DNA from: Sternotherus odoratus
Lineage: Eukaryota; Chordata; Testudines; Kinosternidae
Direction: 5' to 3'
Length of the DNA: 64,000 nt
Assembly (NCBI GenBank): GCA_032164245.1
Contig: JAVMKO010000026.1
Location: 584,598 to 648,597, forward strand
The first letter of the stretch is position 1; each line of letters starts with the position of its first letter. Below, piece after piece: positions 1-64,000 of the stretch. The notes under the pieces are model-generated. The model was not told the DNA's origin and did no database searches. It saw only the letters and a list, made by a program, of their open reading frames with translations. A program made the translations under genes and the position numbers.

Positions 1-429
1 TGATTTCTTTTAACCATTCTTAACCCTCACCTATACCTTGTTTCCTTTTATAATAAACCTTTAGATTTTAGATTCTAAAGGATTGGCTACAGCGTGATTT
101 GTGGTAAGATCTAATTTGTATATTGGCCTGGGTCTGGGGCCTGATTCTTTGGAATTGGGGAGAACTGTTTTCTTTATTTGGGGGATTGGTTTTCATAACC
201 ATTGATCCCAGGACAGGTGGCTGGTGGTGGTGATACTGGGAAGCTGGAGTGTCTAAGGGAATTGCTTGTGTGACTTGTGGTTAGCGAAACCAAAGTCTGT
301 TCTGTTTGGCTGGTTTGGTTTGCCTTAGTGTGGAAAAACCCCAGCTTTGGGCTGTAGTTGCCCCTTTGGAAGCAATCTGTCCTGATCTGACACTCACAGT
401 TGGATCCTGCCAGGAACAGCACTGTCACA
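1..429 (+). mobile_element. LTR (family L1k), 3' part, cut by window edge
   Basis: This is the 3' portion of a roughly 1.0-1.15-kb LTR that occurs six times in the window; the others are at 15,582, 23,019, 49,689, 59,909 and 63,710. It holds the AATAAA poly(A) signal near 52-57 and ends in ...GTCACA at 429. Whether it is a solo LTR or the 3' LTR of a full element cannot be told because its start is outside the window. Confidence 0.85.
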
Positions 430-1160
430 GCACTGACCCTCTGAAGCTCTGATTCCCTTTCCCCATCTGCTTGCTCCCAGATTCGCCGCCATTCTCTGGC
501 CCTTGAGAACATGCTCTGACACCCCCTCCCTTCCTTGACAGGGCAGGTGTTGCAGATGGGAGGAGAGAGATGACTCCATTCCCATCACCCAGCTCTGCTT
601 CCTTCTTCTTTGCTAGCTGGTCAGCAACAGGCTGCATTAGGGAGCCAGGGAGAGAAATAATAACCATCGTCCTGAGCTTCACCTCTCCCCAGAGTGTCCC
701 GCACACTCACCTCTCCCTGGGCCCAGGGCAGGGTTAGCTTTTAGCCCAGCCTACAGCTGTGGAGGGCAAGGCTCCAGGAGGGGAAGTGTTTGGCTCAAGG
801 CCAGAAAGCAGGAGTATACATCCCTGGTGCACTCTGGAGTGACCATTGTAGGAGGTGGGCAGGCGGAGACAATGGGCCAGGTCCTTGACCCCAGGGAAGG
901 CCGCATGAAGGGACCTTAAGCTCTCCCTTCCAAGCTCCCATGCTGTTTCCTCACCCCAGTATGGGGACAGGGAAGAGCCCTTGGATGCCGTCTCCCCATC
1001 CCTGACCTGTTTGTGTGGGTCTCTAGGCTGTCAGCCCTTCAGGATAGAGATTGACTCTGTCTGCATTGTGCTGCACCCAGTGCAACAGGGCCTGATCCTG
1101 ACTGGAGCCTCCGGGCATTGCCATAACTTCAGTAGTGATAAGTCATCTTCTCTGGCACAG

Positions 1161-4100
1161 AGCCTTGCTTGCATAAAGGACATGGACAAGGCTGCGCTGA
1201 GGAAGGACATTGGCATCCTCTTCCCAGCACTCCACTCCATGGTAAGAGATGCTGGGATCACTCAGGCAAAATGCCAGGGCCTGTTGGCTTAAACTGGGTA
1301 GGCTGTGGGAAGAGCTGTCCCTGCCGCATCCTCTTCCCACTGGGTGATGGATCCTGGAGAACTCTCCTTTGGTTTCTTTTCCTCCCACCCACCCTAACCC
1401 CTTTGACCGGGATGCTGCATCTTGTTCCAACACTCCACAGCTTCGATTCCTGACCCGACAAGCTCTGCTTCTACATGAGCCATGGCCCCCTGAAGACTCA
1501 GTGTCACTCATGGACTGATCCTGTTCTTTAGATGGGAATTAGAATCTACCCCTCCACCCTCACCCCTTCACCCTGCCATCCGAGATCTTGGCCTGAGAGA
1601 TGCTCGATCTAGTTCAGCAGTTCTCAAACTGGGGGTCATGGCCCCCTGGGGGGTCGCCGGACGATTCCAGGGGGGTTGCGAGGTGCTGATGCATTCGGCA
1701 GCATGTTGGCGGCTGCTCCAAGCGCGGGAGTGTGTCCTCCGGAAAACGGCCGAATTGAACGCTTCCGGTGTCAGTGGCATTTCGGCGGCCACCAAAATGC
1801 CGCCGAATACGGAAGCGCTCAATTGGGCGGCATTTCTGCGGACATACCCAGGGCCACGGAAGAGGAAAAAGGGGCGGTGGCAGGCAGAAGTTTGAGAAGC
1901 GCTGATCTAGTTTGTCCTTGCTTGTGTTGCTTTCTTCCCTTAGGTGTGTCATCTCCCCAGAGATCACATGGAGGAGTGGACAGAGGCCCTGGACTCTCTG
2001 GTCCATCTGGGTAAGAAACCCCTTCACTTTTCCCAGAGAAGATCACCCAGCCTGTGGAATTCCAGAGCCCAGGCACAGAACTATATTCCCTCCCCCGTTA
2101 TGATTCACCCCATTACCTTCACTCCTCTTCCTGCAGCTCGCTTGTTCCTGGTGGAGCTGCTTGTGTTCCTGTTCAGGAGGCTGAATAAGGATGAGGAAGA
2201 GGAGACCTGTGCCAGTCTCCTAATTCTGGACCGGATAGTCCAATCCAACAGTAAGTGACTCCACAGCGAGGCCTCGTCTTTTGATTCCTCGTGGCCTCTT
2301 GTGCAATTAGCCGTGCTTAGCACTTGGCCTCACTGCGGCGAGGAGAGAGGACAATCACTGCTAGAACTGCAAGCGTGGGCAGATCTAGCTGCTTACCCCT
2401 GGAGGTAACCAACTGCTAGGGTCATGTAGGGACATTGAGGTTGCACTAAGGCTTCCTGAGATCTCGGGTCCCTGCACACCCTGGTTTAACACCAGCCCTT
2501 CTGAGCCATGTGTCTGTGTCTCTGTGGCGGGGTGACCACCCGCCCCCTACTAGAAGGGGCTTGGGAAAGCCCCTTAAGGGGTTTGAAAAGCCCAGGAAGG
2601 GGGTTTGAAGCTGGGAGCCAGCAGGCTTTTCAGGCCTGATTGGGCATGAGGCCCAGCTGGGCGGCCACGCCCCAAACACAGGCCTGTATAAAGGCTGGGA
2701 GGCAGGAGCCTGGAGGGGGAAGGAGAGTCTCCTCTGTAAGCAGAGGGAGACAGGCCTGCTGCAGGAAGCCTGAAGGAAGGTACTGAGCTGGGTGCAGGGC
2801 TGGGGCTAGGCGGTAGGAGCTGGGGAAAGCTCTAGCCTGAGAGCCCCAGGCTGCAAGTGCAGGCAAGGGCCTAAAGTCAGTCTTTTCTGTAAGCAGAGGG
2901 AGACAGGGCCTGGCTGCACGGAGCCTGTACCGGGGTACCCAGACTGGGACAGGGCGAGGGTAAGGCAGCTGGGAGCCGGGGAGCCTTAGCTCTAGTGAGA
3001 AGGCCCCAGCTTACTGAACCTAGAGAAGGCCCGGCCCACGGGGTACTAGGGGTTGCCAGGGGGCAGCCCAGGGCTGGTGATAGCAGCAGCAGGCCAACCC
3101 CTTCTTGCCGGTGATGAGTAGCCATGAGACTGCAGTCCACCCCAGTGAGCGGGGGCAAGTAGTGACTGACAGTGGCACACTCTGAGGCGAGTGGGGGATA
3201 GTGGGTGGTGGGTTCCCAGTGGGGGAACCCTAAGACCAGGGGGGTACTGCAAGGGTGCAGCACCCTCAGCAAGGGGCTCTGAGGTCCGGGAGGGGCACGG
3301 AGCCAGTGTGGAGAAGCGGACATCGGCCGGCAGAGGGCACTCCAGGGTCAAAAAGAGCTAATTCCTGAGACGACCAGACTGGGCCGCCGCCGGGTGAGTG
3401 ACCGACCCCGTCACAGTCTCTTACAGTTTCTGAAATGACACACAATACAGAGGAGCTGTTCCTAGCCCTGGGGCCAATCCTGCAGAGCACAAACATACGG
3501 GTGAGTCTGGAACCACGGCCAACACGGCCAAAGCTAGGAAATGTCTGCCTGCCAGTGCAAAGCCTGCCAGGACCCTGTGCATGAAAACACACGACCCATC
3601 AGTGCCCCATAGCATAGGGCAGAAAGTGGGGAGAAACAATCCCAGCAGGGCTCCAGCTGCACTCCTGTCGCTGGGCTGCCTAGCAGCATTTCAGCAAAGA
3701 CCCGGCTGAGAGAGGATCCCAGCCTGGCCTGGGAGGGGACAAGGTCCCTCCACACTGTGTGCAAATCCTGTCTGTTTCTGTCTGGGTCTGGCAGGTCAGA
3801 GAAGCCCTGTCTTATTTCATCAGGACAATGGGGGCACACGGGCTCTTGGAAAAACCTGGATCGAGGCCCTTACTCGATTTCCTGGTGCGTCAATGCGCCC
3901 TGACCCTCGACAGCACGGTAAGAATCTGCGGAGACCTTCGTGATGGGAGTGCGTGAACAGGGCAGAACATGAGGTCGAGGGATAGGGAAGGAGGGGCAGC
4001 TGCAGATTGGGGAGGGCAGGCGATGGGCAGCAAATAGGGCTTGGGAAGCAGACGGAACTGGGGTTGGCACCCTCCATCTACTCATGGAAGATGATGACAA

Positions 4101-7100
4101 ATAGGAGACGGTGTTTTATCCTCCCAGCCCATTCTCTCTGATCCCTCCCCCAGCTGCCATCAGGGCTCTGTCCCTCGCGCTGAGAGGACAGGACCCCTGG
4201 CTTCCTCCTTCTCTAGTCCCACTGTGATCATCCGCCCTGCAGGAGACTAAGCCACGCCTGTCACGGAGTGCCCGGGCGATGGTCTGGAACCGCTCCCTAG
4301 GAAGCCAGACAGGACTTTGGGGGAAGTGTCCCCTCTCCGTACCCAGCCTGTTTCCAAGGCTAGGAGCTTCAGGGGTCCCCACTTCAACCTTCCTGGGTCT
4401 GACCTCGGAGCATTCAGCACCTTCTGCCCCTCCGTGCGCTTCCCCCAGCAAGCCCACCTGGGCGGGGTCCTGAGGGAGCCCCTGGATTCTGCACCCCAAT
4501 TCCACAGTCAGATGTGACTCTCAGCCAGCCAGTAAAGCAGAGGTTTATTCGACAACCTCTTCCTGGTCTAACACAGGCCATCCAGCGAGCGTGAGCCCTC
4601 AGCTGGATCCATTTGGGGGACCAAAGAGCCAGCTAGCTCCTCTGCCTTCCCTGCCTGACTCTAGCTAGCTTGAGACCTCAAAAGGAAACTCACTCTCCAG
4701 CCCCTCCTCCCGCCTGGCTCAGCCTAGTCAGGTGACCTCCCTCCCCCATTTGGAGTCAGATTACAGCTTCAGGTATGGACACCTGCAGAGAGGCTGTGCT
4801 TTGCAACACTATCAGCCCACAGTGACAGCCAGGGTTGCGCCTTTTCCCTTCAAGCCCCATTCTCACCTCCTGCCGTGCCCACTCTAGTTACCGTGCCACG
4901 GAGGTCTCCACTGAATGTAAATCTCCCCGGTGTCTCCCTTACTTCTCACCAGCAGGAGGAAGCAGGAGGTCGAGGTCCACCAGGTCTGCTCCAGCACCCT
5001 GCAGTCCCTGGGTGACTCCCCCAGCATGGCCAGTGTAAGGGACCCTGCCCCTCTCTACTGGACGCTGGCCTCTCTGGGTCTGAGCTTTTCAATGAGACAG
5101 GCTCCAACCAGACTTATTTAGCCGAGTCTCCCCACTCCAGAACATCATGGGGCTGGGTAAAATGGACCATAGATCCGAGCCAGACCTGGTTCTTTGTAAC
5201 AGGGAACACTCACTGGCTGAGTGCCCCTGTGTGCCAAGCTGGGCCGGTGCATGGATATTTGGCACCCAGGAGCCCTGTGGCACCGCCTCCCACCCCACCC
5301 CCCACAGCAGCTCCCCAGCCCCACAGCAGGCTCTCCGGCCCCTGAGATGCTCCCCACCTGAGGAGCCCCCCGCACCCACTCCGGTCGGGGAACCCCAGCT
5401 CACCTCCGCCTCCTCCCCTGAGTCCACCGGCGCCGCGCCACTTCTCCCGCCTCCGAGGCTTGCAGTGCCAATGAGCTGTTTGGCTCTTCAAGCCTGGGAG
5501 GTGGGCAAAGTGGAGCATCACCGGCAGACTCATGGGAGGAGGCAGAGGTGAGCTGAGGTGGGGAGCGGTTGGAACCGCTCCCCGCCCCAGCTCACCTCTG
5601 CCTCCGTTACTTGCTACGGGCGGCCCTCCCCATGCCCTCCTACCCCAGCTCACCTCCACTCCACCGCCTCCCCTGGGTGCTTTTTTTGGTGCCCTCAACC
5701 ACTTGATGCCGCCTAGTTCGCCTAGTGGTTGCACCGGCCCTGGTGCCAAGGTCTTGAGTTCCTCCACTCTGGCATCCCCGATGGTCAGTCGTGCTGGTTC
5801 TGCCGCTTCCATAGCTCACGTCCTCTTCATTGGTCCCTCTGTTAACTTTTTCCTGGCTGTTCCAGGGCGGGGTCTATACAGCCCATCACATTCTTGTTTT
5901 GCAAACGCCAACCCTAGCCCAGGATTTCCTGCCTCTCAGCCACAATACCTTGGTGCCTAAGGGAGAGTCCACTGAGCTGGGAGACACTACGTCCAAATCT
6001 CATCTCTGCTGCTTCTGTTTCCACACACTGCCAAGACCCGATTACTGACCCAGGCCTCAGAGCACAACCCTAAACACCCAAGTATTAGCCAGCCCCCTCC
6101 CCACATTGAACAAATCAACAGCGACGTTGCACAAGGTCACTTCAGGCTGAGCTGAGACAAGAAGCCACATTTCTAATAAGGCAGAGCCAAGTATTGTGCA
6201 CTCAGCTCCCCTGGCTTTCCGATTGAGCATGCCAAATCCACGTACTTTATAGACCCCAGGGGGTTCCCCATCTCCACTATGCTCTGCTGTCCAGCAAAGA
6301 GTTGTGTAGGCCTCTGGCATCATGTGTGCTAAGTCCCCCTCTTGTCCACACCGCAGACAGCAATTGCGTCTGTGGTTCGAGTGGCATGGGTCTGTGTGGG
6401 GAATGCGAAGGTCAGAGCTCAAACCTCCCTGAGCCTGTTATGGTTTCACTTGAGAGGACTGGGTTTCCTAGTATCCTTTTTATTCATAAAGCTGGTTTCT
6501 TGCGTTCCCACCGGGAGAACACAGCCTTTCCAAGTGGGACTGGAGTTAGGAAATACTGGGCTGCCAATGATGCTACACTCCAGAAAAGACCAGGGGTCAG
6601 GCATCTGTCATTTGATTTGGTGCTGGAGGCAGACACTGGCAGGTGTGACAGGGGAGGGGGTGGGGACTGCTGCCTGGTTCAGGCCTGGTAGAGAGGTCTG
6701 GCTAGTGGGGGCGAGGCCAGGGGTCCTGTCTAGTGTTGGAAAGAGAGAGCTGGGCCAGGAAGAGGATATTTCCGTACTGAACTGGCTTTTCTCTGCTCTG
6801 CAGGCTTTACGGCCTTCAATTGTGCTGGCCCTAAGTCCAGCGGCTCATGGGCCAGCCCTGCCTCTCCTCCTGCAGATCACAGCCAACACAGTGAGGACGA
6901 TGCAGGAGGAAAGGAACAGAGGTGAGTCCCAGTAATTTATCCACCCGCTCTTAGTCCTTCTGTAGCGAGAGGCTTCCGCCCCCAGGTGGGGGTGGGGATC
7001 AGCTCTTGGCTCTGGTTGGTAGAACCCAGAGACGACTGCAAAAGATCCCTCCGGAGTCTGATGGGACGTCCCCCCTTTCTGTTCACAGGCTGGCGGTCAA

Positions 7101-10048
7101 GCCCCAGGGTCACTCTCTCCCAGGAGCTGCTGGCCCAGCTGCTGGTGAGTAACCTGCAGCCAGGAGGTTTCCTTCTCCTGCGTGGGAAGGGGCCGCTCCT
7201 GGAGCTGGCATGCAAGGCGTGGCTCTTCCCCCCGCAGCCCCCAGAGGAGCTGGCTCCTCACTTTCCTCGCGCTCATGACACCTCGACCCAGCGCCTCTCT
7301 GAGCCAGCCACCTTCCTGGCTCCCCTGATCCCGGGGCTGGACCAGGTCCCCCAGCACAAGTTAGTGCAGCCCTCGCACGGCTCCAATGTCAGCCAGCTGG
7401 AATGAGCCCTTAGGGACTGTTGTGCAGGCCCCCTCCTGCCCCCTGGCCTCCAGCATCCTCCCTGACCAAGGGGCAGCTGGGGATTCCCTTTATGGCCCAG
7501 CTGCCTCGATCACGCTGCTTCAAGCTCCTCTTGTGCTGCTCTGGCCTAGGCCAAGGATCTGACCCAGCAGCTGAAATGGTGAAACAGGGGCTCTCGCAAA
7601 TGTCCCCTGTGGTCTGGCCACGTGGCCGTTCCCAGGCTGTATTCCCAGCTCCGTGCCCCCAGTGCGCTGCACGCTGGGGCTGAGGGTCGGTGAGGGTGTC
7701 AAACCGCGTTGGGAGACTCCACATCTTGCTGAATAATTGGGCTCCCCCAAATTCTTTTGCCTTTGACTCTGCTTTGTGCTGCAGGAGATCCTCCGAGGCA
7801 AGGACCAGGCCTGGCTGCAGAGCTCCAATCAGGAACATGTCCTGCTGGCCATCTCCTATGTAGGGTACGTCCATGGGGCCTGACTCAGCTGTGGAACCCA
7901 GCAGCCGGGGAGGGGCAGGTGGAGGGAGAGGAGGTGAGGGAGGAACGAGCTGCAATAAGAACTGGAGGATGCTCCTCCCTGGTGGCTCACTAGCAGGCCA
8001 TATTCTCCTCGGCCTCCGGGTCACTTTATCCAGCCCCATCTCTGCGTATGGCCTGGTAAGAGGGAGCCCCTCCCGTCAGCAGGAAGTGCTGTGAACGGGG
8101 GCAGGCCCAGGATCATCCCCAAAGAGCAGCTCCCCAGCACAGCCCCTGCCAGCCGGGCCCCGGGGATGTAGGTGTCTCCAGACAGGACCAGTCCCTAGGC
8201 GGTGGCTCTGCTGGAGATGCCCCTGGGAGCTCTGCTGCTTAGGGAGGGAGTTGTCCTTCCTGCCCTCAAACCCAGCCTGATTCCTGCTGGGACCAGTCTC
8301 TATTCTAAGGGCCCCGTCTCCTCCATTCCTTCCAATCAGGAAATTTGTGCCTCCCCTCTCTAAACAACAAGAGGCTGAGACCATCGACACCTGCATCGCC
8401 AGCGCCGTCATTCAGTGCCCAGAGATTAGTGAAGCATGGACAAAGCTGCAACTCCCTCTTGCCTCCTTGGCTGGGAAACTCAGCCACCCCCCTGCTGAGT
8501 AGCTGGACCCTGGCCTGATGCAGGGAGCTGCGTGTCCAGCCAAATCCAGCCCCTCGCTTTCTTTTCCAAAGGGCTGGTGGGAAGTGGCTCTGCAGTTAAC
8601 TCTGCAGTTGGGCTGGCAGGGAGGACAGCTGGAGAGGAGAGTGTCTGTGAGGCTGTACAGAATTCCCCTGCATCCTTGGCACAGGGAGCTAGAACCAACA
8701 TCCAGTTTACACCAGCTGAGGAGCCGGCCCAGGGCTGTTCAATAGTATTTGGTGCAGAGGGAGCAAAGCATAGATTTGGGACGACGGGCAGGCGACTCGC
8801 CCTGCCACAGAACCAGAGATTGGCTGGAGCGGGGATGAGCAGCGCAGCCCTTGGCGAGCTAGCAGGGTGTTGGGGGGCAGCTGGGGTCCCTCCAGAGGTG
8901 GGGGGAGGAGGCCTTCCCTCCAGCGCACAGCTCAGTACGCGTGTTGGGGAGCCCAGGTGGGAGGAAGGATTCTTTGGGGAAGGGCAGCCTGTGGTCCAAG
9001 TGAGCCCCATGTCTATGTACAGGGGGATCAGTATCATCTGGGTAAAGGGACTCCGAATAGCAACAGCACCTGGCTGCAGACAGGGAGGGGGGATCCACTT
9101 GTCCCCCTGTCTCGTGCACCTCCCCTCCCTTGCTATTTACTTCCCTGCTTCTCTCTGCTCCAGTCTCTCCAACAACAGCCCTGCGAGTCCCTGGATCTGG
9201 TGCTGAAGACATTCCTAGAACTGCACCCAACCCCCACCTCTCTGCTGCGTCTGTTTCTGGTATGACTGGGAACGGGAGAGGCCATTCGCACTGGCCATCC
9301 GGGGATGGGCCAGTTGTTCAGGTTCTACCCGAACCACAAGAGGGAAGGCTCCAATTGATCCCAAAGGGGCTCCCAGCTACTGTGAACTAGCCATTCTCCA
9401 TGGGGCATACACCTGACCCTGGGATCCAGCAAGAGAATCCTAGTCTTGCTCCAGGGAGTGTCAGCCCCAAGCCCACACAGGAGCAATGGGGAGAGTGCTC
9501 AAAGCACTGACTCCAAGATCCTCGGACCTGTCACAGCACCCCCGAGACAGGAGAGGAGCGCTGAGTTCCAGTGTCTGGAGAAGGGGTTAAATGCACCATC
9601 TCCTCTTCCTGCTGGTTCTGGGGGTTGCCTGAAGGACATGCGGGGGAGGTCACCCCGGCATCGCTGCCTCTCACACGGCTTTCTCCCTGCTCCCCAGCAC
9701 TTGCAGCCCTGGATTTGCACTCCCTGGGCCCAGGAGCGGAGCCGAGCAGTGCGAGCCAGCGCCCAGCTCCTCATGTTGTACAGATCTAAAGCCATCACCG
9801 AGGTGAGCAACATGGACTCTGCTGCCCCCCGCAGCACGCACAGAGAGAGGGGGAGGGGGATACGATAGAGCTGGGCTCAGCTCCAGTCCATGCTCTGATT
9901 TTCTGTTCGGTGGCCCATTAGGACCTGAGCCCCATGATGGAACAGGGCTACATGGCCGGGGTGCTCCTAAGCCAGGCCTTCGACGCTCAGGAGGCCACCA
10001 GACACTGGGCATCGCAGGCTCTGCACTGGCTCTTCACGCCTTGCAAAG
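1161..10048 (+). CDS. Maestro heat-like repeat (MROH) family gene, partial, multi-exon
   Basis: Exons read by frame continuity and GT-AG borders are 1161-1241, 1944-2010, 2137-2250, 3427-3500, 3795-3917, ~4966-5034, 6804-6921, 7089-7144, 7785-7864, 8340-~8424 (donor uncertain), 9164-9259, 9698-9802 and 9922-10048. Phases match across almost all joins. The products are short amphipathic helix pairs typical of HEAT repeats, for example LFLVELLVFLFRRL, REALSYFIRTMGAHGLL and LDLVLKTFLELHP. The exon at 9698 carries the PW...ERSRAVRASAQLL pattern that I associate with MROH proteins. MROH proteins are large HEAT-repeat scaffolds; their biochemical role is poorly defined. The first exon and the 3' end are not present. 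The last exon ends in phase 1 with a good GTAAGA donor, but satellite DNA follows and no continuing exon was found, so the gene is either truncated or has a very large intron. Which MROH paralogue it is cannot be decided here. Confidence 0.75.
1615..1904. mobile_element. hAT-type non-autonomous DNA transposon, complete
   Basis: The 290-bp element starts CAGCAGTTCTCAAACT and ends AGTTTGAGAAGCGCTG, imperfect inverted termini of the common vertebrate hAT type. It is flanked by a perfect 8-bp target duplication ATCTAGTT (1607-1614 and 1905-1912). It ends 39 bp before the MROH exon at 1944, so it sits close to that exon's polypyrimidine tract. Confidence 0.9.
2523..3415 (+). mobile_element. Solo LTR (893 bp) beside an MROH splice acceptor
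   Basis: The element begins TGTGGCGGGGTGACC and ends GACCCCGTCACA, and is flanked by a perfect 5-bp duplication GTCTC (2518-2522, 3416-3420). A TATA-like GTATAAAGG near 2685 suggests + orientation. It inserted between the pyrimidine-rich tract and the TTACAG acceptor of the MROH exon that starts at 3427. No internal coding region is present, consistent with LTR-LTR recombination. Confidence 0.85.
4259..4827 (-). mobile_element. LTR copy, minus orientation, related to the LTR at 32,751
   Basis: The sequence starts TGTCACGGAGTGCCCGGGCG and is the reverse complement of much of the LTR at 32,751-33,411, including the tract with the AATAAA-type signal (plus-strand TTTATT near 4543) and the GGTGTCCATA block. 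The far end is diverged or shortened and no clear target duplication was found. It lies in an MROH intron. Confidence 0.75.
5035..6803 (+). other. MROH intron, no recognised feature
   Basis: GC-rich intronic sequence between the exons ending at 5034 and starting at 6804. It has locally repetitive proline-rich reading (5,280-5,700, CTCCGCC/CCCAGCTCACCT blocks), but no exon with matching phase and splice signals was found. Confidence 0.5.
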
Positions 10049-10224
10049 GTAAGATGGAGGAAAGCAAACAGTCGCCCCCTCCCAGCCCCGGCCGTTACCT
10101 AGTGAGCAGGGCTGCAGAGAGAACATGGCGCCTTCATCCCAGCCCTGACCAGACGGACACAGAGCAGAAGTGGGTTGGTATCTACCAGGCTGGCCTGGCA
10201 TCTGCCCTTCACCAGGTGCCTTGG

Positions 10225-11180
10225 CAGTAATAGGGAAAATGTTGCTCATATAAAGAAATTTTCAGGAACGGATCTGTGCCAAAACCGCTGCAGTAGCTAA
10301 ACATTTAACACATTGCAATTTAACACATTGCTTTGTCAGTTTGGCGCTAGCAATAATAGGGAAAAAGTTGCTCATATAAAGAAATTTTCAGGAACGGATC
10401 TGTACCAAAAGATCAGCAATACATTCAAATGACATGCTGAGTTGGATTGTATTGTCAGTTTGGCGCTAGACCTAATAGGGGAAAAGTTGCTCATATAAAG
10501 AAATTTTCACAAAGTAATCTGTACCAAAAGCACAGGAATACATTCAAACTACATGTAGATGTAGATTGCATTGTCAGTTTGGGGCTAGCAGCAAGAGAGG
10601 AAAAGTTGCTCATCTAAAGAAATTTTAACAAACGGATCTGTACCAAAAGTTCAGCAATACATTCAAATGACATGGTGAGTTGGATTGCATAGTCAGTTTC
10701 GAGCTAGACCTAATAGGGAAAAGGTTGCTCATAAAGAAATTTTCACAAACGGAACTATGCCAAAATTTCTGCTTTACCTTACAATTGAAGGCAAATGTGG
10801 ATTGCATTCTCATTTTAGAGCTAGTAGTGAAAGTTAAATAGTTGCACATAGAAACCAATTTTCACGAACGGATCTGTACGAAAAGCACAGCAATACATTC
10901 AAACTACATGTAGATGTAGATTGCATTGTCAGTTTGGCGCTAGCAGTAAGAGGGGAAAGTTGCTTATATAAAGCAATTTTCACGAACGGATCTGTACCAA
11001 AAGTTCAGCAATACATTCAAATGACATGCTGAGTTGGATTGCATAGTCAGTTTCGAGCTAGACCTAATAGGGAAAAAGTTGCTCATAAAGAAATTTTAAC
11101 AAACGGATCTGTACCAAAAGTTCAGCAATACTTTCAAACTACATGTAAATGTAGATTGCATTGTCAGTTTGGCACTAGGC
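10225..11180. repeat. Satellite A, ~120-bp unit, block 1
   Basis: Tandem units of about 118-120 bp. Each contains GGGAAAAAGTTGCTCATATA, ACGGATCTGTACCAAAAG, CAGCAATACATTCAAA and ends CAGTTTGGCGCTAG. Units are diverged from each other (point changes and short indels). It starts about 175 bp after the last MROH exon. Confidence 0.9.
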
Positions 11181-12189
11181 TTAAAAGATGAAATTTTTTT
11201 GAATTTTTAAAAATGATCAAACGGGAAAAAAGCTCAAAGATTCGGAAAAATATCAAAAATAAAAAAAAATTTAGTTTTTATAAAATGATCAAAAATATTG
11301 GAAATGCGCCAAAATTCAGAAAAGGCCCCCAAAAATCGAAAAATTCTCAAATTTATCAAAAATCATAAAAGGTGAGAAATTCTCAAGAATTCTGAAAAGG
11401 CTCAAAAAATCAAAAATTTCTCTAATTATTGAAAAATGATCAAAAAGTTGAAAAATGTTCAAAAATACTGAAAAGGTTAAAAAAACCAAAACAAATTTAA
11501 ATTTTTTTAAATGATCAAAAAGGTGAAAAATGCTCAAAAGTTCAGAAAAGGCTCAAAATATTTTCAAATTTTTCAAAAATGATCAAAAAGGTTAAAAATG
11601 CTCCAAAATTCAGAAAAGGCTCAAAATATTTTCTAATTTTTGAAAAATGATCAAAAAGGTCAAAAATGCTGAAGAATTCACAAAAGGCTCAAAAAATCAA
11701 AAGGTTCTCAAATTTTTGAAAAATTATCAAAAAGGTGAAAAATGCACAAAAATTCAGAACAGGTGCAAACAATCCAAAAATTCTAGAATTTTTGAAAAAT
11801 TATCAAGGTGAACATTGCTCAAAAATTCAGAAAACGCTCAAAAAATGAAAAAATTCTCAAATTTTTCAAAAATCATAAAAGGTGAAATATGCTCAAGAAT
11901 TCAGAAAATGCTCAAAAAATGAAAAAATTCTCAAATTTTTCAAAAATCATAAAAGGTGAAATATGCTCAAGAATTCAGAAAATGCTCAAAAAATGAAAAA
12001 ATTCTCTAATTATTGAAAAATGATCAAAAATGTGAAAAATGCTCAAGAAAATCAGAAAAGGCTAAAAAAATTTAAAAATCTAGAGCTTTTGAAAATGATT
12101 ATAAAGGTGAAAAATGGTCAAAAATTCAGAAAAGGCTCAAAGAATCAAAAAATTCTCGAATTTTGGAAAAATGATCAAAAAGCTGAACA
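11181..12189. repeat. Satellite B, ~75-80-bp AT-rich unit, block 1
   Basis: Very A-rich tandem array built from AAAAATGATCAAAAAGGTG, AAAAATGCTCAAAAATTCAG and AAAAGGCTCAAAAAATC blocks. It is unrelated to satellite A. Lysine-rich open frames here are a composition artefact. Confidence 0.9.
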
Positions 12190-13625
12190 CTACTCAAATG
12201 AAGGCAGATGTGGATTGCATTCTCGTTTCAGAGCTAGTAGTGAAAGTTAAATAGTTGCTCATATAAAGCAATTTTCACGAACGGATCCATGCCAAACTGA
12301 TATCGATTGCATTGTCAGTTTGGCGCTAGACCTAATAGGGGAAAAGTTGCTCATATAAAGAAATTTTCACAAACGGATCCGTGCCACAATTTCTGCAGTA
12401 CCTTAAAATTGAAGGCAGATGTAGATTGCATTATCAATTCAGAGAAGGAAGTGAAAGTGAAATAGTTGTGCATAGAAACCAATATTCACGAACGCATCTG
12501 TAACAAAAGTTCAGCAATACATTCAAACTACATGTAGCTGAAGATTGCATTCTCAGTTTGGCGCTAGCAATAAGAGGGGAAAAGTTGCTTATATAAAGTA
12601 ATCTGTACCAAAAGCACAGGAATACATTCAAACTACATGCAGAGGTAGACTGCATTGTCAGTTTGGCGCTAGCAGTAATAGGGAAAAAATTGCTCATATA
12701 AAGAAATTTTATCAGACGGATCTTTACCAAAAGCACAGCAATCCATTCAAACTACATGTAGATGTAGATTGCATTGTCAGTTTGGCGCTAGCAGTAAGAG
12801 GGGAAAAGTTGCTCATCTAAAGAAATTTTAACAAACGGATCTGTACCAAAAGTTCAGCAATACATTCAAATGACATTCTGAGTTGGATTGCATAGTCAGT
12901 TTCGAGCTAGACCTAATAGGGAAAAAGTTGCTCATAAAGAAATTTTAACAATCGGATCTGTACCAAAAGTTCAGCAATACTTTCAAACTACATGTAGATG
13001 TAGATTGCATTGTCAGTTTGGCTCCAGCAATAAGAGTGGAAAAGTTGCTTATATAAAGTAATTTTCAAGAACGGATCTGTACCAAAAGCACAGCAATACA
13101 TTCAAACTACATGTAGATGTATATTGCATTGTCAGTTTGGCGCTAGCTGTAAATGGGGAAAAGTTGCTTATATAAAGTAATTTTAACAAACGGATCTGTA
13201 CCAAAAGTTCAGCAATACATTCAAATGACATGCTGAGTTGGATTCAATTATCAGTTTGGCGCTAGACCTAATAGGGGAAAAGCTGCTCATATAAAGAAAT
13301 TTTCACAAACGGATCCGTGCCAAAATATCTGCAGTACCTGTAAATTGAAGCCAGATGTGGATTTTATACTCAATTCAGAGCTAGTAATGAAAGTTAAATA
13401 GTTGCACATAGAAACCAATTTTCACAAACGGATCTGTACCAAAAGCACAGCAATACATTCAAACTACATGTAGATGTAGATTGCATTGTCAGTTTTGCGG
13501 TACGAGAAAAAGGGGAAAAGTTGCTTATATAAAGTCATTTTCACGAACCGATCTGTACCAAAAGTTCAGCAATACATTCAAATGACATGTAAATGTAGAT
13601 TGCATTGTCAGTTTGGCGCTAGGCT
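12190..13625. repeat. Satellite A, block 2
   Basis: The same ~120-bp unit as 10,225-11,180, with about twelve diverged copies. It ends at the same junction (...GGCGCTAGGCTTAAAAGATGAA) as block 1, which shows that A and B were duplicated together as a higher-order unit. Confidence 0.9.
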
Positions 13626-15487
13626 TAAAAGATGAATTTTTTTTGAATTTTTAAAAATGATCAAACGTGAAAAAAGCTCAAAGATTCGGAAAAATATCAA
13701 AAATAAAAAAAAATTACTTTTTATAAAATGATCAAAAATATTGAAAATGCACCAAAATTCAGAAAAGACAAAAAAATCAAATGATTCTCGAATTTTTGAA
13801 AAATTAATAAGGTGAACATTGCTCAAAAATTCAGAAAAGGCTGTGAAAATAAAAAAATTCTCGAATTTCTGATAAATGATCAAAAAGGTGAAAAATGCAA
13901 AAGAATTCAGAACAGGCGCAAAAAATAAAAAACCTAGTTTTTGAAAAATAATCAAATACGTGAAAAATGCACAAAAATCAGAAAAGGCTCAAAATATTTT
14001 CTAATATTTGAAAAATGATCAAAAAGGTCAAAAATGCTGAGGAATTCACAAAAGGCTCAAAAAATCAAAAGATTCTCAAATTTTTGAAAAATTATCAAAG
14101 TGAACATTGCTCAAAAATTCAGAAAAGGCTCTAAAAATAAAAATAATCTTGAATTTTGGAAAAATGATCAAAAAGGTGAAAAAAGCTCAAAAATTCAGAA
14201 ATATCTAAAAAAATAGTTTTCAAAAAATGATCAAAAAGGTGAAAACTGCTCAAAAATTCAGAAAAGGCTCAAAAGATGAATTTTTTTTGAATTTTTAAAA
14301 ATGATCAAACGTGAAAAAAGCTCACAGATTCAGAAATATCTTAACAAATCAAAAAAAATTAGTTTTTATAAAATGATCAGAAATGTTGCAAATGCTCCAA
14401 AATTCAGAAAAGACTCAAAAAATCAAAAAATTCTCGAATTTTTGAAAAATTATCAAAAAAGTGAATATTGCTCAAAAATTCAGAAAAGGCTGTAAAAATT
14501 TAAAAAAATGGAAATTTTGAAAAATGATCAAGAATTCAGAGAAGGCTCAAATAACTAAAAAATTCTCAAATTTTTGAAAAATGATAAAAGGTGAAAATGA
14601 ATTCAAAAAGGCTCAAAAAATCAAAATATTTTAAATTTCTGATAAATGATCAAAAAGGTGAAAATGGAAAAGAATTCAGAGCAGGCACAAAAAATCAAAA
14701 AATTCTTGTATTTTTGAAAAATTATCAAGGTGAAAAATCCTCAAAAATTCAGAAAAGGCCCAAAAAATTGAAAAATTCTCAAATTTATCAAAAATCATAA
14801 AAGGTGAGAAATTCTCAAGAATTCTGAAAAGGCTCAAAAAATCAAAAATTTCTCTAATTATTGAAAAATGATCAAAAAGTTGAAAAATGTTCAAAAATAC
14901 TGAAAAGGTTAAAAAAACCAAAACAAATTTAAATTTTTAAAAATGATCAAAAAGGTGAAAAATGCTGAGGAATTCACAAAAGGTTCAGAAAATCAAAAGA
15001 TTCTCAAATTTTTGAAAAAATATCAAGGTGAACATTGCTCAAAAATTCGGAAAAGGCTCTAAAAATAAAAATAATCTTGAATTTTTGAAAAATGATCAAA
15101 AAAGTGAAAAATGCTCAAAAATTCAGAAAAGGCTCAAAAAATGAAACAATTTCTGATTTTTTGAAAAATGATAAAAAAATGTTGAAAATGCTCCAAAATT
15201 CAGAAAAGGCTCAAAAAATCAAAAAATTCTCAAATTTTGGAAAAATGATCAAATATTCAGAAAAGGCTCCAAAAATAAAAAAAATTGAAATTTTGAAAAA
15301 TGCTCAAGAATTCAGAAAAGGCTCAAAATATGTTCTAATTTTTGAAAAATGATCAAAAAGGTGAAAAAAGGTCAAGAATTCAGGAAAGTCTCTAAAAATG
15401 AAAAAAATCGAGAATTTTTGAAAAGTGATCAAAAAGGTGAAAAATGCTCAAAAAATATAAAATTCTCATATTTTTGATAAATGATCA
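13626..15487. repeat. Satellite B, block 2
   Basis: AT-rich satellite B again. Its first ~130 bp repeat the start of block 1 almost exactly (11,172 versus 13,612). A stretch at about 14,755-14,935 matches 11,325-11,505, which shows further internal segmental duplication. The array ends near 15,487 at the first non-repetitive sequence. Confidence 0.9.
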
Positions 15488-15581
15488 ACCTGATGAACAG
15501 ACTGTTGGGCCTGTGGGGAATTCACTGTCTGTGGAGAAGCACTTCTAGGCATTGGGATTCCGAGCTACATTAAAGTGGCAT

Positions 15582-16712
15582 TGTCACGTTACTGAAATAA
15601 TTTGGGATCCTATAGATCATTGGTGCAACCAGGGTCCTATAGTGGCACCAAATCTTATGTACAGGGGGTCAGAATGGGTGCCTACGACAAGGTTATGAAT
15701 TGCTAATTATGAATATGCCATTAATATGTGTGTATCTTTTTTGAAACTAAAGTTATGAATATTGGATATAGGGTGCCTGTACTTCAAACTGATGCTTGGC
15801 TGCTGGGTGAAATCTCAGACAAGCTGTTGTTAACATGGCTGGCCTGGCTGATGGGCCATTAAGGGACATCAACTACACAATGGACTTTGTATATGCCTTT
15901 CCACACCCGAGCTTCTCTAGGAATGTCAACTTCCTGGTCAGAAACTAAATCCTGGAGAGTCTGGTAATTGGATCATGTGGCTATGGATCTCCATTTTGCA
16001 ACCGGACCCCGCATAAGAAGGAGGAGGGTCTTGGCCCAGAAGAGAGAGTCTATAAAAGCTGGAAGAAGCATCCTCCATTTTGTCTTCTACCTCCAGCCTT
16101 CAGACTGCCTTGTTTCCAGCTTTGGATGGAACTTTGCTATACAGGGGAACTCTGGACAAAGGTGCTGACCCATCCCTGGAGGGGATGCTTTCCAAAGACT
16201 TTGATTTAAACCTGCAGTTTATTCTACCTTTGCTGTACGCCTGAACCAAGAGATGTGCCATTACTGCATGTAAATGATTTCTTTTAACCATTCTTAACCC
16301 TCACCTATACCTTTTTCCTTGTATAATAAACCTTTAGATTTTAGATTCTAAAGGATTGGCAACAGCGTGATTTGTGGGAAGATCTGATTTGTATATTGAC
16401 CTGGGTCTGGGGCCCGATTCTTTGGAATTGGGGAGAACCGTTTTCTTTATTTGGGGGATTGGTTTTCATAACCATTGATCCCCAGGACAGGTGGCTGCTG
16501 GTGGTGATACTGGGAAGCTGGAGTGTCTAAGGGAATTGCTTGTGTGACTTGTGGTTAGCCAGTGGGGCGAAACCAAAGTCTTTTCTGTTTGGCTGGTTTG
16601 GTTTGCCTTAGTGTGGAAAAACCCCAGCTTTGGGCTGTAGTTGCCCCTTTGAAAGCAATGTGTCCTGATCTGACACTCACAGTTGGATCCCACCAGGAAC
16701 AGCACCGGCACA
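15582..16712 (+). mobile_element. Solo LTR, family L1k, complete with TSD
   Basis: TGTCACGTTACTG... to ...CCGGCACA, 1,131 bp, flanked by a perfect 5-bp duplication GGCAT (15,577-15,581 and 16,713-16,717). The promoter TATAAAAG is at 16,051-16,058 and the poly(A) signal AATAAA at 16,325-16,330, giving + orientation. It is the best reference copy of this LTR family in the window. Confidence 0.93.
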
Positions 16713-18086
16713 GGCATGAAGGAAAAGAAACAGTTAATGCTTTAGAACAGTTTGGGGGGGGGGGTTGGATTATATTAGAAGGTGACAGGCGAACACCCTT
16801 AAGAGGAGGCAGCCGTCCCTGTCAAAAAAATCATCTCCCCTCTCCACTTGAGTGACAGCCTAAATCGTTCCTTACCCAGGCAGAGCCCCAGGATTGGAAT
16901 CAGCAGCAGCAATAAAACCTCTGTAGGTAGCAGGAACCAACACAAACTGCTTTGTCTTATGTAAAAGGATAAATGGACACAAATCAGATATTAGGAATGG
17001 CAATATGCAAATACCTGTAGGAGGACACGTCAGTCTCCCTGGACACACAATAAGAGATTTAAAGGTCACCATCCTGCAGCAAAAAAACTTCCAGACCAGA
17101 TTTCAAAGAGAAACTGCTGAGCTACAGTTCATTTGCAAATTTGACACCAGGCATGAAGGGGAGGAAAAGAGAATTGCCTTTCAAAATCCTAGTCCTGCCT
17201 TTGTCTGAGGTGGGACTCTAAGTTCCTGCTAGAGTGGAGGAGTTAAAGTTAGTTGGGTTTTGTGTGCTTAAAGTCCATGCATCCTTTCATCCCAGCCCTG
17301 GTATTTCTCTAGTAGCCACTGTACCCTGGTAGCAGCAAAGAAAGTTTCCACCCAACCAGGAGAACCCAGGCTGGGATTAAAGACAGATTCAAACTTTTCC
17401 TCTCTCCCTCTTTGGAATCAAGTTCATGTTTTTGCCAGGAGTTAAAGCAGCGTGAACTCCCACAGTCTGGATCGATGTCACAAGATCCCAGTGTCTCCAT
17501 GGAAGACAATTTGTTACATCCCAGATGAGTGGAGTTAAATCAGGTCTCAGCCTGAGTCCTTTGAACTTAATCCTGAGGATATTGTACCACCAAGGAGCCA
17601 TGTCCCACCTCATTTCATACAGAACACAATTTCCTTTGCAGAGACACAGGAACAGCAAGATCTTTCTCTGTCCCTTGTGGAAAGCAGGGTGTCAAATTCC
17701 ACAGAACCTTCCTCTTCTGCAATAGAAACAATGAACGAGCCGGGGGCCCTAGGCACAGCCAGCCCTGACAGTGAGATGTTCCCTCCCCTTTTCCTTCATG
17801 CTGCTGTTGTTATTTCATGGAATGTCTGGGATGGGGAAAAAGCTGAGTTCACTCCAGGGGAAGGGAAAAAAGGACCCTGAAAATCTCAGGGCCTCAGGGA
17901 AAACCCAAATGATACCACCGGGAAAACTGAGATGCAGGGGAAAGGGACTGTGGGAATTGTCAAGGTGGGGAATGAATAACAATGTACAATGAGATCCACC
18001 TCATTAACCATCCACACAGGCTAATCACCCTGAAGATGGAAGAGAAACCATGAGAGGTTCTTTGCTGTTCAGCCATGGGAACAGTA
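16713..18086. other. No gene recognised
   Basis: Apart from a poly-G run near 16,754-16,764, I see neither repeats nor coding exons with convincing splice borders. Short open frames are present but resemble no family I recognise. Confidence 0.4.
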
Positions 18087-18319
18087 CAGTGAAACCTCGA
18101 TATAACAGACTAATTCGGGTAAGGGGGTGTCCGTTAAAGCCGAAAGTCCGGCAGAGGAGCCAGCAGGCAGGCAGCCCACCCGCCAGCAGGCGGGATCCGG
18201 GAGCAGACAGCCCGCCCGCAGGTGGGACCCGCGAAAAACGGATTTCGGATGGAGCGGAAATTTTGTCCGTTGCATCCGAAGTCCGTTAAATCGGGGTCTG
18301 TTAAATCGGGGTTTCACTG
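18087..18319. mobile_element. Tigger/pogo-like MITE with TA target site
   Basis: 233 bp starting CAGTGAAACCTCGATATAAC and ending GGGGTTTCACTG. The ends are inverted repeats, and a TA dinucleotide lies on both sides (18,085-18,086; 18,320-18,321). The CAGTG-start termini with CCTCGATATAAC are of the pogo/Tigger branch of Tc1-mariner. It has no transposase, so it is non-autonomous. Confidence 0.85.
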
Positions 18320-18356
18320 TACTATCATATGCATATGATCTCTATCACACTCATGC

Positions 18357-18377
18357 ACTCACACACACACACACACA
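18357..18377. repeat. (CA)n microsatellite
   Basis: Simple AC dinucleotide run immediately after the Tigger-like element. Confidence 0.9.
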
Positions 18378-18379
18378 AA

Positions 18380-19746
18380 CATACTCCATCTTGCCATTGT
18401 TACAAACAAGTTGCTCCCCTTAACTGCACTGGCCAGGTGAGTTAGGTGGGGGGGTGGAGCTGGGCTATGCCGATCCAGATCGATGCTCTGAAGTTGACAA
18501 AATGAGACCGGGGGTCTTCTGCAAAACACCTCACTTTTATAGCAGCTTGTCTCCTATGCAAATCTGTCCCAGAATCACTGAATCTGTGACAGTTGGTCCT
18601 TTGTGTCTCTGGTTGTTGTTCCAATGCTGCAGAGAAGGTGTTCCAAAAAGAAGGTGCTTGCTTCTAACCCCCGAGGCCCTCAGTATGTCTGATCTTCTTT
18701 AGTCAGCCCACTTGACACATTTGATTGTCCTTGCTTCTGGCTCCCATTCCCTCTCCAAGGGTTGCGGCTATCTGGAGGTGCCTGCCTTCCAGGCCTTCCT
18801 CATTCACATCTTGTTAATTCAACAGGGCAATTGATTACAAATTGGGAGAAAGATCTTATTCTACTCCTAACAAAAAGACATTTTTCTTCTACCTTAATTA
18901 TCCTACCTTAGGGGCTATAATATATTGCCAAAAGTTTAACACAGAGTTTCTAACACAAGGTTATATGAAAAGTTAACACAAAAGTCATATAAAAGTTACA
19001 CAAAAATGCATAGATTTATCTACATGTGTGTGGAGTTGAAGGAGCATCTTCTTGGAATCCAGGCTGGAGAATAAAGGCCTCTGGGCATGTAGCATGTTCC
19101 TCCCCTGCACACACTACACAACTACATCCAATAGCCCTAAGGAATTAGAATCACCTGCTGCCTTCCCCTGTCCTGCTGGATCCCCAAAGGAGAGAGTAGA
19201 GAGAGAGTGTCACAAAGATTGCTGTGTTATGCTTTGCTGAGCCAGTGAGAGAAGTGGGAGCTGATGTCGGGCTGGCCCCTTCCCTTTGCCTAAGGATTGG
19301 TTGCTTCCAGCAGCTGTCTGAACATAGAGATGGAGTGCCAACACATTCACTCTTTCACAACACACACACACTCTTTCTCTCTCTCTGTCCTGCCACACAC
19401 ACTTCAATTGAAAAGCAGCTGGCAGTCTAGTAGGATGCTCATGGAACAACGGGATAGAGAAACCTGCATCATGTGATGCTGTGCCGGCCCATAAGCCATT
19501 GCAAATCCTTCCCAAAACACCCTGCAGCCAGTTGCATAGTGTGATAGCTACCCACAGTGCACTGCTCTCTGGGGCGATGCAAGAGTTGCTAGAGTGGATG
19601 CAGTCTGTGGTGACACAAGGAACTTAGTGTTAACTAAAGCAGCATAACTCTGCTGTGTAGACATAGCCTGAGAATGAGACAAGACTTAGCTCCCCTTCAC
19701 ACAAAGGATGATCAGGGACTGAAACTAAAGAACCAGGTTTTCCTCT
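18380..19746. other. No gene recognised
   Basis: Mixed-composition sequence without a coding exon or a repeat family that I can name. A (TCTC)/(CA) low-complexity patch lies at 19,358-19,402. Confidence 0.4.
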
Positions 19747-19823
19747 GTAGTTGACAGGATTTGAACCTGGGCAGAGACCCCACTAAATTTCAAGTCCATC
19801 GCCAACCACTCAGCCACGACTAC
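19747..19823 (-). pseudogene. tRNA-Ser(UGA)-derived pseudogene
   Basis: Read on the minus strand, the 77-nt segment starts GTAGTCGTGGCTGAGTGG (acceptor plus A box), has the CTTGAAA anticodon loop (UGA) and a B-box-like GGTTCAAATCC, and ends CAACTAC pairing with the 5' end. The anticodon stem no longer pairs fully, one acceptor pair is mismatched, and the molecule is shorter than a normal serine tRNA. A dead gene or SINE head is therefore more likely than a working tRNA. Confidence 0.75.
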
Positions 19824-20009
19824 TTGCTTGACTGGGGTGTCTCATGACACTAGTGTTTTTCTCACTGTGTGATCGCTTCCAATTGTTTCCTCAAACCAGA
19901 TACCACAACACACTCACTGCTGTGCCATTGTGTAAGTCTGTCCATGGTTGAACAGCAAGAATTCCTGCCCCTTTCCTGTCTAGCTGGACCAAAATGAGAG
20001 CTTGTTTGT

Positions 20010-21031
20010 GGTTACTTACGTTGCTGTAGAATGGTCCTTAATGATTTGCACCAGCTGCTCCTCGGCTTCCCTGGGGCACTGATACTGTGTCTGAGGGGTC
20101 CCCATTCACCTACAATTCTAACACAAACATCCATTTTTCCACATTCTTTTTCGTCCAGACTCTTGGAAGTTTTACACACCATTCTTCCCTCTGGTCAGCT
20201 GTAAGAGTCGCAATTGTCTCATTCTTCCCCCTCTCCACAATACTGTTATATCTCTTTGTGGATAAATATGGGGGGAAGATCATCTAATCTCCAGAAAGAG
20301 CCTCAAGGTAAATCAATTATAAAATTATTTTTAAATTGCTAATCTGTGCCCAAAATGACTTTGTTAGTCATCTACTTGGTTTGAATTCAATCCCCTGATG
20401 TCTTGAAGAATTAAACCAAAAAAAGGAAACCCTGCCCTACAAATGGGACCTGTATCCATTCTTGTCCAGTACTGGGCTTTCCTTGCAATGATTGCAGGAC
20501 CACTGGCTGACCCTTAATTCCTTTTTGAGGGCTTGCTTTAATTAGAGAAACCAAGGCTCCAGTATCAATTAGGGCTAAGGTAGGAGCTTGGTACCCTGCG
20601 GAATGTGGAGTTGGGGTCTTCCCCAGTGTCCCAGGTCAATTTCCCTATAGGTTTCCACTGCTGCGCTCCTCCATTATTCAGCATGGACTCTGTTCAGCAG
20701 CTCCCCCAAAATTTTACCAGGTCCTCCTCTACTGGAGGAGGAGGAGGGGGAGGCGCACTTGGGCTCACTACCTCTACCACATTTTTCCACTGTTCTTCTT
20801 GTAATCTTGTAACCTCTTTAATAAGGTCAGTCATAGGTGCTCGGTCCCACTTTTCTCTATCTCCTCCCAACTTCATCAGAGCTCTCCATATTATGTTGCA
20901 CATGTCAGCCTTATTGGTGTCTGAGTCATCAGACTGCTTACCTTCATCATACCCATGATAATTCGGTAACTCTGGATATAGTCTACCTTTTCCCCGGTTA
21001 CTTCCTCCTGCTCTGGGATCATCCTCTAGAA
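20010..21031 (-). pseudogene. Endogenous retrovirus gag-pro remnant
   Basis: On the minus strand, a Gag-like frame at 20,694-21,031 has a proline run (SAPPPPPPPVEED) and the charged stretch LIKEVTRLQEEQW. It is followed at 20,555-20,575 by the retroviral aspartic protease active-site motif LIDTGA in another frame. The Gag frame stops at 20,694 and its upstream part is cut by the hAT terminus at 21,032. No reverse transcriptase was found nearby. It is an old, broken copy; its class cannot be assigned from this much sequence. Confidence 0.6.
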
Positions 21032-21730
21032 CAGGGGTGGGTGAACATTTTGGCCCAAGGGCCACGTTTGGTTTCAAAATTGTGCGAAGGGCTAGAGGGT
21101 GGGGTAGGGAAGGCTGTGCCTTCCCAAACAGCCTAGCCCTGCCCCCTATCCAACCCCCACCCACTTCCCACCCTGTCTGCCCAGCTAAGAACTCCCAACC
21201 CAACCAGCCCCCCATTCCCGATTGCCCCCTCTGAAGGCCCCCACTCTAACTGCCAGCCCAGGACCCAACCTCCTATTTAAGTCCCCCTGTTCTTTGTTCC
21301 ATGATCCCCCCCACCCCTAACCACCACCCCTGGGACCCAACCCCCTATTGAAACCCCCCAGCTCTTTGTTCCTAACTGACCCCTACCAAGACCCCCCACC
21401 CTAACCACCCCCCGCGACCTCACCACCTAAGCCCCCGCACCCGCTTACCATGCTCAGCCAAGGGCAGGGCCCCTGCAGCTTGTGGCACTTGGCCCGGCTC
21501 TGGCACCCCGGCCCAGGACCACAGGGCCCCGCAGCTGGCAGTGCTCCCGGCACCCCAGCTCAGAAGCATGGAGCCCTGTGATGGCCGACACTCACCTGGC
21601 CTGTGGACCCCGAACTGGAAGCACTGGGCCACACAGCTTGCCTGGTGGCCCGACACAGCTGGCAGAGTTCCTGGCACCCCAGCCCTGCTGCTGGTGGCAC
21701 TCCTGGCGCCCTGGCTCAGAAGTTTGGAAC
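21032..21730. mobile_element. hAT-type transposon fragment (CAGGGGTGGG terminus)
   Basis: Starts CAGGGGTGGGTGAACATTTT followed by GGCCCAAGGGCCACGTTTGG, the terminus of a common sauropsid hAT family, then C-rich internal sequence. The opposite terminus was not found, so the right boundary is approximate. It interrupts the retroviral Gag frame. Confidence 0.6.
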
Positions 21731-21964
21731 CCTTCACCAGTTCTCATAGGTGAGCCAATCCAAAGCCTGGATCTACACAATAGGAAGTCAGTCCTTAAGA
21801 AAGATTTTAATTAAAGGAAAAAAGAAAGAAACAAATCCTTTATAAAAATCAATGGAAAAGCACAGTCACAAAAAGAATCAGAGGAAAATCCCCACACCAT
21901 AGAGGAATTCCCCCCTCTGCTGAGTTTTAAAGTTACAAAAAACAAAGGGATATTCCCCCTGAAA

Positions 21965-22828
21965 CAGGGGTGGGGAACCTTTTTTCTGTCAATGGCCATT
22001 TGGACATTTATAATGTCATTTGTGGGCCACTCCCCGGCATGAGGAAGCCCAGGCTGGCAAGGGGCCAGCGGGGGAAACCCCAAAGCAGTGGCAGGCGGAG
22101 TGCTTAGCCCTGCACTGCTTTGGGGTTTCCCCCGCTGGCCCCTTGCCAGCCGGAGTCCAGCCGCCTGCCCCGGTCAGCTCCCACTATCAGCCTGGGTGAT
22201 CAGCATTTACCCCCACCCAACCTCCCCCATCTAACTGCCTTTCCTCCCCCACCCCTGCCTGGCCCGGCCCATCCCACCGAACCTAACCTCCTCCCCCTCC
22301 CACTCCCAATCCAGCCTCCTGCCCCCCATGCCTGACCCGCCCAGCCCAGCCTCCCCCCACCAAACCTCCTTCACTCCCACACCCACGCCTTGCCCACCGC
22401 GCCCAGCCTGGCCTCCCCCCCACCCCCTTGCCTGCCCCCCAGCCCAGCCTCCCCCCCACACACCCTCTTGACAGTCGGCTCCCCGCGGCTCCTCCTTTCA
22501 CCACCCGGCTAATGGTGGCTGCACGGCGCTGGCGGCTCCCCAAGGTGTGAGCCACCCTCGCCTGGCGGCCCACGTGGTGCCAGCGGCTCCCCCAGGCGCG
22601 AGCCGCCCCCGCCTGGTGGCCCACGTGGCACTGGCAGCTTCCCCAGGCATGGGCCGCCCCCACCTGGTGGCCGTGCGGTGCCGGCGGCTCCCCCAGGCGC
22701 GAGCTGCCCCTGCCTGGCAGCCCGCACACGTCCCGGAGGCTGCGGCGCATCCCCAGCCCCACCGCGGGCCAGACAGAATGATTTGGCGGGCCGTATAAGG
22801 CCCGCGGGCCAGAGGTTCCCCACCCCTG
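21965..22828. mobile_element. hAT-type transposon (864 bp), complete
   Basis: Termini CAGGGGTGGGGAACCTTTTT and GAGGTTCCCCACCCCTG. Flanking 8-bp duplications CCCTGAAA and CCCTAAAA differ by one base. The interior is very GC-rich with tandem GC-rich segments (22,500-22,740). It is the same family as 28,421-29,211 but in opposite orientation. Confidence 0.88.
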
Positions 22829-23018
22829 CCCTAAAACCTGAGAAATTCACAAGTAAGAAACAAATATAAACCTGATACGCCTTGCCTGACTTGTTTACTT
22901 TCTCCTTCCTGCTTAGAAATATAGAATTAGATGGGGAGAAGAAAAGCTGGCTGATTCCTTTGGCTTCCAAAATGAACGGCAACAGACTAAAGCACACAGA
23001 CAAAAGCTTCCCTCCCCC

Positions 23019-24169
23019 TGTGACGGTGCTGTTCCTCGTGGGATCCAACTGTGAGTGTCAGATCAGGACAGATTGCTTCCAAAGGGCAACTACAGCCCAA
23101 AGCTGGGGTTTTTCCACACTAAGGCAAACCCAACCAGCTAAACAGAAAAGACTTTGGTCTCACCCCACTGGCTAACCACAAGTCACACAAGCAATCCCCT
23201 TAAGACACTCCAGATTCCCAGTATCACCACCAGCAGCCACCTGTCCTGGGGACCAATGGTTATGAAAACCAGTACCCCAAATAAGGAAAATGGTTCTCCC
23301 CAATTCCAAAGAATCAGGCCCCAGACCCAGGTCAATATACAAATCAGATCTTACCACAAATCACGCTGTAGCCAATCCTTTAGAATCTAAAATCTAAAGG
23401 TTTATTATAAAAGGAAAAAGGTATAGGTGAGGGTTAAGAATGGTTAAAATAAATCAATTACATGCAGTAATGGCACATCTCTTACTTTAGGCTTGCAGCA
23501 AAGGTAGAATAACTGTCTAATCAAAGTCTTTGGAAAGCATCTCCTGCAGAGATGGGGTCAGCACCTTAGTCCAGATTTCCCAGAGTAGCAAAGTTCCATC
23601 CAAAGCTGGAAACAAGGCAGGCTGAAGACTGGAGGTAAAAGACAAAACTGGAGTGGCTGTAGCAGCTTCATTTATAGTTTTTTTTTCCAGGTGCAAACAC
23701 CTCTTTCTTCCTGCTGAGAAAAGTTCAGCCCCATGGAGTCCTGGAGTCACATGGGCAGATCACATGTCTATGCATGACTCATCATTTGCAGGCAGAAGCC
23801 ATTATGCCCAGGCTTTCTCTTGTAGACTTTTTGTCTGGATTGGAGCATTCCAAGCTCCCAGAGTCCATTGTGTTGCTGATAGTCCCTTAATGGGCCATCA
23901 GGCAGCCCAAGCCCAGCTGACGCCCAGTATTCAGGAATCTTCTTCCCCAGCAGAGCACAATATTTGGAAAGACAGACAGTCCAGAGCCAATATTATAGCT
24001 CTAACTACAAAATTGATACACACATATCACTGGCATATTCATAATCAGCCATTCATAACTTGGTTGTAGGCACCCATTATGACCCCCTGTACATAAGATT
24101 TGGTGCCACTATAGGACCCTGGTTGCAGCAATGATTTATAGGGTCCCAAATTATTTCAGTAACGTGACA
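23019..24169 (-). mobile_element. Solo LTR, family L1k, minus orientation
   Basis: TGTGACGGTGCTGTTCCTCG... to ...AACGTGACA, about 1,151 bp, the reverse complement of the LTR at 15,582. CCCCC on both sides (23,014-23,018 and 24,170-24,174) is compatible with a 5-bp target duplication, though a homopolymer is weak evidence. Confidence 0.88.
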
Positions 24170-24623
24170 CCCCCCTGCAAAGACCCCTTCCAGTTCCCAA
24201 ACCCCTCCTTCAGCTGAACCCCCAGCCCTGAGCCAAACCCCCTGCGCTGAGCCTTCTGCTGCACCCTGTACCCTTGACCCACTGCCACACCCCTCACTTT
24301 TGCACCCCACACCCCAACTCCCCACCCTGAGCCCACTGCTGCACCCTGCACACCTCCTCCACCTCAACTCTCTGAACTGAGAACCCACGTCTCTCCTGCA
24401 CCCTCTGGGGGCAGGGAAGAGGTGGAGTTGGGGTGGGGACTTCAGGGAAGGGGTTGGAATGGGGGCAGAAAAAGGTTGGGAAGAGGCAAGGCAGGGGCAT
24501 CATGGAAGGGGTGGAGTGGTGGCAGGATCAGGGCAGCCAGGGGGGTGGCATCAGTGATAGTCCTTGGGCCAATGCACTAGTCCTCATGTGGCCCTCATGG
24601 TCAAATGGATTTTGAGACCCCCC
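24170..24623. mobile_element. hAT-like remnant ending at the zinc-finger exon
   Basis: C-rich then G-rich low-complexity sequence ending ...GATTTTGAGACCCCCCTG. Inverted, that end reads CAGGGGGGTCTCAAAATCC, a hAT-type terminus. It abuts the 3' end of the zinc-finger reading frame. The other terminus is missing. Confidence 0.5.
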
Positions 24624-24627
24624 TGTC

Positions 24628-25646
24628 CTAGAGGCTTTTATGGTGTTGATCTCCCTTGCAGATTCTCTGATGACTAGCAAGGATTGAGCTTTGACTGAAG
24701 CTTTTCCCACACTCACTGCATTCATAGGGCTTCTCCCCAATGTGGATTCTCTGATGGTTAATAAGGGTTGAGCTTTGACTGAAGGTTTTCCCACACTCAC
24801 TGCATTCATAGGTCCTCTCCCCTGTGGGGATAGTCTGATGTTTAATAAGGCCTGAGTAGTCACTTAGGTTTTTCACACCCTCAATGCATGTATTTTTTCT
24901 TATTTCCATGAGGATTTCTTGCTGGGTTGTGGTTTTCTTGAGGTTCTTCTGACTTCCCTGAGAGTAAATATATTTACCCACTTTCTCCCCTGGCAGGTTT
25001 CCCTGCTCTCTCTCTGGTCTGTGCTGAATTTCACAGGATTTTCCCTGCTCATGACTCCTGGAGCCATTGCTTTTCGATCTTTGAGATAATGCTCCATATT
25101 TGTCCAGTTGCTCATGATTTTCCTGCTGAGAATTCTGCTCATTCTCACATACCACTGCATCACCTGCTGTGATAGAAACAGAAACTATAAACAGGAATGG
25201 AAAGGGGAAGACCAAACCCAAAAAATTACTGGAGAGATGTCAAATAAAATTCAGGAAATTAACTCCCAGAAACTCCTCCTGCAAATAGGAGAGAGGAGGG
25301 GATAAATTCAGCTTTCACATCACATCCAAATTCACAAGGGGAAGGGAGGAAGCTACTGGCTGGTGTCTGCTAGGATCTACACCACAGGAAGCCATGAGCT
25401 ATATTTACCCTGAGAATACAATGCCTATGAGGGACAATAATGAACTGAGAGAGCTGTCAAGAGCTTTGTAGGGCATCCCAGATGTTTCCTTTAGGCACTT
25501 ACAGATTCTGAGTTGGTTTAAAGTTTCCTCACCTGTGGAAGGTTCTCTCATGATCTCTTTCTCCTCTGAAACCTGGAGGTCTGAGACCCATGACTCTTCC
25601 CCTTGTTCCAGCTTTGAGATCACATCAGGTTTGGAAACTGGATACC
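24628..25646 (-). pseudogene. KRAB zinc-finger gene remnant (KRAB-B exon plus short C2H2 exon)
   Basis: The minus strand shows a KRAB-B-box-like exon (25,533-25,646, with [18 protein letters not shown]) that ends at a GTGAGG donor, and a final exon (24,628-25,166) after a TATCACAG acceptor. The final exon has a degenerate finger lacking cysteines, one intact C2H2 finger ([12 protein letters not shown]...HQRIH) with the linker IGEKPYEC, and a second finger whose last histidine is cysteine (HQRIC). The frame then ends after a few residues. KRAB-ZNF proteins normally carry many more fingers and act as DNA-binding repressors through KAP1. A KRAB-A exon was not found on this strand up to 27 kb. 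Loss of the remaining fingers coincides with the hAT terminus at 24,623. It is probably non-functional. Confidence 0.75.
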
Positions 25647-25839
25647 CTGCTCAGGTGAAAGAAAACAAAGGAGTTCAGTTGATTTCATAGGACTTGGTCA
25701 TAAAAAATAATCTAGTAATTTAACTTCAGTGCTTAGTATGACCTGGTGTCCCTGAGGCAGTCCTCGCTGAAAATGCCAAGGGCAAGCTGAATCAATCAGT
25801 GTTTTCCTTTGGTCTTTACCCTGGGTTCATTGTACAGGT

Positions 25840-26350
25840 CAGGGATGGCCAACCTGTAGCTCCGGAGCTGCATGCGGCTCTTTAGAAGATAATATGGGGC
25901 TCCTGCTAACAGCCGAGTCTGAGGGGGAAATTGTGGTTTTTCAGCACCCACTGCCATCCCTATCAGCCCCCTTCCTTCCCCCAGTACTTCCCCCCAATCA
26001 GTGCCTCCTGATTCCTCCCCCATGCTCTTGCTCACAGAGATCAGTTGTTATGGAGACTCTGGGGGGGAAGGGCGGAGGACTGAGGATGTGGCATGCAGCC
26101 CCCTCCTTCCCCTAGCACTTCGAGCATGCCGCAATCAGCTGTTTCACAGCATTAAGGAGGAGGAAGGATGCCATGTGCAGCCTCACCCTTCCCTCCTCCC
26201 AGTATCTCCCGTGCACCATGATCAGCTGTTTTGTGACATGCAGGAGGTTCAAGGGATGGGAAGTGAGGACATTGCTCAATTAGGGGAGGGGTGGGAGGAA
26301 GCGGTGTTGGAGTGGGGTGCAGGGCATGGGACAGAGCCAGGGGTCTAACA
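25840..26350. repeat. Probable hAT-derived repeat fragment
   Basis: Begins GATGGCCAACCTGTAGCTCC followed by GGAGCTGCATGCGGCTCTTT, a terminus seen in sauropsid interspersed repeats. The rest is C/G-rich with no clear second end or target duplication. Confidence 0.4.
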
Positions 26351-26618
26351 CCCCCTGGCAGCTACCAGTGTCTTCTTTAATAAAGGACATAGTCACTAGC
26401 TGGTGTGGAAACTTTGTTTACACCATCTAACCATGGAAGACAAGTGCAAACAGGAAAGAAAATAGATGAAAATTGAGGCTTCCAACAGGAGTGGGAGAAT
26501 AAGAATGTTTTTTGTTGAACATAATAGTAAGGCCATGTGTCTTCTTTGCCAGATGTGTGTGGCTCAGGTCAAGTCTTCAAACTTGCAGCATCATTTTGCT
26601 TCTAGCCATGCACTTATG

Positions 26619-27010
26619 GATCATAGAATCATAGAATATTAGCATTGGAAGGGATCTCTGGAGGTCATCTAGTCCAGCCCCCTGCTCTCCAGTTTGCTAA
26701 TCATTTCTGTTGCCCTTCTCTGGACTCTTCCCAATTTTTCCACATCCTTCTTGTAGTGTGGGCCCCAAAACTGGACACAGTACTCCAGGTGAGGCCTCAC
26801 CAATGTCGAATAGAAGGGAACAATCACGTTCCTCGATCTGCTGGCAATGCCCCTACTTATGCAGCCCAAAATGCCATTAGCTTTCTTGGCAACAAGGGCA
26901 CACTGTTGACTCATATCCAGCTTCTCATCCACTGTAACCCCTAGGTCCTTTTCTGCAGAACTGCTGCCTAGCCATTCAGTCCCATTCAGTCGATCAATAA
27001 TTCCTACGAG
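26619..27010 (-). mobile_element. CR1 LINE, 5'-truncated 3' end
   Basis: The plus strand starts with the inverted CR1 tail (ATCATAGAATCATAGAAT). The minus strand encodes the C-terminal part of the CR1 reverse-transcriptase protein: [28 protein letters not shown] and [13 protein letters not shown]. Compared with the usual CR1 3' end, a stretch after the AGTCCAGCCCCCTGCTC block appears deleted near 26,690. Confidence 0.92.
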
Positions 27011-27281
27011 ATTCTGAACTCTGCTCTTTAAAACTGAAAACTGAAAAAACAAACAGATGTAAAACCCCAGTTCTTGACCTAATGTGCCAACTGATCACGG
27101 ACTGGAAAGTTAGCCATTTTTTATGTTGCCTGGCATATAGCCCATGCGAAAAGCCCTACTCTGAAGGACAGCTTATAAAAACCTGCCTCACTGATATGAT
27201 TTCAATCTTTTCACCAGAGAACGAGTATCTACTGAAGAAAATTTCTGATCTGCAACTTCCACACCACACAACACAACACAG

Positions 27282-27929
27282 TAGGGTGACCAGATGGGAA
27301 GGGTGAAATATCAGGACACACTTCACGAGTGGGGGAGGGGAGGGGGGCTCAAGCGGGGCGGGGGGGGGGGGAGCAGGAGCGGGCCACAGTGGCTGGAGGC
27401 GCTCTCTCTCTGTGGGGGGAGGGGGGCAGTGGGCTCTCTTCCCCCCCTCCTCTGCAGCATGCTTCTCTGGGAGGCAGGGCAGAGACAGCTCTCGTTGCCG
27501 TGGCCTGCCCACCTACCCCTGAATGCCATGGGAGGTGCCGAGGGGGACCTGCAGGCGCTGGTTGCATGCGGGGAGGATCCACTCTGCCCGCTCTGCATGT
27601 TCCCCAGGCCCCGCCTGTCTCTGCCGTCCGGAGGGGGGGGGACCTCTGGGCTGGGCTCTCTGCTGGCAGCTAGCTACTAGTATTCTTTGTCCCGATTTCA
27701 GGACTTTACAGATGAGTCCTGCCTGCACAAGGGTCATGCAGGCAGCACATGGCTGCCTGGGGCAGTGGGCGGGGCCATGCTGCCTGCATGAGCCCTGTGC
27801 AGGCAGGGCTCATCTGTAAAGTCCTGAAATCGGGACAAATTGCGTCCCGACCAAAGTGTGGTCGGGACGCGGGACGAATGGGCAAAAATCGGGACTGTCC
27901 CGATAAAATCGGGACATCTGGTCACCCTA
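27282..27929. mobile_element. hAT-type transposon (648 bp), TAGGGTGACCAG termini
   Basis: Inverted termini TAGGGTGACCAGATG and CATCTGGTCACCCTA, with a perfect 8-bp duplication CAACACAG (27,274-27,281; 27,930-27,937). The interior is G-rich and contains a shorter internal inverted pair around the GACTTTACAGATGAG and CTCATCTGTAAAGTC blocks near 27,701 and 27,809. No transposase. Confidence 0.92.
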
Positions 27930-28420
27930 CAACACAGAATCTCCAACCTAAAACAGTGACATCAAATCGCAACTGCTACACCAGCAGTGTGAGTATTTGA
28001 GGCACGGCTTTGGATGAATCATGCCATACACAGGATAAACCTTATTATCAGTAATTGTCCGCACTGTTTCTGATAACTCTGTTGTAAGGGAAGAACTCCT
28101 CGACATCGTGCCACTAAAGAACAGAACTCATGGACGAGATCTAAAGGAGGTGTTGATGTTGGTAGTTGCAAAAAGTCACTTGTCTTTACAGACGTTGCAA
28201 TAGACGGAGCTCCATCCATGTGGGGATCTATGAATTGATTAGTGGGGCTTTGTAAGTCTAATGAGAGCTTTCCTGAATTTTGGACATTTCACTATTATTC
28301 ATTAGGTGCAATGGATATATATAAATCTCAAACTTAATCAGATTATGAAACTTGTCTTGAGCATTGTGAATTTCATTCTGTCAAATGCACTCAAATCACA
28401 GACAATTTGAACATCTAATT

Positions 28421-29211
28421 CACAGGTGGGGAACCTCCGGCCCGTAGGCCTTATACGGCCCGCCAAAGCATTCCGTCCGGCCCGCGCGCGTCCCTGGGCG
28501 GCGGCTCCCCCAGGCACTTCCCGGCCCCTTCGCCGAACATGGAGCCGCCCCCCCCCGGTGGCCCGCGGCGGCTCCGCGCTCGGCGAAGAGGCCGGAAGCA
28601 CCTGGGGGAGCCGCCGGCCAGGGACGCGCCGTGGGCCACCAGGCGGGGGCGGCTCGAACCTGGGGGGAGCCGCCGGTGCCGCGGGGAGCAGACAGTCAAT
28701 GGGGCTTGGGGGGGAGGCCGGGGTGGGCGAGGTGTGGGTGCAGGAGGGAAGGAGGTTTGGTAGGAGGAGGCTGGGCTGGGTGGGTCAGGCATGGGGGGCA
28801 GGAGGCTGGGTTGGGAGGGGGGAGGAGGTTAGCTTCGGTGGGGTGGGCCGGGCCAGGCAGGGGTGGGGGAACAAAAGAAGTTAGATGGGAGGCTGGGCGG
28901 GGGTAAAGCAACATCACCCCCTACACCCAGGCTGACAGCGGGAGCTGACTGGGGTAGGCGGCAGGACCCCGGCTGGCAAGGGGCCAGCGGGAAAACCCCA
29001 AAGCAGTGCAGGGCTAAGCACTCCGCTTGCCACTGCTTTGGGTTTCCCCCATTGGCCCCTTGCCAGCTGGGGTCTCAGCTCCGGTTGCCAGCCTGGGCTT
29101 TCTGGGGGGGGGGGGGGCGGAGCGGCCCACAGGGGGGGAGGGGGAGTGGCCCGTGAAGGACATTATAAATGTCCAAATGGCCCTTGGCACAAAAAAGGTT
29201 CCCCACCCCTG
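28421..29211. mobile_element. hAT-type transposon (791 bp), complete
   Basis: Starts CACAGGTGGGGAACCTCCGG and ends AAAGGTTCCCCACCCCTG, with a perfect 8-bp duplication ATCTAATT (28,413-28,420; 29,212-29,219). It is homologous to 21,965-22,828 in inverted orientation (shared CCCCAAAGCAGTG and GCCCTTGGCA-type blocks). Confidence 0.9.
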
Positions 29212-29219
29212 ATCTAATT

Positions 29220-30350
29220 GAAGAACTGGATGAAGAGGACTCCCCTGCTGATTTCACTGTGGAGTTCGATGGCTCTCGAGAGCTAAAGAAAGTTCTCACT
29301 GCCCCCTGCTGGCCAGTCACACAGGCAGAGGGAGCCCTGGGGGATGCCTCGTGAACAGGAGACTGGAAGGGCTGGAGGGGCAAAGTAGCTAAGACATTTC
29401 CATGCCCTGTCACTAGCAAAGAATGGCCACCACGGTCCACCCCAGATGTGGCTACATCTTAGCACCATGGGAAGCAACCCCCCATGGAGATCATTTGTCA
29501 TGGGGGTTGGGATACTTCTGGACCCATGCTGCACTGAGTGACCTCCTCATCTGGTGAGAGCTGGAGAAAAGTAAAGAGTCCAGCCAACTCTCCCATTACC
29601 AGTTGGGAACCACTGATCCCCAAACAAAAGGCCTCTGGCTTTGATGTGCATTAAATATGTGACTGGTCTCTTTCATCAGCAAACATTTTAGCAGAGATAA
29701 AGGTGGGAACAAATGATTCTCATAGGAAAGGGCAAAGATGATCCCTGGGAAATTTAACCACCTGCAACCTCCAGGATGGAGAAGGACTCAGGGTAACAGG
29801 TTCCCTCCAAGGAAGGAGAAGTTGCTGGGATTTAGAAACATTGGGAACAGCCCCAAACCCAACAGGATTCTTAACTGATATTTGATACTAAAATAGAAAG
29901 AGGCAAAACCTGACTTTTGAGATCAATGTTCAGAAATGAAAAAGAAAGTGTGGAAAACTGAGGGATTTTGTATCAGTTGCTGATATGAGGTAAAATTGAG
30001 TGTTTCAAATGAATATTTGATAAATGAATAAAGAGGAAATGGGCAAGATTTGCAAATATTTTATATCCATATTCAAGAATCTGAGGAAGGGTGTAAATCT
30101 GAGATTTTCCTTGTATTTTATATTTAGAGAGATGGGAAATCACAGGCCATATTCAGTTAGAAATGGACTAGAGAAAAAGTGGGGCAAATGTTTAGGGTTT
30201 TTTAGATCAACCTTGGAGATCTGCAGAGATCACTACACCACTGATAACATGAGAGAAAAACACCGAGATCTGAGGGGATTATCTATTGCTATTCACTCAC
30301 TGGAAGAAAACAGAGACTATTTGACTGGATTTTTTAGGACTGTCCAACAC
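29220..30350. other. No gene recognised
   Basis: AT-balanced sequence with no splice-bordered exon and no repeat terminus that I can name. The short open frame at 30,024 looks like chance. Confidence 0.4.
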
Positions 30351-30351
30351 A

Positions 30352-30884
30352 TTGGTTATCAAAATGGGGGTTGGGACCCCTCGAGGGGTCACGACCTGAT
30401 TATGTGGGGGTCGCGAGCCCCTGCTGCCGGCAGCTGGTCCCAACCCCTGCTGGCGGCGCCCCAAGCCCTGGACCCTGCCCCTGCCGGGGCGGGCTGCTGG
30501 CGGTGCTCTGGGCCTTGGCCCCTGCTGCGGCAGGCCAGTGGTGGGCTGCTGGTGGCACCCTGAACACCAAACCCGGCCCATGGTGCAGCGGGCTGCCGGC
30601 AGAACCCCGGGCCCTGTCCCTGGGGGTTGCTGACACGCTCACCTAAGTCCTGACCTTCCCTGGGGCCTGGCACCCTATACCCACACGCCCCCAGCACAGC
30701 CCCTGCCCTGGGGGGCTACTGGCACCCCCTCCACTCGAGCCCAGCCCCTGCCCTGGGGGGCTGATGGAACCCCCCAGCCCAGCCCCTGCCCCACCCCCAG
30801 GCCTGACCCCTAAGGGGGCTCATACTTAGAGGCCTGGTGTCCGAAAGGGGTCACCAATAGGAAAAGTTTGAGAACCACTGGCAA
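30352..30884. mobile_element. Degenerate hAT-type element (TCTCAAAC family)
   Basis: Right end GTTTGAGAACCACTG and a decayed left end CATTGGTTATCAAAATG match inverted hAT termini like those at 1,615-1,904. A GGGACCCCTCGAGGGGTC block follows the left end. The flanking octamers (GTCCAACA / GCAACACA) match only partly. Confidence 0.6.
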
Positions 30885-31039
30885 CACATCAACAGTTCCC
30901 CCAATGTGTCACTGTTCACATGGGGCAGGGAGCCCTCTGAGGAGCTGCTTTAAGAGGGCGGGGGAGGGGGAGCCGGATGGTTCCCTGGGGGAGAAGGGGG
31001 CAGCAGTGGGGGATGGGCAGGTGGCTGGCAACTGCTGTC

Positions 31040-31720
31040 TGGGGGCAACGCCACCCCCCCCCCCCGGGGGATTTCCTGGCTGCGCAGAGACAGTTCAACC
31101 CCCGCAACTCCGGCTTCTCCCCCGCCCGACACCCCCTCCCCCCACACCACAGGGGACCCCTCGCTGGCACCAGTGTCTGTCCCCCCATCCCAGCGGGGCC
31201 GGATCCACTGTGGCTGGGGCAGCTCCGAGGCTTCTCCCCGGTTCCCCGGGCTGAGAGTCACTTTCCCGCCCCCCGCCCCCGCGGGTCTCTCACTCACTGG
31301 TGCGGCCGGGCACGGAGGGGTTAATAACGGTCCTTCCCCAGCACGGGTCAGGGAAGGGGCAGCGGATCAGTCAGCTGGGCGGGGTCTGACGCGCCGTGAC
31401 AGCCACTGAGACCCAGGGAGGCTGGAGAAGGCCCCGGGGCAGGCTGGGAGATGTAGTTCCCGACTCTCCCGGGAGCGGAAGTGACGTTGAGCGGGAGGGG
31501 GGATTTAGGAGCCAGGCCGTGCGGGAGCGTTAGAGCTTCCAGGTAGCGGCGCGAGCCCCGGGGGCGGGGCTGGGGGCGGGGCGGTGACTCTGCCCCAGTG
31601 TCCGGGGACCCGCATCTCGCAGCGCCGGGATCTGCTCGGGGGGGCCCCGCGCGCGGGGGGGTCGGAGCTGCTGACCCCACAGGAGACCAACGACCCCCCC
31701 CCTCACCCGGCTCTGCGATG
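31040..31720 (+). promoter_or_regulatory. CpG island and inferred borealin promoter / 5' exon
   Basis: A CpG-dense tract. On its minus strand a ZNF143/THAP11-type site reads ACTACATCTCCCAG (plus 31,444-31,457). It is followed by CGGAAGTGACGT at 31,476-31,487, which combines an ETS (GGAAGT) and a CRE-like (TGACGT) site. This pairing is typical of TATA-less housekeeping and cell-cycle promoters. A good donor (CAG|GTAGCG) at 31,542/31,543 suggests a short non-coding first exon, ~31,490-31,542, spliced to the acceptor at 32,546-32,547. The transcription start is inferred. Confidence 0.6.
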
Positions 31721-31799
31721 GGGGGAGGGACCAGCCCCCTGGGGTCCCTGCGTGGGGCGGGGCGGGAGGCTGCCAGGCGGGGGAGAATTGGAAAGGGGC

Positions 31800-32050
31800 G
31801 GGAGAGAGGAGGAGGAGGGGGCTGTTTGGGTGGGAGAGGGGGCTGTTGAGGGAAAGGCTCGCAGGGGTGTGGAGTGGATGGGGAGAAAGGGGGGCTGTTG
31901 GGGGCGGGGTCGCAGGGGTGGGGCACTGAGGGGCCAGTTGGGGAGAATGGGAGGGCTGTTGGGGGAGGGGGTCTCAAGGCTGGGGCGCGGGGGGCCAGCT
32001 GGGGGGAAAAGGGAGGGCTGTTTGGGGAGGGGTCGCAGGGCAGCTGCTCG
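31800..32050 (+). repeat. G-rich minisatellite in borealin intron 1
   Basis: About four diverged ~60-bp units containing GGGAGGGCTGTTGGGGG-type and GGGTCGCAGGGG blocks. Multiple runs of four or more G on one strand give G-quadruplex potential just downstream of the promoter. Confidence 0.75.
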
Positions 32051-32569
32051 AGGGGAAGACCTGCAGATGCCCCCTTTTCCCTCCCCTCACGTCCCTCTGT
32101 GAGCCCCGGGGGTCGCACAGGGGTGGCGAGGTGCCAGCTCCATGCCCCAGTGAAATGATTGCTCTGTTCTAATTCGGAAGGGGTCACCCCCAGAGGTGAC
32201 TGTGTGAAAAGGGGTCACCAGGGCCCTGGTTTGAAAACCGCTTTTGTTTACTCTAGCGAGAGGCGATGCGGATTGGGGCGGGGCCCCCACTGCTGGAGCA
32301 GCCCCATGTTCAGACAAGCCCCTGCCAGGCTCTCAGGCCATCAGTGGTGCCTCTGCTGCCTGGTCATGGTGCTGGGGAACCACTCCCCTGCGTGGGGCGC
32401 CAATGCAGACTCTGCTGTGGCTTACAATAGTCCTAGGAGCCCTGGTTTTCAATAAGGATAGAGCAGCAGTAGCTCCCAGAAGACTAGGGGCCTCTTGTCT
32501 CTGACTGTCCCCTTCTTGTGTGAACCCAACTGGCTGTTTCTGTTCAGCCCCAGAACTTCATCCGACACC

Positions 32570-35500
32570 ATGGAACCATCCAGGAAGAAAACTAGCAAAA
32601 ACAATGTGAGGAAGAAAACCAGGAAAAACAATGTGCAGAAGAAAAAGCTCGCTGCATTTTTAAAGGACTTTGACCGTGAAGGTAATCATTGGGGAAAACA
32701 AGTTTTATGAATGAGTGCAAAGGCTTCAGGGTCCTGAGTTGTTTTCCAGGTGTGACGGAGTAGGAATACTGTGGGTGTGCCTCAGTTTCCCCAATGCATT
32801 TCTTAAGTGTCTATGTGAAGGAATAGGGGCTGATAGTGTAAGCAAGCAGGCAACACCCTCTCTTCAGGTGTCCATACCTGAAGCTGTAATCTCACTCCAA
32901 GTGGGGGAGGGAGGTCACCTGACCTGGCTGAGCCAGAGGGGAGAAGGGGCTGGAGAGAGTGAGTCTGCACCTGGCTGGAGAGAGGGGTTTGAGTCTGAAG
33001 CTGGGTGGGCAGAAGGGAGGCAGGCCCAGGCAGGGTCTGGCCTCCCTGGGCCTCCAAAATGGATCCAGCTGAGGGGTTCGGGTACCTACAAGCTTGGTGT
33101 TAGACCATGTACCTGCCGACAAATAAACCTCTGTTTTGCTGCCTGGCTGAGAGTCCTGTCTGACTGTGGACTGGGGTGCAGAATCCACTGGCTCCCCCAA
33201 GACCCCGCCCAGGCTGGCTTGCTGGGGGAAGTGCACAGAGGGGCAGAAGGTGCTGAATGCTCCGAGGTCAGACCCAGGAAGGTTGAAGTGGGTACCCTTG
33301 AAGCTCCTAGCCTTGGAAACAGGCTGTGTATGGAGAGGGGACACTTCCCCCAGAATCCTATCTGGCTTCATAGGGAGCAAGTTCCAAGCCATCGCCCGGC
33401 ACTCCGTGACACCAGGTTAATTTAATGCTGGTGAAAGTTATTGTCTTGACAACGCTGGAGACTGACACCTAAGGACATTGAAGTCCTGTACAGGCAGGAC
33501 AGATACAGCATAAAAGCCAGAGCTTTGATCCAAAAGGATGACTTTGAGGGATTTGAGAAGGTGGTTTAATTCTTCAGGTTCATGCAATGCTTGTACTTTC
33601 CTGAGGATTCTGTCCAGGAGGCTACTTGTGATGAGTATGCTGCAATGTGCATGCTGGTCTACTAAGAATTAAACTAAAATAGGAACTCTTTTCAGAGGTC
33701 ACTGGCAGCTGTCAAATACTAAATCTGGGTGCTCATTAATAGGATATTAGAGACACAAGGTACGTGAGGTAATATCTCTTATTGAACTAACTTCTGTTGG
33801 TGAGAAACAGGCGTGCATGCTTATGTAGAGCTCTTCTCCAGAGCTGGGAAATGTACTCTGTGTCCCAGCCAAATACAAGGTAGAACAGATTGTTCAGCAT
33901 AAGTAGTTAATATATATTTCAAGGACCATTCAGTGTGAAGTGGCCTGTTAATACCTTTCCAGTTATTGGTGGGAGGTTTAGTGGGTTATAGATTGTTGTA
34001 ATTAACCATAAATTCAGTGTGTGTGTCTGAATTCAGGTCATGATTTTTACTATCTAGCAAAGTTATGAATTTAAGTTCCCAGGCTCATCTTTTGAAGGTG
34101 TTGCACAGGTTTCCTTTGAGGATGTCCGACACAGAGTGATCACTTTGTGAAAAGTGTGCACCCTAGAGGTGATGGAGTACTTTTGTCTTTTATCATTTTT
34201 CTGTGTGAGTTCATTCAAAAGCATAGTGATTGCCTGGTTTTACCCACATGGTTGTCACTGAGGTACATTTAGTTCCCTGGCTGAAGTACACCACATGTTG
34301 TGATAGGCATGTTTAGAAGCCATGGATTTTGAGAGGTGTGTTGTAAGAGGATATGGCTAAACCACCCTGAACACACCCAATCCTATCTGATCTCAGAAGC
34401 TAAGGAGGGTCCGGCCTGGGTAGTACTTGGATGGGAGACCTCCTGGGATACCAGGTGCTGTAGGCTTAACATTGTGTGGGGCTAGCAACTCCACCCCATA
34501 AGGAAACCAATTGCTACTGAAACACCAACACCAGTTGGTGGCCCATACCCCGGCTGGGGGGTGACAGGCAAAGAGAGAGTTGTAAGAGGTGTTCATCGTT
34601 ATAGCAGTGGAGATATGTCTATAGGTTTTGCATCTGTTGTTCTGGCAGTGCCTGGTGCTGCTTTGAGTTTAATGTGTCCTGGTCTGTGCAGAACTTTTTT
34701 CTGGTGGGATTGGGGGGTTGTTTGAAGGCCAGAAGAGGGGGTTCAGGAAAGATTTCTTTCAGGATGCGGTCCCCATCAAGTATGGGATGTAATTGTTTAT
34801 GATACCCTGTAGGTGGTAGGTGACATTCTGTTCCACCTTGTGGAATTCTTCCACTAACTTAGCTACTGCCTCTCAGGGAGCTGGATTGCCTACACCAATG
34901 GATGAAACCCTGTGTATACGCAGAAGCACTGCAGACATACCTTTATACGGTTCAGTTAATTTTCTACCATTGACTCACAGCAAATGAAAATATAAGTGCC
35001 CAAAATGGCTCATTTGGGAAGAAATACATTGGATCAGAAAAGTGTGTTCACTAGGCAGTAGATTTTTGCTGATATTCAGAGAAATATAAATTCAAGCCCT
35101 GATATGTAAATCCCTGAATAACACTTGTGTTCTATGTAGTAATCAATCACAATTCTTTTTTTCTTTTAGTCCAAATGAGAATTGATCGGATACAAACAGA
35201 TGGGCAAAGGCTTATCAATGAATTGGATAAACTTTATGACACAGAAATCCTCAGACTTCCTGAGGAACTGAGAAACATGAACTGGCTTGACTACTTTGGT
35301 ATGATTCATCCACTCCAATATATATTGACTAAATAGTTCAAAAATGTACTACATTTAGAGCTCTAAGTGAGTTTATAAGTCATTCATCCAGTTAGTGGAC
35401 TCTGATTAGTGACGTATCCTAGTTGCATGATTTTTCAGAAACGTAATTACTATTTACATTATCTATAATTACATAACATTATTTGTTTTGTAACAGATCA

Positions 35501-38500
35501 CATTTAAAGTCAGTATGTTGGATAATTTTATTTGTATGAAAGTGCTCATTCAAAATAAGTCTTCCAATGTTTTTCCTTTGGATGTCTTAAACTGACTGGC
35601 ACAGGAGACATGAAGGGGTGGCACTGAGTTAACTGGTTGCAAAATCATGTGTTGGGGGGGAAAAAAATCTTTGGGGACAAGAGGCAGCAAATTGAAGATC
35701 CTATCCATATGGATTCATAGACAACCACAGTTTTTCTGTTTACAATAAATTCTGCTTTTCCACTAGTTACTTTATCTTAAGCTGGTCAGTAACTGTCAAG
35801 AAATGTTTATTGTTTGGCTGTTTATTGTTTAATTCTACCCAATTATTAAAATTTTAATATTGTATAAATTACTCTGGTTATACATTGATTAAAAACATGT
35901 TCTATTTCCAGCTAAAGAAGGAAGTAAGAAGGCCTTAGAAGAAGCAGCAACGGTAGGTAACATACCTGTAGTATACCTAGTAAGGCAATAGAAACCTTTT
36001 TTCTGGTACTACTGTACAATGTTTTTAGGGACCTAATTTTTATTTAAACCATTGCATCATTAGACAAATTAGAGGACTTGGCCAAAAGAAATCTGATGAG
36101 GTTCAACAAGGACAAGTGCAGAGTCCTTATTTAGGACAAAAGAATCCTCTGCACTGCCAAGTCTTGGGAACCCCTTCCTAAAAATGAATATTTCTAGGGG
36201 TTTTCTCCTTTACCTGAGTATAAATTATAAAAACAGTGATCTTGGAAATATAACGTTTGTTTTATGACATGCTCATTACACACTATTTATTATTATTTAT
36301 CATTACTGTGCTTTTATTACATTATGAAAATGGCAACACTCTTCCAAGATCTCACTTTTGTAGCTTGTATCACTTTGAATAAGCCTCCATGTTCACCCCC
36401 CCCCCCATTCAAATGCTAGAAGAATAACCCACCCTCCCTGATCGGAGATAACAAGCTGGTTCAGCCTTTTTACCTCCCACCTGGTTCTTGCCTACTTTTC
36501 TATACCTGCCTCTGGACACTTCCACTGCTTGCATCCGACAAAGTGGGTATTAGCCCACGAAAGCTTATGCTTCAAAACTTTATAGTTAGTCTTTAAGGTG
36601 CCACAGGACTTTGTTACCTCTGCTATTCCAGACTAACATGGCTACCTCTCTGATTCTTTATAAGACAAGGCTCCTATGTTTCATCAAGGAGCATCAGATG
36701 TGAAACAGCATGAAGGTATTTAAGAAGCCAACTCAGAGTTCCTCCTACACAAGCATTCAGGTCTTGAGCAGTCCGGGCAAACATGCACGTTACAACAAAG
36801 CTTAAACTTGTTCTTCATAATAATTTAAAAAACCAATACTTTAATTTTAAAAACAGCAAAAAAATCCACCTCTCTCTCTCTCTCTCCAGTTCTTAAAAGG
36901 AGTCTTGAAGTTTAAATCTCAGTGTGATAGAGATGCTTCTTTGATCTTCATAGCTCTTGGAAGTCCAGGGGCTCCAGGCTGCTGGACCTGTGCTGCCCGG
37001 AGTTCCAAGGGACAGCTCTGTCCGCTATTAGTGACTTTTTTCCAGAGACCCCTCTGTAACATTTCACGAATCCCCGGGGGATCATAAATCCCAGTTTGGG
37101 AACCACTGGTCTCAACTGAAGCTCTACATGGCTCAGCTGCAGTGTTTCAAGTGTAGAGAAGCCCCAAGTGAAGCATTTGGTAGCTGGGAGACTTTTCCTG
37201 AATTCTGTAACTACCTCTTTGCTTGTTTTACTCAGAGACTTCTCAGGTTTCAGAAAACTGACCTTGTAATTTAAGCTGAGTCTCAGCAGTTGATGGAGGG
37301 TGTCTGCCTTTGATTTTTAAAGAAGTGGAAAATAGCAAGTGTCCTGATATCTTTTCTCTCATGGCCCAGATAGCCGAAAGTTTTGAATTTAAGCAGTCTT
37401 TTTATAGGAAGCCATTTTTCTGCAATGAAATCTTGGCTTGCCTACCAGTGATACCAGTCGACTAAACAGGTTATCAGTTAAACAATGCTTCCTTACTTTT
37501 ATCTTGCCTTGTCTCGCTCACTAGAGAATATGCATTTCTTTGTAAACCAGAAAACTTCTATGTTGGGATTGGACTGAAATGTTTAGGTGTTGGGAATAGC
37601 TGTAGCAGCTGAATAAAGCCCGTCCGGTACTAAATGACTGTGCAGGTCCTGCAAACTGTTACCATTTCTAAAATACTGGTGAAGTGTGAACACCGCAAAG
37701 TGCAAAGCAGCATAGAAGCATTTTTATTGTAAAATAATTATGGGCTTACACTGGTGTTTGCAGGCAGTTTGGAATGAGTTAGTTCTTTACTAATAATACA
37801 CATGGTATTGTGATTGCTTTTGGTTTTAGGCAGATTTGGAACTATCAGAAATAAACAAACTTACAGCAGAAGTTATCCAGACGCCTTTCAGAATGGTCAA
37901 GAAAGGTCAGTTTACAAGCATTGCTGAATGTTCTGGGTGCAATCAATAGTGGAATGTTTTTTTGTTCCTTATGGATCTTGTCAACTATCTTCCAACTCTC
38001 ATTAACTGGCCTAAATAGGTTTCAAATAAACAATCGTTGCTTCAGTCTACGTGATGTTACATCGGGAGAGTATTAACTTAGATTTTCTAAATCGTATAGA
38101 AATGTTATTTACATTTGTTTATGCCTTCCCTATAATCCCTTTCCTTATAAAATCTTACTTTATCTTTGTATAAGTATATAATTTCTAGTTCCATAACTTG
38201 TTTGCCAAACAAATTTCACAACTGTTTTCTTTTCTCCCTACCTGTACGTGGGTAATTTAATACGCTTCAAATTTTTAAAATTTGGACACTATTTTCTCCT
38301 AGCTGAAAAATCCAAACAGGATATTGATGCCATTGAAGAAGAAACAAAACTTAGTTTGGTCCCTGTAGCAAAGAAGAGGAAACAGGATAGCAAAGCCCTT
38401 GAAGAATCCGAGCTAGGACCTGAATCTGTTGCTCCAAAAACAGGGAAGGTAAATAACTGATCTTATTGTGGTGGTGATGGCCCAGGCAGGAAATGAGTTG

Positions 38501-41500
38501 ACTGTTGGTCGAGGTGATGCTTATAGGCTTGCTTGCCATAGGCAAGCTGCCTGTTTTTAATCAGTATTCTAGGTTTATGTAATCTGTTTTAAATTTATAA
38601 ACTATAACTCTACAACTAGTTTTATTTTGCAGAAGAATATATATATTTCTCCTCTGATGCAACTTAAATCACATGACCATCTGAAAATGTTACTTATTCT
38701 ATTTGTAATAACCAAAATGACTATGATGGGAAGAGAGAGATTTCTCATTTTGTTTTCTTATACATTTGAAAAAGCTCTCTGTAGTCTTTCACTGTTTCCT
38801 CTCTATACTATACAGTTAATTTTCCTAGTTTGTTTCTGTGTGAAAGACCACACATTGGGGAGAGAATTTCTTTTGAAAGGGGGAAACGTGTAAAACCACA
38901 AGCTGTCAGGAGACTTCAGGGTATTTTCATATAGTTTGCCTCTCTCCAACTGTAGTTTCCCCCTTTGCTTCATAGCCTGAATTCTATTTGTCTTGAGATC
39001 AGAGTCCACATGCTGTGTGAGTGCCTTAGATAGATTCTGTTATGAGGTAGAACACTACTACTGAAAGTGTAAAGAACCATTTTATATCCCTTTTCGTTTA
39101 AATTGCATGTTCAACTTCCATCATGTTCTGGGAGCAGAATTCTCTTTAACCAAGACTGCTCCAACTAACTTTGATATCTATGGAAAAGAATTCTGCACAA
39201 ATTCCTGTGTCTTCCCCAGCTTAGCTCTAGGCTATGATATAGCCAAGACTCAAACAGGAAAGGTTTTCCACAGTTTTGATCATCTGAGAAGCCAACTCAG
39301 AGTTCCTCCTACACAAGCATTCAGGTCTTGAGCAGTCCGGGCAAACATGCACGTTACAACAAAGCTTAAACTTGTTCTTCATAATAATTTTAAAAACCAA
39401 TACTTTAATTTTAAAAACAGCAAAAAAATCCACCTCTCTCTCCAGTTCTTAAAAGGAGTCTTGAAGTTTAAATCTCAGTGTGATAGAGATGCTTCTTTGA
39501 TCTTCATAGCTCTTGGAAGTCCAGGGGCTCCAGGCTGCTGGACCCGTGCTGCCCGGAGTTCCAAGGGACAGCTCTGTCCGCTATTAGTGACTTTTTTCCA
39601 GAGACCCCTCTGTAACATTTCACGAATCCCCAGGGGATCATAAATCCCAGTTTGGGAACCACTGGTCTCAACTGAAGCTCTACATGGCTCAGCTGCAGTG
39701 TTTCAAGTGTAGAGAAGCCCCAAGTGAAGCATTTGGTAGCTGGGAGACTTTTCCTGAATTCTGTAACTACCTCTTTGCTTGTTTTACTCAGAGACTTCTC
39801 AGGTTTCAGAAAACTGACCTTGTAATTTAAGCTGAGTCTCAGCAGTTGATGGAGGGTGTCTGCCTTTGATTTTTAAAGAAGTGGAAAATAGCAAGTGTCC
39901 TGATATCTTTTCTCTCATGGCCCAGATAGCCGAAAGTTTTGAATTTAAGCAGTCTTTTTATAGGAAGCCATTTTTCTGCAATGAAATCTTGGCTTGCCTA
40001 CCAGTGATACCAGTCGACTAAACAGGTTATCAGTTAAACAATGCTTCCTTACTTTTATCTTGCCTTGTCTCGCTCACTAGAGAATATGCATTTCTTTGTA
40101 AACCAGAAAACTTCTATGTTGGGATTGGACTGAAATGTTTAGGTGTTGGGAATAGCTGTAGCAGCTGAATAAAGCCCGTCCGGTACTAAATGACTGTGCA
40201 GGTCCTGCAAACTGTTACCATTTCTAAAATACTGGTGAAGTGTGAACACCGCAAAGTGCAAAGCAGCATAGAAGCATTTTTATTGTAAAATAATTATGGG
40301 CTTACACTGGTGTTTGCAGGCAGTTTGGAATGAGTTAGTTCTTTACTAATAATACACATGGTATTGTGATTGCTTTTGGTTTTAGGCAGATTTGGAACTA
40401 TCAGAAATAAACAAACTTACAGCAGAAGTTATCCAGACGCCTTTCAGAATGGTCAAGAAAGGTCAGTTTACAAGCATTGCTGAATGTTCTGGGTGCAATC
40501 AATAGTGGAATGTTTTTTTGTTCCTTATGGATCTTGTCAACTATCTTCCAACTCTCATTAACTGGCCTAAATAGGTTTCAAATAAACAATCGTTGCTTCA
40601 GTCTACGTGATGTTACATCGGGAGAGTATTAACTTAGATTTTCTAAATCGTATAGAAATGTTATTTACATTTGTTTATGCCTTCCCTATAATCCCTTTCC
40701 TTATAAAATCTTACTTTATCTTTGTATAAGTATATAATTTCTAGTTCCATAACTTGTTTGCCAAACAAATTTCACGACTGTTTTCTTTTCTCCCTACCTG
40801 TACGTGGGTAATTTAATACGCTTCAAATTTTTAAAATTTGGACACTATTTTCTCCTAGCTGAAAAATCCAAACCGGATATTGATGCCATTGAAGAAGAAA
40901 CAAAACTTAGTTTGGTCCCTGTAGCAAAGAAGAGGAAACAGGATAGCAAAGCCCTTGAAGAATCAGAGCTAGGACCTGAATCTGTTGCTCCAAAAACAGG
41001 GAAGGTAAATAACTGATCTTATTGTGGTGGTGATGGCCCAGGCAGGAAATGAGTTGACTGTTGGTCGAGGTGATGCTTATAGGCTTGCTTGCCATAGGCA
41101 AGCTGCCTGTTTTTAATCAGTATTCTAGGTTTATGTAATCTGTTTTAAATTTATAAACTATAACTCTACAACTAGTTTTATTTTGCAGAAGAATATATAT
41201 ATTTCTCCTCTGATGCAACTTAAATCACATGACCATCTGAAAATGTTACTTATTCTATTTGTAATAACCAAAATGACTATGATGGGAAGAGAGAGATTTC
41301 TCATTTTGTTTTCTTATACATTTGAAAAAGCTCTCTGTAGTCTTTCACTGTTTCCTCTCTATACTATACAGTTAATTTTCCTAGTTTGTTTCTGTGTGAA
41401 AGACCACACATTGGGGAGAGAATTTCTTTTGAAAGGGGGAAACGTGTAAAACCACAAGCTGTCAGGAGACTTCAGGGTATTTTCATATAGTTTGCCTCTC

Positions 41501-44500
41501 TCCAACTGTAGTTTCCCCCTTTGCTTCATAGCCTGAATTCTATTTGTCTTGAGATCAGAGTCCACATGCTGTGTGAGTGCCTTAGATAGATTCTGTTATG
41601 AGGTAGAACACTACTACTGAAAGTGTAAAGAACCATTTTATATCCCTTTTCGTTTAAATTGCATGTTCAACTTCCATCATGTTCTGGGAGCAGAATTCTC
41701 TTTAACCAAGACTGCTCCAACTAACTTTGATATCTATGGAAAAGAATTCTGCACAAATTCCTGTGTCTTCCCCAGCTTAGCTCTAGGCTATGATATAGCC
41801 AAGACTCAAACAGGAAAGGTTTTCCACAGTTTTGATCATCTGAGAAGCCAACTCAGAGTTCCTCCTACACAAGCATTCAGGTCTTGAGCAGTCCGGGCAA
41901 ACATGCACGTTACAACAAAGCTTAAACTTGTTCTTCATAATAATTTTAAAAACCAATACTTTAATTTTAAAAACAGCAAAAAAATCCACCTCTCTCTCCA
42001 GTTCTTAAAAGGAGTCTTGAAGTTTAAATCTCAGTGTGATAGAGATGCTTCTTTGATCTTCATAGCTCTTGGAAGTCCAGGGGCTCCAGGCTGCTGGACC
42101 CGTGCTGCCCGGAGTTCCAAGGGACAGCTCTGTCCGCTATTAGTGACTTTTTTCCAGAGACCCCTCTGTAACATTTCACGAATCCCCAGGGGATCATAAA
42201 TCCCAGTTTGGGAACCACTGGTCTCAACTGAAGCTCTACATGGCTCAGCTGCAGTGTTTCAAGTGTAGAGAAGCCCCAAGTGAAGCATTTGGTAGCTGGG
42301 AGACTTTTCCTGAATTCTGTAACTACCTCTTTGCTTGTTTTACTCAGAGACTTCTCAGGTTTCAGAAAACTGACCTTGTAATTTAAGCTGAGTCTCAGCT
42401 GTTGATGGAGGGTGTCTGCCTTTGATTTTTAAAGAAGTGGAAAATAGCAAGTGTCCTGATATCTTTTCTCTCATGGCCCAGATAGCCGAAAGTTTTGAAT
42501 TTAAGCAGTCTTTTTATAGGAAGCCATTTTTCTGCAATGAAATCTTGGCTTGCCTACCAGTGATACCAGTCGACTAAACAGGTTATCAGTTAAACAATGC
42601 TTCCTTACTTTTATCTTGCCTTGTCTCGCTCACTAGAGAATATGCATTTCTTTGTAAACCAGAAAACTTCTATGTTGGGATTGGACTGAAATGTTTAGGT
42701 GTTGGGAATAGCTGTAGCAGCTGAATAAAGCCCGTCGGTACTAAATGACTGTGCAGGTCCTGCAAACTGTTACCATTTCTAAAATACTGGTGAAGTGTGA
42801 ACACCGCAAAGTGCAAAGCAGCATAGAAGCATTTTTATTGTAAAATAATTATGGGCTTACACTGGTGTTTGCAGGCAGTTTGGAATGAGTTAGTTCTTTA
42901 CTAATAATACACATGGTATTGTGATTGCTTTTGGTTTTAGGCAGATTTGGAACTATCAGAAATAAACAAACTTACAGCAGAAGTTATCCAGACGCCTTTC
43001 AGAATGGTCAAGAAAGGTCAGTTTACAAGCATTGCTGAATGTTCTGGGTGCAATCAATAGTGGAATGTTTTTTTGTTCCTTATGGATCTTGTCAACTATC
43101 TTCCAACTCTCATTAACTGGCCTAAATAGGTTTCAAATAAACAATCGTTGCTTCAGTCTACGTGATGTTACATCGGGAGAGTATTAACTTAGATTTTCTA
43201 AATCGTATAGAAATGTTATTTACATTTGTTTATGCCTTCCCTATAATCCCTTTCCTTATAAAATCTTACTTTATCTTTGTATAAGTATATAATTTCTAGT
43301 TCCATAACTTGTTTGCCAAACAAATTTCACGACTGTTTTCTTTTCTCCCTACCTGTACGTGGGTAATTTAATACGCTTCAAATTTTTAAAATTTGGACAC
43401 TATTTTCTCCTAGCTGAAAAATCCAAACCGGATATTGATGCCATTGAAGAAGAAACAAAACTTAGTTTGGTCCCTGTAGCAAAGAAGAGGAAACAGGATA
43501 GCAAAGCCCTTGAAGAATCAGAGCTAGGACCTGAATCTGTTGCTCCAAAAACAGGGAAGGTAAATAACTGATCTTATTGTGGTGGTGATGGCCCAGGCAG
43601 GAAATGAGTTGACTATTGGTCGAGGTGATGCTTATAGGCTTGCTTGCCATAGGCAAGCTGCCTGTTTTTAATCAGTATTCTAGGTTTATGTAATCTGTTT
43701 TAAATTTATAAACTATAACTCTACAACTAGTTTTATTTTGCAGAAGAATATATATATTTCTCCTCTGATGCAACTTAAATCACATGACCATCTGAAAATG
43801 TTACTTATTCTATTTGTAATAACCAAAATGACTATGATGGGAAGAGAGAGATTTCTCATTTTGTTTTCTTATACATTTGAAAAAGCTCTCTGTAGTCTTT
43901 CACTGTTTCCTCTCTATACTATACAGTTAATTTTCCTAGTTTGTTTCTGTGTGAAAGACCACACATTGGGGAGAGAATTTCTTTTGAAAGGGGGAAACGT
44001 GTAAAACCACAAGCTGTCAGGAGACTTCAGGGTATTTTCATATAGTTTGCCTCTCTCCAACTGTAGTTTCCCCCTTTGCTTCATAGCCTGAATTCTATTT
44101 GTCTTGAGATCAGAGTCCACATGCTGTGTGAGTGCCTTAGATAGATTCTGTTATGAGGTAGAACACTACTACTGAAAGTGTAAAGAACCATTTTATATCC
44201 CTTTTCGTTTAAATTGCATGTTCAACTTCCATCATGTTCTGGGAGCAGAATTCTCTTTAACCAAGACTGCTCCAACTAACTTTGATATCTATGGAAAAGA
44301 ATTCTGCACAAATTCCTGTGTCTTCCCCAGCTTAGCTCTAGGCTATGATATAGCCAAGACTCAAACAGGAAAGGTTTTCCACAGTTTTGATCATCTGAGA
44401 AGCCAACTCAGAGTTCCTCCTACACAAGCATTCAGGTCTTGAGCAGTCCGGGCAAACATGCACGTTACAACAAAGCTTAAACTTGTTCTTCATAATAATT

Positions 44501-47500
44501 TTAAAAACCAATACTTTAATTTTAAAAACAGCAAAAAAATCCACCTCTCTCTCCAGTTCTTAAAAGGAGTCTTGAAGTTTAAATCTCAGTGTGATAGAGA
44601 TGCTTCTTTGATCTTCATAGCTCTTGGAAGTCCAGGGGCTCCAGGCTGCTGGACCCGTGCTGCCCGGAGTTCCAAGGGACAGCTCTGTCCGCTATTAGTG
44701 ACTTTTTTCCAGAGACCCCTCTGTAACATTTCACGAATCCCCAGGGGATCATAAATCCCAGTTTGGGAACCACTGGTCTCAACTGAAGCTCTACATGGCT
44801 CAGCTGCAGTGTTTCAAGTGTAGAGAAGCCCCAAGTGAAGCATTTGGTAGCTGGGAGACTTTTCCTGAATTCTGTAACTACCTCTTTGCTTGTTTTACTC
44901 AGAGACTTCTCAGGTTTCAGAAAACTGACCTTGTAATTTAAGCTGAGTCTCAGCAGTTGATGGAGGGTGTCTGCCTTTGATTTTTAAAGAAGTGGAAAAT
45001 AGCAAGTGTCCTGATATCTTTTCTCTCATGGCCCAGATAGCCGAAAGTTTTGAATTTAAGCAGTCTTTTTATAGGAAGCCATTTTTCTGCAATGAAATCT
45101 TGGCTTGCCTACCAGTGATACCAGTCGACTAAACAGGTTATCAGTTAAACAATGCTTCCTTACTTTTATCTTGCCTTGTCTCGCTCACTAGAGAATATGC
45201 ATTTCTTTGTAAACCAGAAAACTTCTATGTTGGGATTGGACTGAAATGTTTAGGTGTTGGGAATAGCTGTAGCAGCTGAATAAAGCCCGTCGGTACTAAA
45301 TGACTGTGCAGGTCCTGCAAACTGTTACCATTTCTAAAATACTGGTGAAGTGTGAACACCGCAAAGTGCAAAGCAGCATAGAAGCATTTTTATTGTAAAA
45401 TAATTATGGGCTTACACTGGTGTTTGCAGGCAGTTTGGAATGAGTTAGTTCTTTACTAATAATACACATGGTATTGTGATTGCTTTTGGTTTTAGGCAGA
45501 TTTGGAACTATCAGAAATAAACAAACTTACAGCAGAAGTTATCCAGACGCCTTTCAGAATGGTCAAGAAAGGTCAGTTTACAAGCATTGCTGAATGTTCT
45601 GGGTGCAATCAATAGTGGAATGTTTTTTTGTTCCTTATGGATCTTGTCAACTATCTTCCAACTCTCATTAACTGGCCTAAATAGGTTTCAAATAAACAAT
45701 CGTTGCTTCAGTCTACGTGATGTTACATCGGGAGAGTATTAACTTAGATTTTCTAAATCGTATAGAAATGTTATTTACATTTGTTTATGCCTTCCCTATA
45801 ATCCCTTTCCTTATAAAATCTTACTTTATCTTTGTATAAGTATATAATTTCTAGTTCCATAACTTGTTTGCCAAACAAATTTCACGACTGTTTTCTTTTC
45901 TCCCTACCTGTACGTGGGTAATTTAATACGCTTCAAATTTTTAAAATTTGGACACTATTTTCTCCTAGCTGAAAAATCCAAACCGGATATTGATGCCATT
46001 GAAGAAGAAACAAAACTTAGTTTGGTCCCTGTAGCAAAGAAGAGGAAACAGGATAGCAAAGCCCTTGAAGAATCAGAGCTAGGACCTGAATCTGTTGCTC
46101 CAAAAACAGGGAAGGTAAATAACTGATCTTATTGTGGTGGTGATGGCCCAGGCAGGAAATGAGTTGACTGTTGGTCGAGGTGATGCTTATAGGCTTGCTT
46201 GCCATAGGCAAGCTGCCTGTTTTTAATCAGTATTCTAGGTTTATGTAATCTGTTTTAAATTTATAAACTATAACTCTACAACTAGTTTTATTTTGCAGAA
46301 GAATATATATATTTCTCCTCTGATGCAACTTAAATCACATGACCATCTGAAAATGTTACTTATTCTATTTGTAATAACCAAAATGACTATGATGGGAAGA
46401 GAGAGATTTCTCATTTTGTTTTCTTATACATTTGAAAAAGCTCTCTGTAGTCTTTCACTGTTTCCTCTCTATACTATACAGTTAATTTTCCTAGTTTGTT
46501 TCTGTGTGAAAGACCACACATTGGGGAGAGAATTTCTTTTGAAAGGGGGAAACGTGTAAAACCACAAGCTGTCAGGAGACTTCAGGGTATTTTCATATAG
46601 TTTGCCTCTCTCCAACTGTAGTTTCCCCCTTTGCTTCATAGCCTGAATTCTATTTGTCTTGAGATCAGAGTCCACATGCTGTGTGAGTGCCTTAGATAGA
46701 TTCTGTTATGAGGTAGAACACTACTACTGAAAGTGTAAAGAACCATTTTATATCCCTTTTCGTTCTGGGAGCAGAATTCTCTTTAACCAAGACTGCTCCA
46801 ACTAACTTTGATATCTATGGAAAAGAATTCTGCACAAATTCCTGTGTCTTCCCCAGCTTAGCTCTAGGCTATGATATAGCCAAGACTCAAACAGGAAAGG
46901 TTTTCCACAGTTTTGATCATCTGAGAAGGGGAACAGTGAGTCTTGTTCTTCAGTTCCTGTTACCAGTGTTAGTTCAGTTATGAGACACTTCTTCAGAACT
47001 GGAGGTGAGCTGTGGTTTGATCATTAAACAGTAAATAATTCATGAGTTCTGTGTGTTCCAGGCGAAGATATCAAGCAAACTGCCAGTTCTTAAGAGCAGA
47101 AGAGCTCCATCAGCAAGCGTGAGATACATTAGTAAAAGGTAAGAGTCTGGAGTGGTGTGAATCCCCCTTCTTCAATGTGGGGATGGAAAGGGGAGACCAG
47201 AAATGCAAAACTGCAGTCTTCGCTGCCAGGTCAAGAGGCATCACTTGAAATCAGGAGAAACTTCTAGTTTCCAAATACCCTCACATTGTTCTCCGCTCTT
47301 CTAACTAATAAAACAGATGCTCAGAACTGAGAAGCATCCGCTAAACTGATCTTTTAAGAGGGCGTCATCTTATCACTACCACTTTCTTTGAGCAGGTCAA
47401 ACAAAAATAACTTTGTCACTCCAGCCCTTGGCCGAGTCGCTGATGCCTGCACGGGGGGAAGCACCTCTACTGCCACCTTTAAGTTTGATTCCAGGTGAGT

Positions 47501-48600
47501 GTGCATTAAATAGCAAAGCCACGTAACTATTTATAGTATCCTGCAAAATGTGTCTCTCAAATATCCGCATTTGCCATCAAGGCATCTAGTGTGTCTTGCC
47601 GTTAGTCTGCATGAGATAAGACAGAACAGTTGTGATCTAGATTAGCTTGTTCCCATTCTGCCCCATGGCAGTGGCTGTTCATATCTGATGCATGTTGTAA
47701 GACCCATAATATAACACTTCACATATTCAAAGTGCTGGAGAAATATTGACTAACCTTCACAGCCCTGAAATTTTAAGGATGAGATTACTGAGGAAGAGAA
47801 GTGAGATTGTTTGACCACTGTTAGTAAAGTGTCACCAGCAGAGCTAGCATTAAAATTTGAGACTTTATGACTCCGTATTCATTTGTGCGTGGCTTATGTG
47901 CTCAGCCTTGTACTGTGCAATCTGCAAAATTGTAGTCTCTTTGTTTGAACTATCTCCACTCTGTTCCTTCTCTGTTCAAACACGTGCATCTGATACGTGC
48001 AAAAATACTAACTGTGGTTTGTAACCTATTTCTTAAAACCGCCTCTGTATCTGATGAGAGGAGGATAGCTAATATAATACTGAGGTTTTTAAAAAGGCCC
48101 CGGAGCTGTGCAACTAAAGCCAGAGACATTTTGAAATATCAGCCTAAATATGTCAAATGTCTTCTCCAAATTGTAAAATATGGAATATTAAGATGACTAC
48201 AACACATCACTTAATTGCCTTGTGTTTGGGCTTCAGCATTTCGGTTGACTTAGAGCCAGAAAACCTGTAGGCTCATAGAAGAGGATAGATGGAGGTCAGA
48301 ACTAGAAAAAAGCAGATATGATAAATCATGCCCTAGTGTAATCAGAGTTTTTTTGTCAGTTCAGGTGGTTTCTGACAAGCTCTATTGGTTTCATGCTTCA
48401 AGTTACACATTTTTCTCCAACCTTCTGTTTCCCTTGAAAATGAGATGTTTGAAATCTGTAGTTGGGGAGAATCTCAGGAAATGTGCTTCTGATCATTTTA
48501 ATTGTCTGGAATAAAATCATTCAGCAATAACTTGGGAATGTCTTTCAGGATTTTCAAGACACCAGGTCTACGCACCCCAGCAACACGTGGGCATGTTTAA
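32570..48600 (+). CDS. Borealin-family chromosomal passenger protein, with amplified exons
   Basis: Coding exons are 32,570-32,681 (ATG in CACCATGG context), 35,170-35,298 and 35,912-35,952, then an exon pair present four times (A: 37,830-37,905, 40,386-40,461, 42,941-43,016, 45,496-45,571; B: 38,303-38,448, 40,859-41,004, 43,414-43,559, 45,969-46,114), then 47,062-47,138, 47,396-47,494 and 48,549-48,600. All borders are GT-AG and phases match throughout. Family marks are KLAAFLKDFDREV, LYDTEILRLPEELRNMNWLDYF, the EINKLTAEVIQTP motif and IFKTPGLRTP. Borealin joins INCENP and survivin in the Aurora B passenger complex at centromeres; its N-terminal part forms the helical bundle with them. A TAA at 48,598-48,600 stops the frame before the C-terminal domain. 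Predicted length is 243 residues with one A-B pair and 465 with all four. It resembles borealin (CDCA8) and borealin-2 (CDCA9) and I cannot separate them by eye. A decaying paralogue is possible. Confidence 0.85.
32584..32637 (+). repeat. 27-bp in-frame tandem repeat in borealin exon 1
   Basis: Two units of 27 bp starting GAAGAAAAC and containing AAAAACAATGTG encode KKTSKNNVR then KKTRKNNVQ. This lengthens the basic N-terminal tail ahead of the conserved KLAAFLKDFDRE helix. Confidence 0.85.
32751..33411 (+). mobile_element. Solo LTR (661 bp) in borealin intron
   Basis: TGTGACGGAGTAGG... to ...GGCACTCCGTGACA with a perfect 5-bp duplication CCAGG (32,746-32,750; 33,412-33,416). AATAAA near 33,122 gives + orientation, the same as the host gene, so it offers a poly(A) signal inside the intron. 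A minus-oriented relative lies at 4,259-4,827. Confidence 0.9.
34351..34578 (+). mobile_element. 5S rRNA-headed retroposon with 11-bp TSD
   Basis: The first ~117 bp (to 34,467) is clearly 5S rRNA-derived: ACCACCCTGAACAC, AGCTAAGGAGGGTC (A box region), TAGTACTTGGATGGGAGACC (C box region) and GGTGCTGTAGGCTT. It is followed by ~111 bp of unrelated sequence. The whole 228 bp is flanked by an 11-bp duplication GTTGTAAGAGG (34,340-34,350; 34,579-34,589), the mark of LINE-type retroposition. It could be a 5S-derived SINE or a one-off chimera. It is not a functional 5S gene, because several conserved bases are changed. Confidence 0.85.
36425..36654 (-). mobile_element. SINE-like interspersed repeat, single copy
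   Basis: On the minus strand this reads from ...GTAGCCATGTTAGTCTGGAA through CAAAGTCCTGTGGCACCTTA and CTTTCGTGGGCTAATACCCA onward. The same unit forms the hairpin insertion at 52,195-52,419. Its left boundary is approximate. It lies just outside the amplified segment, about 70 bp before copy 1, and is present once. Confidence 0.65.
36723..39286 (+). repeat. Array copy 1 (exons A1 37,830-37,905, B1 38,303-38,448)
   Basis: The most distinct copy: TC run of nine or more units near 36,868, GGACCTGTGC instead of GGACCCGTGC, and AATCCCCGGGGG instead of AATCCCCAGGGG. Exon B reads KSKQDIDAIEEE where the others read KSKPDIDAIEEE (CAG versus CCG). It is probably nearest to the ancestral single copy. 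Confidence 0.9.
39287..41842 (+). repeat. Array copy 2 (exons A2 40,386-40,461, B2 40,859-41,004)
   Basis: Shares the short TC run and the K-P change with copies 3 and 4, but keeps CCCGTCCGG like copy 1. It is therefore intermediate in the series. Confidence 0.9.
41843..44397 (+). repeat. Array copy 3 (exons A3 42,941-43,016, B3 43,414-43,559)
   Basis: Carries the one-base deletion CCCGTCGG shared with copy 4. Private changes are AGCTGTTGATGG near 42,400 and GACTATTGG near 43,611. Confidence 0.9.
44398..46923 (+). repeat. Array copy 4 (exons A4 45,496-45,571, B4 45,969-46,114)
   Basis: Shares CCCGTCGG with copy 3 and has a private 29-bp deletion near 46,764 (GTT microhomology). Its right end passes at AGAAG into single-copy intron leading to the exon at 47,062. 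Confidence 0.9.
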
Positions 48601-49212
48601 GTAGTCTCTGCAAACGGCAGCCCTCTTGCTAACAGCAATGATGTCATTATTACAGTCTCTCTTGGAGGAGGGGAGGTAAAGCAGAAAGTTATTGAAAATG
48701 TAGGGAAATATTTCCGTGGGTTTTGAAGTGCACCAAATGCAATTTAAAGTAATGGCTGATAGCAATATGTGCCATGGTACAATACAGAAAAGGTGTGAGA
48801 TGAGTCTGTGGTCTGATGCTGCATCTGGTCCTCTTTGTAACTGTCCTGTTTTATCAGTAACCTTATGCTGTTCCCAGGACAGTGGGTCCATCGCTAGCTA
48901 TAAAAGCAGAACATGGTTCCTGCTCTTAAATAGAATGATCTGTCAATCTTTCTAATTTATAATCCACATGCTTCAATCTGTTTTGGCTCTTTCACTGATT
49001 TCACATGCAAACTCACATGTACCAGTCTGACAGCTGAACGGTAACTGAGATTTATGGTCTTTTCTGTACAGAGCATTCGTTTAGCAGCCAGTGAGCTGAC
49101 CAAAAGGAATATGAGTTATCTCAATCCAGAGACCCTGGGAATTATGAAGAAGTTATCAATAAGTCAATATATACTTGGCTATGAATTGCAACTAGTTTGT
49201 GGTGGTGCCTAG
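48601..49212 (+). pseudogene. Untranslated borealin C-terminal exons behind the stop
   Basis: After the TAA at 48,598 the same frame continues with conserved borealin sequence: ANGSPLANSNDVIITVSLGG up to a GTAAAG donor at 48,676. A further exon starts at 49,072 (acceptor TGTACAG) with SIRLAASELTKRN and LNPETLGIMKKLS. From 49,156 it diverges from what is expected of the family's last residues and stops at TAG, 49,210-49,212. In borealin this C-terminal part forms the dimerisation domain. Its preservation suggests that the stop is recent. Confidence 0.75.
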
Positions 49213-49688
49213 CATTGCTATTGTCCCTGTAGTTAAGTTAATGGGCCATCAGTTTCCATTAGACTCTGCCAGTCATCTCTCTTCTTAAATTCTTTTCCTC
49301 TCAGGTCTGCCTGGATCTTGGCACACCCAGAAAATATGGTTTTACACGTTGTGGGTCTGTTCAGCTAGTCGGGAAAATACACAGACTTGGGGCTTAACTC
49401 AAGTGGTCTGTATACAAACAGTGCTTGCAGTAGTGGGAGAGAGCTATCTGTAGTACTTAGGATTTAATTCAAGGGTGACCATGCCCTCTGTTTTTTCCAG
49501 TGTAGTCGGCTTTAGGACAGGGTTGGGCAAATGTTTTGGCCAGAGGTCCACATCTGTGTATGGAAATTGTATAGTGGGCCATGAAGGAGTGGCTGAGGGC
49601 CCTAGCTGGGGTTGCGGGCTATGGAGTGGGGCTGGGAATGAGGGGTTGGGGGTGCCTGGAGGGTGTTCTGGGCTGGCACCAAGGGGTT

Positions 49689-50731
49689 CTGTGACAGTGC
49701 TGTTCCTGGTGAGATCCAACTGTGAGTGTCAGATTAGGACAGATTGCTTCCAAAGGGGCAACTACAGCCCAAAGCTGGGGTTTTTCCACACTAAGGCAAA
49801 CCAAACCAGCTAAACAGAAAAGACTTTGGTCTCACCCCACTGGCTAACCACAAGTCACACAAGCAATTCCCTTAGACACTCCAGATTCCCAGTATCACCA
49901 CCACCAGCCACCTGTCCTGGGGATCAATGGTTATGAAAACCAATCCCCCAAATAAAAAAAACGGTTCTCCCCAATTCCAAAGAATCAGGCCCCAGACCCA
50001 GCTCAATATACAAATCAGATCTTACCACAAATCACGCTGTTGCCAATCCTTTAGGATCTAAAGGTTTATTATACAAGGAAAAAGGTATAGGTGAGGGTTA
50101 AGAATGGTTAAAGAAATCAATTACATGCAGTAATGGCACATCTCTTGGTTTAGGCTTGCAGCAAAGGTAGAATAAACTGCAGGTTCAAATCAAAGTCTTT
50201 GGAGAGCATCTCCTGCAGAGATGGGGCAGTACCTTTGTCCAGAGATCCCTGAGTAGCAAAGTTCCATCCAAAGCTGGAAACAAGGCAGGCTGAAGACTGG
50301 AGGTAAAAGACAAAATGGAGACTGCTTCTTCCAGCTTTTATAGACTCTCTCTTCTGGGCCAAGACACTCCTCCTTCTTTTGCAGAGTCTGGTTGCAAAAT
50401 GGAGGTTTATAGTCCCAAGGTCCCATCACCAGACTCTCCAGGATTCAGTTTCTGACCAGGCAGTTGATATTCTTAGAGCAGCTCGGGTGTGGGCAGGCAT
50501 ATACAAAGTCCATTGTGTGGTTGATGTCCCTTAATGGGCCATCAGGCAGCCCCAGCGTGTCTGAGCCTTCACAGGAGCCAAGCCAAGTACAGGTACCTTT
50601 AACTTTAGTTACAAAATAGATACACACTTATGGAATAGATACACACATAAGACACCTGTTATGACCCCCTTCACATAATATTTCGTACCCCAGTGATCTA
50701 TACAGTACCAAATTATTTCAGTACCATGACA
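49689..50731 (-). mobile_element. 3' LTR of outer element
   Basis: TGTGACAGTGCTG... to ...ACCATGACA on the plus strand. It differs from the 5' LTR by scattered substitutions, a ~10-bp gap next to the inverted AATAAA, and an extra copy of ATAGATACACAC near 50,630. It is therefore older than the inner insertion. Confidence 0.9.
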
Positions 50732-50945
50732 CCCCCAACGCAAAATTGATGCAGGAAGGGATGATAAAACAGCGCTGACTGCATCCCAAAAGCTCCCCCG
50801 TCCGTGGGGTTGTGTTATGTAACCTTGCCAAGAGCTAAAGAAAACAGCTACTTTATACATACAAGCTCTGGCAAATGTTTGGAACCCAAGTACCATCAAA
50901 TTAATATAGATATCAATGTTGTCCATAGCACAGCAATCTTGGCAT

Positions 50946-52180
50946 TTAGCCATGGAAACAATAGGGTACTGTGCCTCGGCTTCCATTTTTACACTGCACA
51001 TGTGGTGTGGAATGTCTTTTTTCCCTTTGGAAAGTCTCACCACTGTTCACAGGTCTCAACTGTGACACATCAGTAGAACAAGGCCTCTTTACATAAAGTG
51101 TGTTCCCCTGTATTTCTCTTGACATGTCCAAAGGATTTTTCACAAGACTAGGCCCATTGTACAATTTTACAGTTTCAGGTAACAACACAGTAGTTACACA
51201 AATTGCCATTAGCAATAACAATAATTTCATTGCAAGTGTCCATTTACAATTAGGTTTGTCAAGCCATGCCTTTGGGTCAACACCATTAGAATTTTGGCCT
51301 TTTAGGGTCACCTTGTGGCTTTCCTTTGCAAAGTTAAAATCTCTTTTCCCTCCTTGCCCTGAAGGATCAAATCCTGCTTTCTCTTGCTTAACAGAATTTC
51401 CTGGCTGATCTGGAGGATTTTTTGTGCTAGCTGCCATTAGCAAGTCCTTCTCCCCCCATTCAGCCATGTAATCTGCATCTTCACAGACTGAAGCAAGCTT
51501 TGAGACTGTATTACATCTTAAAGGGATATCCTTCATTTTCATTAACCAGCTAGTCTCAAAGTTCTGTTCTTTCCTTACCCAGAGACCACAAGTCACATCC
51601 AAAGTGTTTAGAGATGAGAGTATACCAACTACTATACTAACTGCACAACTGTCCTGCTCTGAAGATCCCTTTACCCAGTCATCTCTCTGAGCCTGAGACA
51701 CCGACTGTTCACTTACAGAATTAGCATGGAGACTTTTTCCTTTGAACAACCTTCTCTCCCCAACAAGCTGGTTCAACACAGCCACTTGGTTATAGGGCTG
51801 TCCCAATTCCTCCTTGCTCTCTATTGTCAAGCTGGTGACAGGTAACACACCCAAATCACCTTTCTGCTCTCCTTGTGCCCTGGCTGGGATATTACTCTGA
51901 TTAGACAGAGTTGCTGCTACACCCTTTTCCAGCCACACACTAGCAACAGGCAAAGTATAAGCACCAGAATCGTTTGGTCTCTGGGCTCTTGCTAAGACAT
52001 TAACCAGATTAATCCTAGTTATAGAGCCTTCCTTCCCAGCAGACACCAACTCAGGACCATTTCCTTTCTGAGCTTTAGCTGAATCCAAAACCAACTCTGA
52101 CACAAATGCCCCACTCTCAACCAGCCCAGGCTGACAGGCACTTTCTGTCCGCTCTACAGACAACGAAGATTTAGAGACAC
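50946..52180 (-). CDS. Outer element: Ser/Glu-rich stretch plus signal-anchor segment
   Basis: Open frame on the minus strand downstream of the hairpin insertion. The first ~300 residues are Ser/Glu/Val-rich without a known domain, and are homologous to the long frame of the inner element (both contain EELGQPYNQVAV). Near the end a hydrophobic segment (MKLLLLLMAICVTTVLL) after a basic stretch looks like a signal peptide or membrane anchor. It is followed by cysteines and an REKR dibasic site, as at the start of an envelope-type protein. The frame stops at 50,946 and nothing envelope-like follows before the LTR, so the envelope part is truncated. Function unproven. Confidence 0.55.
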
Positions 52181-52194
52181 ACTCTCCTTCACTA

Positions 52195-52419
52195 ATCAGG
52201 GTGGTAGCCGTGTTAGTCTGGAATAGCAGCGGTAACAAAGTCCTGTGGCACCTTAAAGACTAACTATAAAGTTTTGAAGCATGAGCTTTCGTGGGCTAAT
52301 ACCCACTTCGTCGGATGCAGGCAGTAGATGCCTGCATCCGACGAAGTGGGTATTAGCCCACGAAAGCTCATGCTTCAAAACTTTATAGTTAGTCTTTAAG
52401 GTGCCACAGGACTTTGTTA
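52195..52419. mobile_element. Perfect 91-bp hairpin (SINE-like) insertion with 14-bp TSD
   Basis: The 225-bp insert is flanked by ACTCTCCTTCACTA on both sides (52,181-52,194; 52,420-52,433). It has a 38-bp head (GGTAGCCGTGTTAGTCTGG region), then arms 52,233-52,323 and 52,329-52,419 that are exact reverse complements, separated by GTAGA. The arm is the body of the repeat found once at 36,425-36,654. It breaks the outer element's reading frame. Confidence 0.95.
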
Positions 52420-52433
52420 ACTCTCCTTCACTA

Positions 52434-53247
52434 GACACACAGCTTGGGATTTCACTTCCCTTGTCCCAGCACACAGACAACTGCTTGGAGACTGAGGTAG
52501 CTTCCTCCACAGGCAAGTCAATACCCCTGACAGACACAGTCCCACTTCTCCACACAGGTAAGGCATAGGGACACTTCTCTTCCACTATCCTTGCCTTCCC
52601 AAACTGCTGCCTAGTCTTATTTAAACCTTCCTCACCAGGCACATTGCCACTGCCAACAGATACACTGCGGCTTTTTGCAGGTTCACTCTCACAAGCTGTA
52701 CCAGCCAAAACTATTTCACCCTTTCCTTCCTCAGTTAGGGCTTTAACCTGACTCTTCACTGCAACCTGTTCCAGAGAAACCGTTTCCTGATCCATAAGTT
52801 CTTCCTGCACTGTACCTAATTCCAGACTCACTTCTGAGACATTAGACAGACATTTAGAAATTTTACACACAGGCCAACTGCTTCTCCGAACAGACAAACT
52901 TTTAGAACAGCCTTTCATAGGCACGATTTCAGGACTACTTCTCTTCTGCGCCCAGTCTTTGTTAGCTTGATTGAACATAGCTTTGATATCATTTCCAATC
53001 ATAAGATCCTTCGGGATCGTATCCTTCACTCCCACAACCATGGTGCCCTCAAATCCCTTCCACTTAAGGTGGATTTTAGCCAAAGGCACTCTGACAAAAT
53101 ACTCAGAAAAGGCTACAACAGTTACCTCCTCACCGGGCCAGTAATCTTCCTCCCTGACCAGGCTTGCTTTAACCAAAGTAATATCTGCTGCAGTATCCCT
53201 CCAAGCCATGCACCTTACTCCGTTAACCTCTGCACTGCTAATAAACT
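52434..53247 (-). CDS. Outer element: retroelement aspartic protease and following linker
   Basis: The minus-strand frame begins right at the inner element's boundary. It holds a retropepsin-like core: MAWRDTAADITLV (catalytic Asp at about 53,195-53,197), an intermediate KWKGFEG segment, and MIGNDI, which resembles the second conserved motif. The active-site triplet is DTA rather than the usual DTG/DSG. After the protease the frame continues into Ser/Glu-rich sequence shared with the inner element (EATSVSKQLSVCWDKGSEIP). In the intact element it would follow the Gag zinc knuckle directly. The inner insertion split that join. Confidence 0.75.
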
Positions 53248-54094
53248 TGTGGATTGCCACGGACTCGCAGGGGCGAGGAAAAATTGCAGGCCTGTTATTT
53301 ACCAGGTTGCACGTGGCAATAAACTATATAGGTAAGAGACGCAAGGGGAGTGTGGGTCAGGACGTGAGCTGCAGATGCACAGACACACACACAAGTAAAA
53401 ATTAATCAATTTAAAGTTTTACTGGGGATAATTACAAGGGGTAAGGGAGCAGTTTTTTGACTAACTAATAGACTTAATAAAACTTAAAACATGCAATGAC
53501 TAAAATGCCTACTAACAATATTTACAAACAAAGATGCAGCATTTAGTAATAATTCATACTTACAAATACAAACCAATGCATAACACGACCGGTAAACGTA
53601 GAAGCTCTATTTGAAACACGTGAGCTGAGAGAGAGGCTTCGAGGTGATCAGGCTCGGTTACGTGGGGTACACAGGATACACGGATACACGGGATTCGTTT
53701 TCCTCTCTCTGTCTGCACATGGCAGGCAGAAACATAAGTACCAACTATGACATCACAAAAGTGTCATAGGGGACGGGGCCCAAAACTTGTTTGTGTTCAC
53801 TTCTGATTGGCACAAGCAAAGTTTACACCAAGTAGGGGAGCAGGTGCCTCAAAGTCTGGCTTCGCCCCCAAAAGGGGAGGAAATGCATATTGTTATAGAA
53901 TGCACACAAAACTGAATGACAAAAGACGAGGCCAGGGCAGGAGCAGGTGACCCAAAGTCTGGCTTCACCCCCAAAAGGGGAGGAAATGCATATAGTTTTA
54001 GAATGTGTTCAAACCTGAATGACAAAAGAAGAGGCCAGGGCAATACCGGTATGGGCAAGTGTTTACAGGATGCAGACAGAAACTCATCTGAACA
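53248..54094 (-). mobile_element. 3' LTR of inner element
   Basis: 847 bp. It contains a ~103-bp tandem duplication (AAGTCTGGCTTC at ~53,850 and ~53,953), each unit with CCCCCAAAAGGGGAGG and AATGCATAT. It is unrelated in sequence to the outer element's LTR. Confidence 0.93.
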
Positions 54095-54132
54095 TGCCCC
54101 CGTGCCCTGGCCGAAATAGTTTGGCCGAATAC

Positions 54133-54345
54133 CTAAACTTCCCAGTCCGACTCCTCATTCCCACCTACGAGGGGATGCGCTTCGGGGGTGGAAGCGATGT
54201 AGGCCGAGGCAACAAACTTGTGAATGCAGGCTTTAATGAAGGCACATCCGAGGCAGAGAAGAGTGAGCCTAACTAGAAGGACACAAACAGGGATTGGAAA
54301 TAAGATTTGTAGGCCGCAAGGCCAAGCCAATTGAGCCATGATCAA
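54133..54345 (-). CDS. Inner element: envelope-type membrane anchor and tail (fragment)
   Basis: The minus-strand frame ends 39 bp before the 3' LTR. It has one long hydrophobic segment (LFPIPVCVLLVRLTLLCLG) followed by a short charged tail ending SDWEV. Its position just ahead of the polypurine tract, plus the single anchor and short tail, fit the C-terminus of an envelope-type glycoprotein. Further 5' (54,850-55,060) the minus strand has a related-looking fragment in broken frames. No complete envelope is present. Confidence 0.5.
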   Translation of the reverse strand: MIMAQLAWPCGLQILFPIPVCVLLVRLTLLCLGCAFIKACIHKFVASAYIASTPEAHPLVGGNEESDWEV

Positions 54346-54399
54346 AACTGCAAGGACTCTCGTGACTCTCGGACATCAGAGCTTAATGTTTGCAGGTCT

Positions 54400-55741
54400 T
54401 AACAATTGAGGACAAATTAGGAGAAAATAGAAGGCAAAGAAACACAGCATTTATCAGCAAATTCGGGATATACTTCAGCAAATTTAGTAGAAAATGAAAA
54501 AGATAATAACAAATATTGAGTTATTAATCTATTTTGAATACTATACTGAACAAGGGAATGTATCTGCTGATTAATTAAGGAGAGGCCCTTAGCCGTAGTA
54601 TTAACAAGCATTTCAATAGCAAGGGATTGAAACAGCACTTGATCACGTAGCATCATATAACTAACAGGGTTAAAGCTAACAACAGAGGAGGTATAGAAGT
54701 TTCCAAAAAAAAATTATAATTAAGACGATAAGAACAATTAATGAGAGGGGGATAAGTAAAATTAAAAGTGGGTTCAGTTAGGGATGTATTAGCATAAGAA
54801 AAACTCCACATAGAACACTTCACACTAGAAGTATTAAATGAAGAAAAATTTTAAACTATTGGTACAAATTGAAAGGGTAATGGATATTTAGGTGAGAACT
54901 GAGTGGAGCAAACAAGACAATCTTCTGGACTCAGCGCTGACAGGGACTGGTTTCCGCTGACCTCCTGCACCCAGTAGGCAGCGAACCAGGTTTGCAGTTC
55001 ACCTTCTCCCAGGGCTCCATGGACAAAGATGTTGTGAGGGAGGGCAACATAACCTGTAAAACAGAATAATACGAGCCCTACTCGGGGGCATTAGTTTGCT
55101 TGTTAAGAACTACATTTGCTGAGCCAGTTTTTAAAATCAGGGTTGGGGTTTGCTGTTCGCAGCATGGTCTTAAGGACTGCTGATTTTTCACTCTACAACA
55201 CCATTGCTTTGAGGATGATATTAAGTATGGATGTGAAGGGAAACTTCCCCCCATTCATGGGTTTGTCTTATGTGATCTTGCCAAGAGCTAAAGAAAACAG
55301 CTACTTTACAAGCTTATACAAGCTCTGGCAAATGTTTGGAACTCAAGTAACATTAAATCAATATAGATATTGATGTTGTTGATAGCACAGAAATCTTGGC
55401 ATGTAGCCATGGAAACAATATGGTAGTGTGCCTCAGTTTCCCTTGTTATACTGCACATCAGGTGTGGAATGTCTTTTCCCTTTGGAAAGTCTTACCACTG
55501 TTTACAGGCCTTAACTGTGACACATTAGTAGAACCAGGCCTTTTAACATCAAGTGTGTTCCCATGTATTCCTCTTAACATGGTCAAAGGATTTTTCAAAA
55601 GATTAGGACCATTGTACAATTTTACAGTCTCTGGTCATAACACAGTAGTTACAACAAATTACCATTAGGTTAGTCAAGCTATGCCTTAGGGTCAATACCA
55701 TTAGAATTTCAGCTTTCTAGGGTCACTTTGCAGTTTTTCCT
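54400..55741 (-). pseudogene. Inner element: decayed 3' coding region
   Basis: The part 55,260-55,680 is homologous to 50,805-51,240 of the outer element (shared GCCAAGAGCTAAAGAAAACA and TTGTACAATTTTACAGT blocks), so both once carried the same envelope-start region. Frames here are interrupted. 54,400-54,850 is AT-rich without a recognisable domain. Confidence 0.55.
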
Positions 55742-57655
55742 TTACAAAATCAATTCTTTCCCTCCTTGCCCCGAAGGGACAAAACTTGCTCTCCTCTTAC
55801 TTAACAGAATTTCCTGGCTGATGTGGAGCACCCCCCATTCAGCTAAGTAATTTGCATCTCCATAGGCAGAAACAAGCTTCCAGGCTATCATTAACAAGCT
55901 AGTTTCAAAGTTCCATTGTTCTTTTTTTACCCATTTCTGCTTCCACAGGAGATCAGATGTTAGGTTCCCCAAAAGACTACAAGTTACATTCAACGTGTCC
56001 AGAGATGAGATTATATCTCTTATCCCCTGCATCCTTATGGGACTAATTACACCATCTCTTTCAACCTGGAAAACAGACTGTTCACTTGCAGAATCAGCAT
56101 GGAGACATTTCTCTCTGAAGAATTTTATCTCCCCATCAAACTGGTCAAACACAGCCACTTGGTTATAGGGCTGTCCCAATTCCTCCTCAAAGCTATCCCT
56201 GATCAAATCACTTTCACACTTTTTAACTGCAGCAGACTGCTTACACATTTTTCCCTTAGGAACTTCTTTAGGAAACAATTCACCACTCACAGAAATCCCA
56301 TTCTTACCCCATTCACCTAGGGCTTGCTCCCAAGGAATACTTTCCTGAGCAATAACAGACTCTTTCTGGGCTTTACTCACATCCCTGATCATCCTTGGCC
56401 CATCAGGCAGATTTCTACAAAATCCCCTTTCAGGCAAGCTCACAGACTGACTGGACAAGAGGCTAGAGTCATTCTTCTCCCCTTTGCCAGATACCAGTTC
56501 AGGAATTTCTTCCTCCTTGCTTTCTGTTGTAAAGCTGGTGGTAGGTAACATACCCAAATCACCCTTCTGCTGCACTACACTAGCAGCAGGCAAAATACAA
56601 GCACCAGAATCATCTGGTCTCTGAGATCTTGCTAAGACATTAACCAGATTAAAACTAGTTATAGAGCCTTCCTCCCCAGCAGACACAAACTCAGAACTAT
56701 TCCCCTTCTGAGCTTTAGCTGAATCCACAACTAACTCTGACACTACACTATTCTCAACCATCTGAAAAGCACCTTTTGTCTGCTGCCCAGACAAAGAAGA
56801 TTCAGACACACATTCTCCTTCACTAGACACACAGCCTGGGATCTCACTTCCCTTGTCCCAGCACACAGACAACTGCCTAGAGACTGAGGTAGCTTCCTCC
56901 ATAGGCAAGTCAATACCCCTGACAGACAAAGGCACACTCCCAACTGATACACTGCTGCTTTTTTCAGGTTCACTTTTACAAGCTGTACTAGGTAAAATTA
57001 TTTCACTCTTTCTTTCCACAGTTAGTACTTCCACCTGCTCATTCACTTTAACCTGCTCATTCACTTTAACCTGCTTCAGAGAAACCCTTTCCTGATCAAT
57101 GAGTTCCTCCTGCACTGTATCTAATTCCAGACTCACTTCTGAGACATTAGGCAGACATTCAGGAACTTTATTCACAGGCAAATGGCTTTCTTGCACACAC
57201 AAACACTTGGAGAAACCCTCTCCAGACAAACAGCTATTCCCCCCCAGGTGAGAATCCCTCTCCTTATCTTTAGAGGAGCATGGGGCTGCTTGCTTAGCTA
57301 CAAACACTGTGCCCCCGTGGAGGACAGAGCACAGATCAAGGGCTTTGCTTAACATGCTAAACAGGACGGTGGAAACATCCTCAGATTTACATTCATCAGG
57401 TCTCAATTTTTTGATTTTCTTAATTGAATCCAATTCTACTATCATTTGGCACAATAATTTGTGTGCCAGACTCATGCTCTCTCCAGTCTCCGTGCACTGT
57501 GACTGTAGAGAGCAATCTAATTTTAGATCAGTCAAATTTTGGCTACTTAAAGGGTGAAACTGCAAATGTTGGAACTGTTCAGTTTCATCACCTGCGCGAT
57601 CTGCAGCGTGCCACAGACACGGCCCAACTCCCTTGCGCCCTGTTCGTGACGCCAT
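55742..57655 (-). CDS. Inner element: ~637-residue Ser/Glu-rich protein of unknown function
   Basis: A long uninterrupted minus-strand frame. The likely start (ATGGCGTC) uses the last base of the 5' LTR as its A, so the start codon overlaps the LTR/primer-site junction. No domain is recognised. The sequence is rich in Ser, Glu, Val and Lys, with a six-residue tandem repeat (VKVNEQ, 57,040-57,075). It matches the post-protease frame of the outer element in several blocks (VSLELDTVQEELIDQE; EATSVSRQLSVCWDKGSEIP; EELGQPYNQVAV). Over 630 codons without a stop in a non-autonomous element suggests recent activity or selection. Confidence 0.7.
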   Translation of the reverse strand: MASRTGRKGVGPCLWHAADRAGDETEQFQHLQFHPLSSQNLTDLKLDCSLQSQCTETGESMSLAHKLLCQMIVELDSIKKIKKLRPDECKSEDVSTVLFSMLSKALDLCSVLHGGTVFVAKQAAPCSSKDKERDSHLGGNSCLSGEGFSKCLCVQESHLPVNKVPECLPNVSEVSLELDTVQEELIDQERVSLKQVKVNEQVKVNEQVEVLTVERKSEIILPSTACKSEPEKSSSVSVGSVPLSVRGIDLPMEEATSVSRQLSVCWDKGSEIPGCVSSEGECVSESSLSGQQTKGAFQMVENSVVSELVVDSAKAQKGNSSEFVSAGEEGSITSFNLVNVLARSQRPDDSGACILPAASVVQQKGDLGMLPTTSFTTESKEEEIPELVSGKGEKNDSSLLSSQSVSLPERGFCRNLPDGPRMIRDVSKAQKESVIAQESIPWEQALGEWGKNGISVSGELFPKEVPKGKMCKQSAAVKKCESDLIRDSFEEELGQPYNQVAVFDQFDGEIKFFREKCLHADSASEQSVFQVERDGVISPIRMQGIRDIISSLDTLNVTCSLLGNLTSDLLWKQKWVKKEQWNFETSLLMIAWKLVSAYGDANYLAEWGVLHISQEILLSKRRASFVPSGQGGKELIL

Positions 57656-58496
57656 GTGGATTGCCACGGACTCGCAGGGGCGAGGAAAAATTGCAGGCCT
57701 GTTATTTACCAGGTTGCACGTGGCAATAAACTATATAGGTAAGAGACGCAAGGGGAGTGTGGGTCAGGACGTGAGCTGCAGATGCACAGACACACACACA
57801 AGTAAAAATTAATCAATTTAAAGTTTTACTGGGGATAATTACAAGGGGTAAGGGAGCAGTTTTTTGACTAACTAATAGACTTAATAAAACTTAAAACATG
57901 CAATGACTAAAATGCCTACTAACAATATTTACAAACAAAGATGCAGCATTTAGTAATAATTCATACTTACAAATACAAACCAATGCATAACACGACCGGT
58001 AAACGTAGAAGCTCTATTTGAAACACGTGAGCTGAGAGAGAGGCTTCGAGGTGATCAGGCTCGGTTACGTGGGGTACACAGGATACACGGATACACGGGA
58101 TTCGTTTTCCTCTCTCTGTCTGCACATGGCAGGCAGAAACATAAGTACCAACTATGACATCACAAAAGTGTCATAGGGGACGGGGCCCAAAACTTGTTTG
58201 TGTTCACTTCTGATTGGCACAAGCAAAGTTTACACCAAGTAGGGGAGCAGGTGCCTCAAAGTCTGGCTTCGCCCCCAAAAGGGGAGGAAATGCATATTGT
58301 TATAGAATGCACACAAAATTGAATGACAAAAGACGAGGGCAGGAGCAGGTGACCCAAAGTCTGGCTTCACCCCCAAAAGGGGAGGAAATGCATATAGTTT
58401 TAGAATGTGTTCAAACCTGAATGACAAAAGAAGAGGCCAGGGCAATACCGGTATGGGCAAGTGTTTACAGGATGCAGACAGAAACTCATCTGAACA
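57655..58496 (-). mobile_element. 5' LTR of inner element
   Basis: 842 bp, near-identical to 53,248-54,094. The differences seen are AAAATTGAATG versus AAAACTGAATG and loss of 5 bp in the GAGGCCAGGGCAGGAGC tract. Confidence 0.93.
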
Positions 58497-59734
58497 AAAC
58501 TCTGCATATTGTTCCCATACTTAGCTTTAACATGAGCCCTAAGGTCACCTTTCTCAGAGACCACAGAAATAGCATTTGCACACAGGGCACCATCGCTGGG
58601 CTCTGTGTGGCTTTCCAGCGAGTTTACAACCACAGAATTAACATTTGCCCTGACACTTGGGCTTCCTTTCCAGATTGGGCAATTCGGTCTTGTGTGGCCA
58701 AGCCCACCACAGTGATAGCATGTAACCTGCACAGCTCTGGGGGGAGATTTCCTACCCTCTGGACTCCCATGCGCCCCTTTAGAAGAGTCAGGACCAGACC
58801 TACCTCTGAACCCTGCCCTCCTCCCGAACTGGGGAGACTGGGGATTAGGTTTGGGTTTATACCCATCTCGAGCCCTGTTTTGGGTATAGGCATCTGCAAT
58901 CTCTGCAGCCCGCAGGATTGACTCAGGTTCCCTGTCACACACAGCTGCTCTCACATGGTCTGGCACAATGTCTAAGAACTGCTCCAAAGTTATAAGATCC
59001 AGCAGCTTTTCAAAGTTTCCATATGCCTTTGCCCCCACAACCCACTTCTTAACAAAACCCATCAGCTTATGAGCACATTCAACAAAAGTACAATCATTAG
59101 ACATTTTGAATTTTCTGAACTTAACCCTGTAAGATTCAGGCGTCACCCTGAACCGCCTTAACACAGCATCTTTAAACTGCCCATAGTCCAAGGCTTCCTC
59201 CTCCCCCAGTTCATTAAATACCTCCCTGGCCTTTCCAGACAGTTTGGTCATCAGGACCGGCATTCGCTGTTCATCGGGGATCCGATGCACCTTGCAGAGG
59301 CGTTCAAAGGTTGACAAAAACTCCTCAATATCCTCAGAATCATTGTAAATGGGACACATCTTTTCCCAGTTTTTCTCATGGCGGGGGGGACGTGGGCTAC
59401 CAGGCGGCGATGACGTCCTCTTCCCTTCCTGTATTTGGAGCTTAAGTTTGGCTGTCTCTTGTTCCATTTTTTGAAGCCTCTCCCGTCTCTCCAACGTTTC
59501 CTTCTCTCTCTCCGCTGCTTCCTTCTCTAACTGAGCATTCTTTTGCTTCTCCCACAATCGAAGGTCTGCTAGCTCCCTTTCATTCTCCATTCGCAGCTTA
59601 TGTGCTGCTTGCTGATTTCTCATCTCTGCAGTATCAGGTAAGGGCTGTGCTCCTGCATCCTGATCACTGGCCATTAACAAATCTCTGTTCTTCTTTTGTA
59701 GCTTTCTCTTTAAAGCTGACTCCCTTTTCTGCAC
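58497..59734 (-). CDS. Outer element: Gag with SCAN-like capsid and CCHC zinc knuckle
   Basis: The minus-strand frame starts at ATG 59,732-59,734 and runs open into the inner element's LTR. Order: a highly charged coiled-coil region (about residues 40-105, Glu/Lys-rich), a capsid-type domain (about 125-290) with FLSTFERLCKVHRI, YGQFKDAVLRRFRVTPESYR and LITLEQFLDIVPDHVRAAV, then a basic Gly/Arg/Pro linker, then one zinc knuckle CYHCGGLGHTRPNC (CX2CX4HX4C, ~residue 340). The LEQFL block with its preceding helix resembles the vertebrate SCAN domain, which is known to derive from Gmr1-like Ty3/Gypsy Gag. The frame's last ~27 residues come from the inserted LTR and are not part of the original protein. 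Confidence 0.85.
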
Positions 59735-59908
59735 ACAAATCTTTCAGGGCTCTTTTGTCCAAGCCCTCAAATGTTCTTTGCTCACGCATTATAAACTACT
59801 CTTTAACCAATCCAACCCCTAACACCCAAATTCAAATTTGGACAGCGTGGGGTTCTGACCCAAAGCTCAATTGACCTGGTTCTGTGGATCCTAGCACGAC
59901 TACGACAC
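59735..59908 (-). other. Outer element leader and primer-binding site
   Basis: 174 bp between 5' LTR and Gag. At the LTR edge the minus strand reads G then TGTCGTAGTCGTGC. The CGTAGTCG core complements the acceptor end of a vertebrate serine tRNA (CGACTACG). The match is imperfect, so tRNA-Ser priming is an inference. Confidence 0.5.
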
Positions 59909-60939
59909 TGTGACGGTGCTGTTCCTGGTGAGATCCAACTGTGAGTGTCAGATTAGGACAGATTGCTTCCAAAGGGGCAACTACAGCCCAAAGCTGGGGT
60001 TTTTCCACACTAAGGCAAACCAAACCAGCTAAACAGAAAAGACTTTGGTCTCACCCCACTGGCTAACCACAAGTCACACAAGCAATTCCCTTAAGACACT
60101 CCAGATTCCCAGTATCACCACCAGCAGCCACCTGTCCTGGGGATCAATGGTTATGAAAACAAATCCCCCAAATAATGAAAACAGTTCTCCCCAATTCCAA
60201 AGAATCAGGCCCCAGACCCAGCTCAATATACAAATCAGATCTTCCCACAAATCACGCTGTTGCCAATCCTTTAGAATCTAAAATCTAAAGGTTTATTATA
60301 CAAGGAAAAAGGTATAGGTGAAGGTTAAGAATGCTTAAAGAAATCAATTACATGCAGTAATGGCACATCTCTTGGTTTAGGCTTGCAGCAAAGGTAGAAT
60401 AAACTGCAGGTTCAAATCAAAGTCTTTGGAGAGCATCTCCTGCAGAGATGGGGCAGTACCTTTGTCCAGAGTTCCCTGAGTAGCAAAGTTCCATCCAAAG
60501 CTGGAAACAAGGCAGGCTGAAGACTGGAGGTAAAAGACAAAATGGAGACTGCTTCTTCCAGCTTTTATAGACTCTCTCTTCTGGGCCAAGACACTCCTCC
60601 TTCTTTTGCAGAGTCTGGTTGCAAAATGGAGGTTTATAGTCACAAGGTCCAATCACCAGACTCTCCAGGATTCAGTTTCTGACCAGGCAGTTGACATTCT
60701 TAGAGCAGCTCGGGTGTAGACAGGCATATACAAAGTCCATTGTGTGGTTGATGTCCCTTAATGGGCCATCAGGCAGCCCCAGTGTGTCTGAGCCTTCACA
60801 GGAGCCAAGCCAAGTACAGGTACCTTTAACTTTAGTTACAAAATAGATACACACATAAGACACCTGTTATGACCCCCTTCACATAATATTTCGTACCCCA
60901 GTGATCTATACGGTACCAAATTATTTCCGTACCGTAACA
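59909..60939 (-). mobile_element. 5' LTR of outer element
   Basis: 1,031 bp, TGTGACGGTGCTG... to ...ACCGTAACA on plus. The inverted TATAAAAG (CTTTTATA near 60,562) and inverted AATAAA (TTTATTAT near 60,291) set minus orientation. Confidence 0.92.
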
Positions 60940-61531
60940 GGTTCGTGAGCAGGAGGGGTATCAGGGCTGGGAGGGGGGTCAAGGATGCAGGCTCAGAGTG
61001 GCACTTACCTCAAGCAGCTCCCAGAAGCAGCAGCATATCCCCCATTATGTCCTTTGCGGAAGCGCGGCCGAGGACCTCTGTGCTCTGTGCGCTGCCCGTT
61101 TTCAGGTGCCACCTCTGCAGCTCCCATTCACTGCGGTTCCTGGCCAATAGGAGCTGTGGGGACAGCACTTGGGGTGGACCTAGCATGCAGAGCCCCCTGG
61201 CTATCTCTATGCACAGGAGCTGGAAGAGGGGCATGCTGCTGCTTCCAGGAGCTGCGCGGAGTGGGGCAAGCTCCCGGCTGGAGTGCAGGAGCAGAGCAAG
61301 CCCTGGACCCACTCCCTGGAGGGAGCTTAAGGGCCGGATTAAAACATCTGGAGAGCGACTACAGGTGTGATTGACAAAAGTTGTATCTGGTTTGGGAGCA
61401 AAAGCGGTGGAGTAGCTCATTGCACTTATAACCAGGCAAGTCTTCGGTTTGTTGATGTCCTCTTTGCAAGGTGCTAGTTAGCTGTATTCTAAGAGCTGGA
61501 ATGTGAATCTCAATAACAATTAATAAGGGGG

Positions 61532-62073
61532 TGTATTGTGGGGTATTTTGGATTTTGCGAGACAAGGCACACACACATGGTTGTAAAAGTAGATGAGTTT
61601 ATTGGAAGGGCTCGGCCCCTCGAATAGGCATTGAGGGGCTTGGGTCTATCAACATGACTGCAGAAGGGGTGCCTAGCACTCTGGAGCCATTGCTAGGAAG
61701 GAAGAGCCCACAAGCACAATACAGGAGTGGGCTTAAATACACTCACACATTTGCATCTCATACATACTCATAACTCATGAATAATTAGCAGGCTAGCAAG
61801 CTGATTGGTTACATGCTGGTCAGCACTTGTTGATTACGCAGTCCTGCCTCAGTTTCCCCATTTAGTTTCCCACGTATTCGTTCTCACACAGACTGGGTAA
61901 ACACTCATGCAGCTGGGTAGAGAAAACTTTCTGAGAGCATCTTCCCACAGATACCAGAAAGCCGTTACCTTGAGCACGCTGACCTTGGCTCAGTGCCCTT
62001 TCCGGGGGGGTGGCAGAGAGGAGCGCTCTGTTGCCTAGCAACTGCACTGTGACACTCTCTTCCGCTTACTACA
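61532..62073 (-). mobile_element. 3' LTR of the retrovirus at the right end
   Basis: Minus-strand TGTAGTAAGCGGAAG to CCCACAATACA, about 542 bp, with AATAAA (plus TTTATT 61,598-61,603). The edge at 62,073 is well fixed by the adjoining polypurine tract; the 61,532 edge is inferred from the TG/CA rule. Confidence 0.7.
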
Positions 62074-62096
62074 CTCCTCCCCCCGCTCCCTCGAGA
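62074..62096 (-). promoter_or_regulatory. Polypurine tract of the retrovirus
   Basis: The minus strand reads a purine-rich run ending GAGCGGGGGGAGGAG immediately before the LTR's TGTAG, the expected plus-strand primer position. Confidence 0.8.
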
Positions 62097-63186
62097 GACT
62101 CCACGGAAAGGGCAGGGAAAGACTAGCAGCGGGAGCACAAAACACAAAAACAACCACCACACACACACACAAGAGATCTTGTCAAACTTGACACAAATGG
62201 CAACAACAAAACACAAATATTCTAAGCTAACACTAGCTCTCCCCTCCCCCCATCGCTTCTTAGATGACTGCAACTCCTGCTTCCGTCTTGGAGCAGTCCA
62301 TCAGACACTGGCCAGGCACGGGGGGGCAGAGCGGCCTCCACGATCGCTGTTGCCTCGCCTTGCACCTGTGAAAGGAGGTGAACAAGCACAGATTACAAAG
62401 CGGTCTCTGCCTCCCAGTGGGGGAAGGCAGCCGTTTGGTTCCCATAGGCCACAGCATCTCATCTTTGCTGTACCCGTCCAGGGAGTCAAGGGTTAACTCT
62501 ACAAACAAAAAGACAAACAAAAACAAGGCGGGCCACTGGCAGCACACCCTGGCGTTGGCCAGCCAGAGGTGTGTGGTCGTGCCCACATCCAGAGAGCCTG
62601 GCCCGGACTCAACAATTGGACCAGGTCCTCTTCCGCGGTGTCCATCTCGTCTGGCAGCTGATGTACTTGCATTCATGCCGATCGGAAGCGAGCCCTGCCA
62701 GGCTGACTCTTGGCAAGGACCATGCAGGCCAGGGTGAGACTCCGGCCCTGCTCCTCCATGGGGCGCCCCTCCATCTGCATCTTGGCGCTTGCCCGCGTGG
62801 ATTCCAACTGCTGGAGGGTGGAAGCCAGTCCACCCACACGCCTGTCTGCTGCCAGGGCTTGCCCAAGGCATGCCGATTCATTCACACCCTTCCCGCCAGC
62901 TGTTAGACACAGGAAACACTGCAAGAACATCACAAAAACATTTGGTTAGACACTGCCAGGAGGCCGTCTGGGGGTGGTCCTCCTGGTCTGGCAACATCAC
63001 AGCCCGGCCTTCTCTCGTGGCAAGGATGGTCTCGGCTTTGGCTTCCCTCCCGGGATGGATCTACCAGACACCGGTCAGGGGGAACGCTTTCTGAGGTCGC
63101 CGTCTCCTCGCCTTACACCTGTAGTAGGCGGGAAGAGCGGACACAGATTACAAAGAACAACCCCCACCTTCCACTGGAGGGAAGTG

Positions 63187-63709
63187 TCAGTCTGGTTCCC
63201 ACAGCACCGGGTGTTTCATCTCTGCTGTGCCAGTACGGGGGTAAAAGGTCAGTCCCTCCATCCGGGAGGGCAGGAAAAACAAGGTGGATGGCCGGCAATG
63301 TCCTGTGGCGTAAGCTGGCCTGGGGTGTGTGGTCGCACCTGCGTACAGAGCTCTGAGCTCGGGATCAGCAAGGCAGACCTGATTCTGTGTGGTGTCCAGC
63401 TCCCCTGGCACCTGCCGTAACCGTATGCACAAGCGGACCGATGGCGGGATCTGCAGGGCCAAATGTTGGTACAAAGTATGTAGGCCCACAAAACGGTTAT
63501 TCAACAACCACACTGCTCTCTTAAGAACACCAGACCACACTCTCAAAGTCATAGAAGGTGTCAACTGCCTGATTTGGTCTTTGAACAGGCCATTCATGTA
63601 CTCAATCAAACCACTCACTGAGGAGGAATACGGCCGGTGGTAAAGCCACTCGATGTTGGCACCTGTGGCCCAATCCTGCACACTCTGGGCGGTGAAGTGG
63701 GTGCCCCAG
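63187..63709 (-). pseudogene. Retroviral integrase core fragment (pol)
   Basis: The minus strand encodes a retroviral-type integrase segment: WGTHFTAQSVQDWA, ANIEWLYHRPYSSSVSGLIE and LNNRFVG. The Glu of GLIE corresponds to the third member of the D,D-35-E catalytic triad. The two Asp residues and the rest of pol lie upstream and are separated by the LTR inserted at 63,710. The C-terminal part runs into sequence without a clear domain. It is a broken relic copy. Confidence 0.8.
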
Positions 63710-64000
63710 TGTGACGGTGCTGTTCCTGGTGGGATCCAACTGTGAGTGTCAGATCAGGACAGATTGCTTCCAAAGGGGCAACTACAGCCCACAGCTGGGG
63801 TTTTTCCACTCTAATGTGAACCAAACCAGCCAAACAGAAAAGACTTTGGTTTTGCCCCACTGGCTAACCACAAGTTACACAAGCAATTCCCTTAGACACT
63901 CCAGGTTCCCAGTATCACCACCAACAGCCACCTGTCCTGGGGATCAATGGCTATGAAAACCAATGCCCCAAATAAAGAAAACAGTTCTCCCCAATTCCAA
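63710..64000 (-). mobile_element. LTR (family L1k), minus orientation, cut by window edge
   Basis: Starts TGTGACGGTGCTGTTCCTGG and matches the other copies to the window end. It is inserted inside the integrase frame. Whether it is a solo LTR or part of a full element cannot be seen. Confidence 0.88.

What the first reader, a model, noticed from the sequence alone, without database searches (positions are those of the whole stretch)
36723..46923. Four-copy, frame-preserving amplification of a two-exon block in a borealin gene
A 2.55-kb segment with two consecutive coding exons is present four times in direct tandem. The exon pair is 222 nt and both outer borders are phase 0, so transcripts with one to four pairs all stay in frame. 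Each pair adds 74 residues containing EINKLTAEVIQTP and an acidic/basic linker. The splice sites of all eight exons are intact. The linker region of borealin lies between the INCENP/survivin-binding bundle and the C-terminal domain, so copy number could change spacer length or the number of binding or phosphorylation motifs. Near identity of the introns means either very recent amplification, gene conversion or an assembly artefact.
Basis: partly seen in the sequence, partly recalled or inferred. Interest (0 to 1): 0.88.

Follow-up and report, generated by a model that had tools for sequence, protein, structure and literature searches.

The report
Amplified, truncated turtle cell-division gene family
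A turtle genome carries a dozen near-identical, shortened copies of a chromosome-segregation gene, most of them near a chromosome end, and the copy in this window has also repeated one of its own coding blocks four times; whether the copies make protein is not yet known.

Summary
The four-copy array is real in the assembly: units at 36723-39286, 39287-41842, 41843-44397 and 44398-46928, with 0-0.31% substitutions between them, intact splice sites and in-frame 222-nt exon pairs. This is not the organism's CDCA8/borealin gene: that lies on another contig (C21), intact, with one exon pair. The window holds one of 12 nearly identical paralogous loci (20 exon pairs) on C20 (subtelomeric) and C26. 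All 12 share a premature stop (Tyr to TAA, 48598) and a lost splice donor after exon F. The predicted product keeps the INCENP/survivin-binding region and the DNA/nucleosome-binding loop but lacks most of the C-terminal dimerization domain. Upstream of the stop the frame is open, no frame-breaking indel occurred, and amino-acid-changing divergence exceeds noncoding divergence (6.5% vs 2.9%, P=0.0002); downstream it does not. Best reading: a lineage-specific, ampliconic, truncated borealin family that encodes, or recently encoded, a protein under positive selection. The main rival is a passively amplified pseudogene, favoured by a predicted mRNA-decay liability and by no visible constraint among copies. 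No expression data were available.

The parts
31818..32569 (+). 5' flank shared with CDCA8 on C21 (possible inherited promoter; includes minisatellite)
   Evidence: BLAST to C21; alignment of the last ~560 bp upstream of ATG
32570..32681 (+). exon e1, start codon ATG; carries a 27-nt in-frame insertion relative to CDCA8
35170..35298 (+). exon e2 (borealin helical-bundle region); 13 of 129 nt differ from CDCA8
35912..35952 (+). exon e3
36723..39286 (+). tandem unit 1 (2564 bp); exon A 37830-37905, exon B 38303-38448
39287..41842 (+). tandem unit 2 (2556 bp); exon A 40386-40461, exon B 40859-41004
41843..44397 (+). tandem unit 3 (2555 bp); exon A 42941-43016, exon B 43414-43559
44398..46928 (+). 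tandem unit 4 (2531 bp, 29-bp gap relative to units 1-3); exon A 45496-45571, exon B 45969-46114
47062..47138 (+). exon C
47396..47494 (+). exon D
48549..48675 (+). exon E, with in-frame stop TAA at 48598-48600 where CDCA8 has TAT (Tyr)
   Evidence: turtle alignment
49072..49158 (+). exon F relic; splice donor GTAAGT changed to ATAAGT
49689..60939 (-). provirus-like insertion in the last intron (LTR-like ends 49689-50731 and 59908-60939, 95.4% alike; SCAN/CCHC gag-like ORF); described only
61356..61357 (+). point where 447 bp of C21, including the last coding exon of CDCA8, are missing

Best explanation
The window carries one member of a lineage-specific, amplified family of C-terminally truncated borealin paralogs. 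SHOWN: the family and the intact CDCA8 on C21 are sister genes, sharing introns and about 0.75 kb of 5' flank. The family copies share a stop and a lost donor; in the window the last exon is deleted, and 8 of the other 11 loci align without a break across that deletion point. There are 12 loci (14 gene bodies) on C20 (subtelomeric) and C26. In some members the A-B exon pair is duplicated at a junction with 5-bp microhomology, to 2, 3 or (here) 4 units per locus. INFERRED: it is transcribed from the inherited 5' flank and makes a 243-aa protein (465 aa with four A-B pairs) that keeps the INCENP/survivin-binding bundle and the DNA/nucleosome-binding loop but cannot dimerise. It would enter the passenger complex as a competing or modified subunit. 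More A-B pairs lengthen the loop and multiply its IQTP and KKRK motifs. Upstream of the stop it evolved under positive selection, and copy number spread by unequal exchange.
For: In 12 of 12 C20/C26 loci the stop and the lost donor are shared, and every splice site of the exons present upstream is intact; 9 of 9 bodies with all exons are open to the stop. Consensus versus CDCA8 upstream of the stop: dN 0.065, dS 0.047, ratio 1.40. Nonsynonymous sites exceed noncoding DNA (161/5503 = 2.9%), P=0.00018; downstream of the stop they do not (P=0.78). Coding 40/702 vs noncoding 161/5503: Fisher P=0.0004, block resampling P=0.005. Substitutions are more clustered (15/40 vs 25/161, P=0.0035). Of 35 noncoding indels 25 break a frame of three, none of the 2 coding indels does (chance of none 0.04). 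Family branch 0.12 vs CDCA8 0.021. Pfam: full Nbl1_Borealin_N, only positions 1-49 of 118 of the C-terminal Borealin model. Human complex with borealin 10-221, lacking the dimerization domain, still binds Sgo1, threefold more weakly (PMC9253516, passages). The human loop, mainly residues 110-188, binds DNA (PMC6891087, passages).
Against: No expression evidence. The stop lies 75 nt upstream of the E-F junction, so a spliced mRNA would be a target of nonsense-mediated decay by the usual 50-55 nt rule (recalled). No AATAAA/ATTAAA lies between the stop and 49951, which is inside the provirus-like LTR. The N versus S contrast is not significant (window-based P=0.71). dS is also somewhat above noncoding (P=0.23 pre-stop, 0.08 overall). 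Among nine copies coding sites vary as much as noncoding (7/729 vs 82/8116), so no constraint is visible after amplification. Avoidance of conserved residues is only suggestive (6 of 31 changed positions at the 90% threshold, expected 10.2, P=0.06; P=0.13 at 80%; 83 of 120 listed homologs used). Exon e2 is missing in 5 of 14 bodies. One A-B module is charge-balanced (14 basic, 15 acidic), unlike the human loop (pI 10.4). In human tests a borealin without its first 9 residues and the last 59 bound nucleosomes noticeably less well (PMC6891087).
Confidence: 0.5

Rival explanations
1. A multi-copy pseudogene. The duplicated gene died (stop, lost donor, deleted last exon) and was carried along passively as a subtelomeric or unplaced segmental duplication expanded. 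The A-B array is one of many neutral rearrangements in it, and the intact exons merely reflect recency.
For: Three 3' lesions in the window; predicted decay of the mRNA; no deficit of coding variation among nine copies (7/729 vs 82/8116); e2 missing from 5 of 14 bodies; surroundings rich in satellites and transposon-like repeats; another part of the same gene (exons C-F) is amplified elsewhere to at least 21 further full-length copies, as passive repeats often are.
Against: A dead copy should diverge at the noncoding rate in its exons. Coding divergence upstream of the stop is twice that and mostly nonsynonymous. No frame-breaking indel occurred there although about 3 were expected. All disabling lesions seen lie at or after the stop, apart from the in-frame loss of e2 in 5 of 14 bodies.
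Confidence: 0.4
2. The count of four units is an assembly artefact (over-expansion, or joining of two haplotypes or macro-copies); the true allele has fewer units.
For: Units 2 and 4 have no substitution in 2526 aligned bp. The window is the last 64 kb of a 648,597-bp contig. The region is a near-identical multi-copy array. Contigs C26 and C20 share a near-identical copy (g1/h3, 0.1%) and C20 holds two with no substitution (h5/h7), so haplotypes may be mixed.
Against: Units 1, 3 and 4 carry differences from the others. The same junction occurs at three other loci, so the duplication exists independently of this assembly join.
Confidence: 0.15
3. A functional full-length borealin whose spacer is lengthened by up to 222 residues.
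For: Exons, phases and splice sites of A and B are all intact.
Against: Exon E with the stop is identical, and the exon F donor lost, in 12 of 12 loci; the last exon is deleted in the window; skipping exon E (127 nt) would shift the frame; CDCA8 on C21 is intact with one A-B pair.
Confidence: 0.02

Closest known systems
CDCA8/borealin (chromosomal passenger complex subunit), here the C21 gene
   Same: Same exon-intron order; gene-body DNA 93-95% alike in BLAST; same N-terminal Pfam domain
   Different: One A-B pair, intact C-terminal domain and last exon in CDCA8; truncation, 12 loci and 1-4 A-B units per locus in the family
Borealin-2 of fish, frog and chicken (CDCA9/Dasra A by recall)
   Same: A borealin relative with the Nbl1 domain; per PMC5289475 (passages) the rest of the protein has no significant similarity to borealin, and the trout gene is expressed only in ovary and testis
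   Different: A separate single gene with its own C-terminal half; the turtle family is a recent copy of CDCA8 (Borealin-2 was not included in that tree)
Drosophila Australin
   Same: Borealin paralog that replaces Borr in spermatocytes and lacks a protein segment (PMC8870657, passages)
   Different: Lacks a central stretch rather than the C-terminal domain; amplification not known to me (recall)
Ampliconic gene families in intragenomic conflict (mouse Slx/Slxl1 and Sly)
   Same: Multi-copy genes co-amplified and linked to conflict (abstract of PMC7743899)
   Different: Those are sex-linked and shown to be expressed; sex linkage and expression are unknown here

Membership tests
Borealin (CDCA8) family | N-terminal Nbl1_Borealin_N domain | tested here: met
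   PF10444 positions 1-57 of 57, 65.5 bits vs cut-off 24.4
Borealin (CDCA8) family | Complete C-terminal Borealin (dimerization) domain | tested here: not met
   Only positions 1-49 of 118 of PF10512 before the stop (30.2 bits, above the 19.5 cut-off); 1-117 in C21 CDCA8
Borealin (CDCA8) family | Common descent with CDCA8 | tested here: met
   Sister to C21 CDCA8 with support 100/99; homology continues through introns
Borealin (CDCA8) family | Incorporation into the passenger complex | not testable with these tools
   Needs protein binding assays
Ampliconic gene family | Multiple near-identical copies in an array | tested here: met
   12 loci printed as 100% identical over 2231 bp (rounded); 20 A-B units on C20/C26, 22 of 22 candidates of the genome search scored
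Ampliconic gene family | Germline expression or sex linkage | not testable with these tools
   No RNA or sex-specific reads held
Processed pseudogene | Intronless copy | tested here: not met
   Exons lie apart at intron distances in all 12 loci
Non-processed pseudogene | Exons diverge at the noncoding rate; random disablement | tested here: inconclusive
   Met after the stop, not met before it; no expression data

The most novel reading that the evidence does not exclude
[quoted passage not shown] Copy number is tuned at two levels: whole genes, and the loop-encoding exon pair inside a gene.
Probability: 0.15. Interest if true: 0.92.

Novelty: new variant of a known kind. Interest (0 to 1): 0.64.

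Why it matters
Borealin is normally single-copy and essential (general knowledge). If these copies are expressed, this is a natural large-scale experiment in passenger-complex dosage, dimerisation and loop length in a vertebrate, and a candidate for segregation conflict that could be tested directly by germ-line RNA-seq. If they are silent, it shows two separate parts of one cell-cycle gene being amplified as repeats in one genome, with one of them having diverged oddly fast in its exons.

Tried and rejected
TRF found no array, because its longest period is 500 bp. The idea that the window is the organism's CDCA8 was rejected: identity to the turtle borealins is similarly low for most of them (69-82%), and an intact gene lies on C21. 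My first noncoding estimates were unsafe: one search gave 2.97% with a local filter, and one search's 4.94% was inflated by a misaligned insertion at about 33.4-34.9 kb. Later tests use only noncoding columns from 34900 on (161/5503). Window-based dN/dS (1.26 before the stop) was replaced by the copy consensus, because one change (H to P in exon B) is not fixed among copies.

Conservation avoidance was only suggestive; 37 of 120 listed homologs were left out there (shorter than 255 aa, or one of three odd turtle models). I considered that the second amplified set (at least 21 full-length copies at 94-95% on small contigs and C18) might be full-length borealin genes. In the one copy whose upstream I sampled (C68), exons e1-B were not found at the expected places (549 bp next to exon C could not be fetched), and the genome search finds A-B only on C20, C26 and C21. 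So it looks like a 3'-part family. Its Tyr codon and GT donor are intact in 4 of 4 looked at, one of them with a shortened exon F. One search scored 40 of 1181 candidates, so its count is a lower bound, and the C21 gene is not among its rows. Species and sex chromosome could not be established; the tree suggests a cryptodire near Chelydra. No structure prediction was run, because spliced proteins are not window-contiguous. Paper searches for borealin duplication gave nothing relevant in what was listed (15 of 879 papers listed, none with the word borealin; 0 papers); only the open-licence library was searched.
Full report
OBSERVATION. Self-comparison of the window shows four direct copies at the coordinates given. 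The units are 2564, 2556, 2555 and 2531 bp and differ by 0-8 substitutions per pair. Unit 1 is the most distinct, unit 4 lacks 29 bp, and units 2 and 4 have no substitution in 2526 aligned bp. Each unit holds exon A (76 nt) and exon B (146 nt), 222 nt in all, phase 0 at both outer borders, with AG..GT at all eight exons. The unit borders share AGAAG, which suggests a microhomology-mediated first duplication (inference).

THE GENE. Exons e1, e2, e3, A, B, C, D, E and F were delimited. Exon E contains TAA at 48598-48600 where the 13 turtle borealin proteins aligned have Tyr, and the donor after F is ATAAGT. The predicted product is 465 aa with four A-B pairs, or 243 aa with one. Pfam finds the whole Nbl1_Borealin_N domain but only the first 49 of 118 positions of the C-terminal Borealin domain. 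[quoted passage not shown] define as 110-206 (PMC6891087, passages).

THE INTACT GENE. A single copy of all exons, with TAT at the stop position, GTAAGT after F, one A-B pair and a last exon, lies on C21 near 13.946-13.954 Mb. In a protein tree this C21 gene and the window gene are sisters (100/99) within turtles. The window gene's branch is 0.12 against 0.021, so the duplication is lineage-specific. The window lacks 447 bp of C21 that include the last exon, and carries a provirus-like insertion in the last intron. Eight of the other 11 loci align to the window without a break across the deletion point, so they share it; for g2, h6 and h8 the fetched stretch ends before it.

THE FAMILY. A genome search with exons C-F found 12 loci printed as 100% on C26 and C20. 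A search with exons A-B, in which 22 of 22 candidates were scored, found A-B only on C26, C20 and C21: 20 units plus the single C21 one, one of the 20 being split by an insertion. I read all 12 loci, the window being one. They contain 14 gene bodies, two of them partial (the first bodies of g2 and h6). A-B units per locus are 1 (eight loci), 2 (h8), 3 (g2 and h6, split over two bodies) and 4 (window). The duplication junction of the window recurs in g2, h6 and h8 and not in the eight single-unit loci. Informative sites in the units are mosaic, consistent with unequal exchange or conversion (inference). Among the eight other complete single-unit genes compared, the nearest relative of the window copy is h2, at 0.18%. 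C20 begins with telomeric repeats, and its loci lie 0.26-1.29 Mb from that end. C26 is a 648,597-bp contig, and the window is its end.

SELECTION. The comparison is between the consensus of nine copies and C21. Coding columns before the stop: 40/702 differ; noncoding columns from 34900 on: 161/5503 (Fisher P=0.0004; block resampling P=0.005). Without e2 it is 27/573 (P=0.03). After the stop, 7/162 (P=0.34). Nei-Gojobori on the consensus: before the stop dN 0.065, dS 0.047 (34 and 7 differences); after it dN 0.033, dS 0.082 (4 and 3). dN before the stop exceeds noncoding (P=0.00018) while dS does not (P=0.23). Coding substitutions are more clustered (15/40 vs 25/161, P=0.0035). Of 31 amino-acid changes before the stop in the window copy, 20 fall on the family's branch (one, H to P, is not fixed in all copies), 5 on CDCA8 and 6 are unclear (polarised by nine turtle proteins). 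Of 35 noncoding indels, 25 break a frame of three; both coding indels (27 and 3 nt) preserve it. The chance of no frame-breaking indel in 702 nt is 0.04. The chance of no new stop among 43 random substitutions is 0.27, so this is uninformative. Results against: the window-based N versus S test gives P=0.71; overall dS is marginally above noncoding (P=0.08); coding and noncoding sites vary alike among nine copies (7/729 vs 82/8116).

HOW IT MAY WORK. Shown in human proteins: the loop binds DNA and its deletion nearly abolishes nucleosome binding (PMC6891087). A region at 139-160 is needed for droplet formation (PMC10977965, passages). The dimerization domain raises Sgo1 affinity threefold (PMC9253516) and is proposed to help engage both nucleosome faces (PMC12624148; passages in each). 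Inferred: the turtle product would bind INCENP and survivin, and chromatin through one to four loop modules, but not dimerise. It could thus dilute or modify the complex. The KKRK and IQTP motifs repeat with the module; calling them a nuclear-localisation-like and a proline-directed phosphorylation motif is from recall. The module is charge-balanced (14 basic, 15 acidic), so it need not add DNA affinity. The stop is 75 nt before the E-F junction, and no polyadenylation hexamer lies between the stop and 49951, so decay of the mRNA is a real possibility.

COMPARISON. [quoted passage not shown] Multi-copy genes in segregation conflict are known in mouse (PMC7743899, abstract). I found no report of an amplified borealin family in what the searches listed (open-licence library only). 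In two searches of 5.8 billion protein sequences (best 120 shown of 348 and of 231), none of the 163 distinct proteins listed holds the exon-A motif more than once, and the longest is 382 aa.

VERDICT. The larger finding is a recent truncated borealin family with signs of selection on the part before the stop. Function, expression and the exact unit count remain open.

Noticed in passing
G000 contigs C63, C139, C183, C85, C115, C146, C185, C52, C147, C157, C68, C217, C100, C132, C83, C56 and C18; L038-L041, L045: A second amplified set matches only the 3' part of the gene (exons C-F): at least 21 full-length matches at 94-95% plus partial ones; C-terminal exons have the Tyr codon and a GT donor in 4 of 4 looked at, and A-B was found nowhere on these contigs. 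Two parts of one gene are thus amplified separately.
   Followed up: partly
49689-60939: Provirus-like insertion on the minus strand with SCAN/CCHC gag-like ORF; the insertion sits at the same place in other family loci but without the 53247-58497 stretch, so it predates the amplification.
   Followed up: partly
10224-15488: Adjoining satellite-like arrays, one with a unit of roughly 120 bp and one A-rich, about 72-83% alike among copies.
   Followed up: no
34349-34466: 5S rRNA-like sequence (75.9 bits) inside a 1.4-kb stretch that is absent from the C21 gene.
   Followed up: no
24631-25239: C2H2 zinc-finger ORF on the minus strand.
   Followed up: no
P0067: Emydura macquarii has an annotated 'borealin-like' protein on a small contig, on a long branch sister to its own borealin, suggesting an independent borealin duplication in another turtle.
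   Followed up: partly
L014-L016, L029-L031, L034: Exon e2 is missing in 5 of 14 gene bodies (g2, h6, h8); it is a multiple of three (129 nt), so the frame survives its loss.
   Followed up: partly
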